A program made the translations under genes and the position numbers. A DNA stretch of 64,000 bases from Cucumis sativus. Taxonomy: Eukaryota > Streptophyta > Magnoliopsida > Cucurbitales > Cucurbitaceae. Shown piece by piece: positions 1-64,000 of this stretch; positions within the stretch are counted from its first letter, which is position 1, and each line of letters starts with the position of its first letter. Under the pieces are notes generated by a model. That model made no database searches and had not been told where the DNA came from. It saw nothing but the letters and a program-made list of their open reading frames with translations. The stretch spans positions 33,094,732 to 33,158,731 of the forward strand of contig NC_026657.2 in assembly GCF_000004075.3 (NCBI RefSeq), read 5' to 3'.

Positions 1-2713
1 GTTTTGATTCTTAGGCTTCTTTAAATGATAGTTTTGGTTCCTTAAGAAATAAAAATAGAAAGAGAGAGAGTTTCTTTTTAAAAGTATCAAGAACACAACA
101 AAAAGTTAAAAAGATATGGTTCAAAATAATCATTTTCAAAGGATATGAACACATACCCATTTTAGTCAAAAGTATAGAGATTAAAATAGTATTATCGATT
201 TTTTTTAATTTTATATTTTAATCTCTCCAACTTTTGAATCCCTCATTTTTAATTTTGGGCTTGAAAAAGGATTGAATGTTATTAAAATTAAAAATGGTGT
301 TATTTTAAGTAAATCTCTTTACTATGAATGTTTTAAATGTGTTGGATTTAGTTTTGGAATGTATTGAAAGTTCTATCTTTTAGTCTTTTCAAGGAAAAAA
401 TAGTTAAAAAGATGATATGTCATTGGATCAGATCTTGTCGATGGCCAAATTAGAAAAGTTTTGAAACCTTTTAAGATTTTTGAATATATCACTTTATTTT
501 GATTTTATGAGTAGAAAAAAGAATTTGATGCCAATGCTTTTGCATTATTTCATCTACTAAAGTTTGCTTTTATAAAATTAAGAAAAGTATCTTTACAAAA
601 AAATAAAAAAAAAATACATATTTGTTACAACCAAGTAAATTTATAATGCTTTGGTTTCCCCATCTAATTTTTTCTATAAATTCTATGCTATGTTATTATG
701 TAATAAATATATATAAAAAAGGTAATAAAACAAATTATAAATCAATTTCATCTAAATAATTTGGAGAACATTAAAACGTGTGAGACTCGACGATTGTTGG
801 CTCATTGTCAAACATAACCTTGATTATTTACTTGTTATAGTTAAGAAACTTTATAGTATAGCAGCATAATCAAATTTGATGGAGTTGATGAAGATTTTAA
901 ATAATGTGCTGAATCAAATTCAGCTTAATTTAATTGATTCCTCGACTACACCATATTTACTACACAAGAGACGTTATTATACGGAGAAATAAGAAATTTT
1001 TAATAAAAAAAAAGCTATCTAATGTAATAGCAACTAAACTTCAATATGGGCTTCCAAATAAAATGAAAAGTTAGTATATGGGCCACCATTCAAAGCCCAA
1101 GCCCAAAAGGTGCACTAAAGTGAATTCGATAAAAGTTACAACTTTAGTCCCTCAATTTTATATAAATATCTATTCTAAAGTATGTCCATAAATCTCAAAT
1201 CTAAACCTCTAACATTTTTCGTGACACTCACATCAAACTTATTCAAAATTTTCAAAACTTAGAAACAAAATAAATCTAAGAGCCTATAAAATAGAATATA
1301 TTTTAGTCAATGAATATTTTTAAAAAACATAGTAATTATAAATACTAAAGTCAACATATGTTTTATGGTCTTTTTTAAGTAATACATTTTTCAAATATAA
1401 AAAAGCCAGTTCGTATAATTCGATTATATAATATATAGTTTCAACTCCATTCCCTAATAAAGCCTTAATTAATGATTCAGGTTTTGTTGTCATAATTTTA
1501 GAAGCTTCAAAATTATTATTTATATATATATATATATATACAAATTTTGGAAAAATGTACACATGAGTAACACTAAATTCTAAAATAATCCAATTTTTGA
1601 AATCAACCCACGTTTTTAATAACATAATATACTAAAATGGACTATTCAACGCCATAATTTTTTGAAGCTTTATAGTTGACTGTACCATCATATGATCTCA
1701 AACTATAATGTTGAATATCTAAAAATTAATTAATTTGAAAACATTATGAAGATATGTAATAAATATCCCCTACTAAATCTGTACATTATAAAGTCATAAA
1801 ATTAAATCTTATTTTGGAATATAAATGCAAGCAAATATTGGGTCATATATTCTCTTGTTAAAATGATACTTAATTGATTAGCATGTGATGAGAAAGCTAA
1901 ATTAAGTTGGAATTTTGAGATTGATTTGGTGACTCCAAGGGGTTTCCAAAAGGTATTTGAGGAATATTGTATTATACTGTTTGCCCTTTAGAGTTGTTCT
2001 CTAACCCATAATTCCATTTTCTTTATTATTATTTTGGCAACAAATTAATGATGAAAATATTTGGTTTCTGAGTTTCATGATCTCAATCTTAAAAGATAAC
2101 TCTATCACATGAATACTTTATATATATATATATATATGAATTCAGAAGTTTAAATCCTAAACTTTAATATCATGATAGTTTCTATATAATTTTTGTATTA
2201 AAATACTATGCTAACGGTAGTTTAAAGAAAAAACTATAACCAAAACGAGGAATAGAGCATTAGTTTTACTTTCAATATTTTCCTTTCTAAAATAAAAATC
2301 AATTTTGTAAGAAAAATAAAGTCGTTAATATAATGTTTCATTTTTAAAAAAAATCTAGAATAAAAAAACAAATAAATTATGTTAAAATATATAACTAGAA
2401 GCTACTAAAATATTAATACACATATATATATATATATATAACAGTGGTGGGTTCTTTTCATACATACAATAATATCATAAGTTTATTCGATTTTGTCAAT
2501 TTGTTATTTTTATTATATTTGAAAATATTTAAACAATTTTATCATTTAAAATATTTGATTAATTAAAAAAACTATCTTACTTTTTTAAAAAAATTATAAT
2601 AAAAGGATAACAAAATCACAATAAAATTTATAGGTAGCTAAAAGGTTTAAAAGTTTAAATTTTGAAAATAAAAACTAAAACAAAAAACTACTTTTTTTTT
2701 TCTCCAAATGAAA

Positions 2714-2788
2714 AGTAGCTTTGGATTTGAAATGACTATTTATGAGTCGAAGATTATAAGTAGCTTCGGATTTGAAATGACTATTTAA
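2714..2788. repeat. Two-copy tandem repeat, period 45 bp
   Basis: A 29-base unit beginning AGTAGCTTTGGATTTGAAAT is repeated 45 bp downstream with a single T-to-C change. The spacer between the units is unique. No coding or structural role is visible. Confidence 0.75.
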
Positions 2789-3214
2789 AACACAATCATT
2801 ATTCTAAGGAAGAAGAAGAACAATTATACTTTAGCACAATTCAAGATTTAATTCAAGATTTAGGTTCAATTTGCTATAATAAATCGTAAAAAAATGTAAA
2901 ATTACAAAAAAAAAAGGTTACAAAATAGTTTTAGTAAACAAACTATTAATTTTTTGTAGGTTTTAAATATGTTTTTTAGATTTCTGAAAACATTTGAGGA
3001 AAGAGAATAGATAAAAAAAATGGTTAATTTAACATTGAATGATTCATAATTTAAACAAATGATCGAGGAAGATTTGTGTTCAAACATTTATTAAAAGATT
3101 TGCAGTTTGTGTGTTATAATTTTATATTTATAGGAACGAAAGTGAAGGTATATACAACATAACAAAAGCTCGATTGTAAATTGACTCAATAGATAAAACA
3201 TCAATTATTATAAA

Positions 3215-3370
3215 TAGTTGCAAATATAACAATTAAGTTTAAAATATTAATATGCAATAATAACATTTTTAAAAAATTACAAATATAATAAAATCGATAA
3301 AAGTTTATCGCTAATAGATTATAAGAGTCTATCAACAATAGAAGTCAATTATTGATAAATTTTAGTCGTG
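3215..3370. repeat. Dispersed TATCA/TGATA-type repeat fragment
   Basis: The stretch contains 'aaaattacaaatataataaa' followed by short units built on ATCGATAAA, TAGATT and CTATCAACAATAGAAG. The same combination, an AAATATA(A/G)CAAA tract next to TATCA/TGATAG units, recurs near 29.8, 38.7, 42.2-43.0 and 57.9 kb. This suggests a dispersed, highly degenerate family. Class and boundaries are unknown. Confidence 0.45.
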
Positions 3371-6300
3371 TATTTGTATACCATTATTATTTGGAAAAGG
3401 GTTGATTCATAGTTAGCTTAAGGAATAGAAGAAATGACATCATCCATCACATGGGGAATTTTTATTTAATTCATCTTCATCACATTCCTCCATTCAAGAA
3501 ATTCGATGAAGTACACAAAATCTTGATTCATGGATTGAGGTTTCCTAAACCAATCCAAATTCTCTCTTATTTTACTTTCAATTTTTTTAAAATATCAAAA
3601 CTAATATATATATATATATATATATACACACTTTCTTATTTAAAAGTTTACTGTCTAAATTATTTGTTACAATTAATTGGTGTTTAAAAACAACTAATTA
3701 TAAGAATTAAGAAGAAGTGGAGTCAAGTGAAGAATTAAAATGTTATTGATGATATATGGTTTTAAAATTAAAATGAAGAAGAAAGAGAGAGGTTAGGAAT
3801 AATGGGAGGGTCCATATTATTAGAGTAAGAAAGATGGAGGGAAGGAAAGGCATCCATTATTGATGAAAGAAAAGGGAGAGAGAATGATGGGTTTTTTGGT
3901 TGGGAAGAAAAGGAAAGGACAAAACAAAGGCATCCATATAATGTTGTTTAAAAGTTAAGAGTTTGAAGGGATTCTGGGAAACATAGTTTTCCATTTAAAT
4001 TACTATTGGATTATTGTATGATTCTTATATATATGTCTGTGTATGTCCTATCACACACTTATTTTTTCATATACCAATTTTGGGGGCCCTCTAATTCTTC
4101 ATCATTTCCCCCCACAAATTTTGTATTATATATGTATGAATTACGAAACCAAAAAAAAAAAATGTTGGGTAACTTTTTTGTTTTTTGTTTTTTGAAATTA
4201 AATTTTGAAAAACAAGCTGTTTAATTTGGTAAATTAGAAAGGAAAATTGAAAGCGAAAAAAGAAATTAAAATGATAAAACTTTCTATTATCATTATATTA
4301 TATCTTTTCGTACCGTCTCAAGTACCAACTATAGATTTTTTTAAAATTATTTTTCTTCAAAAGTAAGATTCTAAAATGTTTCTTAAAAAATCAAATTCTC
4401 ATTTAAATAGTTATTTATTTATTTATTATAAACTTTTTTTACTTCATTTATATTTTGTTATCTACTTTTTGACATACCAAAATGGTTTAAGAGATACACT
4501 GTTTCTAATTTTTTTCCAAAAGTAAAATGTGTTTGAATTTTGTGCAAGGAATTTTCACACATTTATCAAATTACATGAGTAAAAGAACATTCTTTTATAA
4601 TTCTTTTTTTTTTTTTTTGCATAAATGATAATACCTAATTTATTTCGAGGTTGATGGAATTTGTAAACAAAGTAAATTTTGCAATAATGTGCACTTATAT
4701 ATTTTTGGAGCAATTAGCAATTGAAATTAAGATATATTTAGTTTAATTTATATATATAAAATAACCATCTTACAAATTAATAAAATAAAAAGGTAAAGTT
4801 ATCATAACTTTTTAAGGAAAAAAGAAATTATATGATTATCTAATGACGTGCTGTTTAAAGAAATACTTTTCAAAGTTTCCATGTGAAAGCATTAGACTTG
4901 TGCTTTTATGATTTAATAATGTTGTTACAATTAAAATAATAAAAACAACTTAGGGAAAAGTTTCTCCATATTAATATGATGTTTATTTATATATTTAAAA
5001 AACATTGTATTTTTGGAATTTACCTGATTTTATTCATGTTGTCATTAAAAAATTTGATACTCCTTGATTTCATGGTGTCAGCTACAACTTGAGATTACAA
5101 CCAATAAAATACATATATATGTATGTATGTATTAAGTATATTTTATATACTTAGTGGATTGATTTTTGGAAGTTAGGTTAAAGTTATATATTTAGATGGT
5201 TTTCTTTGGGCTAAGTTTGTTTAGCATTTATCTGTTTTTTTTTTTTTACGATACTTAAGGTATAATATGTTGATTAAGTAGGTAATTACAATTTTTTTTT
5301 CTTAAGAGAGATAATAATTACTTGCATTTAGTGATCAATTATAGCTATGGACATAAATTTACTGTATGGTTGTCATGCATAAAAATGTAACTATATTTCA
5401 AAGTTATATGTCTAGAGTGGAGTGTTATTGAGTTGTATTAATAAAAGAGAATAATTAATTTAATTAATTAATTACTAATGTTGTATTATTGGAGCTTATA
5501 ATAAGAATGTGTTTAAGATCTTTTTGTTTACCTAAAAGAACGTTAAGGGTTCTTTTTTTAGTAAAAGATATGAAGTTGTAAATGTTCAACTAAGATCATT
5601 TTTTCTATCATTGACAAATAGTTAAGAAACCCGAAACTTTGACACGTATTAATTGTGTTAAAAAGTTAATAATCAAATCTTACAACGAGAAATTAAAATA
5701 TGAAACATTTTTTTAGTGGAATTTGTATGTTCTATACAAAAGAGACGTAACGTGGTTTAAGAAAACTTGTATGTATAAAACGTTTGATACAATTCTTTAT
5801 ATATCTATTTTATTCCGTCACTTTTCTAGATTAGTTCATAGGAAAATATTTTGAAAAGTATATAAAAAACTTATGAGGAAAGGTATGAAAAATTAGAGCA
5901 CAATATCCGTGTGTTATATTCCTTTTGTTGCAATTCTTTTTCGAACTTTCATTCAATATGCATGAGTACCAATAATCAGTGTTTGTTAGGGTTAATTCAA
6001 TTATAATTTATATACATTTTTGCTTGTGTGTTATATATTGAAATAAATTACAAAAATGGTTGTTGATATTTTTCATTTCTCGTTGTTTGTTGCTTGTTTT
6101 ATTTGTTGATTTTTTTCTCTAGCTTCTTTTTTTGATTAATTAATGTAATTTGATACTCGATAATTCCTACTTAATACATTTAAACGAAGGACAACTTGAA
6201 GAAAAATATCAAAACAATAACAAGTACTAAAAGTGTGTGAGTTAAATATCAACACATGTGTACACAGTAAACAAGACGATTGTTTTCGCAATAGGTTATA

Positions 6301-9300
6301 CTACATACATTTCAAACGTGTGGCTACCATTCCATATTACTCTCTAAAAAGAAAATTAAAATGAAAAGAATGTCATGTGCAATTCTTGAACACAACTTCT
6401 ACCAAATTTAAATATGTTGTCGTTACTATGATTTCTCCACGTTTGATAAAGAAATAAACCCTACAAGCATTTTTTAATAACTCAAAAAATTCAAAACGAA
6501 AGGTTGAGATTAAATCAACGATTAAAATAGTAGTAATTGTTTCACTTATAGATATTTTCAAGATGGGATAAGATATATATGTGGTTTATATTGTGATCGT
6601 CCTCCTCTATTCCATTAACTCCTCTCTTGAAATTATTTGTTTTTACAGATATATTTTAAATCTCAATTAAATAAAATAAAATTGTTTTACTTTAATTTTT
6701 TTTTGTATTTAAACGAGGGAAGTTATGATACTATTAGATTAAAATTATAATATGGAATGGAGTAAAGATTATAGATTCACGTTAGAAGGGTAAAGATTAT
6801 ATATATATATAAAGTGTGTTTGATATGTTGTGGAGACATAAGTTTTGAATAGACGTAAGTGATGGTCTATTAATGGGGAAGGAAAATTAGAAAAAGGAAT
6901 AATGTAGGAAGGCATTGACTACAAATAAATAAAAAGCATCATAAACACTTTTCACATATTTCATTTCATAATGCCATCAAATCAAACCGCAAAATACGGA
7001 AACAAATCAAAAGATTTTAACCATTCTCAAATCAAACTATCAAAATAAATTCCAATATATATATATTATTAATAAAGTTTAACACTCCATATTTCTATTT
7101 AAATGTTTATATCACTAAAACAAAATTCTTTTTTTTATTATTATTATATGGGAGGAGGGCCAAAATTAGAGGAGAGAGAAAAATGTCATTCATTGAAAAT
7201 AAAAATATAAAAAATGACAAACAAAATCATTAAAAAGACTTTTTTTTTTCTCTTTATTTATCAATTATTCTATTTTTGACAATTTTGTTTTTGAAGATGA
7301 AGACTTCTAAATTAGAAAATGTATGATAATTTCTTTTAATTATTTGCTGGGCGGTTTTATTATATCACAAAATGTATTACATTGATCATAAAGGAGAAAC
7401 AAAATATCATTAATATAAATAATAATTATTTTAAGAGAAATTGTTATCTCTAATTGAATTTTTGTTATATTATGCAAATAGTTTCAATATTTTGCTATTT
7501 TTGAAAATGTTTGGATACATGTGAAATTAAAAATTAAAAAATTTGTTTGTATAGCTTACCTATAACATCAATTTTATTAATGTATGTAATATATCTTGAA
7601 AGAAGAAACATTGTAATAAATACATTGATTTAAAATTAAGTAGAACGAACTTGTTGACTTGTGAAAATAAAATTAAAAGAAAAAAATTACTTTACATGAC
7701 TTGACCTCACCTCAAAACATAATTTTGTTAAAAGGACAGACGGCTGGAAAAAGTAATTAGATCAAATTAAATTAAACTCACAAATTATATATCTTCTTGA
7801 AATTCATGCATTGTCTTCTTTTTTTCCTTCCTCTTTTACATTTGTTGGCAACTTTGGAAACAATTAATATAAATCAACTTTTTAAAAAAATCATATATAT
7901 ATATATTAAATAGTTAACACTTAATTAAGAATATATGAATTAGATGAAAGTAATTTTTCGGAGTTAGCACTTTCATAATTTAACATTCTTGTTTCAAACT
8001 CTCACAATCCTATAATCAATGGAGGTTGTAGTAGATAGTTTACAAAAATATGAAAAGCAATAACTATAATTATATAGTGGTAGCAAATGTATAAAGGAAT
8101 GCATTATTAATGTATCCTATGGATGGAGTTTTTTTTTTTTTTTTTAATTACCATTTATTGTGAGAGGAAGATCAAACAATCATTCTTTAAATAGTAATTA
8201 ATATTGTTATCTACTAAAGTACATACAATTATTTGTTTAATTGATAGTTTGCATACTTAATGAAATTAAAAGAATATGATATGGATACTTTATTCACATG
8301 CGCCTAAGATACGTTATAGTGTTATTTCATCTTTTCTACTTTATGTTAAATATGATTAAATAGTTAATTGAAAGAAATTGATGATTTGAAAATGATCCAA
8401 CAATAATGGAGTGTTAAGTTTGTTAAGAGAAATAAAATATTGTGTGTATTGATTTTATGAGTATATTATTAGATAGTTTTATTTATTTGGTTATAATGTG
8501 GGTAACAGTTAAATGTCACAATTTTCAAATCTTTCATCTTTAATGGGTGAATCTTTGTGTGGGGCTGACTTATATGTGAATAAGATGACTTTAAACTCGA
8601 AAAGGAAGTTAATTTATAAATTTTGATTTGAAACCCAAGTCACTGTCAAAATGATTTCTCTCTATTTTTCTTTTCTCCTCTTTGTTATGATTTGGTGATT
8701 AATAAGCTTTTGTTTTTTCCCCTATAAATGTATATGATTATGAAAACTATGTATTGTTTAAGCTTAATTTATTAAGATCTTATTCACTTTCAACCAGATA
8801 TCACTTAACTAAATATATAAACGAGAGATTGACATGGACAAAATATATATATATATAATTTACAAAATAAGTATATTTAAAATAGTTTCATCATTTTGCT
8901 ATTTTTTTAAAAATGTCCGCATATAAATATTGTTAACAAGAAAAATATAAGATATTCTAAAATTTTAGTGGACAATTTTACGAGAAATAAAAAAAAAAGA
9001 AAGAAAAAACCAATCTAGAAATATACTTTTTGTTTTTGTTAGTAAGGTTTGATTAGAAGTAAGAAACACGTACAATTTGATTTTATAAATCTAGCATAAT
9101 ACGATTCATAGTTTTTATATTCAATTGTTTTTAAAAGGTTGGTAGCTAAAAATAATCGTTAGTCACAAAATTTCGAACCAAAGTCAATTATATTATTTAT
9201 AATGATTAATAAATATGTAAATGAATTAGTAATGGTTAAGTTTGTAGATACTTTAGTACTTAATTAATAAACGGGTAATATCCTTCTAAAACTAATCTTC

Positions 9301-11835
9301 AGTTTTAGTTATTAGTGCTAATTAGTGTCTGTTTTAATTAATTGTATAACGTTTTACTATTCTCTCGTTATAGTTAAAATAAAATTTAAAATGTCACGTC
9401 ACAATAGTTTAAATTGATTAGTAAAAATTTGAGGTTAGGAATATAAATATTGAAATTAAAATAACACTTAAATTTCAAATATAAAACTGTAATATTTTGA
9501 AAGATGTACATGTAGTTTTATTAAATAAAAGAAAATATAGAAACATCAATATATAATGCTCTTTAAAACTAATTTTGTCTACACTGGACATATTTTTCAA
9601 GGAGGAAAAAGAGAGAATGAAAATGTGAATTGGTATTTGCTAAAAGAATGCTAATTTTTAAAAATTGATTGGTTTGAATAAACTTCAGGCATTTTGTGTG
9701 GTCTCCAAATTATTCCTAACGATGATCATACCTCTTTGGTTTAAGTTTGGAATACCAATTCTAACCACTACTATTGATTGTTGGTTTTTTATTCTTTCTA
9801 ATTTTAATTTTAGTCCATTTTTTAGGTATAAAATTAAAAATAGGTAATAAGAGTTATTTAATTAATTAAAATATAAAAGATCAAAATTAAGGAGAAATAA
9901 AATCTAATTACAGTATTAATCAATCTGAAAAAAAAAAAAAACTCATTATTTGAAAGTAAAGATACGAATAGAAAGAAAATACCAAAATAACTAATTGCAT
10001 GTTCCTACCAACTTTTTATTTGTAAGATGTGCAAATAACTTCAAAATAACAAGAGGAGTATTTTGAAATATTAAATACTAGGTCACTTTATAAACAATCA
10101 AAATGAGTATAATTCTGATAATTGAGGTGCATTGTCAATTATTTTTATTCGTGCAATAACATCATATTTAGCCTATTTTTCCATACGTTTTTATAATTTT
10201 AAGAACTAAATTTACTATTTGACAATATAAGTATGTAAAGTAGATTTGTTAAAAAGTGTAAAAAAAAAAAATCCTATAACTACATAAAAGTTTACTGTGC
10301 AAATTGTAATTAAAAAAGAAACATTTGGATGAAAACAAATTTGATAGAAAGTTAAAGAAAGAAATCTTGGAAACAAATCCCAATTCTTGTGTCCATTATA
10401 TACAAATAATAATAATTGAACGAAGCATGTCCCACTTCCCGATCACTTGGGAAGATATTGGGGACGATTCGTCTTATATATAAATAATAAAATACTATTC
10501 TCCCCATTTTTTTTTTATTGTTTTTAAATCTCTCAATCGCTTGCTTCCAATTCAATATATATTCGTATTTATTCATGTATGTATTTAGAGAAAATAATTT
10601 ATTTTACTTTTGTAGATGGAAGAATCAAATATTTGATCTTAAACTCAATAATATAAGATCCATCATATATCTTTCAAATGGCTTTCTAAAATATCAATGT
10701 TATTCTTTTAAAAATATGATCTCATAGCAAATGAAAGAAAAAAAAAGTTTTTAAGGATTGATAAGATCCTATTTTAAATTAGTTGTGTCAAGTTGTAAGG
10801 GGTTTCTTAATAAAAATGTGTAATAAGTTTCTAAACAGTAGTTTAAAATTTGAACAATAAATCTAAAATATTCCAAAAAAAGCAACTTTTTTCTTCATAA
10901 TTTTGAAGTTTTAAAAGTATATTTTATCCATCTCCTTCCACTTATTTGCTAATCTTCTTTAATTATTATTTTCAATTTAAAGTGTAATATCAACCTTTCA
11001 AATAGTAATTAAAAAACATTAAAGTTAAAAAAATAGTAAAAAATACAAAAAAAACTATTTACACTCGTGAATCAAGATTACATATTTAAATTTAATATAC
11101 GATTAACAAAAATTGTTGGATATTGATACACAATTCTTTAGATGTGGGTACAATATCATGTACCAAATCTATAAGATCGCGTATCTAATATAAAAAGAAG
11201 ATTGAATACCAAATATAAATACACGATCTTGAAAAAATGGTTAAATATTGATATTTGATCATTTAGATTTGGATATCATTTCATACCTAATTGCTATTAT
11301 AAGAAGAATGACACATCGTGACTAATTAATTGCATGTTGATTGAGGCATTATTGATATTTTTCATTGAAGACATATGGTGACAATGTATACCGTGTACAA
11401 ATTTTGGTTTTTTAAATAGTTTATTTTTCCTATTTTTAAAAAACCAAAAATTAAAAAAGTTTAATATTATTTTAGTTATTGTTTTCTAATTCAAAACCTT
11501 AATTTTAATTCCTATACTATCAAAAATTTGGTTGGTTTTAGTTTTTATAATTTACTTTTAAAAAACAATCAATTTGGTTGGATCAAAATAGTTAACTTAA
11601 AAAAAAAAAAAAAGTTCAAATAACAAAATGAAACAGGGTTTAAAATTTAAGAAAATATGTGAACCACCAAAGTAATCCAAAGTTAAGAACATAAAAGAGA
11701 AAAATAAATATTTGAAAAGTAACGTGACGAAAGAGACTAAAATCAAATAGTATTTTTATTTCCTAAAAAAAATAAAATAGTATTTAAAATTTTGAATAAA
11801 ATAAATACATATGAAGTTAGAAAAAAAAATTCGGA

Positions 11836-11863
11836 AGATTTGCAACAAAATCCGGTCGGATCT
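11836..11863 (+). promoter_or_regulatory. Cluster of (A/G)GAT(T/C) cores upstream of the response regulator
   Basis: Within 28 bases there are AGATT, GGATT (on the reverse strand), GGATC and AGATC (on the reverse strand), about 160 bp before the response-regulator start codon. AGAT(T/C) and GGAT(T/C) are the known core target motifs of type-B response regulators, which induce type-A genes. The motif is short, so chance clustering in this base composition is possible; the assignment rests on position and gene identity. Confidence 0.35.
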
Positions 11864-12019
11864 TGCTTCGTGTGATGTTAATCGTGGTGGGTCTTTTTTT
11901 TTTTTTTTTTCCTTTTCTTTTATATAATTTTTTTCCCTTCCTCTTAAAACCAACGCAAACCCACCAAATTTTCCCCCTCTCTCTCTCTTTCTTTCCTGTG
12001 ATTCTGAATTTGAAGCAAA

Positions 12020-13258
12020 ATGGTTATGGCTGCCGATTCCCAATTCCATGTTCTTGCCGTTGATGATAGCCTCATAGATAGAAAGCTCATCGAAAGGCTT
12101 CTCAAAACCTCCTCATATCAAGGTATTTTTAATTTTATTTTTTAAACTTTTATGCATATATTCTAAATTTAAATTCCCAATTTCTTTTCATTTTTTTTTT
12201 TTCTGATTTGGATTTGTTTTTCTGTAGTTACTACGGTTGATTCTGGTAGCAAGGCCTTGGAATTTCTTGGTTTGATTCAAGAACATCAACCTACAAACTT
12301 CAAATCGTCTTCTAATTCTTCTTTTTCCTCCCCTAATAATCATCATCAGGTTATTCAATTTCAGATTTGGATTCATTTTTTTCTCATTCCAATCTATTCC
12401 CTTCCCCTGTTTCTGAAATTTTGTGTTTGTTCAGGAAGTGGAAGTGAATCTTATCATCACTGATTACTGTATGCCTGGAATGACTGGCTTCGATTTACTC
12501 AAGAAAGTTAAGGTAAAAAAGCAAAAAGAGAGAAATTCTATAGTGTTTCTTAGTTCTACTTTTTTTTTAAAATTTTCTGTAGAATGCGTTTGTCTTGTTT
12601 CGGACACCACTTGTTTGATGAAAAATCTCATAGAATATTTTTCTCACCTAACTTTTCTATTCTAATCAATTAGATCTGAAAATTCTGTTTTCCTCTGTAA
12701 CTAATTAGGAATTTACCTAACTTTCCTGGAAAATCTATTTTTATCGAGAAACAAACAGAGAAATAAGTAAAGAATTTGTGTGAAATTGCAGGAATCAACA
12801 TCGCTAAGAAACATACCAGTGGTGATAATGTCATCGGAAAACGTACCTTCAAGAATCAACAGGTAACGATTTGCAATTTTGATTTGGCCTCGATCTGTGA
12901 TATCGCACGATCGGAAACTGATGGAGTCGGATTGGATTAATTTGAAAGCAGATGTTTAGAAGAAGGCGCGGAGGAGTTTTTTCTGAAGCCAGTTCGATTG
13001 TGCGATGTGAATAAACTGAAACCGCATATGATGAAGACGAAAGTGAAGGAAGATCAAAATCGAGAAGAAGGAGAAGAAGAATCAAGAACAGAGACCGAAT
13101 TGAAGTTGGTACAAGAAGAAGAAGGGGAAATTGAGTTTGAGATGATGAGTAAGAAGAGAAAGGGAGGTACGGAAGAAGAAGAAGAAGAAGGTTTGGAGGA
13201 GGAGATGAGAAGAAGAAGAAGAAGATACAACAACAATGGCGTCGCAACGGCGATTTGA
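12020..13258 (+). CDS. Type-A two-component response regulator (ARR8/ARR9-like)
   Basis: Cytokinin-pathway response regulator that accepts phosphate from histidine phosphotransfer proteins and damps the signal. Five exons join in frame: 12020-12122, 12228-12349, 12435-12512, 12792-12862 and 12952-13258, giving 226 residues. The receiver domain fills residues about 9-145. It has the acidic pair D15-D16, phosphoacceptor D85 in [13 protein letters not shown], and K137 in FFLKPVRL. There is no GARP/Myb DNA-binding domain, hence type A. The N-terminus ([20 protein letters not shown]) and the terminal GVATAI resemble Arabidopsis ARR8/ARR9. A serine/asparagine-rich insertion sits at residues about 56-74. 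The tail after residue 150 is unusually rich in Glu, with a run of six Arg, encoded by GAA/GAG/AGA triplets. The start is the first ATG after a CT-rich leader; MVM leaves a second in-frame ATG two codons later. Confidence 0.95.
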
Positions 13259-16200
13259 TTAAACGATACGGCAACGGAGGCGGGGCATTAGAGAAATTGT
13301 ATATAAGAGAGAGAGGTTATTGAAAAGAAATTTAGAAGAAGATGGTGATTCGTTTCTTACAATGGAAGATTTGTTATACATCAAATTCAATTTTGTTTTT
13401 CCATTTCTAAACTCAATAACAAACTCTCCTCCTCCAATTACCATTTTAATTTTTTAAAAACTATCTTACAAACTAAAATGTACATTTGGACACACAAACT
13501 CTATACTCTATGAACTAAAAGTCTATTTTATCATAAGTTTTCCAAACTCATCTTTACTTTTATTTTTTAAAATAATTTAGTCTTAGAACATTCAAAATTA
13601 CATTAAATATTTCAACCTTTTAACTTTGTATCCAATAGGTAATTGGTAAAGTTGGAATCTTGATTTATATAGTTGGAAAATGGAAAAAATAAATATATAT
13701 TAATTTGGGGTAATTTTATTAAAAATTATAATTTAAACCAAATTGAATTAATGATATATATAATCTTAAAAGTAATCATTAGTCCTAAGTCTCGACTAGT
13801 TTTTTTTTTTAATTATTATGGTGCATGTATGTATGTATAAACATATTTGTTTAGAAAAAGGTTTAATTATGCACATCCAAAATAAAAATTAAGATAAGTT
13901 TGAACTTATGGTCCTACAATTTTAACTTAGTTTTTGTTTGTTTCGTATGTTTTGAAAACTAACACTATTAAATTTTAAATTCGAATTTGATTTGTTTTGT
14001 CTCGAAAATGGTTTGTTTAGTTCTTAAATCATTATTAATGGGTCACTACGTTTAAATTTTGGGTTTTATTAGATTATCAATATCTTATTTTAACGAGTTT
14101 AATTTTATATTTTAGATTAAAACACCAAATTGTTTTAGTTGTAGTTCATCAATTTTAAATTTGTTAAATTTTGTTTATATATCTTCAAAACTGTGTCATT
14201 GGGCTTTTTAATTTGGGTCTTAATTGTTGTGTTGTTTCTTCTGCCATAAATTTGCTTTGCTTTGTATATTCGTACCTTTTTTTAAAAAAAATATCAATTT
14301 TGCCATTCACTTTCCTTCCTCCCATGCTAGTGGTGATGACTTCTATCAATGATATCATGTCTAATATATCAATATGTTTTTAATAAATTTATCGTTAATA
14401 ACTTGAACTTTAAATTTCTAAATGATATAAATGCTGATAGGATAACCTAAAATCAATAAATAATTTCAACAAAAGTTGCAACTATATCAATTCTATCAAT
14501 ACTATTAGTGATAGAAGCTATCATAGGGACAATATGTTGTTGGTGATTCAAACCTATTATTGATCTATTTTCTTTGTCCATTTATGCTAAAAACAAAACA
14601 CCACGACATCAATTCATAGTAGTATTAACTTGATATCATTGATATATAGTAGCCTATTAAGGATGTTACTTATAGATGTTATCAGCGATATCCTTATGTT
14701 GCTATCACTGATAGATATTCTTAATGATAGCAATAGAAAAATATTATTGATAGTAGCTATCAAAAGTATCAATTGATACCCCAATTAAACCTCATCAATT
14801 AAAAAATGATATGTTCACCAAGGATATATCACTTATAAAAAAATATAGTTATAATGACATCGCTTATAATTGCTATTAGCAATATCCTTCTAATGCAATC
14901 ATTGATAGATAATGTTAGTGATATCATTTTATGTTGATAGCAATATAAAAAATTACTTACAGAAGGTATCAGATCAGAACTGTCAATTGATAGCAACATT
15001 ACTAATAAGAGATATCATTCGCAGTAACTAATATCACTTTTTTTTTTCAAATTGAAAGTTATCGCTGATAGTAATTATATAAGTGACAGTAGCTAACTAT
15101 AACAATTGATACCATATTTCTCAAATTGAAAATTACTTTATCCTTTAATGGTTATCATTGATAAAAGTTATATATCGTTGATACACTTTATCAATCGATT
15201 AACATATTTATCAAATTAAAAGCTATCAATGACAACAATGTATAACAACTATCAATGATAGCTTTCGATTTAAGAAAATTGGGAAACAATACTCGCAATA
15301 GTGACAAGTTATCACTGATAGTAGTTATTAGTCATTAGTGATAGTTGTTATTATTGATAAATGCTATCGGTGATAGTTTTTAATTTTAGAATTTCGACAG
15401 AGAACGTCCAAAATGGTGGTTGGACATGGAGATTTTTATATTTTACTAGTTTTTGTGCTATATATGCAATTATTTTATCCTTGTGCTATATATTATTTTA
15501 GGCTTGTTTGCCATTTATACAATTAACTCATGCATGTGCAATTTAACAAATAAAAAGTAAGGAACAAAATTGATAGCATGTGAGTGCGAGCAATATATTA
15601 AGTATGAGAAAATGAACCAAAATGTTTATAAATATGTGAAGACGTTAATTATAACATACAAACTAAGTAAGTACAAGGGACTTTTTTTTGTAAATGGGTA
15701 AGGTAGAATGTGTGTTTTGGATGATAGTGAAAGAGAGGTGTTGCATGAGGGAGAGAGAATAAAATGTACAATGAATTAGAGAGAAAAACTGACTTTGGCT
15801 TTGTATGCAATATGCATGAGGGAAATTTGGTTTTTTCTTGGATGCATTATTTAACTTTTAAGAGGACAAAATTCAAGTACTATGCATGAAGGAGAGAGAT
15901 TAGAGAAGGTCACCATTATATGTTCCCATTACTTGCATGGTGTGAGGGAGAGGTTTTTTTCTTTTTTCTTTACACTTTTTACCTTTTCTTTTTTAAAAAA
16001 ATGAAAATTAATGAAAATAATACTTTGTACAAAAAGAAGAAAAGGAATAAAATGTAAATTTGGTTGATTTTGAAGTTTGAAATCTGAGTTTCTGCCTTTA
16101 ATTTGTTGTTGGGAACAAAACTTATAGAAAGAAAATTAACAATAACATTCTTTCCTCTTCCTTTTCTCTTCTCTATCTTCTCCTCTCCATCTATCCATTT

Positions 16201-16640
16201 AATTTCTCATCCTATCATATCATTGTTGTCTCTATGGCTTTCTTTAAAAATATAAAGCAACAGGTAAATCTATGTTTTGTGTTGATCCCAAACAAATTGA
16301 TTTCGAAGATACCTTTAATTAATAAGTTTGGTGGTCTGTTTATATAGGTTAGCCGATGTGTAATTAACGTTTGGGCTCATAATTGTCTCTCTTAAATTTC
16401 TTGAATTATCGATTCGTTACTTATTGTACAACTACACTACCACCATTCGAGGTTGTAACTGATGGTTAAGTGCATTATCTCTTCAACATCTCAACAATTT
16501 CTTTATAGATCGTCTTTTGATAATTTGAAATTTAATCACTTTGAAGTCTTTCAAGGGAACTCTTTGAAATCATCACTCTTATGTTCTCCAATAGACTTTC
16601 TAATAAATCTAAAATACTTTTAGGGTCCTTCATTGGTGTT
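13259..16640. other. Intergenic region with repeat array and purine-rich blocks
   Basis: After the presumed 3'UTR of the response regulator there is no recognisable gene. The interval contains the TATCA/TGATA array described separately (about 14340-15385), purine-rich GAGAGAG blocks at 15710-15960, and a CT-rich leader-like stretch at 16150-16262 ending in a short ATG frame and a donor-like CAG/GTAAAT. No protein family could be assigned. Confidence 0.6.
14340..15385. repeat. Degenerate array of TATCA/TGATA imperfect palindromes
   Basis: For about 1 kb the sequence is dominated by short units of the form TATCA(C/A/T)TGATAG and ATCAATGATA, spaced by 10-40 bases, with variants such as TATCACTGATAGTAG, CTATCAATGATAGC and GTTAGTGATATCA. 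The units are imperfect inverted repeats, so both strands show the same words. Spacing is irregular, unlike a classical satellite. Similar words occur near 3.3, 29.85, 38.8 and 42.2-42.7 kb. Confidence 0.6.
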
Positions 16641-16733
16641 CTAAGTTATATGTGAGCTATCTATAAGTCTATTTTGTGCTATCGCTAGGCTTCTTCATGG
16701 ATCATCTTAGCCACCCTTCCGTGGGTATTGCCA

Positions 16734-16806
16734 AGGGCCCTAAACCATTGATTCCTCCAGGCTCCAACTCGCACATAAGTGGGCCTGTTTTCCCTTTTTC
16801 CACGTG
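16734..16806 (+). promoter_or_regulatory. Promoter motifs: palindromic GGGCCC, TGGGCC site II, CACGTG G-box
   Basis: A GC-rich island in AT-rich surroundings carries AGGGCCCT (16734-16741), TGGGCC (16780-16785) and a perfect G-box CACGTG (16801-16806). GGGCC-type elements are known TCP targets in plant housekeeping promoters, and CACGTG is bound by bZIP, bHLH and PIF factors. They lie just upstream of the presumed first, non-coding exon of the 1589-domain gene (splice donor at 17123). The motifs are seen directly; factor binding is inferred. Confidence 0.5.
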
Positions 16807-16949
16807 GCAAAGTTTTTTCTCATTCTCCAATTTGGAACATTTAATAAATACAACTAGTAATTAATAAATAATAAAAAGAAAAGTATTTTACGGCATAATC
16901 GTATGGAAAGGAAAGGAGCAGCCGATCAAAACACCCAAAAAAGCAAAAA

Positions 16950-17122
16950 CACAAAACCGCTATTCATTGATCAACCCAACAAAATATTACATATAAATTA
17001 TAAACAAAAAAAAAAGCCACAAACTCCAAATCAAAATTCCCTTCTTCAATTTTCCCTCAATTTCTTCCTCTTAATCAAAACCTTCCCTCCAATTCCTTCT
17101 CTCCTTCTTCAATCCGATTCAG
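16950..17122 (+). other. Non-coding first exon of the 1589-domain gene (5'UTR)
   Basis: A CT-rich leader-like stretch ends in GATTCAG followed by GTATGATCC, a good splice donor at 17123. The matching acceptor is most plausibly TTGCTTCTGCAG, ending at 18722, which gives a second leader exon running into the coding start at 18877. That makes a 5'UTR intron of about 1.6 kb, a common arrangement in plant genes. The 5' end is a guess. The long frame across 16903-17343 is a low-complexity shadow of this leader. Confidence 0.45.
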
Positions 17123-18876
17123 GTATGATCCACCCCGCTCTCCTACTCCATCTCTCTAATTCCCTCGATTCCTTTTTTTTTTTTCTGATTTTTCATTCTC
17201 CCTTCTCCTTCTTCCGATTTTGTCTCCGTTTCTGCCTTTTTCCGCTACTTCTCTCTTCATTCCTACTGTTTCTTTTTTCCTCTCACTTTGAAGCTGGTTT
17301 AGGGTTTTTTTTTTTTTTTTTGGTTCTCCCCCCCTGTTTTTAGTTTTATGGTTCTTGGCGGTCATTGCGGTGGAATCATTGACATACTATGTGATCTCTT
17401 TGCTAATGACTTTCGTCATAAGTTATTCTGTTGACTATCGGGGTTTTTCGTTGTTTGTTAATCGTTATTCTTGTTTTGTTTTTAAGATTTTTTATTGTTT
17501 GGGTGGTTTATTTTTGTTGGGATCATTTTTGGGAAGGGGATTTTTAGACTGCTGGAAGAATGTTCGTGCATGCAGAATCGATTAACTGTAAAGCTTGTGC
17601 ATCACTGTTGTAAGTTGAGGGTTAATGTGAAGAAAAAAGATTTGGATATTGTATGTGTCCAAATCATTGTTTGATCGGGTCAGGTGGTCAACAAAAATGA
17701 CAGGGTTTGGTTAAATTTGGTGTCGTGAGAGCCTTGTGGTTTAGGTTTGAGGTCGTTTCTGAATGGTGGTTGTTGTTGTTGTTTTTTTTTTTAATTTTTT
17801 TTTAATTTTTTTTTTTATTTGGTATTGTTTTTGTTACCAAACTCAATGATTTCTCATTATTGGTTTGCATTGTTGGAGTGGATTGTGTACTTTAAGGCAG
17901 TTTGACATTATTGTAACCTATTCTTGTGAATCTCTTCATCAAGTTATAAGCAGACCAGAGTAGTTGCTGTTTCTTGACATAGGTTCTATATATTTTTTTT
18001 AAATTCTAAAATATTATTGTTTCAATAGTGTTCATATTACATCTAGTTGGTTTAATGCAAGCCTTTATATCATTCCTCTGTTACGGAAAAAAGTTGTCTT
18101 CAATAATGCTTTTTATGGATGCATTAATTATAGGATTTGACTTGAGTGTAATAATAGGATTTTCAGAGAGGTTGAGAGGTCGTTTGATGAGGTTTAATGC
18201 ATCTTTTAGGGCTTTGGTTATTAGGCTTTCTAGTAATTATGATTTGTGTGATTTTATTGGATCTGAGTTCGTTTCTGTAGATAGTTCTTGAACTTCTTTT
18301 GTCAGGCTTTCTGTATGTCCTTGTTATTCTAATGAACGTCCAGTTTCTAACCAAAAGAAGGAGTAAATTAAGAAAAGAAAAAGAAAGACGATGCCCCTAT
18401 GCAGACTGTGGAAATTAGAGAAAATGAAAATGAAAAGTTAAGGAGCAATGCAAGAAATTTCTGGAACATGTAAAGTATATCTTGATTCCTTATAGTATGC
18501 CACACAGGACAAGTGTTTTAGTTTCTTCCAGAAGATATCTTTTTCTGATTATTTAATTTTTAACTTAAAATTTATTCCCTCAGTCCTTTTTTTCTACAGG
18601 ATTTCTGTTGAGTGAAGAATATGTCAAATTGCATGACATGATAGATTTGTTCTTTCATTTAACAACTACTTATTTTAGACTTGACAGTTGGCATGAACCT
18701 TGGTTATATTTTGCTTCTGCAGCTCAAAGCTCTTTGCATCTGAAAGTTATATGGTTTCGTCATTCAACTTATATTTGGTGCACTGAACTGCTTTCCTTAG
18801 TCCCAAACTATCCATCTCCGGTAATTTGCATTCAGATCCTGCAGTGGAGGAACAGTGCTGGATAGAGTCTTTAAGA

Positions 18877-20935
18877 ATGTCAAGTGGACCGATGAGAAGA
18901 GTCTCACGCCAAGATATTCAGTTGGTAAGCTGAAGTGTTCTTGGTCCAGTCCAGCCCTTATCATCACTCTATCTCTCTCTCCCCTATTTGTAGGCGTCAA
19001 AATTGTTGACAAACTAAGCTTCACCAAATAAATATAAATGGGGCGCTATATGTCAATGTTTAACAAAAACAGGAAAGCAAAAGATAGTTTTGATTTCTCC
19101 ATTTCTTTTAGACTCTTTTTACAGATAAAAGAAATTATATTCCGCTGCAGTTATGTTTTGAATCGTTATGACACTTTTTTGTTCAACCATTCAACTTTTC
19201 TTTTATGAGATAACGGCGTGCTACATTATTTCCAATCTTTCTGATGCTAGGTGCAAAATCTTATTGAACGATGCCTTCAGCTATACATGAACCAAAAGGA
19301 AGTTGTGGAGACACTGCTGAATCAAGCTAAAATTGAGCCTGGTTTTACAGAACTTGGTAACAACGACTTCATATTTCTTGCTTCCCTTTTTCACCCTTGC
19401 TTATGCAGTTAATAGCGATTGAAATCGTGAGAGATGTTATGAGAGGATTATTATATCAGAACTAATAGGCACAGTATTGCTTTCCTGGTTTTTTTTCTCA
19501 TAGAAATTTGATCCTAATGCTCATGCCAGGCTCACAAATTTCTTAGTTCGATGTTATATTTGCTTTGTCACTGAACTTTCAGACAGTTGATAATTCTGGA
19601 TTGGTCATATTCTACAGTAGATATTCCTGTTGTCTTACAGCAATTTAATGAATTTCCTGCACTCTAGTTTGGCAAAAACTTGAAGAAGAGAATCGTGAAT
19701 TCTTCAGGGAGTATTATCTGAGATTAATGGTGAAGCGTCAGATAGTTGAATTCAACAGGTTGCTTGAGCAACAAGTTCGGATGATGCAAATACAGGAAAC
19801 TGGAGCTACTCCATTACCCACTTCCAATGGATCGCTAGTCCAACAAAGTGAGTGTGCTTTGCTATTATCTTACTTTCTTTGCCCTTTTTTCCCTTTTATT
19901 CTTTTGTTTTACTGTAGGAGTTTGCCTTTTTCCATTTTTCTTCTTTTATTACACTTCTTATGGTTTTCACCTGGAAATGTCTCGTGTATATAATTTATTC
20001 TAAGTTTTATTATATTAGGCGTAACCTTGCTTCACTTGACCAATAGTTTTTGACATTCAATCTTTGAACAGTGCACCAGAATCCAACATATTCGGTATCT
20101 TCACTGAAGCAGAATAATGTGCAGCATCCTTTTGGTAACAGCATGCCTAACAATGCATATCTCAACGGTGCTATGTCATTGCATTCGAGAATGCATCCCA
20201 CAGTTGACATGTCTGCACATCCAAGTAGGATCGAAGCACCACCGTCTATACTACCAACCCAAAGCTCGAACATAGGGTTGAATGGTAGGACAATAAAATC
20301 TGAAGCTGGATATTCAGGAAATTCCTCTTATATGTTTGGTGGTGTTGATAGCAATGTAGTGGAACCACGCCAAACAATAGGCGATGTATCGGTGGCACCT
20401 TTCTCTGGCATGGAGTCCAATGCTCAAGCCATGAATGAACCACTCCTGGAACCAGATACTTCCTCTTTTGGATTTCTTGGTCAGATCCCTCGGAATTTCA
20501 GCCTATCAGATCTAACAGCCGACTTTTCGCAGAGTTCAGGTCTGTGGTGTTTTCTTGCTGTTTTATATGGAAGCTGGAAATTTTATGTTCAGCTTATAAA
20601 CATTAGAGAGTGTATAACTTGTTTGATGATGTATTCAGCTTAGAACTTCAACTGTTTGTAATTATATATTTTAAACACTGCTTGATACCATCAGATATAC
20701 TGGAAAGCTATGCCAGATCTCCTTTTCTAGCTACAGAAACCGACAACTTCATGGATATTCGTCATAGAGAACACCAAGGTGCGAATCGTTTTTACATACC
20801 AAATCTTACAGTTCGATTGCTAGAAAGATTTACTGACTTCATCCATCTTCTTTTACATACTTAGAAGACAATAAAAGGTCATTGGATACCATATCAGAAG
20901 GCTTGAGTTATGAGGACTTTGGAAGTGACTCATGA
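18877..20935 (+). CDS. Plant-specific '1589' domain protein (A_thal_3526/TIGR01589 family)
   Basis: A plant protein of unknown function. Six exons join in frame: 18877-18924, 19251-19356, 19668-19847, 20072-20539, 20695-20778 and 20865-20935, giving 318 residues. The conserved domain spans residues about 14-76: QLVQNLIERCLQLYMNQKEV, then an NQAKIEPGFTELVWQKLEEE segment and a Tyr/Leu-rich LRLMVKRQIVEFN helix. It is helical and was probably named only from Arabidopsis genomics. The rest is Ser/Asn/Met-rich and looks disordered, ending in an acidic GLSYEDFGSDS. The start is the ATG of MSSGPMRRVSRQDIQL, directly before the domain; earlier ATGs in the leader are short and out of frame. The donors of exons 3 and 4 read on in frame for some distance, so intron retention would give truncated forms. 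Function is not established. Confidence 0.88.
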
Positions 20936-22547
20936 AATCATATTCTCTGTTTGATTAGATTAAGGTACTCTTTTTTAAACTCTATTTGATCATGCTTATT
21001 CCATCAGTCATTTCCAAATTTTCTGTTTTAGTTCACAACTCATGAAATTTAATGAACAAAACAGTAGTAGGATTTTAACCTCTTTTCTTAGTTTTATTTA
21101 CACATCTGCTGATGCTTAATTTGTGTTCATTTTATGCAGGTCTTTATTTTATTTTGGAGGAAAGGGGGGTTTGACTAATAATGTTTGGGAAGTTTCAAAC
21201 TGAAAATGCATCAGATTTGGGGTTTTCTTATAAAAAAAAAAGCAAATGGAAGAAAAGCACAAGCTTCTGATTATACTGACATAAAAATGTGTAGTGGTAA
21301 AAGCTTTGAGTCGACTTCAGAAATGTATGTAAAGTCATGATTTTCTTTTTATCAAGTTTGGTTTTGGCCTCCATTAATGATCTTTTGGTAGGATTTGTTA
21401 GCTGTCTTGGTTCGTTTTTTTTTTTCTTAAATCTTTGGTCAAAATTAAGTGTAACAATATTTAGATGACGTTTTCGTTTGTTTTGTTTAGCTTATGATTT
21501 GAATTAATCAAATAGTTTGGTGCCTTTTGATCTCAAATTTCAACTATTTTAATATACAGATTCCTTTTGCTTTGATTTGCTTTTGTAGTTTCCAAGGGTA
21601 CGTTTCTGTCATATAAAGATTTCTATTTCATATTCGTGTTATCACGTAACTTAAAATTAAATCAGACGTGCAAAACTTACAATTTAGATGATATCAATAA
21701 CACTAAAAGAGAACAATCTTAACGCCTCTACTCTTTCAAATTCTATAGGAAAATATAGGAAAAAAGTTTAAAATCTATCAATATCTATACTTAAAAGTTT
21801 CTCAAATTTTCCTATCAAATTAGCAATTGTGTTGAAAATTAATGAAGTTCATAACTATTTCACATATAAATTTATTACAAGTATTCAATATAATTACTAT
21901 GCTAAAATGTTATAGAACTTCCATTAACTTCTAATATTTCTAACATGGTAAGAGCTAAGTTGACAATGTTGATTTTTTTTCTTTTGGTTTCATAAGTTGG
22001 ACAGTACGGGTGGGAATAGCTAGTACTAGTAATACACAACAGGACGTTTTTGCTTCACTAAACATTTGAGAATATATATACATATATATATATAATAAAA
22101 GTATAACATCAACCTCACTTCATATTTCACATAATCCACAAGTTTTGATTTCATTCATTGCTTCTCAATTCCTTGTAACTGCACAACCTGAAACATTATT
22201 CAACCATGCATATTACCTTATTATATTACAAATAAGATTAGCTTCAAACTTAAAATACCAACTTAAGATAATATTTAATATATGATACAACCTTGTAACT
22301 GAAGGCATAAATGATATATCACTTAAGCTACACTCAAGACTAAGTTGACTAACTAGGCATAATTGGACAGATTAAAGAGGAACCTTACTTAAATTAAGTC
22401 GTGAAATCGATGTAATTTAAGCTATATGATGTTTTAAAAGAAAATAAATTCATTAAATTTGTTGCATGGTCAGAATATTGTCGTATAACAGGAAGCGAAT
22501 AATAACCACTAGAGGCAGAAATCAACTTACAAAAGACAACATTAAGT
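20936..22547. other. Convergent intergenic region between the 1589 gene and CAP-D2
   Basis: This holds the 3'UTR of the 1589-domain gene (with a possible 3'UTR intron, since a donor-like GTACTC lies near 20965 and an acceptor-like TGCAG ends near 21140), AT-rich spacer, a TA microsatellite near 22071-22095, and the presumed 3'UTR of the minus-strand condensin gene. No additional gene is supported. Confidence 0.55.
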
Positions 22548-25500
22548 TCACGAAGATATGCCTCTTCTACGTGAGCTTCTTCTCTTAACTCGCAAATTGG
22601 AGGTCCCTACAAAGTGGCCAGAAATGTATCAATTGAAACTCTTGATTCTTGAAATCTTATAAAAAAAACAATAATAAAATAATCAATTTTTTGGGCGCAT
22701 GATACCTTCATCATTCTCAACTTGGGATGATTGGATTTCAGTTTTACAAGTTTCCGACTCTGTCAGCTCACTGGAAGCTCCAGTATCTTCCGACTCAACT
22801 AACTTAGGTTCTGAATTGTCATTTATAGACTCACCATCTTCAGATGATTCAGTGTTTTCATCTGCAAGAATGATGTTTAAATGTCAAAGTTCCTACCAAT
22901 GATGGTATTAGACTACTTAGAAATTAGAACATACAAGAACAATAGAAATGAGTTGGTGGCTTAAACCAACCTTCAGTGATTTCGGACTCTGGAGAATCTT
23001 CATTTTTCACTGCCACAAAAGTAGTTTCAGTATTATCAATTCTCTGTTGATGAATCTTGGCATTTCTAGCAGTAACTTCCTGCTCCTTCCTTTCCGCATG
23101 AGCCTTGTTAAGTTTTTCTTCGAATTCTTCGACGCACAACTTGAGTTCTGGTTTAGCAAATTTCTTACTCTGAAATAAAAAATGAAGACATGAGAACTTT
23201 CCAATTCTAAGGTTAGTGGGGTGTGCGAGTTCTAGCGAATAAGCTTGTACCTTGTTTATGATGCTTTTGAAATGCTCCATTACCGAGTCCTCCGAAACAA
23301 CATGTTCGTATGTCTTGAATGAATCTATCAACTTTTTCATTCCCTTTTCGGTGAAGCCGAGCTGAGTAAGGCAATATGAAATATATTCCCACTGTCTAAC
23401 ATCTGCAAATGGATAATTGTCATAAGCTTCAAAACACCATGATGCGGTTAATTTGAAAACTGGATATTTGATACACAGCTTAGTGCATTGAAACCAATAT
23501 ATATATATTTTTTTGGTTCAGCTTAGTGCATTGCAACCCTTTCCTCACTCTTTATCTTTCTTTTGCTTGCAAGATTGCTATTTTCCAGCAAGCTTTTCAT
23601 ATATCTTGAGTGATCTCTCTTCAATTCCTAACTTCTACTCAGAGTGAGCTTGAAATGACTTATGAAAGTATTGACTTTCTATATGAAATATATTTTCCAA
23701 CGATTGCTCCATTTACCAATGGAACATTTTAAATAAATAATGCATTATAAAACTATAAAGTGAAATCTTCAACAATAATTCTCCTTTGTCATAAGTGAAT
23801 AGTATGTGACTGACAAAAAACTCATCCCACTATTACTAGACTTGAGTGCCTAAACAAATTAAAAATTACGTCAACAATAATAAAGTATTGGGTATTAATA
23901 ATAAATGCATATTAGAAGTCATACCAAGAGAGCATGTAGGCAAGTACAAAAATCAAAACTTTCTAGTTTTATAGCGGGAAATTATAAATTGGAAAACATG
24001 CATGCAGAGAGAAGAGTTGAAAATTAATACCTGAAACTCCACTAAACCTATTGCATAGCTTTTCGACAAGTGACTCCATTTGTTTATCCTACAAAAACAT
24101 AATAAGTAGTAAGTTTTAGAAATATATTAGTTAGATTCCCTCAATTAAATTTTCATACCCTCTTGATGGAGCCAATTAAGAATTGCATAATGTTACAAAA
24201 TGACTCTCTCTGTAGATTTTGATTACAAAGCTTTCCTAATATATCTGGTAGTAGATTGTATATTGGATTTGCTCCTGTAGAAAAGGGAATTAGAATAAGA
24301 AATTCATATGAGCAAAATCCAGTTCATTTAGTGAAAAAAATGTGAGCAATACCTTTCTTAGACAACTCGTGAAAGAACAGTTTGGCCAGATTTGATATTC
24401 TCTCATCCTCATCTTCTAAACGTAAAGTCATTTCATTTATATAACCTTTTACCTAAGCATAAATATCAAATCAGTATCTTTCGAATATGATAAAAACAAG
24501 TTAAGGTAAACTAACAATATTGCATCAATCAAACCTTCATCATATCGTTTAAAATGAGATGAGATAGCACCAATACAGCATTCTTCCTAACAGAATTCGA
24601 AGGATCCTTTAACCTTACATACATATTCTCAGTCCATGGCTCCAAGAGATTAGGGAAACGAACAGCCAAATCTCCTAAAGCAATAGTACAATTGGAACGA
24701 ACAATATCTGATGGTGCAGTTTCTACAACGGTGAAAAGAAGTTGGAGATTTGCTTGGCTGAAAGTTCATTTACTTGAGAGTTAGGAAAGCTTTACATTGA
24801 TTATTACACATATATAGAGAGAGTGGGGTCTCACCAAAAATCTGCATCAATGATCATTAAACGACATAGAGCAAGCATTGCAGATGCTTGTAGATCTGGA
24901 AACTGCAGATGGAAATAATAGACAATATGAACAATTCAAAATTAAATTTTCATCTTACCGTAAATAATAGAAACTAAAAAGAACATTGGTTTTAAAGTCT
25001 GAAAATATGTATACAGTGCACGAAACTACTATGCCCACTAACATGTCACAAAGAACTTTCCACACAAAACAAATGAACCAAAATCTCTGTGGTTTTGCAA
25101 TTGCCAAAAGAATAAACTTAATGTAAGAGTTCACAAGTAAAAACACCACAACCAAAGAGAAACAGATGAAGATTCCAACAATATGGTTGATCCTGGACCG
25201 TGTCTCAGTCCAGTGTGGCTGAAAACACCAGCTAAGCTAGCAACAAAAAAATCAATAATAAACTCTTCATCAAAAGTATAGCTGTATAGATATAAAACAG
25301 ATCACAAACATTCACCTTATGCAACAAGCTAAAATTTCTGCAAAGCTTGGAAAGAAACGGTGCACAGTGTCCTATTAAGTTCTTCCCTCTTGAATTACCA
25401 AAAACAATTTCTTTTTCTGCCTTCTCTGAAAGAGAATCAACAATTGCATCTTCAGAAGCAGCAAGGCCTAGCTCAGCATTGATGCCATCTTCCTGCAAGA

Positions 25501-28500
25501 ATTTAAATGTCAAATTTTATATTACAAAAAAAATGTAACAAAACAATAGATAGACAACTGTATCCTGGTCCCATAACTGATTCTTATACAAAAGGAGAAC
25601 TCACCTTCTCGCCATTAGCTACTGTTCCACCATTACCGTGTCCAGTCTGACCATCAACAACCGTTTTTTCCTTCGCTTTTTGTTTCTGGATTTTTCGGGT
25701 GCACAATTCGATATATACTAATTGGTTCATGGCTACATGACTCGCGATAAATAAATATCTACTAAGTTTATCTATGTGGACAGTAGTTAATATGTCCCCA
25801 TTTCCACTTTCAATGTCAGCTTGCAGTTCATCATCCTTGTTACCATTAAAAACAGAAGTAAGAGAATTTTTAACCAAATTTGCTGCTAAGATTTCAGGGG
25901 ATGGATGAATTGAATATACAGCTGCTATGGCTTTATCAGCAGCAGCATACCATATCTTCTCTGGAAGCCAAGAACTAGTAATCAAGCTTTCCAGCTTATC
26001 GAACACCCGGCTACCATTACCAGCCAACAACCTTTTCTTGTCATTTTCAGACAGTCTCTGGAGGGCAATGCACGCTGTTCTGGCAAGTAAAGGGTCCACC
26101 TTAGACCATCGACCAAACCCAATGTCGATAATGTCCTGTATATGAGAGCCAAGAATACCAGCAGATGATTTTGATGCCATGCAAAGAACAGACAATGCTC
26201 CCCGGCTTTGCTCTGCTGTTGTTCCACCAACATTAAAGCAAAAAAAATCCCATAAAGCTGATATCTGGAGAAAAGGGGGGACAAAAACAAAATACACTTA
26301 TTAAAATTCTTCTACATTCCATTGTAGAAACAGGCACACCATCAATAATGGTGGGGAGATCAATGCGCCGTTAACGAGTATGGCTCGGTAAAATCGCAAC
26401 AGTTAACAATTAACACACAAGCTGTTCAGATGCCATCATACAAGAACCGAATTTATAACTTGTACCTCAATACAGGAATGCCGATCTAATTAGTAATATC
26501 TGATAACTCCAAGTAATTGAAGACACATTTATCCATATTTTTTAAATTGATGTGGTAGTACATGACCCACATGCCAGTCTAAAGTTATACGTCTGTTTCC
26601 ACGTCCCTTCAGTCAATACAATGAATATCATAGAAATGAATTCATTCGCTAGTAATTTTACTTCTAGAATCCGAGCCCGTACCCAACTCATTCAGATGCC
26701 ACTCAGGCCGTAGAAAATAATACGAAATGAATTTTTGTCGACTAAGTTCCTTAAACCTTACAACCTCTTTGCTATTTTTTTAAACATTATGTCCTAAAAT
26801 TAACTGGCCTATTACTCTCGATGAGGACCTATGAAAGTCCTTTTCGTCCCTAAACGACTAGAGAACTATTCGCTTTAAATTTTTCACTGTCATAAGACAC
26901 AATTGTCAGGCTAAACTTTCCAGAAGTTGTTAACTTGCTAAGAAACGATATGAAACAGAGATATAAAGCGAGGCATACCGTGCTACTAGATATATCACCT
27001 TTCGACACCAAGGCATCAATCATAAACTCCAGAGCGGCAAGATCTCCAATGTTTGAATCAATGGCAAGATGTAGAAGATTTTTGGCAGTTTCAATTTGGT
27101 TTTTTGTTATATATATTGTTATGAAGGCATTCTCAACAGCTTCATATATAGATTTATCTTGAGAAAATGCCTACAAAATAAAGAGAGATAAAAAAAACAA
27201 AAATTTAATCTACAAAATGGAAAAACAAAAATTGACAACTTTAAGCCCTGAAAAAAGTTAAAGCATACCAATGGCAACATTTTACGGAGGCAAGCCTCTG
27301 AGCCATCTATTTGGAATTGTCTGCACCTCATCAACAAAAGAATTGTATTCTCAACGTCAGTGGCAGAAGAAGAAGCCATTAACTGAACTAGTATTGGCAT
27401 TGCTTCTGATATACATGTTGAAAACCTCAAACCAGCCTCCAGAGATGCAACTAAAGCCCTGATCTGCTCCGTGTTTCCAACATCCAAAGTCAAATTGTCC
27501 TTCTGAACAACCTCCTCTTCCATTTGAGGAGGATAACTATCAGTTAAACTATCCTGCCGGTTCCCTCCCTCACCTTTTATATGGCCGTTATCAACCTCAC
27601 CATCACCATTAAAGATATCGCCATCAAATGGCGAGCCACCATCCACATTTTCGGAGGACTTATTAGGTTCAAGCTCGTCTAATTTTTTCTTATACTGCTC
27701 TAGAGTTGCTTCAAATGAAACTACTCGCAGCTGTGGGCCAAATGGATTGTGCTGCAACATACTGATGAGCAATTGCAATGCAGATTTTCGGACAATTGCA
27801 CTCTTATCCTCCAGCCTTCCAGCTGCAACTGCTGCCACTTCATTCCACAAACCGATAGAAACAGAATGTTCTTCACATAGTTCAGCCCAAACCTGAAGAA
27901 CTCGACTCCTAGTGTAAGCTGAAACATCCCGGCAACGTTCAAGCAAGATTTCTAGCATTGCCTGCTTGCTCCGAAGACGAACTGATTTACAACTCTGTTC
28001 ACCTTCAATGTCGCAAAATGCTTTAACAGTCAGCTTACCAAGAACCCCCACCAGAGCATTTCTTATTTTATAGGATTCACCACCAAAATGTGGAATTAGA
28101 AGTCCAATGTTGGTCGAGAACAACTTTGGGAGCCTGTCAGCAAGCTCTACTAGGAATCGCCCTATGTTTTCAGCCCCAGCTGTATCTTTAACATATTCTT
28201 TCGGGTTAGTCCTTCCAACATCTCTAATAAGAGAGATTGCAAGGATTCCATCGGAATATTTCTTCTCTGCCCCGGCAACAGCATCAGCCATATGGGTCAC
28301 AACGTAATCATACTTATGAATAAGGTGCATAATTGAGGCACATGATTGGGTAGTAAAGTGATATTTTGTTGAACAAGCACCAATTATACGACACAGAGCA
28401 TCCTTTGTGTCAACGTCCTTCAAAAGGACTGAATTCTCGAACATTGAGAACACGTTTCTATAGAAAACCCAAGTTAAAAATGTTCAAATTACAAGTAAAT

Positions 28501-29395
28501 AAACATGGGAGTTGTTTTCACCAAGCTAAGGAGTAGAACGTACTTTGTAACAAAAGACAGATAATTCTCATCTGGGTCTGATGAACCAAAGAGCAACGAG
28601 ATATTGATCTCCAGTGAATTAGCAATCAAGTTTAATATACGGCCCCTCTGCATTTCCCAATCCCACGAACTTTTGGGCATTTTCTTCCGAGTACTAGCAG
28701 TCACCTACGGTCAAAATTGAGAAAAAAAGGATGAAATTCGAATAAAGCTAACATAACCAAAAAATCTATCAAACCATTTCGAAAGCAAATAATAACCAGC
28801 AAAAAGGAATTAGAAGAAAACCTTTGAATTGTTACTACTACTACCATTGGCTTCCTCACTGTTGACGATATTGAGGAGGAAAAACGTATAGATTTTAAAA
28901 GCATTACGATGGGACGCAATCTGATCAAGCACCGGAGCGTCGCCATCATTGTTTGGGGAAGCACGAGCAAGCGAATCAATGTTGGGAAGAAGAACACTGA
29001 AATTGGAGCGAAGACTCTCAACAATATTCAACTTACAAGAGGGAGAGAGGTGTTTGTAGTCTCGAATCAAAGAGTAAACACGGTCGAAAGTATCCTGCTC
29101 TTCAACGCAGAAGAGGTCCTTATCGGAAAGATCAAAGGAAATGCCTAAAGAAATTCAAGGAAATGAAGAATGAAGATAAGAAATTAAGGGTGGTGATATG
29201 GTATGATATGTGTTCCGAAATGGAAGAACAAAAAGTAGTGAAAAGAGTGGAAGAGGACGAACCTTTGACGAATTCTTCGAGTTGAGATGGAGGAAGAGAG
29301 GCGATTTCAGTGGGATTCTGAACGGAGAGACGGTTGTCTTCGTAGTCTTGTTCGAGAGAACGAAGAGTTTGGGGGAAAACGAAGAGGGGAGCCAT
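22548..29395 (-). CDS. CAP-D2: Condensin I complex subunit 1, CAP-D2
   Basis: HEAT-repeat subunit of condensin I, which with SMC2/SMC4, CAP-G and CAP-H compacts mitotic chromosomes. Sixteen exons, in transcript order: 29395-29263, 29144-28822, 28704-28544, 28457-27269, 27170-26979, 26264-25605, 25492-25316, 24902-24835, 24757-24535, 24452-24353, 24274-24159, 24088-24031, 23402-23251, 23169-22971, 22861-22706 and 22606-22548. All phases join without a stop, giving 1321 residues, the usual length. The Cnd1 N-terminal region lies in roughly the first 250 residues. The C-terminal Cnd1 HEAT block, residues about 950-1110, contains NCTIALGDLAVRFPNLLEPW and SVRKNAVLVLSHLILNDMMK. An acidic linker lies around residues 480-530. 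The tail is acidic (ESEITE, ESSEDGES) and ends in a basic KRRSSRRG. If intron 15 is retained, translation stops at 22683 after GIMRPKN and the basic tail is lost. Confidence 0.93.
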
Positions 29396-29489
29396 TGGAG
29401 AGAGAAGAAGAAGCTCCAGAAGAGCTAAAAGAAGAATGTTGAGTATCCAAATTCAAATCGTAAGGGCTTTTCAAGGAGCGGGAAGGCAT
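29307..29489 (-). promoter_or_regulatory. Overlapping upstream ORF at the CAP-D2 start
   Basis: A 60-codon serine-rich frame starts 94 bases upstream of the CAP-D2 ATG and runs out of frame past it. If transcription begins above 29489, this would be an inhibitory overlapping uORF. An E2F-like TTCCCGC (29478-29484, read on the minus strand) lies just inside its start, so the true transcription start may be further downstream and the frame untranslated. Confidence 0.3.
29478..29484 (-). promoter_or_regulatory. E2F-like site in the CAP-D2 promoter
   Basis: Read on the gene's strand the sequence is CTTCCCGCTC, one base short of the E2F consensus TTTCCCGC, about 85 bases before the start codon. 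Condensin genes are cell-cycle regulated and E2F control would fit. A single 7-mer is weak evidence. Confidence 0.3.
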
Positions 29490-29495
29490 TTTCCG

Positions 29496-30337
29496 GTCGG
29501 GTCGGGTTGTGATCGCTTTATTTCTTACTTTAATAAATACAAATGTTTTTAAATTCTAAAATAATAAGAATATATATTAAAATTTAACTTTTTTTTTTTA
29601 TGTTTTTTTATGTCCAAATAAATTAATTAAACAATAAAAAAATGTAATGATATGTCAAACTTTTTATTTTAAAAAATTGATAAATAGTTATATAGATTAA
29701 TGGATAAGAAATTGATTCATTTTAAAAGTGGATGATTCCCAATTTCCAACCATGAAAAGAAAATATACTTTGATAATAAGTAAATAGAATTGTAAATGAT
29801 AAAATTTCGAGAAATATTTATAAAATATAGTAAAATTTTAACTTCTATCCATTTTTATCAATACCACCAACAAAAATTGATAGAAGACATTGAATTTTAT
29901 TACGTTTCATAAATATTTTGATTCGTTTGATGTAAGCTAAAAAAATTTTCCATTTCATAAATAGTTTGATTCGTTTCGCTATATTTGTGAGTTTGAGCTT
30001 TTCAAATGGAAACAGAGTTGAATTTTATATAATGAGTTTTGAAAAGTGTAACAAATAAATAAACTTTCAATTTTGCTTTTAATAAACTATTAATCTTTTA
30101 CTGGAATCATGACCTACATTTTTTAAAATGACACAAAATTGAAAATATTATTGTTTTGATAAATACAAAATTAACTTTATATCTTATAGATATCTAAAAA
30201 TACTGAAAACTTTTTTACACACAAAATTGAAACATCTCTCTCTAAATATATACAACCTTGGTATAGGGGTAAGTTTTTTAATCAAAGAAGGGATTTTCTA
30301 CGAGGATCAACTTTTCCGTGGTAAAAATATGTAGTTT
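29496..30337. other. AT-rich spacer upstream of CAP-D2
   Basis: No gene is visible. Around 29800-29960 there is a fragment of the dispersed family, with 'aaaatatagtaaaatttta' followed by CTATCCATTTTTATCAA and ATTGATAGAAG words. The right end abuts copy A of the segmental duplication. Confidence 0.5.
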
Positions 30338-30422
30338 ACAGAAATGAAAACATAACGGAAAAATTCAAAGGTCCAATGCAGACCAGAGAGTTAGGAATTG
30401 ATGAAATTGAAGAAGCCTCCGA

Positions 30423-30527
30423 TCAGCCAATGTGAAAAGCGCCAACGTCGCCAGTTCTGGTGGAGCAGGTGACTTCGTGGGCAAAGGCCAAACAAGAAGA
30501 AATACAGCCGCTAAGAGTCCAACTCAT
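30423..30527 (-). pseudogene. Truncated copy of the 48-residue small ORF
   Basis: The last 29 codons of the small ORF at 37377-37523 reappear here (SGCISSCLAFA, then RTGDVGAFHIG and stop). Everything upstream of the SGC codons is missing because a deletion joins this sequence to DNA equivalent to 37.82 kb. A chance ATG keeps the frame open for 34 codons. Over the shared part I count five amino-acid changes (D/H, A/T, S/C, I/T, I/V) and one synonymous change, which fits relaxed constraint in this copy. Confidence 0.65.
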
Positions 30528-30529
30528 AC

Positions 30530-32638
30530 TTAACAACTTCCAACCATAGTCAAAATCCGAAAAACATGAAGCTGTTTAAAACGGGAGGAGTGACTCTGAT
30601 TAGCGAAGCTCATGCTAGATGGCATGCTTCATTGGCGCGGCAGTGAGTAGCGAGATTGACTGCTCAAACTTGGACAGAAGGACAACACAACATGGCTCCG
30701 CACTCAACCACAGACCTGATTTTGTCAACCACAAACGTTCTGATTCTGTTGACCACATTGAGCATAACGAGATGGATCCATGAAGTTCTTCGGTTCTGGA
30801 GTTCTGCCGTTTACAGATTAAAAATTAGTATATGTTTTAGCCATTTAGAAGGCTTTTATATAACTTCTATTAGCTACAGGTTTATTAGCCCAAGCTCAAC
30901 CCACGCCCCGGCTCTAACTTCTCATTGTTTATTTCTAATAGGAATCTACATGATCTCTTCCTGTAATACATGTTTGTTTCTTCCGCATGAGAGCATATGA
31001 TTTATGAATGTATACTTTAAGGATATGAAAAACAATAGATATATGTTCTAAAAATCAAAAGCAAAAGTCATATGAATAATCAACGTACGGGATATATTCC
31101 AATTATCAAAGCACAAAAGTATGGCTTTGTTGAAATAACTTGAAATAAAAAGTTAGAAAACACAAAAAGAAGAAAAATGGATAAATTCATCCTTTCTTTT
31201 AAATAACATAGTTTATAGACTAAAGAAGACAGACCTGTAACGAAGGACAGAGATATAGCTTAGTTGTTGATGGTGGAAGCAATCTCATCCGTACAAGTTG
31301 TATGCTTCCCTATTTGCCATTTGCCCGTGAATATGGCTGGCAAGAGAGATGAAGTGGATATTAATAACAGGAAATTTGATGTTATAAGGAAGCAATAATA
31401 CAAAGTTATAAACATACCAAATGACAAATCAAATGTGATTTTAACATATTTTTATGACTCTAAATCTAAAGATTAACTGTGAACTGCCTGCTTCCAAATA
31501 CTACATGATCTTTCACAAACAAATAATAGAACATACAGCAGACTCAATGAAAAGAGCTTGGACTGGCAAACGAGATTTTCCATTTCAGAAGCAAATTTTA
31601 TGTTTGTTTTACACATTTCTCCACTTTTTTCTCTTGATTTCTCGGTTTAAATATAAGGATATAAGGATATAAGAAGTAAGAACCCACTACAAAAAATCTC
31701 TAGAACCATGAAAATTACAAATTCAAGGAACTTGTCACTCGAAAATATATTTAACTAACCACTAAGTAACCAAATATAAACAAGTAAACGTAGAATAAAT
31801 TATAAATAGCCAAGTTTCTAAATCTAAAATATACCTAAAACATTTCAGATCTTAAATATATTTAAGACAATAAAATAGAAAATAACACAAAAAACTATCT
31901 TTTACTTCTGTAATAATTATAAAAGAATACTTGACCTCAAAATTAGCAGGTCATGGAGAGATTCGATCAACTCCAGAATAAAATGAAATCACTATGGCCT
32001 CAATTTACTAAGCTCAGACCTCAGAATTCACAAGTCAAACTATGATATTCATCAGAAAAGGCAACTAGGAAGCAAATTGAGTGAAATTGCTATTATTGAA
32101 ACAATCAAGTAGGCGTAGTCTATGAATAATGTGTGTTGGATAATTCTTGTATCATGGACAAACGAATTGAACCAACCTCTGGGTGTAGCTTAGAAACTTA
32201 TAAAAAGAACTCTATTTGTGAAGGTCTCAGAAACCACAAGCCATCCATTTCTGCTAGTTCTCACTGCAAAGCTGAGAAAGGACAAAAAAAGGGCGGGTGT
32301 AACAGGTGCATCCCAGTTTTGAAAGCCAACTGGAAGGCCAAGAATATGTACATTACACTTACGGTGATGTTAATATTCTGTCAAAAACTTGTGAAACACA
32401 TAATCGAATGGGCACCATGATCCAACAGAGTTCCCTTCCTGTAGTGCCACTGTCAACACCTTGTCTCATCGACACATAGAAAATGTTTCATGATCATCCT
32501 CATCAAAAGGAATTAGTAAGCCGATCATAAAGCAAATAAATAATTCTCTCGTATATTCTTCCCCAGTTTAATTGCAACACATTTAGCATCACGGAAGAAT
32601 ATAAGGCTGGCCATGCAAATTTGCTACCAGTTCCAGGC
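30530..32638. other. Non-coding part of duplication copy A
   Basis: No supportable coding exon. The interval is alignable with 37.82-40.96 kb at roughly 85-90% where both copies are present. It likely includes the 3'UTR of the minus-strand PPR gene. Short frames such as 32133-32420 are not conserved in the other copy, which carries indels there, so they are not called. Confidence 0.55.
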
Positions 32639-34588
32639 TCATGCCATCACTAAATTGAAATCTATTGTTAAGTCTTCATACAATGTATGACCAATCTTCT
32701 TCATTTTCGTATGTAGATCATGAAGTAAAAGATAAATATTTTCAAATTCGCGATGAGAATTGTCACCCACTACGAACACATGCACTGTGTTTCCAACTTC
32801 TATCCAACTGCAACCAGGCTGCTTCTTCAATCCTTTGTCCTTCATTTTCATCCTTACTCCGGCAGCTTCTCTCCATTTTCCAGTTGAAGCATATATGTTA
32901 GATAACACCAAATAGGTTCCCGCATTCTCTGGCTCAGTTTCTAAAAGTTTTTCAGCCGTTAACTTACCTAGATCTATATGCCCATGAACATTACATCCGG
33001 CAAGAAGAGCTGCCCAAACAGATGCCGAAGGCTTGACCTCAAGCCCCTTAATGAAATCAAATGCCTCTTGAAGCCGTCCAGCTCGACCAAAAAGATCAAC
33101 CAGACATGTAAAATGATCTTCTCTTAGTTTTATAGACCTATCTCTTACGAGGTTTTCAAATAATTTCAACCCCTCATCCACAAGACCAGCATGACTACAA
33201 GCAGAAAGCAATGCAATATAGGTGACATTATCAGGACGAAAACCCAATGCCTGCATTTCATCAAATAAACTAATTGCTTTGTGGCCATGGCCATGATGAG
33301 CATAGGCAGCAATCATACCATTCCAAGAAACCACATCCCTGTGGCCTATTGATCCATCATCAAATATTTTGCGAGCCAGTTCTAACTCCCCACATTTTGA
33401 ATACATGTTTATTAAAGCTGACACCACATCTGCAACTTCTTGGTAAACCGTCTTGCTTATTATCTGGTGAATTTGCTGTCCCTCACAAAGAGCAGCTAAT
33501 TTACTACAAGCACCCAACACACTGACAAAAGTTCCTTCATTTGGTTTTACGTTGTTTGCTGCTTGCATTTCTGAAAAGATCTTCAATGCTTCTTCACTTC
33601 GCCCATCTTGAACGTGTCCAGAAATCACTGCCGTCCAAGTGACAACATTTTTGTTGGACATTTTATAGAAAAAATCCACTGCCCTTTCTAGTTTACCGTT
33701 TTGAATGAACCCAGTAATCATAGTGTTCCATGAAGACAGTTCCCTCTCTGGCATTTGCTCAAACAGTTTGAATGCCTCGTCAAGTCGCATATTCTGAGCA
33801 TACCCAATAATCATTGTATTCCAGGAAACCACATTTCGCACGGGCATTTTATCAAACAGTAATCGAGCATCATCGATTCTACCATTTTTCGACAAACCAG
33901 CCACCATGGTGGTCCAAGAAATCACATCTCTCTCTGGCATCCGATTAAAAAGCTCCTGGGCTTCATCTACCCTCCTACGTTGCATGAACGCTGTAATAAC
34001 AGTATTCCAAGACACCACATTCCTCTCAGGCATTTTTTCAAACAAATCCAAAGCCTGATCTATCCAACCTTTTCGTGCATACCCTTCAATCATAGTGTTC
34101 CACGAAATGACATTCTTAACAGGCATGGCATCAAACAATCTTCTAGCCTCCTCAATCCTGTTCCATCTTACATACCCACTAACCAATGCTGTCCAAGTAA
34201 CAACATTCTTTATAGCATCATTTCTATCAAATAACGTCTTGGCTTCCTCAATCATTCCACATTTAATATACCCAGTAATCACAGCAGTCCATGAGACCAC
34301 ATCTCGATCAGGCATTTCTTCAAACACCTGACGTGCTTCTCCAATTTTTCCTTCTTTACCAAGCTGTGTGATCAACCAGTTACTACGAGCAACATTCGAA
34401 TTGGCACTGAAATCTCTAACTGGTGATGAGATTTTGGGAACAACCTGACAGGTAGAGAACTGTGATGATAAGATGGAGTTATGCAAATTGCACAAGAGGA
34501 ACGCATATCTACCGAAGCTAGAAAGAAGAGTTGTGGTTTTATGTTTACCACAAATTTCTCCAACAGATATCTGATACAGTAAAGACAT
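32639..34588 (-). CDS. PLS-class pentatricopeptide repeat protein, E-type, probably mitochondrial
   Basis: Intronless, 649 residues. PPR proteins bind organellar RNA; PLS members with E domains usually act in C-to-U editing. After a presequence-like N-terminus rich in Ser and Leu with few acidic residues (about 1-65), a long run of roughly 31-residue S-type repeats follows, each with the signature DVVSWTAVITGY or NVVSWNTMI and ending in A..LF..MP. Longer L/P repeats follow (KPNEGTFVSVLGACSKLAAL, RPDNVTYIALLSACSHAGLV). The C-terminus has E1 and E2 motifs (SVWAALLAGC, LSNIYASTGKWREAA, KKQPGCSWIEV). No DYW domain is present; the protein ends at DFNLVMA, so any editing would need a partner DYW protein. 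It resembles Arabidopsis At2g35030, from memory. A broken second copy lies at 40966-42021. Confidence 0.93.
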   Translation of the reverse strand: MSLLYQISVGEICGKHKTTTLLSSFGRYAFLLCNLHNSILSSQFSTCQVVPKISSPVRDFSANSNVARSNWLITQLGKEGKIGEARQVFEEMPDRDVVSWTAVITGYIKCGMIEEAKTLFDRNDAIKNVVTWTALVSGYVRWNRIEEARRLFDAMPVKNVISWNTMIEGYARKGWIDQALDLFEKMPERNVVSWNTVITAFMQRRRVDEAQELFNRMPERDVISWTTMVAGLSKNGRIDDARLLFDKMPVRNVVSWNTMIIGYAQNMRLDEAFKLFEQMPERELSSWNTMITGFIQNGKLERAVDFFYKMSNKNVVTWTAVISGHVQDGRSEEALKIFSEMQAANNVKPNEGTFVSVLGACSKLAALCEGQQIHQIISKTVYQEVADVVSALINMYSKCGELELARKIFDDGSIGHRDVVSWNGMIAAYAHHGHGHKAISLFDEMQALGFRPDNVTYIALLSACSHAGLVDEGLKLFENLVRDRSIKLREDHFTCLVDLFGRAGRLQEAFDFIKGLEVKPSASVWAALLAGCNVHGHIDLGKLTAEKLLETEPENAGTYLVLSNIYASTGKWREAAGVRMKMKDKGLKKQPGCSWIEVGNTVHVFVVGDNSHREFENIYLLLHDLHTKMKKIGHTLYEDLTIDFNLVMA

Positions 34589-35204
34589 TCGTATCCACTA
34601 ACTGGGTACCTCCGCCGCGCCGGAGAAAAAGATCGAAGAAAAAGGGAGCGGCTGTTTTTGTCGTGATTATGTGGAAGGGACAATTTTTTTTCCATTAATT
34701 TTGGTAATATTACATCTTTCTCAAAAATATCAATTTTGACCTCAACGCCAATGGTTGATTTTTCTTATATCTTATGAGTGTTAAAATTTGCTATTTAAAA
34801 AAAAAAATCAAAATCATTTTACTGCTTACTTTCCCATGTGAGTCTAATTTAATATTGGCATTTCTAAGTAACATTTTTCCATTTGTTTTTCTTTTCTTTT
34901 TTTTAATTTAATACATCTTTTAACAAATTTATTATCATCCAAATTTATTATTATGTCATCAACAATAGGCCACATAAACTATTATATATGTTGTGACTGT
35001 TTTGATTTTGTGTTGATCGATTTTAGAAAATGTCAAATAGTCACAAATTAAAAGTTAATAGACACTCTAGTTTGGGTTAAAAAATAAATAAAAATATTGT
35101 TAAAAACGGTTCCTTCCTTGAAAAACAACCAACAAAAGAATCAATATGATATAAAATAGGAATTAAAAAACAAAGATCAAGTAAAAAGTAAAATTTCATT
35201 ATCA

Positions 35205-35300
35205 CAAATAATGAGCATTGTTTAACTTACATCGTGTTTACAAAGTTATGCCATCAATCACAAAATCCAATGTTCGATTCACCCACCCCACATACTATCA
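35205..35300 (+). mobile_element. Possible degenerate tRNA-derived SINE
   Basis: GTTCGATTCACCC resembles a tRNA B box (GGTTCGANNCC), and GAGCATTGTTTAACTTACATC upstream is reminiscent of the region after an A box in plant SINEs. No poly(A) tail or target-site duplication was found. Weak call. Confidence 0.25.
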
Positions 35301-36606
35301 GACAAAAGAATTCATAAATCTCTACTATCTTAAGCAAGTATACAAATATAAACTTGCAAGGCAGGGAAGTTATAGCTCATTAGCTCTATCGTTGCTCCAT
35401 ATCTAGTCTATTAGAAAAAAGTTGTTCACTAAAAGATACTGAGTGTCTCATCATACAATTGAACAAGTCTTCAATCTATATTACCTTGAATTCAAAGTAC
35501 TTTCAAAGTTTCTCTCACACATCAACAACTTTAAATTGTTGGTCACATTGCGACAGCCTCACAATCTAATTTCGTTAGTAGGGGCGCTTGACATCCATTC
35601 ACTAGCTAGATTAAGGTGAATAGTCTTCATAGTTACAGGCAAGTCTTCAACCTCAAGTTATCTAAGCCCCCAAGCCAAGCCACCATCTCTGAGAAGTTTC
35701 ATAGTTATAAAAGCCCAATCTAGAGAATAAAAATAAGAAAATGGCATTGAAATTATATAACAAGATATAAAAGGGAAAAATTACAATACAAAGCACTTCT
35801 AGAGGGGCCTCTAAAAAAAACTACACTTCATACGCTATTTTTAGCAATAAACTAATATGTTCGTCCCATGGTCAGTCCCAGGTAGTAATGGAAGCACCGC
35901 TGCTCCATAAGACAGATGGAATATGAGACCACCCAAAATGGAGGAGATCCTTAAAAAGGAAAACCATCAACATTGTTAGGCATTTTTATATGAAGTTTAC
36001 GCGGCTCTAACTCGCTCTATTTACAATCACCTTTCACTAACCAATTCCTAATGATGACAAACATGCGCTTCTGATATCTTGAATATTTCTCAAACAACTT
36101 CCCAACTAGTAGTCTTAACAGATCTATACAAGCAGATAAGAGTCAGCCATCCTTTTCTAGTTTTACAATGGAAATTAATCGTCTAATCTCCAATTGGACT
36201 TTCAGAAAACTAAAAAGTATATTGACTGGCTCCTACTTAGAGAGACCCTATTGAAGAATAGATCCCAAACAAACGTTCTTTCCAGCTAATTTTCAATTAT
36301 CATAAGACAGTATGAAAGATTAGTATATCAGATACAGTTAAGATGTCAATCAATATTCAACCCATAGTTGTAAAATCTTGACAAGGAGGATAATATTCAA
36401 TTGAAATGAACCAATAAAATAAAGGAGATAACTGATAATGGATTGCATAGTGAAAGAGTAGAATAGTACGAAAATGTATAACGCCCTAAAGTGCTTCAGA
36501 ATAACTGGGGGATGCTCCCATCTCATAGAAGAAAAAAGAAAACAAAATTAGCACATGGAGTTCAATGACCATTAAGTTGATATAGCAGGCATCTGGACCA
36601 AATTAA

Positions 36607-36802
36607 GTTCATGTTTGAAAGTGATTTTGAAGTGGCTAAAACCATTTTTGTAGTGTTCAAAATCACTCCAAAACATTCATTTCATTACTCAAAATCAATT
36701 CAATATTTAACTTTACACGTTTAGAGACAATTTTCATAGTATTCAAATTGATTTTGAAGAAATAAAAGCATTTTTCGAGTGATTTTCACTTCTCAACATG
36801 AC
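36607..36802. mobile_element. Short MITE-like element with terminal inverted repeats
   Basis: The left end CATGTTTGAAAGTGA matches the reverse complement of the right end (CATGTTGAGAAGTGA) at 13 of 15 positions. The 196-bp interior is built from GATTTTGAA and CAAAATCACTC words, resembling a common dicot MITE as I remember it. No clear target-site duplication was found. Non-coding. Confidence 0.5.
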
Positions 36803-37376
36803 ACAGATCCATATTTTCACCATTCCAACAACCCTTCTATTTGATGGAAATGACATATTTTGGATGCCCAATGATCAAATGCTAAGCATTCGTTTGTACA
36901 AGAAGCATAAAATTGCTGCCACAAAAACTTGGCATATTAGCTCTTCAAACTTGAGAATGTCAGTTGAATCAATGAAGAGGAAACCGAGTAATAGTTCGCA
37001 TTTTAGGTAGCTATAAACATGAATAACCACTCAAATTGCAACCTCTTCAATTTCTTGAAAAAGCAAAAGACTCGGCAGATCAATTGTTGCAAAATGGCAT
37101 TCCAAACCACAGTTCAAATGATTGAGAGAGAAAAGATGACCCGACCGACTCTTGAAACCCTATCAATATCACAAGAACTGGAAAGAGCATAATTTGCAGA
37201 AATCCATGATTGGAAAATCTCAAGGTTGCTCTTCCGTGGACATGAATTAGGTAAAAAACACAATTACTAGACAAAAACAAACATTCAAACTTCAGAAATG
37301 AAAACAAAACGGAAAAATTCAAGGCCACAATACAAACCAGAGAGTTAAGAATTGATGAAAATCGAAGAAAACCCGG

Positions 37377-37523
37377 TCAGCCAATGTGAAAAGCGCCAAT
37401 ATCGCCAGTTCTGATGGAGCTGGCGACTTCGTCGGCAAAGGCCAAACAAGAAGAAATACAGCCGCTAAAGGCACCCCAAACCATATCGGCGATCCAGAAC
37501 GCCAAATGCAATGGCAATGCCAT
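37377..37523 (-). CDS. Candidate 48-residue small protein
   Basis: A 147-base frame with a good initiation context (GGCCATGGC) in a patch of higher GC and coding-like composition. The protein begins MALPLHLAFWIADMVWGAF, a hydrophobic, Trp-containing helix that could be membrane-inserted or a signal-like segment. It continues SGCISSCLAFADEVASS and ends RTGDIGAFHIG. I do not recognise a named family. Upstream on the same strand lies a 16-codon uORF (MASSNPNLSIPSMDFL, start near 37620). The truncated copy at 30423-30527 differs mostly by non-synonymous changes, so constraint, if any, acts on this copy. No introns are needed inside the coding part. The assignment rests on composition, context and copy comparison only. 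Confidence 0.5.
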   Translation of the reverse strand: MALPLHLAFWIADMVWGAFSGCISSCLAFADEVASSIRTGDIGAFHIG

Positions 37524-37529
37524 GGCCTA

Positions 37530-40500
37530 AACTGTGTGTCGTTGGAGGAAAGAAGGTGGTTGGGAAGTTTCAGAGGAAATCCATTGAAGGAATTGAGAGA
37601 TTAGGATTAGAGGACGCCATTGGAGAAAAGAAGCAGAAGAGAATTTGGGTAAAGGTAAAAAGGCTGGAAGCTAAAGATTGAAGAAATGTTGACTCATAGC
37701 GCCTAAATAAAGCCGATTTTACAACAATTTCTTTTTCCGGAAAATTAGTTTTTTAGTCCTTTTAATGTATAAATAAATAAATAAGCCTATATTAAAGGAG
37801 GGCAAAAAAGTCCAACTTTATAATTAACAACTTCCATCCCACTATAATCATAATCCAAAAATGAACATGGAGCTGTTTAAGGCATTGAGTAGGGAGATTG
37901 CTCAAACATGCACAACAGTGGAACGAGATGGCTTCCTATTCTCGACATAAATGTTTTGACTTAACCCCTTCTTAAATCTTTGTAAGATCAGTTGATATAT
38001 CATTTACGCGATCATCTAACTATCCATAATAAGTGAAGTTTTGGAGGGGCTAGTCACTCGAGTAAACTTGAGTTTGCTTTGATTTTGAATTGAGCAAGTG
38101 TAGATTTCAATACTGAATGCTGACAATGAATCATCTATTCAAGACCTCTTTTTTTAAGGATGAGATTTTAGGTATATTCCCGTAGTTGTTGGGTTATTTA
38201 ATCACAAGCGCAACTATATGAAACAAAGTCTATTTGGTCTTTAGGTTTCAAAATGTTTGATTTCAATTTAATTTCTAAATTTCAACGTGGTAAACTGAGA
38301 GTAAGTTCCTAAAATGACTTGTAAAACCTATATTATGAACATCAAATAATTCAATTGTACTATGTCACCGATGCAATTGAAATATAAACTAGAAATCAAG
38401 CTCACTTTCTATTTTGATATGTTTTCAAATATATTAGTCTAGGTAATTGATTTGTATGAAAGTCAATCCAACATTGAAACCTAAATAAATTAAGCCTTGG
38501 TAACTCTTTCAATTTTTTAAAAATATGACCCATGTCTAAGGTCAACTATTGTATGTTTGTCTAACCATATTTCAGTATTAAAGTATAGAACATGTAAACC
38601 ATCTATTTGGATACATATTAATTATTCACACACTTACATTAAAAAAAATGCAAGATGGATTTTCAAAGATTTCGACTTTCCATAAAAAATCTTACATGCA
38701 ATAAATAAAGGGATAATTATAGTAGGTAACAATTTTAAAAATAAATAATTAAATATATAACAATATTTTTAAAAAACTGTAAATATAACAAAGTTTATAG
38801 ACTAATATTTTCAATGAGATATATTAGTGCATAGTCATTTATCAAGTCGATGGACTTCTATGAGTTTGACACTTGGTGACAACCACAATAATACAATTCT
38901 TAGGCAACTCACAAACTAAGGCGAGAGAGCAAGAGCAAGAGGGAAACGAGGAAAGGAAAAGCAATCAATAAATAAGTTTAGTAAAAACAGTTAAATTTTA
39001 TTCTTCCAGAAAATTTGAAGTCATCCCTGCCAAAAAACACATAAACAAAGTTCATGAACTGTTTTACATTTTACATTTTTGACACAAATGGGGCAGTCAA
39101 AGACAAGGAAATGAATAGAACGGAAGAAAGCTAAAGAAACATGAAAGGAGTGAAAGTGCTCATTGCTCAAGAAGTGATCAAGATCCACACTCAACTCAAC
39201 TCTCACTTGTCATTGTTTGTTTCCAATAGGAATTTACATGATTTCTTTTCCTGTAATACATGTTTGTTCCCTCCGCATGAGAGACGTATGAATGAATACT
39301 TCAGCAATATAAAAAACATTGAAACATGTTCTAAAAATCAAAAGCAAAAATCATATGAATGAAGAACGATAGTGTTTATTTCAATCATCAAAGCACAAAA
39401 GTATATGCTGTAAACTATACTTCGATTGCTTCTTCGGTATATGGATTTGTTTCGTTGAAATAACTTGAAATCAAAAGTTAAAAAGCACAAAAGGAAGAAA
39501 AATTGGATAGATTGTTCTAGTTTCCAAAGCACAACCATTAGCTTCTTCAAATCGATATTTTGATTGCTACCCGCCACGCCTTTTTCTAAATAACATAATT
39601 ATAGATTAAAGAAGACTGACCTGTAAAAGAGGGAAGAAATCTATCTTAGTTGTTTGATGGTGGAAGTAATCTCATCCATACAAGTTGCTTGCTTCCCTAT
39701 TTACCATTTGCCTGTGAATATGGCTGACAATGAGAGATGGAGTGGATATTAATAACAGGAAATTTGCTGTTATAAGGAAGCGACAATGTTATAAACATAC
39801 CAAATGATAAATCAAATGTGATTTTAACAAATTTCTATGACTCTAAAGATTAATTTTGAACCGTCTGCTTGCAAGTGTTATATGATCTTATATAAACAAA
39901 GAATAAAACATACAGCAGACCCAATGAAGAGAGCTTGGACTACCAAAACGAAAATTTCCATCTCAAAAGAAAATTTTACGTTTTTTTACACACTTCTCCA
40001 CTTTTTTCTCTTGATTTCCTGGTTTAAATATAAGGATGTAAGAAGTAAGAAACCATTACACAAAATCTCTAGAACAAAGAAAATTACAAATTCAAGGAAC
40101 TTGTCACTCGAAAATGTATTTAACTAACCACTGAGTAACCAAAAATAAACAAGTAAACGTAGAATAAATTATAAATAACCTACTTTTCTAAATCATATCT
40201 TAAATATATTTAAGACAATAAAGTACAATTTTAACAAAAAAAATTATCTTTTACTTTTGTAATAACTATAAAAGAATACCTGACCTCAAAATTAGCAGGC
40301 CAAGGAGAGATTCGATCAACTTCAGAATAAAAGAAAATCACCATGGTCTCACTATGGCTCTAAACCCTAGGTTCAGACCTCAAAATTCACAAGTCAAATT
40401 ATGATATTCATCAGAAAACGCAACTAGGAAGCATATTGAGTGAAAATGCTATTATTGAAACAATCAAGTAAGCGTAGTCTATGAATTATGTGTGTTGGAT

Positions 40501-40965
40501 AATTCTTGTATCATGGAGATAGGAATTGAACCATCCATTTCTACTAGTTCTCACTGCGAAGCTGAGAAAGGACAAAAAAATGGCTGGTTTATCTTTCTTG
40601 CTTTGATTTAATTTTCGTAACAGGTGCATCCAGGTTTTGAAAGCCAACTGGAAGGCCAAGAATATGGACATTACACTGTTACTGTGATGTTAATATTCTG
40701 TAAAAATCTTGTGAAACACATAACCGAATGAGCGCCCTGATCCAACAGAGTTCTGTACCCTACCTGTGGTGTCAATGTCAACACATCTCATCGACACATG
40801 GAAACTGTTACATGATCATCCAAGTAAGAAGGAATTAGGTAGCCGACCATAAAGCAAATAAATATTCTCTTATATTCTTCCACAATTTAATTGCAACGCA
40901 TTTAGCATCATTGAAGAAGATAAGGCTGGCCATGCAAATTTCCCGACAGTTCCAGGCTCATGCCA
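37530..40965. other. Non-coding part of duplication copy B
   Basis: It comprises the small-ORF leader and promoter (37.53-37.8 kb), a block absent from copy A (about 37.93-39.19 kb) with degenerate AT-rich repeats, and 39.2-40.96 kb, alignable with 31.0-32.6 kb. No supportable exon. Confidence 0.5.
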
Positions 40966-42021
40966 TCATAAATTGAAATCCATTGTTAAATCCTCATGCA
41001 ATGTATGACCAATCTTCTTCATTTTCGTATGTAGATCGTGAAGTAAAAGGTAAATATTTTCAAATTCGCAATGAGAATTGTCATCCACTACGAATGCATG
41101 CACTGTATTTCCAACGTCTATCCAACTGCAACCAGGCTGCTTCTTCAATCCTTTGTCCTTGGTTTTCTTTCTTACTCTGGCAGCTTCTCTCCATTTTCCA
41201 GTTGAAGCATATGTGTTAGATAGCAGCAAAAAGGTTCCTGCATTCTCTGGCTCTGTTTCTAAGAGTTCTTCAGCCGTTTTTATGCCCATGAACATATCTG
41301 GCAAGAAGAGCTGCCCAAACAGGTGCCGAAGGCTTGACCTCAAGCCCCTTGAGGAAATCAAATTGCATCAACGCTGAGCTTCATCCGATTAAAAAGCTGA
41401 GCTTCATTCTCTGGCATCCGATTAAAAAGCTCCTGAGCTTCGTCTACTCTCCTATGTTGCATCAACGCTGTAATAATAATATTCCAAGACACCACATTCC
41501 TCTCAGGCATTTTTTCAAACAATCATAGTGTTCCACGACACGACATTCTTAACAGGCATGGCATCAAACAATCTGCTAACCTCCTCAATCCTGTTCAATC
41601 TTACATACCCACTAACCCATGCTGTCCAAGTAACAACATTCTTTATAGCATCATTTCTATCAAATAACGTCTTGGCTTCCTCAATCATTCCACTTTCAAT
41701 ATACCCAGAAATCACAGCAGTTCATGAGACCACATCTCGATCAGGCATTTCCTCAAAAACCTTACGTGCTTCTCCAATTTTTCCTTCTTTACCAAGCTTT
41801 TTAATCAACCAGTTACTACGAGCAAGATTTGAAATGGTACTGAAATCTCTAACTGGTGATGGGATTTTGGAAACAACCCGATAGGTGGAAAACTGTGATG
41901 ATGAGATGGAGTTATGCAAATTGCACAACACCAACGCATATCTACCAAAACTAGAAAGAAGGGTTGTAATTGTATGTTTAGTATAAATTTCTCTAACTGA
42001 TATCTGATATAGTAAAGACAT
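40966..42021 (-). pseudogene. Broken PPR gene, paralogue of 32639-34588
   Basis: The N-terminal 99 codons are collinear with the intact PPR gene (about 18 amino-acid differences). Codon 100, Trp in the intact copy (VSW), is TGA at 41722-41724. Downstream about 68 codons continue in the same frame, then a deletion of about 44 bp shifts the frame near 41515. A deletion of roughly 870 bp removes most central repeats, with a rearranged junction at 41360-41470. The E-domain end survives (TEPENAGTFLLLSNTYASTG, KKQPGCSWIDV), and a one-base loss trims the last three residues. With this many independent lesions it cannot encode a functional PPR protein. Confidence 0.92.
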
Positions 42022-42114
42022 TTGTATCCACTTACTGGGTATCTCCGCCGCCTAGGGCTCGCCGGAGAAGAAGATTGAAGAAAAAGGGAAGGGCTATTAG
42101 TATCGTTTCTCAAT

Positions 42115-45100
42115 TAATCGCCGGCTGAATTAAAGAAAAACAAATAAACTATTTACAAAATAGTGAAATTTTGCTCTATTTTTTAAAAAATAGTTTTAAT
42201 ATTGGACTATTTTTTAAGATAAAATTTGTCCCGTCGCGGAAAATTACAATAATTTTATGAGAAATCAATTCCTATCAGTGATAGAAGATTATCATTTATA
42301 TAATCTAAAATTTTGCTATAGTTTGTAAATATTTTAATTTATTTTACTAATTTTAAAAGTGTCTCATTTTATTTAAATGGAAAATTGTTAAAAATATTTA
42401 AACATAACAAAATTTTATTATCTAGCGATGATAAACACTAATAAACATCTATTATTGTCTATCAATCTTCAACTATAGATTATACTAGTCTATTTCATAT
42501 AAACAATAACATCTTGTTATATTTATAAATGTTTTTGTTCATTTTCTTGAAAAAAAAAAATATCGTAAATGACAAAAGTATTGAAAATATAACAAAATTT
42601 TAGGTTCTATAAATTATATACAACAATAAGCTTCTATCAGTGTCTATCAATATCATTAATAGATATTGATAGAGTAATAGACCCCCAATAGATAAATAAT
42701 GATATCTATCGATGTTTAATAGTGATAAATTTGAAATTTTGCTATATTTTATAATTTTTTTATTTATTTGGTAATATTTAAAAATATATGCGCTTGTTTC
42801 TTTCTTCTTTTTTTTTTTCATATTTGAGAACACCCACTTTTGTTATCCCCTTTTGTAATGGGATAGTTATAAATTTAGCAATTATATTTAAAATAATTAG
42901 GTATATAACAACATTTTAAAATATTTACAAATATAGCAAAATTTGTCAAATTCTATCAATAATAAAAGTATAGATTATGTTTTAAATATTGATTTGTCAA
43001 TAAAAGACCATATGAATCTATCAGTTAATTCTATCAAAAAAAGTTTAATTTTATGGCATTCAAGAAAAGTAATCTTCTAGCATCCAAGAAAAGTTTAATA
43101 TTCCAAGTTTTCATTCTGAATAATCTTTCAAGTCTTCAATCTTTTAGAAGTTGTTGATCTTTCAAAAGTTGTTGATATCGAGGTTGATACGAATTTGCAC
43201 GTATCAACCTTGCTTGTAGAAGTTTGAATATTCGATACTTCATAGCTTCAATTATTCCTTCAACCAAAGACATTCTCAAATGAGTGGCAAAAGTCTCTAT
43301 TTATAGAGAAATTTCGTGAGCTTTTGGGTGGGCTTTGACCCATTTGCTTGATGGGTTTGGGCTTGTGTCCATTTGCCTATTGGGCTTAGGCCATCCGATT
43401 GTTGAGCTTGGACTTGAGCTTGACTCCATTTATTTTATTGGGTTTGGGCTCATCTGCTTGTTGAGTTTGAATTTGGTCGGATTGAGTAAATTTAATTATT
43501 CAAACTCAAACAAAAATATAATTATCGCAATATTTGCCATGATGTCGCAGAATTTATTTGTCTAAAATTTCTTGCTCAACAGTTGCTATATCCTAAATTA
43601 TTATTTCTAAAAAGACAATCAATTATATTTATCATTTTTATATTAAAAAACCTTAAAAGAAGAATAATATTTGTGAAAAAAAAAAAACTAAAGATCAATT
43701 GCTCATAAATCTAAAGCTTGAAAAAATCTCCAATAACAATAATAAAAAAAAAAAAAAAAAGTAAGCTTATAAGATTGAAAGCCCTTAGCAACACATTTCT
43801 TGAGTCCTAAATGGGACAACAAAGCAATACAATTATACAAACCTTCCATAAATACCCAATTCCCATTGGATGGTAAAATTTGGTAAAGCATGCATTTCAA
43901 ATATTTAATGAGCAAAATGTCATCTACAAATAAATGGTCTCACCCTTCATACTCATTATAATCAAAAGACATTACCACATGATCCAAATTAGTCTGTGGT
44001 GGTTGCCCTACCCATTTATTCTTAAAGGTCACTTTATATTTTATATCAAAATCGATCGGTGTTTAAATAATCGACTACTCAAACAGTCGAGACTACATTC
44101 AACCTAAATATATGTTATAGATAGATTTAAGTATTTTAAGTTAATAAAAAAATTTACTTAAAATAAATAAATACCCCCACAACCCAACTTATTATATTTT
44201 GGTCGTTTGGTTGAGAATAATCTATATACTCATATCCTTATCAAAATTGTTTATAATTAATAAATACACTTGTTTTTTGTGTTGAGTATCATTAGATAAG
44301 TTAAATAATGGATTTAGTCCCTGGAACTTCTAAAATTATAAGTTGAAGTTTCAATTTTCTAATTTAAAAAAAAAAACACACACCCACACACATTGAACAC
44401 AAAACTTAAAACTTCTAGTTTATTAAACATATAGTATAATTACAAGTAATAAATTTGAAATATTTTTTTTAAAAAAAAGAATACATAAAACTAATTGAAA
44501 ATTTTAAGATTTATTAGATATATTTTCAATTTGATTGAGGAGATATAGATGAATTCAATGTTATAAACATATAATATGATTACATACAAAATTCAATTTT
44601 CAAGTAGTGTCAACATAATATCAAACTTATAATAACATATATTTTGAATCTAAATATTGTTTTATTTTCTACTTCATATTATCATCTCTAATTAAGATAT
44701 CAATCAAAAGAAAGTTTTTAAAAAACCATGTTTTTTCTTCTAAGTGGACCAATTGACAGAGGTGACATCCTTGAATTTGATATATATATATATATATATA
44801 TATTAATTCAAATGGAAATTATTGATTGAAGTAGTTGAGAGAAAGTAGAGTTTGTTTAATCTAAAAAGTTATTTAATAGACTCCATAAGCAATTAACAAT
44901 TCTTGAAATTTAGTGGTTTTTAGGCCACTAAAGATTTAAAAAATCTTTAGACCAAACAAAAAGGAAGATCTAGTATCTCAATAATAGGTCTATTAGATTA
45001 AAATTGACAATTCATAAACTTTTTGGATACAAAAGAGTAGTTTTAAAGTCGTTATTAAATCATTCTTAAGATCTTTTTTTACACTTTTTACATAATTTTA

Positions 45101-48100
45101 AATGTTTCGAACTAAATAAATGCAAACATCGAGGTTCAAAATAATCAACTAGCAATTTAGTGCCAAAACTTTTTATAGTTCAAATAGCATACAAAAACAG
45201 TAACGATCCGTTTAAATCCTCCAACCAATAATACCCTAGATAGTAAACCATATACTTTCAAATGTTTAAAGAATTTAGAGAGGCTAAAAGGTTTCAAAAA
45301 GAAGAAAATTAATAGCAAAACCCACTCAGTTCATATTATTTTCAATCTCATTTTCGTTTTGTCATCAATTATTAGTACTTTCTAACACACTTTTTTAAAA
45401 AAATTAATCTCGATTACGTTTTAGTTCTCCAAACAACTTTCAACTCATGTTAATGTTTGAATAAATGGTTATTATCTGTGAATAGATGCATCATGAGTGA
45501 ATTCATTATTTCATAAAAAGTATTAATAACTAAATTATAGAAAGAACATGACTTTTCGTAGACTTATTCGGTTAAGAGAATATATATCAATCATCTTTTG
45601 CCTTCTAAAAGGATTTTCTCACCATTTTCACAATCTTGACGTTCGATAGCTGATCCACAAGACTTTGTTTATTAATTTTCTATACGAGGTGTTACCCTTA
45701 AAAGAATGATGATCTGTTTTATCATAGGAGACAATTACTCTCGATACTCAAACGCTACGATGAATAAATTTGTCTTAAAAAGATGATGTGAATTTGTTTG
45801 ACTCAAATCTAGTGATGATAATTTTCATAACAATTTGATAATCTTTATAACAGATAAATCATTTAAAATGTAAAGACGAAAGTGGTATTTGTACGAACAC
45901 TCTATTGTAATGTTTATTCTTTTTTTGTTGTTATTATTATTGTGAAAATGACAAAAGTTACATAAAATGGCAGATTCTTAGTAAGAATTGGATAGTGAAA
46001 GGCATTAATTTTGAAAATGACATGTGAATTATACATTAATAGTTTGGGCCAAGAGCGGGTGGTGAGACAGCGATGAATTTAAATACCTTCAACTATATAT
46101 AGGAATATAATTCATTTTGGTGAAGACTTTGTAATAGTTCAACTTTCTCACATCTCACCTCACATTTTCATCCATCCTCCATACTACAAAAACATTCACT
46201 TTCCTATTCTTTAAATTCATGTTACCAAACTCTTTCTCTTTTACATGATATCCTTTTAACAAATATTTGGTCTATTTTCATTTACATTTTCAACTTATCA
46301 TTCCAATACAAATTTTATATAAAACCGTTTTAATCAAAATTTAAAAATTAATATAAAGTAATTCGAAACTTAAATCTTGCTTGACGTGTATTTATAAGTT
46401 TCTATTCATTTTGATAGTTGGACTCTTCAAATATTTTATTTCAATTTTAAGGACGTTGTTTCTTTGTTTTTCCTTTTGAAAACATGGATGAGTTTGGTAA
46501 CCAATTATTTTTTTTTAAATTGATTTTTGGTGATTTTTAATTGTGAGAATTGGAAAAATGGTCGGAAATAGTTTTTCTATTTTGTTTTGTGGACAAATTA
46601 GAATTAGAAAATTGGGGTTTTTTTTAAGATTAATAATAAAAAATAAATTTATTACGTTTAATTTTATTTATATCGACCGAAAATATTTTGCCTACTTTAC
46701 TATTTTTGACAAATCTCTTTATTTTTATGTTAACAAATACACCTTTCAAAATCTTGTTTTAATTATTTTTTATTTTCAAAATTATTTAATAATACGATCG
46801 AGTAATTCATAATGCTCACCTAACGTTACCAACCTCTAAGATTTCTATGCTCATTCATATTCTTAAAATAATAAAAAAAAAAAACAAATTTTTTATGACA
46901 TAAACAAAATAATGCTTAGAGTGAAAATGAAAATACCGATTTGACAAAAAGAAAAGGAAAACTCACAATATTTCTCTCTATATATATATAGAAACTATAA
47001 AGGTGTTAGATTCAAAGTTTTAAATAGTAAGATAAGAGATATAGGTAAGTATTAGCATAATAATGTTTGAGTTAGTAAATAAACACTCTAGTTATTATCA
47101 TATCAAATAAATACAAAGATTAGATAGATTGGTTTGTCTCAAGTGAGTCCAAAATGAAATTTGTAGAAAGTCAAATTTTACCATTTTATTTTATTTGCTT
47201 TGTGGGCATTGATCATTAATAAAAATAATCCATTTGATGCATTGGGATTTGGTATGTTTTGGATTTTCAAAATTAAATATCAAAATATGTGAATGTAACT
47301 GAATTTCGTCTAATATATGCCAAAAATACACGCAGCCAATTTTTAATTATTTGAGAATGTAGATTATTATTATTTATTTATTCTCTTTATGGTTGATTTA
47401 AGAATTTTTAAAAGAAAATAATCAATTTTATAAAGAAAAGAGTATATTACCAAAATATTTATACTTAAAAGAAAAAATGATTAGTTTTATTCTATAAACC
47501 ATAAATAGTTTGTCAAAATTTTATAATTTTTGAAAAAATCTCATTTAGTTATCAATTTACACCATAAATTAATAAATATATCAATTTAATTTCTTGATTT
47601 TAACACATGCATTATATTTATTTAAATTATTTATTATATTTTATTTAGATAAGTTTATGAATTATATCAATTTAAAATTTAAAATTAATATTTTTTTACT
47701 TTTTAAAAAAGAGTGATTCGTGAAAATAAAGTTATTAAATTTAGAATCACAAGAAATGTTTATTTTGAATTTGAGCACAACTTTTCATACTAAAAAACAC
47801 AAAAAATGGAAAGTAACTTTTAAAAAATAATAATTTAAAATATGTTTTGTAGTGATGAAAGTATAAAACCTTTTTAGATTTTCTCAATCCATTTTTGTTG
47901 AAAAGGAAAGAATATATAAAATATACTTTCGTAATATATCAATTCTTTCTTATTTAGTTTAGAAGAATTGGAGTATATGCACGGATATTTGGTAACGGTA
48001 TATTAGTCTTTTGCCTTTTTATTTGTAGATTTTTATAAAATAAAAAAATCAATGGTTACTTCTACAAAATCATAAGGATTTTTTTTTTAATTTTTGCCAT

Positions 48101-48820
48101 TCATAATAAATAAAATTTTTACTATCTTTGTAATTATTTTATTGTATCACCAATCAATGTAAAAAATTGAGACACGTAGCGAAATTTAATTATTTATAAG
48201 TTAGAAATATGAATACTAATTGAGAAGAAAAGAATCAGATTTAAAATTATGCATAAAAAAATCTGTGTAAAAGTAAATTTAATTACCTATCAAACCTAGT
48301 TTTTAACAATTATATTATTTAAATTAATTTCCCTTAAATTTATGGTGAAACTATAAAACCAAAAGTATTTAAAAAAAAAAGATTCTACTGGGTATTTGAA
48401 AATTTCGGTAAAAAGTTAGATAAAAATTGGATGAAATTAATGTTTATAAGCTTGATTTTTATAAAGAAAAAATCTAAATCTAAATAATTACCAACACATG
48501 CTTTAACAATTTAATTAAAATCATTTTTTTAAAGAAAATTTATTGTAAATGATATATATATGTATTTTATAAATAGTTTTAATATTTTGCTATTTTTAAA
48601 ATATTTAAAATATTCAAAATTTAAATCTATATAAAAGTAAAAATAAGTAAGTGTATTTTTTTGAGCGAATTTTGTAATTTGCCAAAATAAACCAAGTAGG
48701 AGAATCATTTATCCAAACTCCAAAGTGTAAAGATGCTATTTTTGCAAAGACCTTTTCTTGAAAAAACAAATAAAAAAAAAAAAAAAAAGAAAAACATTTC
48801 CAAGTCCCAACCGCGTCTCT
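42115..48820. other. Gene-poor AT-rich region with repeat fragments
   Basis: No supportable gene. Fragments of the dispersed TATCA/TGATA family occupy about 42150-43030. An LTR-like fragment lies at about 43050-43581. A TA microsatellite lies at 44780-44803. A promoter-like TATA plus CT-rich leader at 46093-46260 is not followed by any convincing frame. A stretch at 43703-43915 gives a short minus-strand frame of unknown nature. The remainder is low-complexity AT-rich DNA. Confidence 0.6.
43050..43581 (-). mobile_element. LTR-like fragment, possible solo LTR
   Basis: Read on the minus strand, the stretch begins TGTTGAGCAAGAAATTTTAG (TG start), then carries several degenerate units built around AAGCCCAA and CAAATGG, and then a strong TATA context (CTATAAATAGAG, 43296-43307) as in an LTR promoter. 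A TG...CA right boundary at 43581 is plausible, but the other end is not resolved and no 5-bp target duplication was found. Confidence 0.4.
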
Positions 48821-48962
48821 TCTGGTCATTTTCCGTGACTAAGAGAAGAGAGAGATTTGATATCTTCTTCTTCTCCATCATCTTCTTCTTCTTCGCCCAA
48901 TTCAGCATTTCCTCACTGCTCTCATTTCCCTTTAACCGCCATTTTTTCTTCTCTACCAGAGC

Positions 48963-49052
48963 ATGAACTTTGAACGACCAGAACTATTAGAACAAGAAGA
49001 AGAAGAAGAAAAAGAAAAAGAAAAAGACAAAGCTTTTCAGTTTACAGAGTGA
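48963..49052 (+). promoter_or_regulatory. 29-codon upstream ORF in the GRX-like leader
   Basis: An ATG in the CT/GA-rich leader opens a 29-residue frame (MNFERPELLEQ followed by a Glu/Lys run and KAFQFTE) that ends 49 bases before the main start at 49102. Because it terminates before the main ATG it would permit reinitiation. The leader upstream has the CTTCTTC richness typical of plant 5'UTRs. Whether the transcript includes it depends on the start site. Confidence 0.5.
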
Positions 49053-49101
49053 TTGATAACCAACGAAACGAAACGAAACCCAGTTCTTCAATTCTTTATC
49101 T

Positions 49102-50208
49102 ATGGGCTGTTCAGCTTCCAGACCCATCACTTTCCATTCCACTAACCCAGAATCTTCTTCTTCTTCCTCTCCTCCCGTTCCCAGAGCTTTCTCTCTTCCC
49201 ACCCCTCTCATTCACCATCCCCCCATCTCAGACGGCGACACCCACCATCTTGTTACTCTAACTTCAACCACTTACGGTTCTCTCCTTCTTATCGACCGTC
49301 CCAAGTCCAATCCCTTGAGATTCTACGGCGACCAAAACGCTGACCGCTCTCTTTCGCCCCACACGGATGATTCCGACCACGCATTGTCGCCGGATTCCGT
49401 TATCAATACATGGGAACTCATGGACGGCCTTGATGACGCCTTTGATTTGAGTTCCGACGCTGTTCCTACCCCTGAACTCTCGATTGAGAAAACCCCTTTC
49501 AAGCCCGTTGGATCGGTGAATTTCTTGGAGAAATCGGTGGATTCTGTTGCGCCGTCTTCCTTAGTTAAGCCGCTTTGGCAACATTTGTCTGAAGAAGCTC
49601 TGCTTGCGAAATTGGACCCTAATGTTGTATTCAGTTACCGACGAGCTCTTTCTTCCCGGCAGTTAGGCTCCAATGGGTACCGAAAAAACGTCAAATCAGT
49701 CGGTTCGAGTCCGGTTTGTTCTTCATTCTCCAATAATTGGCTGCGTCTTCCCGGCGGAGAAGGCAAAGTAGTAATCTACTTTACGAGCTTGAGAGGAATT
49801 CGAAAAACCTACGAGGATTGTTGTTCGATTCGTACAATCTTCAGAGGTTTTAGAGTTCCAGTGGATGAACGGGACATTTCCATGGATTCATCTTACAGAA
49901 AAGAGTTGCAGAGTGCAATCGGAGGGAAGACAGTGAGTTTGCCGCAAGTGTTCATAAGGGGAAAGTACATAGGTGGTGCTGAAGAAATCAAACAGCTAAA
50001 CGAGTATGGCGAATTGGGGAAGCTTTTGGTGGGATTTCCAGTTTGGGATGTGAAAAGCGAGTGTGAAAGATGTGGGGAAGCAAGGTTTCTGCCATGCCCT
50101 AATTGCTATGGCAGCCGGAAGGTGTTTAAAGAAGACGAAGGAGAGTTGAGAAGATGCCCTGATTGCAATGAAAATGGCTTGATAAAGTGCCCAGATTGCT
50201 GCTTCTGA
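49102..50208 (+). CDS. Glutaredoxin-like protein with C-terminal cysteine-rich zinc-binding module
   Basis: Intronless, 368 residues. The N-terminus MGCSAS carries Gly2 for myristoylation and Cys3 for palmitoylation, suggesting membrane attachment. A long Ser/Pro-rich, probably disordered region follows, containing the family motif INTWELMDGLDD (101-112). The thioredoxin-fold glutaredoxin domain spans about 222-310 (KVVIYFTSL, SLPQVFIRGKYIGGAEE). The usual CPYC/CxxC active site is replaced by TYEDCC (236-241), so the normal N-terminal catalytic cysteine is absent and dithiol chemistry is unlikely. The C-terminus has four CxxC pairs (C321/C324, C332/C335, C352/C355, C363/C366), which probably bind two zinc ions. 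It resembles Arabidopsis At3g57070 from memory, and its neighbours agree. A redox-sensing or scaffold role is an inference. Confidence 0.93.
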   Translation: MGCSASRPITFHSTNPESSSSSSPPVPRAFSLPTPLIHHPPISDGDTHHLVTLTSTTYGSLLLIDRPKSNPLRFYGDQNADRSLSPHTDDSDHALSPDSVINTWELMDGLDDAFDLSSDAVPTPELSIEKTPFKPVGSVNFLEKSVDSVAPSSLVKPLWQHLSEEALLAKLDPNVVFSYRRALSSRQLGSNGYRKNVKSVGSSPVCSSFSNNWLRLPGGEGKVVIYFTSLRGIRKTYEDCCSIRTIFRGFRVPVDERDISMDSSYRKELQSAIGGKTVSLPQVFIRGKYIGGAEEIKQLNEYGELGKLLVGFPVWDVKSECERCGEARFLPCPNCYGSRKVFKEDEGELRRCPDCNENGLIKCPDCCF

Positions 50209-50531
50209 ATCTGAATGCAAATATTTTAGGTATTTACTCGATTACTTATTCCTACAATGTTGAAAATCGTATTGCTTCTTCATTGCTTGCTGCTTGCTCT
50301 GTAATTGTAGGATTTATTTGTTCATTTTCCATGAACAGTGTACAATCATTATCAAGGGAAAAAAACAGAAAAAAAAAAAAAAAAAGAACAAGAAGATGAT
50401 GTTCTCATATGTTCTTCAACATATATTGAGTTATGTAGTATAGACTTTGACATCATTCTGTGTTGGGATGGTGTCCTAAACATGTTATATGCATTCTCAA
50501 TGTTGTTTGGTTATTAAAGATGTTCATATCG

Positions 50532-50640
50532 TATAGGTTGTACAACTGTGTTCTTGAGTTCTAAAAGATGTTCATATCTTACGATATGATATATAGGTTG
50601 TACAACCGTGTTCTTGAGTTCTAAAAGATGTTCATATCTT
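50532..50640. repeat. Two-copy tandem repeat, period 60 bp
   Basis: Two 49-bp units starting TATAGGTTGTACAAC(T/C)GTG and ending GATGTTCATATCTT are separated by 11 bases, with one difference between them. A third partial GATGTTCATATC precedes the first. It lies just downstream of the GRX-like gene, possibly within its 3' end. Confidence 0.85.
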
Positions 50641-51589
50641 GAAACTGTTTTCTCAAATAGTATGAACTACTGATGTTTGACATGTTTCTATGTTTATCTT
50701 GGGTCCCTCGTTAGGTTTCTATGTTTATCTTTGAATGTCGGTGACTAAGACTTCTGTAATTATTTGTTAGGCCTTATTCTTCTTGATTTGAGTTTTTTCT
50801 CTAATGGGTTCCCTTTATAGGTTTCAACTTTTTGGATGCCCTTCTATTCTTGCATTCCTTTTCTAAATGAAAGTTTAACTTTTCATAAAAGAAAACTGTT
50901 GATTTTGACATACCCTTTTTTGACTTGCCATTTTATTAGCACTTATATGAAGAATATTCTAATATGTCACATGTTTAAGGACTAGAAAGCAAAATGGGGG
51001 GAATTTAAATGAATATCTTAGATAGGTGGCTACCATAATTGTTTAATCCATGACTTGCTTCTGGTTTATGATGACTTATCTTTTGACAAACTATTTTCAT
51101 AGTTCTCTTAACACTTAAAAAAGGTTAGCTTCTCTCTCTAAGTACATTTCCAAAGCTTCTCATCAGGTCTTGTAGTTTGCTTCATACTTGAAGCGCCTTG
51201 TTTTGTAGTTTTTCACATTTCAATGTTCTTCTTTTGGCTTTTTATTCAAATTTGACATGTAATCATCATTTGTTGAAAAAGTTGGGTTTCCTTTTGGTCT
51301 CCTTTTTATATTCATCTCTTTTGGCTAGGCCTTTCTTCTTCTTCTTCTTTTGTTCTTTTGTTTATCTTAGTGAAAAGTTGGTTTTTCATTAGAATAAATA
51401 AAAAATGTTGAACAGAGTCATGTGCTAGACAGTTAAGCAGATTGTTTCAACACTAAAGATGACTAAAGCCAATAATAAGAAGAAAGCAAGAAGATAGACA
51501 TTCATTTTAGAATTGGTTTCTGAAATAATAGTCAGTAATCACATTGGCAAAGTTGTTTGAGTTCCTAATGTTTTTGCATTCTTGGACAT

Positions 51590-51765
51590 TAAAAGAGCTG
51601 GACGTGTGCTAGGAGGTTATCAAATTAATTAATCTATGTTGACCGCCTACCAAAAAATTAATATCTTGACACACAAGTATTGTAGGATCAAGTAGGTTGT
51701 CTTGTTAGATTAATCGATGGGCACGTGAGCTAGTTAAAAAACTCATGGTTGTCAAAGGAAAAAGG
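51590..51765 (-). repeat. Diverged repeat resembling a common dicot SINE-like sequence
   Basis: On the minus strand, words such as CATCGATTAATCTAACAAGAC, CCTACTTGATCCTACAATA and GGTAGGCGGTCAACATAGATT correspond, from memory, to a repeat frequent in dicot non-coding DNA whose end carries a tRNA-like B box. Highly diverged; no tail or target duplication was identified. Confidence 0.35.
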
Positions 51766-52654
51766 ACTTGAATGCATATCCCAGAAAAATTGCGAATGTC
51801 CTTTATAGGTTATGAAACTTATCCTCATAGTTTTATCCATGACTTCAAGGGTGTTTAAAAAATTTAGTCTAAGCTTGGGTAGATTTTTAGGGGCTATTTT
51901 GAGAATGTTGGAATGAGGGAGGAATCATAACGAAAATCTGATCATGAAGTGTGAAAACGTCAAAGAAAAATATTGGCCACTATGTGAACTTAACGAGTTT
52001 GTTTTTTTTTTTTTTTCTTGTGTAGTATTTGGTTACATAGTTTGAAGTGTTTTTTAAACTATATAGATAAAACATTAGTGTGCTCGTCTAAAAGCTACTT
52101 GCATTATTTCATGCATACTTTTAGTTTTTTTTTTTAGTCTTTTTAGCTACCTTTAAACATTAGTGAACACCTAACAAAATTATAGAAAGCACTCACTCAC
52201 AAAGTCACAGAGTTGTCTTTGGGAGGGTAAGTGATTCAAATGAAAGCATTTGATTTGAACATTCCATAGATACCACTTTAATTTTCTTTTGAAAATGACC
52301 TACTTTTAAAATCGTTATAAAGGTTTATGTTTTTACTAATGGAAAACAACAAATTCCTAATGAAAACATTATCTACCGAAATTTGAAAAATAGTACCACG
52401 AGTTGTTCATTGCATAATTGTACGATATGCCCATTGCTCCATGTCTTAGAGTCCAATGCATATCTTTTCAATAAGATCAACCCCACTACTGTTCCCATTT
52501 CTAAATCCAAAAGTTGAAGTTTAATTTTATATTCTTGAGTTATAACACTAACAATGTTTTATTTCTATTTTTGATTTATTGATAAATTTTTAAGACAAGA
52601 TTTATCTCCAATCGTAAATGTCGAAGGGTTAATTTTCCATCCAACATATCTTTT

Positions 52655-52740
52655 GCTTTTTTTTTTCATCTAGTGTGGGAGATTTGGATCTATGACTTTG
52701 CAGTTAATTATACGAACACCATGCGAGTTGAGCTAGCATA
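52655..52740 (-). mobile_element. tRNA-derived SINE fragment
   Basis: On the minus strand TAGCTCAACTCGCATGG matches a tRNA A box, and ATCCAAATCTCCC about 35 bases later resembles a B box. This is followed by ACACTAGATG and an A-rich tail of about ten bases. That order (A box, B box, poly-A) is characteristic of plant SINEs. Target duplications are not clear. Confidence 0.5.
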
Positions 52741-54108
52741 TTTTAATAGTAACAATACCTTCTTCTTTTTTTTTACAGTTTTTTTAAAGATTGCTTTGGG
52801 ATGTTAGTCCATTAAAATAAATAAATAGAATCAAAATATGCATTTGAAATCTTTTTCTTACATAACATAAAATGGCAGGTTGTCATTAATTTGATGCCTT
52901 TTAACCAAATTACACAAAAGGTATGGATTTAAACAAGCTCGAGTTTTGGGCTGATCAGTCAAGGAAATAATCTAGTTGTGGTTGATTTCAAACTTTATAA
53001 CCTTGAGCATCAATAACTGCCATGACATTGTCAAAATTACACAATAAGTGCTTGTTAGAAAAAAAATGCATTATAAATAGTCACACTATGACCACATGAG
53101 AGGAGAATAGAAAGTAATGTCCTAAGAAGAGTTTTAACTTTACGTTCTTTGTGCTTAACTACACTATACATTATGTATACTAACTTAGGCATTCAAAATG
53201 TGGTAAGTTTGACTCAACACTTTGTGAGAAACTTTCACACAAGTGAACTCAGAATATGAGACTAGACTAGAAGAATCGAGTTAGCCAATAAGATTAGGTG
53301 AGGTTCACGTGAGATAACATCAAATGCATTCGGGCTTCCATGCATCAATAGTTATCATATTTGCTTAATGAAAATTTGTCGAGCTTTCAATGTAAAAAAC
53401 GAGATGAACGAAATGACATGAAAGGAAAAAGCTAATTTTTTGAGTTTTTAAAATTATTGAATTGTTAATACGTGCATCAATCAAACTTAGAATTGTCCAA
53501 ATTTAATGTTATTAGAATTTATAAGGTTACACAATTTTTTTATATAATTTTTCTTCAAACGGAAACTAAGAAAGTAGTGAAAATCAAACAGAAAATAAAA
53601 TTTGTAACCACGACAAGTCTAATTGTAGTCAAAGTACGTCTAACTCAACAGTAATAGATATGCATTATCTTACTTTTGATTCAATACTGGATACTCGATC
53701 TCCACAATTATTACTAAACTAAAAAATATGTCTAGTAAACCCAAACTTTAGGTTGAAAATGATAACCATTGAAGTTAAAAGTTCAATTCAATATAATTGT
53801 TGTCATATAAAATAAAAACAAATTGCCCAAATTCTTTTATTTGGTTTATGGTATATATGTATTTTTTTTTTTTTGCTAACATAACCCCAAATTTATAGAC
53901 ACAAATAGTAATAATAAATTCTTCCAAGATCGTTTTTAAAAATAAAAATTAAATTTAAGGGCTAAAAGAAATTATGCAAAAGTTGAAGGCATAATTGAAA
54001 ATTTTGAAACGAATTCCACAGTGAATTTTACGAACTTTTTCCCATTTCTAAAGCAACAAAAAAAGGAGGAGAAACTGTAGGCTCTATTATCGGAGAGAGG
54101 GAGCGAAA

Positions 54109-57100
54109 ATGGAGGAAGATGGGTTTGAAGCAGAGCCGAATCCAGTGGAGTTCGGCACTTGCTTGAGTTCCTACATCGACGATGGAACCACTGAGAGCCA
54201 TAGATACTTCCTTTCTCGAAGAACAGTCGTGGAGATGCTTAAGGACCGAGGTTACACTATCAACTCCCCCAATATCGACTTCTCTCTTCAACAATTTCGA
54301 GAAACTTTTGGCCAATTCCCCGACGTTGATCGCCTAAAACTATCCGCCGCTCATCACTCCGATCCCTCCAAAAGAGTATGTCTCCACCGCTTCTTGCATT
54401 GTTTATTCCTTCCTGCTTCTTGTTTGTCTTAGTTAGTCAAATTAGGGTGGGTAATGCGAGTAAAGAAAGAGTGTCGATTCATTCTGTAGATTTCTTTGGG
54501 ATTTATTGTTGAAATGAAACGGACTGAATTGCTTACCTTTCTCTACTAGTTTATGATTCAGGGAGGGACGGATTACTGAGGGAAATGCTTTACTTAGCCT
54601 GGACGAAACGTAGAAATTATTTAGAAATGTCTGAAAGGTTGATAATATAAATATAGTACCTTCTTGTAATATTTGTTATTTCATAACCGGATGTTGATTT
54701 TGCAGGTTCTTGTAGTGTTCTGTGGAACTGGTGCAGTAAAAGTTAATGCTATTCGCAATATTGCTGGTCAAATTGCTAATAAGGATAGTTTGCATGGTCT
54801 CATTTTAATTGTGCAAAATCAAATTACAAACCAAGCCATGAAAGCAGTTGAGCTCTTCTCGTTTAAGGTTGAAATATTCCAGGTTCGTTTCTTGAACTTG
54901 TGATGAATTTATTTAGTTTGACAGAAACATGAGCAGCGTCTTGGTAAATGCTTGGTCTCAACGAGTCATTTATTTGTTGCCATGCTGTGTTTTTAATATT
55001 TTCTTCATACTTAAGTTTTTGGTGTATTCAACACAATGGTCATTGCTGAAGTTGTTTTCTTAGTATACTAACAAACTGAAGTTGGCATTGACATGGGGAG
55101 CCCTGGTGAGGGAACAATTAACAATAGAGTTTGCCATGATAGAGAAGAGAAATAACTTAAAGAAGTAGATGTTCGGGTATTGAGACAATAGAGTGAACCC
55201 GACAATAACGAAATGTAGTAATACGGGAAGGGTTCTAAACCTTTTGTTTTTTTTATTAATTTCCCGGAGAGGGTGATGGGAAGCTTATCGTGTTTATTAA
55301 TCTTGTCCAAGAACTTTTAGCAAGAAAATAATAATTTTTTTAGAGAAAGAAGCCTTCAATCAATAATTCATGGGGACTGTCAATGTAAAAATAGTCATTT
55401 TTTTGTTGAGGATCTCAGGGTGGAAAGATAGGGAGATCTCACAATCTTTAAAAGATATATGGTTTCGAGATGCCCCCATTTTTCTGTAATAACTTCCTAC
55501 ATTCTAGCAATCCTCGAACAAATTCAATCTTGAACTTAGAGAATAAGATTTTTTTGTTTCGTTTTTTCGTTTGCTCTTGTATATTCTTTCATAATGAAAA
55601 CGTGGTCTTTTTTAGAAAGATTATCTTAAAAAGTTCATATGTTTAATTATATGTTGCTCATTTTTTAAAAATAATATTATTTTATGGTTTATCTAATTTT
55701 GGTACATTTTTCTATATTTCCTCAAATGACTGCACTGTTATTTTTTCTGGTATCAGATTACTGACTTGCTCGTCAACATCACAAAGCATGCTTTAAAGCC
55801 AAACCATCAAGTACTGACGGAGGAAGAAAAACAAAAGCTTTTGAAACAATACAGTATAGAAGAAAAACAGGTAAGATATTGAATAGTACCGTAAACAATA
55901 TCTTGGCAAATTATATTTCCTTCCGCATGATTGCCTGTAGACTAAACTGTTTCTCATCTTAAACATGCTCCCCTGAACGACCAACAATTTCTTCTTTTCA
56001 ATATTTATGCTAAACGCTGATAAGAGTCATATGTCAAAGGACATCTTTCAATATTTTCGTGGCTGCTACAGCTGGGATTTTGAATGAGCATACAGTATCT
56101 CTATCTCATTTGGGACTATCTTTTTTTTTTGGGGTAAAACTCATCTCAAGTGTGACATCATATAGGCTTATTTTGTCCTCCAATCATTAAGCTTTATCAG
56201 GGGGCGTTTAGACTTCTGGCTTGGCACCTTAAGCTTGGGTGCAATAACCTGTGGTCTTGGGAAGTTTGGGTCTAGGAAAATTGTGCATGAGAGGGTTTAG
56301 GGAGTTTTGTTCTAGGAAAAGTGCATATGAGGTGCAGCCTTACAGGTTTAGGAAAACTATGTGTGGTGCATGAATAATGTACTACTCAAGCCGGTTGGTG
56401 CCTCTAATTAAACCTGAGCTTTGGAACTTCTCTTCAAATGGGTTTGGGCTTAGAAAGTGAATCCCTCCCTAAGGCCAACCTAGGTTTTTGTATATTAAAT
56501 CTATGGTTTGGCAAAGGGTTTTAGAAGATTGAGTTTATAATAACTGTGTCTGCTGTGTGAGTAGAAAGCTTTGGTTTGAGAAAACTGTGGGAGGTTGAAT
56601 ATAGCGAGTTACTGTTCAAGCCTATTGGTTTTTCCAATTAAACCTGGGTTTGGCAGCTTCTCTCTGAATGTGGTGTGACTTCTAGCCAAACATATGCACA
56701 AAACACCCCCTTAGTGCTAAGGAATGAATGATTGTGAAGATACGGTTTTTGTGGGCTCAAGTGACTCAGCCCATCCCATCAAAAAAGAAAAGGTGACCCA
56801 TTACATGATACCTTACTTCAGACAAAAATCAATAATTAATATTTTGTGTGCTTGGTAGAGGGAATATAATGATTTTTTACGGTTTACTTTTTATAAAAAA
56901 ATCTAGCTTTCATTTAGAAAAAAAGGAAGGAATAATTGAACTTTAAAGAGCTCTTTCCCTTAGTTACAACTTGAGTAACAGGAGTTACTACGTTAAAGCA
57001 CAAAAACAGTTGCATATCTCTATTTCGTTTTGACGTCACTTTAGCCTTTTGGATCAATTTGTCCATACAAGATCACAGGAAGGGGCTAAATATTTCTTAG

Positions 57101-57400
57101 AGTTGTTGAAGGTTCCAGTCGCCCTGTTTGGAAAATAGAAATTGTGAAACAAAGCAATACAACCATTTCTGCTATGTGCTATTGCTTCTTGAATTCTCAT
57201 GGACTCTGTTTCTTAAACTAGTACAAACAGTTGTTCAACCTCATGTCTTCATGCCTACTTTTGATACAATGCAGCTTCCTCGTATGTTACGTACGGATGC
57301 TATAGCTCGATATTATGGGCTGGAGAAAGGGCAGGTTGTGAAAGTGACTTACGATGGCGATATGACTAGGGCACACATAACTTACCGGTGTGTTTGGTGA
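54109..57400 (+). CDS. NRPE5: RNA polymerase V subunit 5, RPB5-like (NRPE5)
   Basis: RPB5-family subunit of the plant-specific Pol V, which makes scaffold transcripts for RNA-directed DNA methylation. Four exons, all phase 0: 54109-54375, 54706-54882, 55757-55870 and 57275-57400, giving 227 residues. The N-terminal Rpb5 jaw domain covers about residues 20-145 (HRYFLSRRTVVEMLKDRGY, VLVVFCGTGAVKVNAI). The C-terminal assembly domain is at about 148-227 (NHQVLTEEEKQKLL, LPRMLRTDAIARYYGLEKGQ, YRCVW). The N-terminus is extended relative to the Pol II subunit NRPB5. The core motif reads DAIARYYG where the Pol II form has DPIARY; both features favour the Pol V type. Arabidopsis NRPE5 (At3g57080) sits next to the same GRX-like gene. 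Intron 3 hosts a MITE at 56200-56710. Confidence 0.93.
56200..56710. mobile_element. PIF/Harbinger-like (Tourist-type) MITE in NRPE5 intron 3
   Basis: The element starts GGGGGCGTTT and ends with the reverse complement of GGGGGTGTTT. It is flanked by TTA on the right and TCA on the left, consistent with a mutated 3-bp TTA target duplication. At 511 bp it has no coding capacity. It contains an internal duplication: the CTCAAGCCGGTTGGTGCCTC region and its downstream TAATTAAACCTGAG partner recur about 240 bp later as TTCAAGCCTATTGGT and AATTAAACCTGGG. Superfamily is inferred from the terminal and target motifs. Confidence 0.6.
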
Positions 57401-58992
57401 TGGACCTAGAGAGGCAGGTTTCACCAATCAACTTTTGGATTTCTTCCCCCATAAAACTCAGATTAGTTTTTGTCTTAAACATCTATGTTCCAGAACTTCT
57501 TCTATTTAATAGGTTTCGAGTGCAGATTTTTATGATTATGGGTTTCTTCAAGCAATCTGTATCACAATTACTGCAGCCATCCTTAACAAGGTACTTGTAA
57601 CTCCCTCCAGTTGTGTATGAAAGAAAAGGAATGAAGCTAGCTGTAGGAGATGTATTTATATCCTTTTTCATTCCTTCATGTGTGAGAAACAAAACAATTT
57701 TCTAATCCTCACTCTTAACTTGTGAAGTATTTGTTTTGGATGGCAAGAGACTATGATGCTGATGCCTGGAAAAGAGGAGAATCAACCAAATTTTAAAAAT
57801 AAGAATAGAAGTATTCTTTTACTAAAGATATAAAGTATTTTAATGAATTTACTTATATAGAGCCTTTAATCAGAACAATATTTTGTTTCATAATAGGTAG
57901 CAACTTTTCTAGGGCAAGTTTGCTTAATAATCAATTAACTAAAGTATTTATAAATATAGCATATTCTTACTTTTTATCAATGATATTTATAAATATTAAG
58001 ATAGACCTACACTCTAGTTGATAAGTTGTATTTGTAAATATTTTTACTAGTTCTTTTATAAAAAGAATTTTACTTTTGTTTTTGTTTTTTTGTTGGAAAA
58101 GATAACCATCAACACCAATAGTTTGTTTCCTTTACATTTTTTCTTTTTCTTTTTGTTGAAAAGCTTCAAAATGGCATATCCAAATTGTGCTTCCTTCTTT
58201 TAATGCCTTTAATGTGGATTTGGGTGTGTGGGACATGTTGGATGAACTCAATATTTAATGTAAATTAAATTTTTTAACTAGAAAATGAAAGAATAAAATA
58301 AAATCTTAAAATTCTTTTATCAATTTTTTTTATTATAGGATTGTTGTCGGTGCATTTTCTAAATTTCGAAATAAATTTAAATGTCAAAGTGGTAATTTAA
58401 ATATTTCAAAATAGTAAATTTAAATGTCGATAATATCTAATATAACTAATTACTTGTCATAGGTTGTTTTTTTAAATATAGCTATATGATATTACTAATT
58501 ACTTGTGATATTTACTATATTCGTAATATGCAAAACAAAAAATTCTTTTCGATATGTTTTTGTTCTATGCAAAAATTTGTAAATCGATTATTTTAATTTG
58601 TGATATCCGTAAATTAATATCTGTAAATATTACTATATTCGTAATATGCAAAACAAAAAAATGAATTTTTAAAAAATGCTTCATTTTAATTTGTCAAACA
58701 TTACCATTTTTTTCAAAATAAATTTTTTAGTAAAATTAAATAATTTATAATCTAAACCAAACCCACCCAAAATATTTCTGTTAGTGATGATAGAAACGGA
58801 TTATTTTTTATTAGTGACAGAAATGAGAGAAACTAGTAGAAAGAGACTTCATGTATGAATTAAATGCTGTCAATTCTTCTATTTTTAATTATTTGTGCAT
58901 AGGAAGGGGTTAATACATTCTCAATCCTATTGAACCAAAAAGACAAAAAAAATCCACTTTCAATCATTTTTTGAACGGTAGCTCGATCATCT

Positions 58993-59065
58993 CACTTGAC
59001 CTCTCTCTTTACAAATCAAGAAAAGTCACCACTTGACCTCTCTCTTTACAAATCAAGAAAAGTCA
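58993..59065. repeat. Two-copy perfect tandem repeat, period 37 bp
   Basis: The unit CACTTGACCTCTCTCTTTAC... AAAAGTCA occurs twice in direct succession without differences over 36 bases, so the duplication is recent. Confidence 0.9.
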
Positions 59066-59127
59066 AATCAAGATTCGCTACATGTGATATATAAACTTTG
59101 ATATAAAGAGAACTCAGCTTTTATATC

Positions 59128-59216
59128 CGATAGAAAGATATCAATTTTTTTTATTGATAGAACAGATAGAAATGTATCAATTTATTGATAGAACAGATAG
59201 AAAGATATCAATTTCT
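59128..59216. repeat. Short tandem array, ATTGATAGAACAGATAGAAA units
   Basis: Two full units of TTATTGATAGAACAGATAGA and a partial leading one, separated by (T)ATCAATTT. It is related in word content to the TATCA/TGATA family elsewhere in the window. Confidence 0.7.
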
Positions 59217-59925
59217 ATAAGGTGATTTAGGTTTTTATGGACTTTCTTGGTATTTCACCATCTGTTCTGGACTTGGGTTAATAATTTGCTATGGGCTATA
59301 AAATATTTTGCCTAATTATTCTATTTTCAAAAATCCCTTTTTAAAATAGAAAAATGATTTATATTCGTAAATTCTTGTTCAATGCCTTATATTTGAAGTG
59401 TTTTAAATGTTACTTTGTTTGCAACTGAATCTTTGAAATTATCGAGTTGTTTTAAACTTACTTTCAATATAGATATGAAATTTAAGTATATTTTATAAAT
59501 ATTTAGTATATTTGAATATTTATGAAAGATAATTAATGGTTGATATAGAGGTTGAACCTTCACACACATTTAGAGGCTACGCAAGATGGATAATTTAGGA
59601 TCCAATTTAATATATAATTAAAATTGTTTCTAAATATATAATTAATCTTTTTAAAAAAATTATTAATCCATTAAAGATATAATTAAAATGCCTAACATTT
59701 TTTAAATTGGTCAAAATTAATATTTAAGCATTTGTTAAAACCGACACTTAAAGTAGTATTTTATTGGAAGGCAAAAGTGTTTTATGATTTTGATAAAAAT
59801 CTAAAATTTTGCTTTATTTTTATTTTTTAAAATATTTGATCAATTTGGTCATTTTCACTATAATTAAAGACTTTATTAATATTTAATTCGAAAATTACTT
59901 GTCGATCTTATCAACTTCGTCATTT

Positions 59926-59933
59926 TGACGTCA
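59926..59933. promoter_or_regulatory. TGACGTCA palindrome upstream of the CRAL-TRIO gene
   Basis: A perfect CRE/C-box-type bZIP target immediately upstream of the presumed leader exon. TGA-class and other bZIP factors bind TGACG/TGACGTCA. The same eight bases also occur at 57031-57038 in NRPE5 intron 3, so chance cannot be dismissed. Confidence 0.4.
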
Positions 59934-60045
59934 CTTTCAGAGAGATATTATCGCGTAGAACTAAGACACCGTAAACCCCAACTCTCCTCGAATCAAAGCT
60001 CCAAGTTCCAACAATGCCGATCTCAACATCATCCGACCCACTCAT

Positions 60046-60122
60046 GTAAGTTTCTCTCAATTACTTCACGAACGCGAGATATTTATTTATTCGTTCTGAA
60101 CTCCATCCCATTTGAGAGAAGT
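60046..60122 (+). other. Probable 5'UTR intron of the CRAL-TRIO gene
   Basis: A strong donor (CTCAT/GTAAGT at 60046) and an acceptor (GAAGTAG ending at 60123 or close by) lie just before the start codon at 60137. An upstream ATG at 60014 precedes the donor. Unspliced, it gives MPISTSSDPLM then stop. Confidence 0.5.
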
Positions 60123-60136
60123 AGATCGAAGCAGAG

Positions 60137-62098
60137 ATGGGTAGCACCCCTAACGATTTCTCTGTCGTCATCCTCCCTTCTGATGGTGGCATTGATTCCC
60201 GCCCACTTTTGCCTGACAAAGATAAAGAGTCTGAAGACGCTGATCATTGGCACGATTGTTCTCAAAACCTTTCCTCCGATGAGGACTTTTCCGATCTCGA
60301 TCTTTTGCAGTTTGTTCGTCTTGAGGGCACCGACAAGACTGGGAATCGTATCCTCCGTGTCGTTGGAAAGTACTTCCCTGGTAAATAAGCTAATTGAAGA
60401 ATTATGCTCTCATTCATAATTAGTTCTTCTATACGTTTACGTTACACTCTTTTTGCGTCACTATTCAGTTTATAATTCAGCCTAGTTTTTTGGTCCTGGT
60501 CTGGACTGTCTATCATTGATTGAGATGGAATTTAATTTAATTTTAATGTGATCATAATTGCTACTTCATTATGAATTCCTTCTTTGTAAACCTTCCAGAT
60601 GTTAATTTTAATGTTCTTACAAGCTCCATTAGAGAACTTAATTTCTATTTATCCAATAAATCAGCTTCGTCAACTATTTCTAATTTTGAGACCAAGTGGA
60701 AACTGATTTGGAAGTTGGATTAATTAGACCCATTAAAGATTCGTGGCGAATTTTTAGTTAATCTCTTCTTAATATGTTGTTACTGTTCTTAGCCTCTATC
60801 TTCTGAATTTATAGATGAACAATTCGTGGCCATATCTTCTGTTGACATCATCACAAAGTAGATAGGTCTAATGGTTGTAGCACAAAACTTCCGTTTAGAA
60901 ATATTGTTTAATATTTTCTTGTATAAGAATTCAGATAACTCCAATTTGTTTTCTAAATATGAAATTTCTTCTAACACAGCTGTGGTTGTAAGTGGGGAGC
61001 GGCTGAAGAGATATATCTTCCATAAATTCCAGAACGAATTGTCTGAGGGTCCATTTTGCATTGTGTACTTTCATACTACTGCCCAGAAGGATGATAATTG
61101 TCCAGGCCTTACCATTTTGAGGTGGATTTATGAAGAACTTCCATCTGATTACAAGGATAGACTTCAATTTCTCTACTTTGTACATCCTGGTCTCCGTTCG
61201 AGGCTTGTCTTGGCGACTTTTGGCCGTTTTTTCCTAAGTGGCGGGTGAGTGTGTTCGCTATGCTGGTTTCCAAATGTAACTGACATATTGAATTTGTTGA
61301 CATTTGATTATTTTCCTTAATTAATTAAGTTCTAACGTTACTGAACTGTTTATTTATAACTTTTCACTTTTAGGTTGATGGATATGATTCATCTTCTTAT
61401 AAGTGCTTCAGTAAGACATTAGTTTTCTTCTTTTGGATTTCATAAAATTTGAAAATTTTACTATTGCTATTGCAATCTATTATCATTTTCTTTTGCTGCA
61501 GGAATTTTCATAGATTTTTAGTCAATATGTTTACAATCTCTCTCTCCCTCTCTCTCTCTCTCACATTATTGATGTATTATTTGAGGAATGAAAAGGGAAG
61601 AAACAGAAAATCGTTCTTCTTTGTAGGGATGTATGCGACATTATATCTGTGAGAAATTATTAGTTTTTGAGAAGTTTTCTTCCCCCCAATTCTTAAAAGC
61701 AGCCTACTAGAATATATAATCTTTAGTAGTGGGAAGAACCAGTGGTACGACTGATTATGGTTGCTTACATCCTTGAAATTTTGTGATATCCGTTTCCTCT
61801 AATGTATGTCTTGAGTAATTGATGGTCCACATGTGTTTGACAAGATTTGTTCTCTTTTGGTAGATTGTACTGGAAAATCAAGTATCTGAGCCGCCTCCAG
61901 TATCTTTCAGAAGATATAAAAAAGGGAGAGGTTGAGATTCCTGACTTTGTGAAAAGTCACGATGATGTTCTTGAACACAGACCACTGACAGATTATGGCA
62001 TTGAACCCGACTCCCTCAATGTCACGGAGGTACCTTTTTCTGCCAACTCCGTTTGGAGATATGAGGAGAGATGGATGTCAAGGCAGTACATGACATAG
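60137..62098 (+). CDS. Divergent CRAL-TRIO (SEC14-like) domain protein, GDAP2-type without macro domain
   Basis: Probable lipid- or small-hydrophobe-binding protein of the cytosol. Three exons, 60137-60380, 60980-61244 and 61864-62098, join in frame to 247 residues. Residues 1-75 are acidic and probably disordered (SSDEDFSDLDLLQFVRLEG). The divergent CRAL-TRIO_2 domain occupies about 68-195: NRILRVVGKYFPAVVVSGER, RYIFHKFQNELSEGPFCIVY, LTILRWIYEELPSDYKDRL, and the FVHPGLRSRLVLATFGRFFL segment typical of the binding-pocket lid. It continues across the last junction as SGGLYWKIKYLSRLQYL. The tail after about 220 ends RYEERWMSRQYMT. Arabidopsis relatives (At3g10210, At4g35750, from memory) are annotated SEC14-like. 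Ligand unknown. An AG-flanked stretch near 61374 was tested as an extra exon and gives an immediate stop. Confidence 0.9.
61537..61563. repeat. CT microsatellite in the CRAL-TRIO gene intron 2
   Basis: A run of TC dinucleotides with one CC interruption, within the intron between exons 2 and 3. It lies well upstream of the acceptor at 61863, so it is not the branch-proximal polypyrimidine tract. Confidence 0.9.
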
Positions 62099-63553
62099 TA
62101 AGCTTGGTTAAAGAAGTTGTATTTGATCTTAGGCAGCTCCAAGGCTTATGAGCAATTAACACGAGCTATAGCTAAACAATAAAATATCTGTACATTCTGA
62201 TTGTGCTTTGTTGTGTAGCTTGATTGGTAACTTCTTTAGTGTTGCTTGTAAAAACTAAAGGGAATGTTGTTTATAATAAGCTACGTATGTTTGATGCTAA
62301 TTTATTTGTATGGTTGTAGTTGATAGCTTAATCAACATTTTATGCTATGCATCGTTGCACTTGCTTTGATTATTGGAGATTTTAGCTGTGGAGGATTACT
62401 GTGTTGTGTACCTCATAGGTCTGGTCTTTATGGTTCTGTTTCTTATTAAACTTTTCTCGTATCCTTACTCACTGAAATGATCTTGTTTATGTCAAGAGAA
62501 ATTACGGTATTTAGGGTGAGTTTGATACGATTTTTGAAAAGGAAGTACAACCTAGAGGATCGGTGGAAAAATATTTCCTTATAGCTTATTACAAGCATTT
62601 TTCAATCTTTTTTATAAAACTTTAAGAACTATGGAAGGTACTCTTAGAACAAGTATTTCTCTTATCAAAAGTACCTACTCTGCATCATATGTAATTCATC
62701 AAGAGAATTCTCATTGAGATGGAGGAATCTGAGTTTTCCTATCACGGGCTGCGTTTTTCCACATGGCAAGGAACAAGAAAATCCAAAATCTGGTTTATGG
62801 ATCATTTTGTAGTATAACTGAATTACAACACAACACCCACCACATAATCATTATAGCCTTTCAAATTTACTAACATCTGTCTTGAATGTGATAACAGCAT
62901 TCTATGCAAACAGATCTGTCTTGAGAATAAGGACCCAGGGCTATAAGTATCCGACTAACTTGAAAATTCCTTGCATATCTATGTTCTTTCACTCTATTTA
63001 TGTAGATTATTCATCCTGTTCTTTGTTAGAGTTATATTATGTTGGTTTTCAATTATTTTAGGAGTGATTTTTTTTTAAACTGAAGGAGGAAGGACCAAGA
63101 GACATAATTTGAAAACAGAGTTGAAATGAAGAAGACTGTACAGTTTAGGAGCTAGACAGATCACCGAGTTCATTGGAAGAAGAATAAGCAGATTTCACAA
63201 GCCAAGCAAGGTGAGTTCAAATATAACAGTGGCTAAAAACTTCAGGATTACAATCTACGTTATTTAACCTTTTTGGGGTCTGAAGTTGTATATATATATT
63301 TTTTCCTTATCTGCCATGTTGTATTAGCCTGTTAGGAAGATATACCTTTTTGTGGTACTATAGAAGAAGGATTTGGTTAGAATCAAATCTAAAACTTCCA
63401 TTTGCTCAAGAAAACCATAGGCCAGTACAAGCAGAAGTCTCAATCTCATAGATAAAGTTGTTTTATACAATACACTAGATCAGTGTTGCTGATATTGATG
63501 GAACATATATAAACACTAATTACAATAGACAACAGGACAATCATCCAGGAGAA
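62099..63553. other. Convergent 3' intergenic region
   Basis: The 3'UTR of the plus-strand CRAL-TRIO gene faces the 3'UTR of the minus-strand CYSTM gene. No further gene or clear repeat is visible apart from short AT runs. Confidence 0.55.
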
Positions 63554-63909
63554 TCAGCAACATGCCTCACAAAGCCAACAGCAACACAGGGCAAAAAGGC
63601 TGCACCCAATCCACAAGTTGACAAGGTAAGATTTTGTTTTTCCTCACAAAGAAAAAAAAAAAAAGAAGAATAGAAGGCAGTGAAATGAAAACACCCACCA
63701 TCCTTCGATAAAACTCCTATCTCCTCGTTTTTTTGTAGTACCCCATAACTGTTTCTTCTTCCCTGTCCCAACGTTCTCAGTTGGGTACCCTATAGTTCAA
63801 ACAGTTAGAAAGAGAGACAGAGAGACAACAAAGTGAAAATTTTGATAGGGAGAGGAAGGTGGAAAGAACCTTGTGGGTGATGGTCTTGTTTTGCTTCTGA
63901 TATGGGCAT
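63554..63909 (-). CDS. CYSTM (cysteine-rich transmembrane module) small protein
   Basis: CYSTM proteins are short, tail-anchored membrane proteins linked to stress tolerance. Three tiny exons, 63909-63870, 63789-63699 and 63599-63554, join in frame (phases 1 and 2) to 58 residues. The N-terminus MPISEAKQDHHPQGYPTENV is hydrophilic with the family's typical PQGYP. A basic stretch KKKQLWGTTKKRGD follows. The C-terminus GCLFALCCCWLCEACC is the diagnostic cysteine-packed transmembrane module, closely like the GCLAALCCCCLLDACF ending of Arabidopsis members. Splice sites are GT-AG. A TATA run at 63957-63969 would put transcription start around 63925-63935, downstream of an out-of-frame ATG at 63946 and just above the chosen start. 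Because the coding exons are 40, 91 and 46 bases, long-ORF searches miss it. Confidence 0.85.
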
Positions 63910-64000
63910 CTTTGAAGCTTTGGAAGTAGAGATTAGTGTCTTCCATTACGTGTGTGTATATATATATATCGATTATCTCTTCAGTAAAAAGTTTGTGGAG

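Follow-up and report, generated by a model that had tools for sequence, protein, structure and literature searches.

How do two neighbouring genes that were duplicated together come to survive in opposite copies of the duplicated block? The question is raised by a locus in cucumber (Cucumis sativus), within a stretch of 64,000 nucleotides (C3:33094732-33158731) referred to here as the window, where one block carries an intact PPR gene and the other an intact small open reading frame (ORF). The explanation favoured here, with a probability of about 0.68, is that about 4.5 kb was duplicated locally and that each gene then decayed on one side in the ordinary way. The blocks and the DNA around them are as follows, in window coordinates.

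30339..34647, no strand: duplicate block A (blastn against block B)
34648..37292, no strand: spacer, where exon 2 of the small-ORF gene and the immediate upstream DNA of PPR-A are located
37293..42089, no strand: duplicate block B (blastn against block A)
49102-50208, plus: glutaredoxin-domain gene (ORF; Pfam)

As the earlier note had described them, the blocks are two copies in direct orientation to each other (blastn). Alignability between them is poor over B 37882-39199 and A 30581-30911, so that the "4.3-4.8 kb block" of that note is a span rather than a single unbroken alignment. The comparison is based on local pieces; a global MAFFT alignment put the left end wrongly. Over three such pieces within A 30912-32638, non-coding divergence is 11.3% (174/1536 sites), leaving out the piece with the small-ORF remnant (24/176), a 66-bp junction piece (9/66) and a 5' UTR piece (5/59). 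With window positions 31000-32000 as query, the genome (226.6 Mb, 88 contigs) gives four matches, all in blocks A and B. The part of block B without alignment to A contains a short dispersed repeat at 38710-38815, with at least 52 other matches (best 40 of 604 candidates scored). Right of block B, at 43157-43581, is a fragment of a high-copy repeat that has many matches of 72-80% across the genome (best 40 of 3631 candidates scored).

The PPR gene is represented in both blocks.

32639..34588, minus: PPR-A, intact gene for a 649-aa PPR protein with an E motif (ORF; Pfam PPR and E_motif above cut-off)
40958..42021, minus: PPR-B, pseudogene (alignment to PPR-A)
41364..41407, no strand: 44-bp filler at the large PPR-B deletion (sequence and alignment; resembles neighbouring sequence)

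PPR-A was said in the earlier note to be intact, and its 649-aa frame is indeed open throughout. Pfam finds tandem PPR motifs (PF01535, 364.7 bits against a cut-off of 25, in 14 stretches) and a C-terminal E motif (PF20431, 77.6 bits against a cut-off of 27.3, residues 536-597), and on this domain content PPR-A is a predicted E-class PPR protein gene. It resembles known E-class (PLS) PPR proteins (PF01535/PF13041 with E_motif PF20431) in its 14 PPR stretches and its E motif, and differs from them in that the E+ motif scores under cut-off and a DYW domain is not among the Pfam matches listed for it. Arabidopsis At2g35030 is a candidate orthologue. The cucumber PPR gene CsaV3_1G044080, as described in the literature excerpts available, is a gene other than PPR-A. 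A third close PPR copy was not found in the genome, where close DNA matches to the PPR gene are confined to A and B and the next match has E = 6e-18 (19 candidates scored). The second-best genome match of the PPR-A protein by score is 39% identical (83 matches listed; best 68 of 699 candidates scored), and some shorter local protein matches among those listed reach 52% identity.

PPR-B carries every type of lesion claimed for it, namely a nonsense codon, a frameshift and a large deletion. Tryptophan 100 is changed to a stop, 44 bp are deleted (A 34046-34089), 868 bp (A 33063-33930) are replaced by the 44 bp of filler, and further deletions remove 14, 3 and 1 bp. The filler is built of short pieces repeated from adjacent sequence, one 17-bp piece occurring twice within 50 bp, which is the pattern expected of templated end joining.

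The two PPR copies differ less than the non-coding DNA around them (79/1023 coding differences against 174/1536, p = 0.003). Block alignment and Ks dating, both proposed in the earlier note, give a pairwise Ks of 0.150 ± 0.029, a Ka of 0.065 ± 0.009 and a Ka/Ks of 0.44 for PPR-A and PPR-B (334 codons; one stop codon left out), a ratio that is as expected if one lineage is constrained and the other free. At the 48 amino-acid differences between A and B, five paralogues favour A at 22, B at 9 and neither at 17 (p = 0.03); these paralogues come from the 82 other matches listed, share 38-43% identity, and near the N-terminus few of them contribute aligned residues. Purifying selection on PPR-A is supported by these sequence comparisons. 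The local duplication, of about 4.5 kb, has a Ks of about 0.15. A rate of 1.5e-8 is quoted for dicots in the available part of one source (PMC7980335), at which a Ks of 0.150 would correspond to about 5 million years; a slower rate makes the duplication proportionally older.

The small gene has a more complex structure than its ORF suggests.

37377..37523, minus: small ORF B, 48 codons, intact (ORF reading)
about 37338..37651, minus: exon 1 of the small-ORF gene (98% identical to a spliced retrocopy on C5; the 5' end is where the retrocopy reaches)
35689..37337, minus: intron of the small-ORF gene, GT..AG, 1649 nt (missing from the retrocopy; splice sites read)
35459..35688, minus: exon 2 of the small-ORF gene, 3' UTR with the poly(A) site at about 35459-35461 (retrocopy and T-run)
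30426..30512, minus: small-ORF remnant A, consisting of the last 29 codons (exon 2 absent; deletion of the first 19 codons together with the 5' UTR and the DNA upstream)

The earlier reading that B keeps the 48-codon ORF and that A has lost its 5' half holds. The remnant in A is open through its 29 codons to the stop; copy A is then without the counterpart of B 37469-37806 (338 bp), and the blast pieces join at A 30514. A protein search of the genome with the small ORF finds three places, which are B, C5 and the remnant in A. The place on C5 was also reached with block B DNA, C5:27021447-27021761 being 98% identical to 37338-37651. At the same locus (L012), this exon 1 stretch is joined to a 99% copy of spacer positions 35459-35694. 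The splice junction is exact, with exon 1 ending in ACTCTCTG before GTTTGT, and TCTCAG preceding the exon 2 start AGATGG. Twelve T in a row, which read as poly(A) on the complementary strand, stand on the plus strand at the 35459 end of the C5 copy, and the window has two of these T. Since the intron is gone exactly and the T-run is present, the C5 sequence is a copy of an mRNA that had been spliced and polyadenylated. It has the features of a processed retrocopy: exact loss of a GT..AG intron, an untemplated poly(A) and a target site duplication. The small gene was therefore transcribed, with two exons, and its mRNA was spliced and polyadenylated. Lack of expression of the ORF at 37.4 kb had been named in the earlier note as an observation that would count against its proposal; the outcome is the opposite, as the spliced poly(A) retrocopy shows transcription. 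The ORF sits in exon 1, and exon 2 is pure 3' UTR.

The C5 copy and the window differ at 7 of 544 aligned sites (1.3%), plus one single-base indel at the 5' end. Two of the seven differences lie before the ORF, three within it and two in exon 2. Neither place has an interruption in the ORF, and C5 holds a second intact small ORF today. At 1.5e-8 a difference of 1.3% would correspond to about 0.4 million years, with a slower rate again making it proportionally older, which would make the retrocopy roughly one-tenth as old as the duplication. An origin so recent is probably too late for it to have relaxed selection during the decay of copy A of the small gene. Among the cucumber retrogene papers listed, no title or abstract opening names the C5 locus.

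Transcription leaves the coding status of the 48 codons as a separate matter. It is possible, if doubtful, that the small ORF is not coding at all, the transcript being a non-coding RNA in which the 48 codons are incidental; this can hold alongside any of the other explanations, and the probabilities attached to the explanations therefore do not sum to one. In its favour, relatives of the ORF were found neither in Pfam nor in the PDB at E <= 10, and pattern matches in bacterial and archaeal genomes (409) and in viral contigs (108) gave 0 confirmed relatives in either; both of these collections are plant-free, and absence there is uninformative. A tentative guess for the gene is AT3G57062, a name not found in the literature searched. 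Exon 1 has two upstream ATGs, which in the window open a 16-codon uORF (37570-37620, minus). By alignment, the stop of this uORF is altered in the C5 retrocopy, where the uORF would overlap the 48-codon ORF in a different frame. Translation of the 48 codons is thus not assured, least so from the retrocopy. Constraint on the small ORF was not detected over the 29 shared codons (6/87 differences against 174/1536 non-coding, p = 0.29), and five of the six differences change an amino acid while one is silent; this comparison includes the freely decaying copy A. Against a non-coding transcript stands the reading frame, uninterrupted in B and at C5 alike; the two versions are separated by two silent changes and one amino-acid replacement (Ala to Thr).

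The structure of the small gene bears directly on how the opposite losses arose. Exon 2 falls outside the shared block, within the spacer that separates A from B, and block homology begins at 37293, reaching over the first 45 nt of the intron. A copy of exon 2 near A was not found, as 35400-35800 used as a genome query matches the window and C5 only. With exon 2 outside the block and A ending 45 nt into the intron, copy A is without the 3' exon in addition to its lost 5' half. The earlier note had proposed that each block once held both genes; a PPR copy and small-ORF sequence are present in both, but copy A of the small gene lacks exon 2. The complementary losses described there consist of real lesions, but their symmetry is not supported. 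Its proposal that selection kept one copy of each gene agrees with the signature of constraint on PPR-A, and fails to find a counterpart in the small ORF.

The favoured sequence of events would begin with block B as the original setting of the small gene. A duplication breakpoint within the intron would have separated copy A of that gene from its 3' exon at birth, leaving it free to lose its start and upstream DNA through the 338-bp deletion. Survival of the PPR gene in copy A was perhaps chance; selection would afterwards have maintained PPR-A while PPR-B decayed. The small gene in B would have stayed transcribed, and one of its mRNAs would have been captured by a TRIM retrotransposon and inserted on C5. 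Several points count against this explanation: the membership of exon 2 before the duplication is deduced from this single genome, the small ORF is without a sign of constraint in the little sequence there is, and, with B as the original, it is the new PPR copy that survived and the old one that died, the reverse of what would more readily be expected.

Reciprocal retention under selection is an unlikely alternative in which each block initially contained complete versions of the two genes, neither gene could be lost entirely, and one copy of each was dispensable. The duplicated unit would then have extended beyond the visible block, with exon 2 next to A and the DNA upstream of PPR-B removed by later outer deletions. 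The complementary lesions fit this, as do the constraint on PPR-A and the transcription of the small gene, and both survivors border the spacer, as a larger unit with lost outer edges would have it. Two extra deletions are required, however, constraint on the small ORF was not detected, and a counterpart of the spacer left of A (22000-30338) or right of B (42090-52000) appears only as weak short matches (best E = 0.002). Elsewhere in the genome, the spacer matches are two dispersed repeats and exon 2 on C5 (best 40 of 108 candidates scored). Polarising the duplication by its flanks was rejected, given these weak short matches on either side. A first-exon-like frame of the left neighbour gene (start at about 29.4 kb) was likewise rejected as a polarity marker, as it is wholly left of A. 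This neighbour, on the minus strand, we take to be condensin CAP-D2-like; its Pfam match is limited to sub-threshold HEAT.

The reverse polarity, with A as the original and B as the copy, is less probable still. The small gene would have acquired exon 2 from the spacer when B landed, making the transcribed gene a duplication-made chimera, and PPR-B would have died from landing without its upstream DNA. The DNA upstream of PPR-A (spacer) and that upstream of PPR-B (from 42.1 kb on) indeed share weak short matches only, and since exon 2 is pure 3' UTR, a different downstream acceptor and poly(A) site could serve. In such a history a new splice acceptor and poly(A) site would have to arise fortuitously, and the small ORF in A would be the ancestral copy, yet it is the dead one.

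Decay of each gene on one side after a local duplication is preferred. If one copy of each gene must survive, the probability of survival in opposite blocks is 1/2, and so the pattern is weak evidence by itself. The tidy opposite-loss pattern is mostly ordinary decay. As in reciprocal gene loss of tandem or segmental duplicates, two linked genes were duplicated together and each survives in a different copy; unlike it, the copies here were probably unequal at birth, with the last exon of one gene outside the shared block. The duplication and the opposite losses are real and ordinary, and what is new is the two-exon structure of the small gene, its past transcription and its capture by a TRIM.

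The retrocopy lies within a chimera on C5 (L012:3164-4033, which is C5:27021163-27022032). It is flanked on both sides by AAAAC, a 5-bp target duplication that in AT-rich DNA is weak evidence by itself. At the left end is an inverted 44-nt LTR tail adjoining the T-run. The right part comprises a 67-nt LTR tail, a PBS-like motif, an internal part and a full LTR. The motif TGGTATCAGAGCC in the chimera is a putative primer-binding-site (PBS) motif. Counting the C5 locus, the genome contains at least 49 matches to the carrier element (best 40 of 428 candidates scored), and both outer ends are visible in four of nine copies examined. Two of these (L030 and L032) are 334 bp each with matching 5-bp flanks (ATGGG and ATTTC), a third (L033) is 324 bp with flanks agreeing at 4 of 5 bases, and the flanks of the last (L034) do not match. 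Judged by its short length, two near-identical LTRs, presumed PBS and 5-bp target duplication, the carrier is a TRIM. The chimera is located within an apparent intron of an alpha/beta-hydrolase-like gene (Pfam), antisense to that gene.

An inverted LTR tail running into poly(A) is the product expected if tRNA-primed strong-stop cDNA jumped to an mRNA tail. The C5 copy may accordingly be read, at slightly better than even odds, as a frozen reverse-transcription accident, in which a tRNA-primed TRIM cDNA copied 44 nt of LTR end, jumped to the poly(A) tail of the small-gene mRNA, copied both spliced exons, became linked to a second TRIM cDNA and then inserted, duplicating 5 bp of the target site. 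No standard step accounts for the second join, at the mRNA 5' end.

That TRIMs can capture gene pieces lacking introns is already known from the available parts of two sources (PMC4717578; PMC13317346), and the C5 chimera is like those cases in having intron-less exons in a small LTR element with a 5-bp target duplication. As far as the available text of PMC4717578 describes them, its TRIMs retain both LTRs, with the captured gene fragments lying in the internal region; C5, in contrast, has a transcript with an entire ORF and a poly(A) tail, and an inverted LTR end adjoins the poly(A). Plant retrocopies flanked by LTRs are also known (PMC4838847), and those described in the available part of that source are alike in that a host mRNA, with splicing complete or partial, was copied and lies between pieces of LTR retrotransposons. 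C5 differs in having a 334-bp TRIM as its element and in retaining the poly(A) tail, which the LTR-flanked retroCNV in Table 1 of that source, within the part available, lacks.

The chimera on C5 offers a clean example of an mRNA copy, complete in ORF and poly(A) tail, joined to a miniature LTR element of the TRIM type. If the proposed accident is true, a miniature retrotransposon that encodes no protein carried an mRNA with a complete ORF to a new site, apparently the intron of a hydrolase-like gene, where the 48-codon ORF is still open. The locus shows how a pattern of "reciprocal retention" can arise when a duplication breakpoint cuts one gene, and how a young retrocopy can disclose the structure of a gene and its former transcription even without RNA data.
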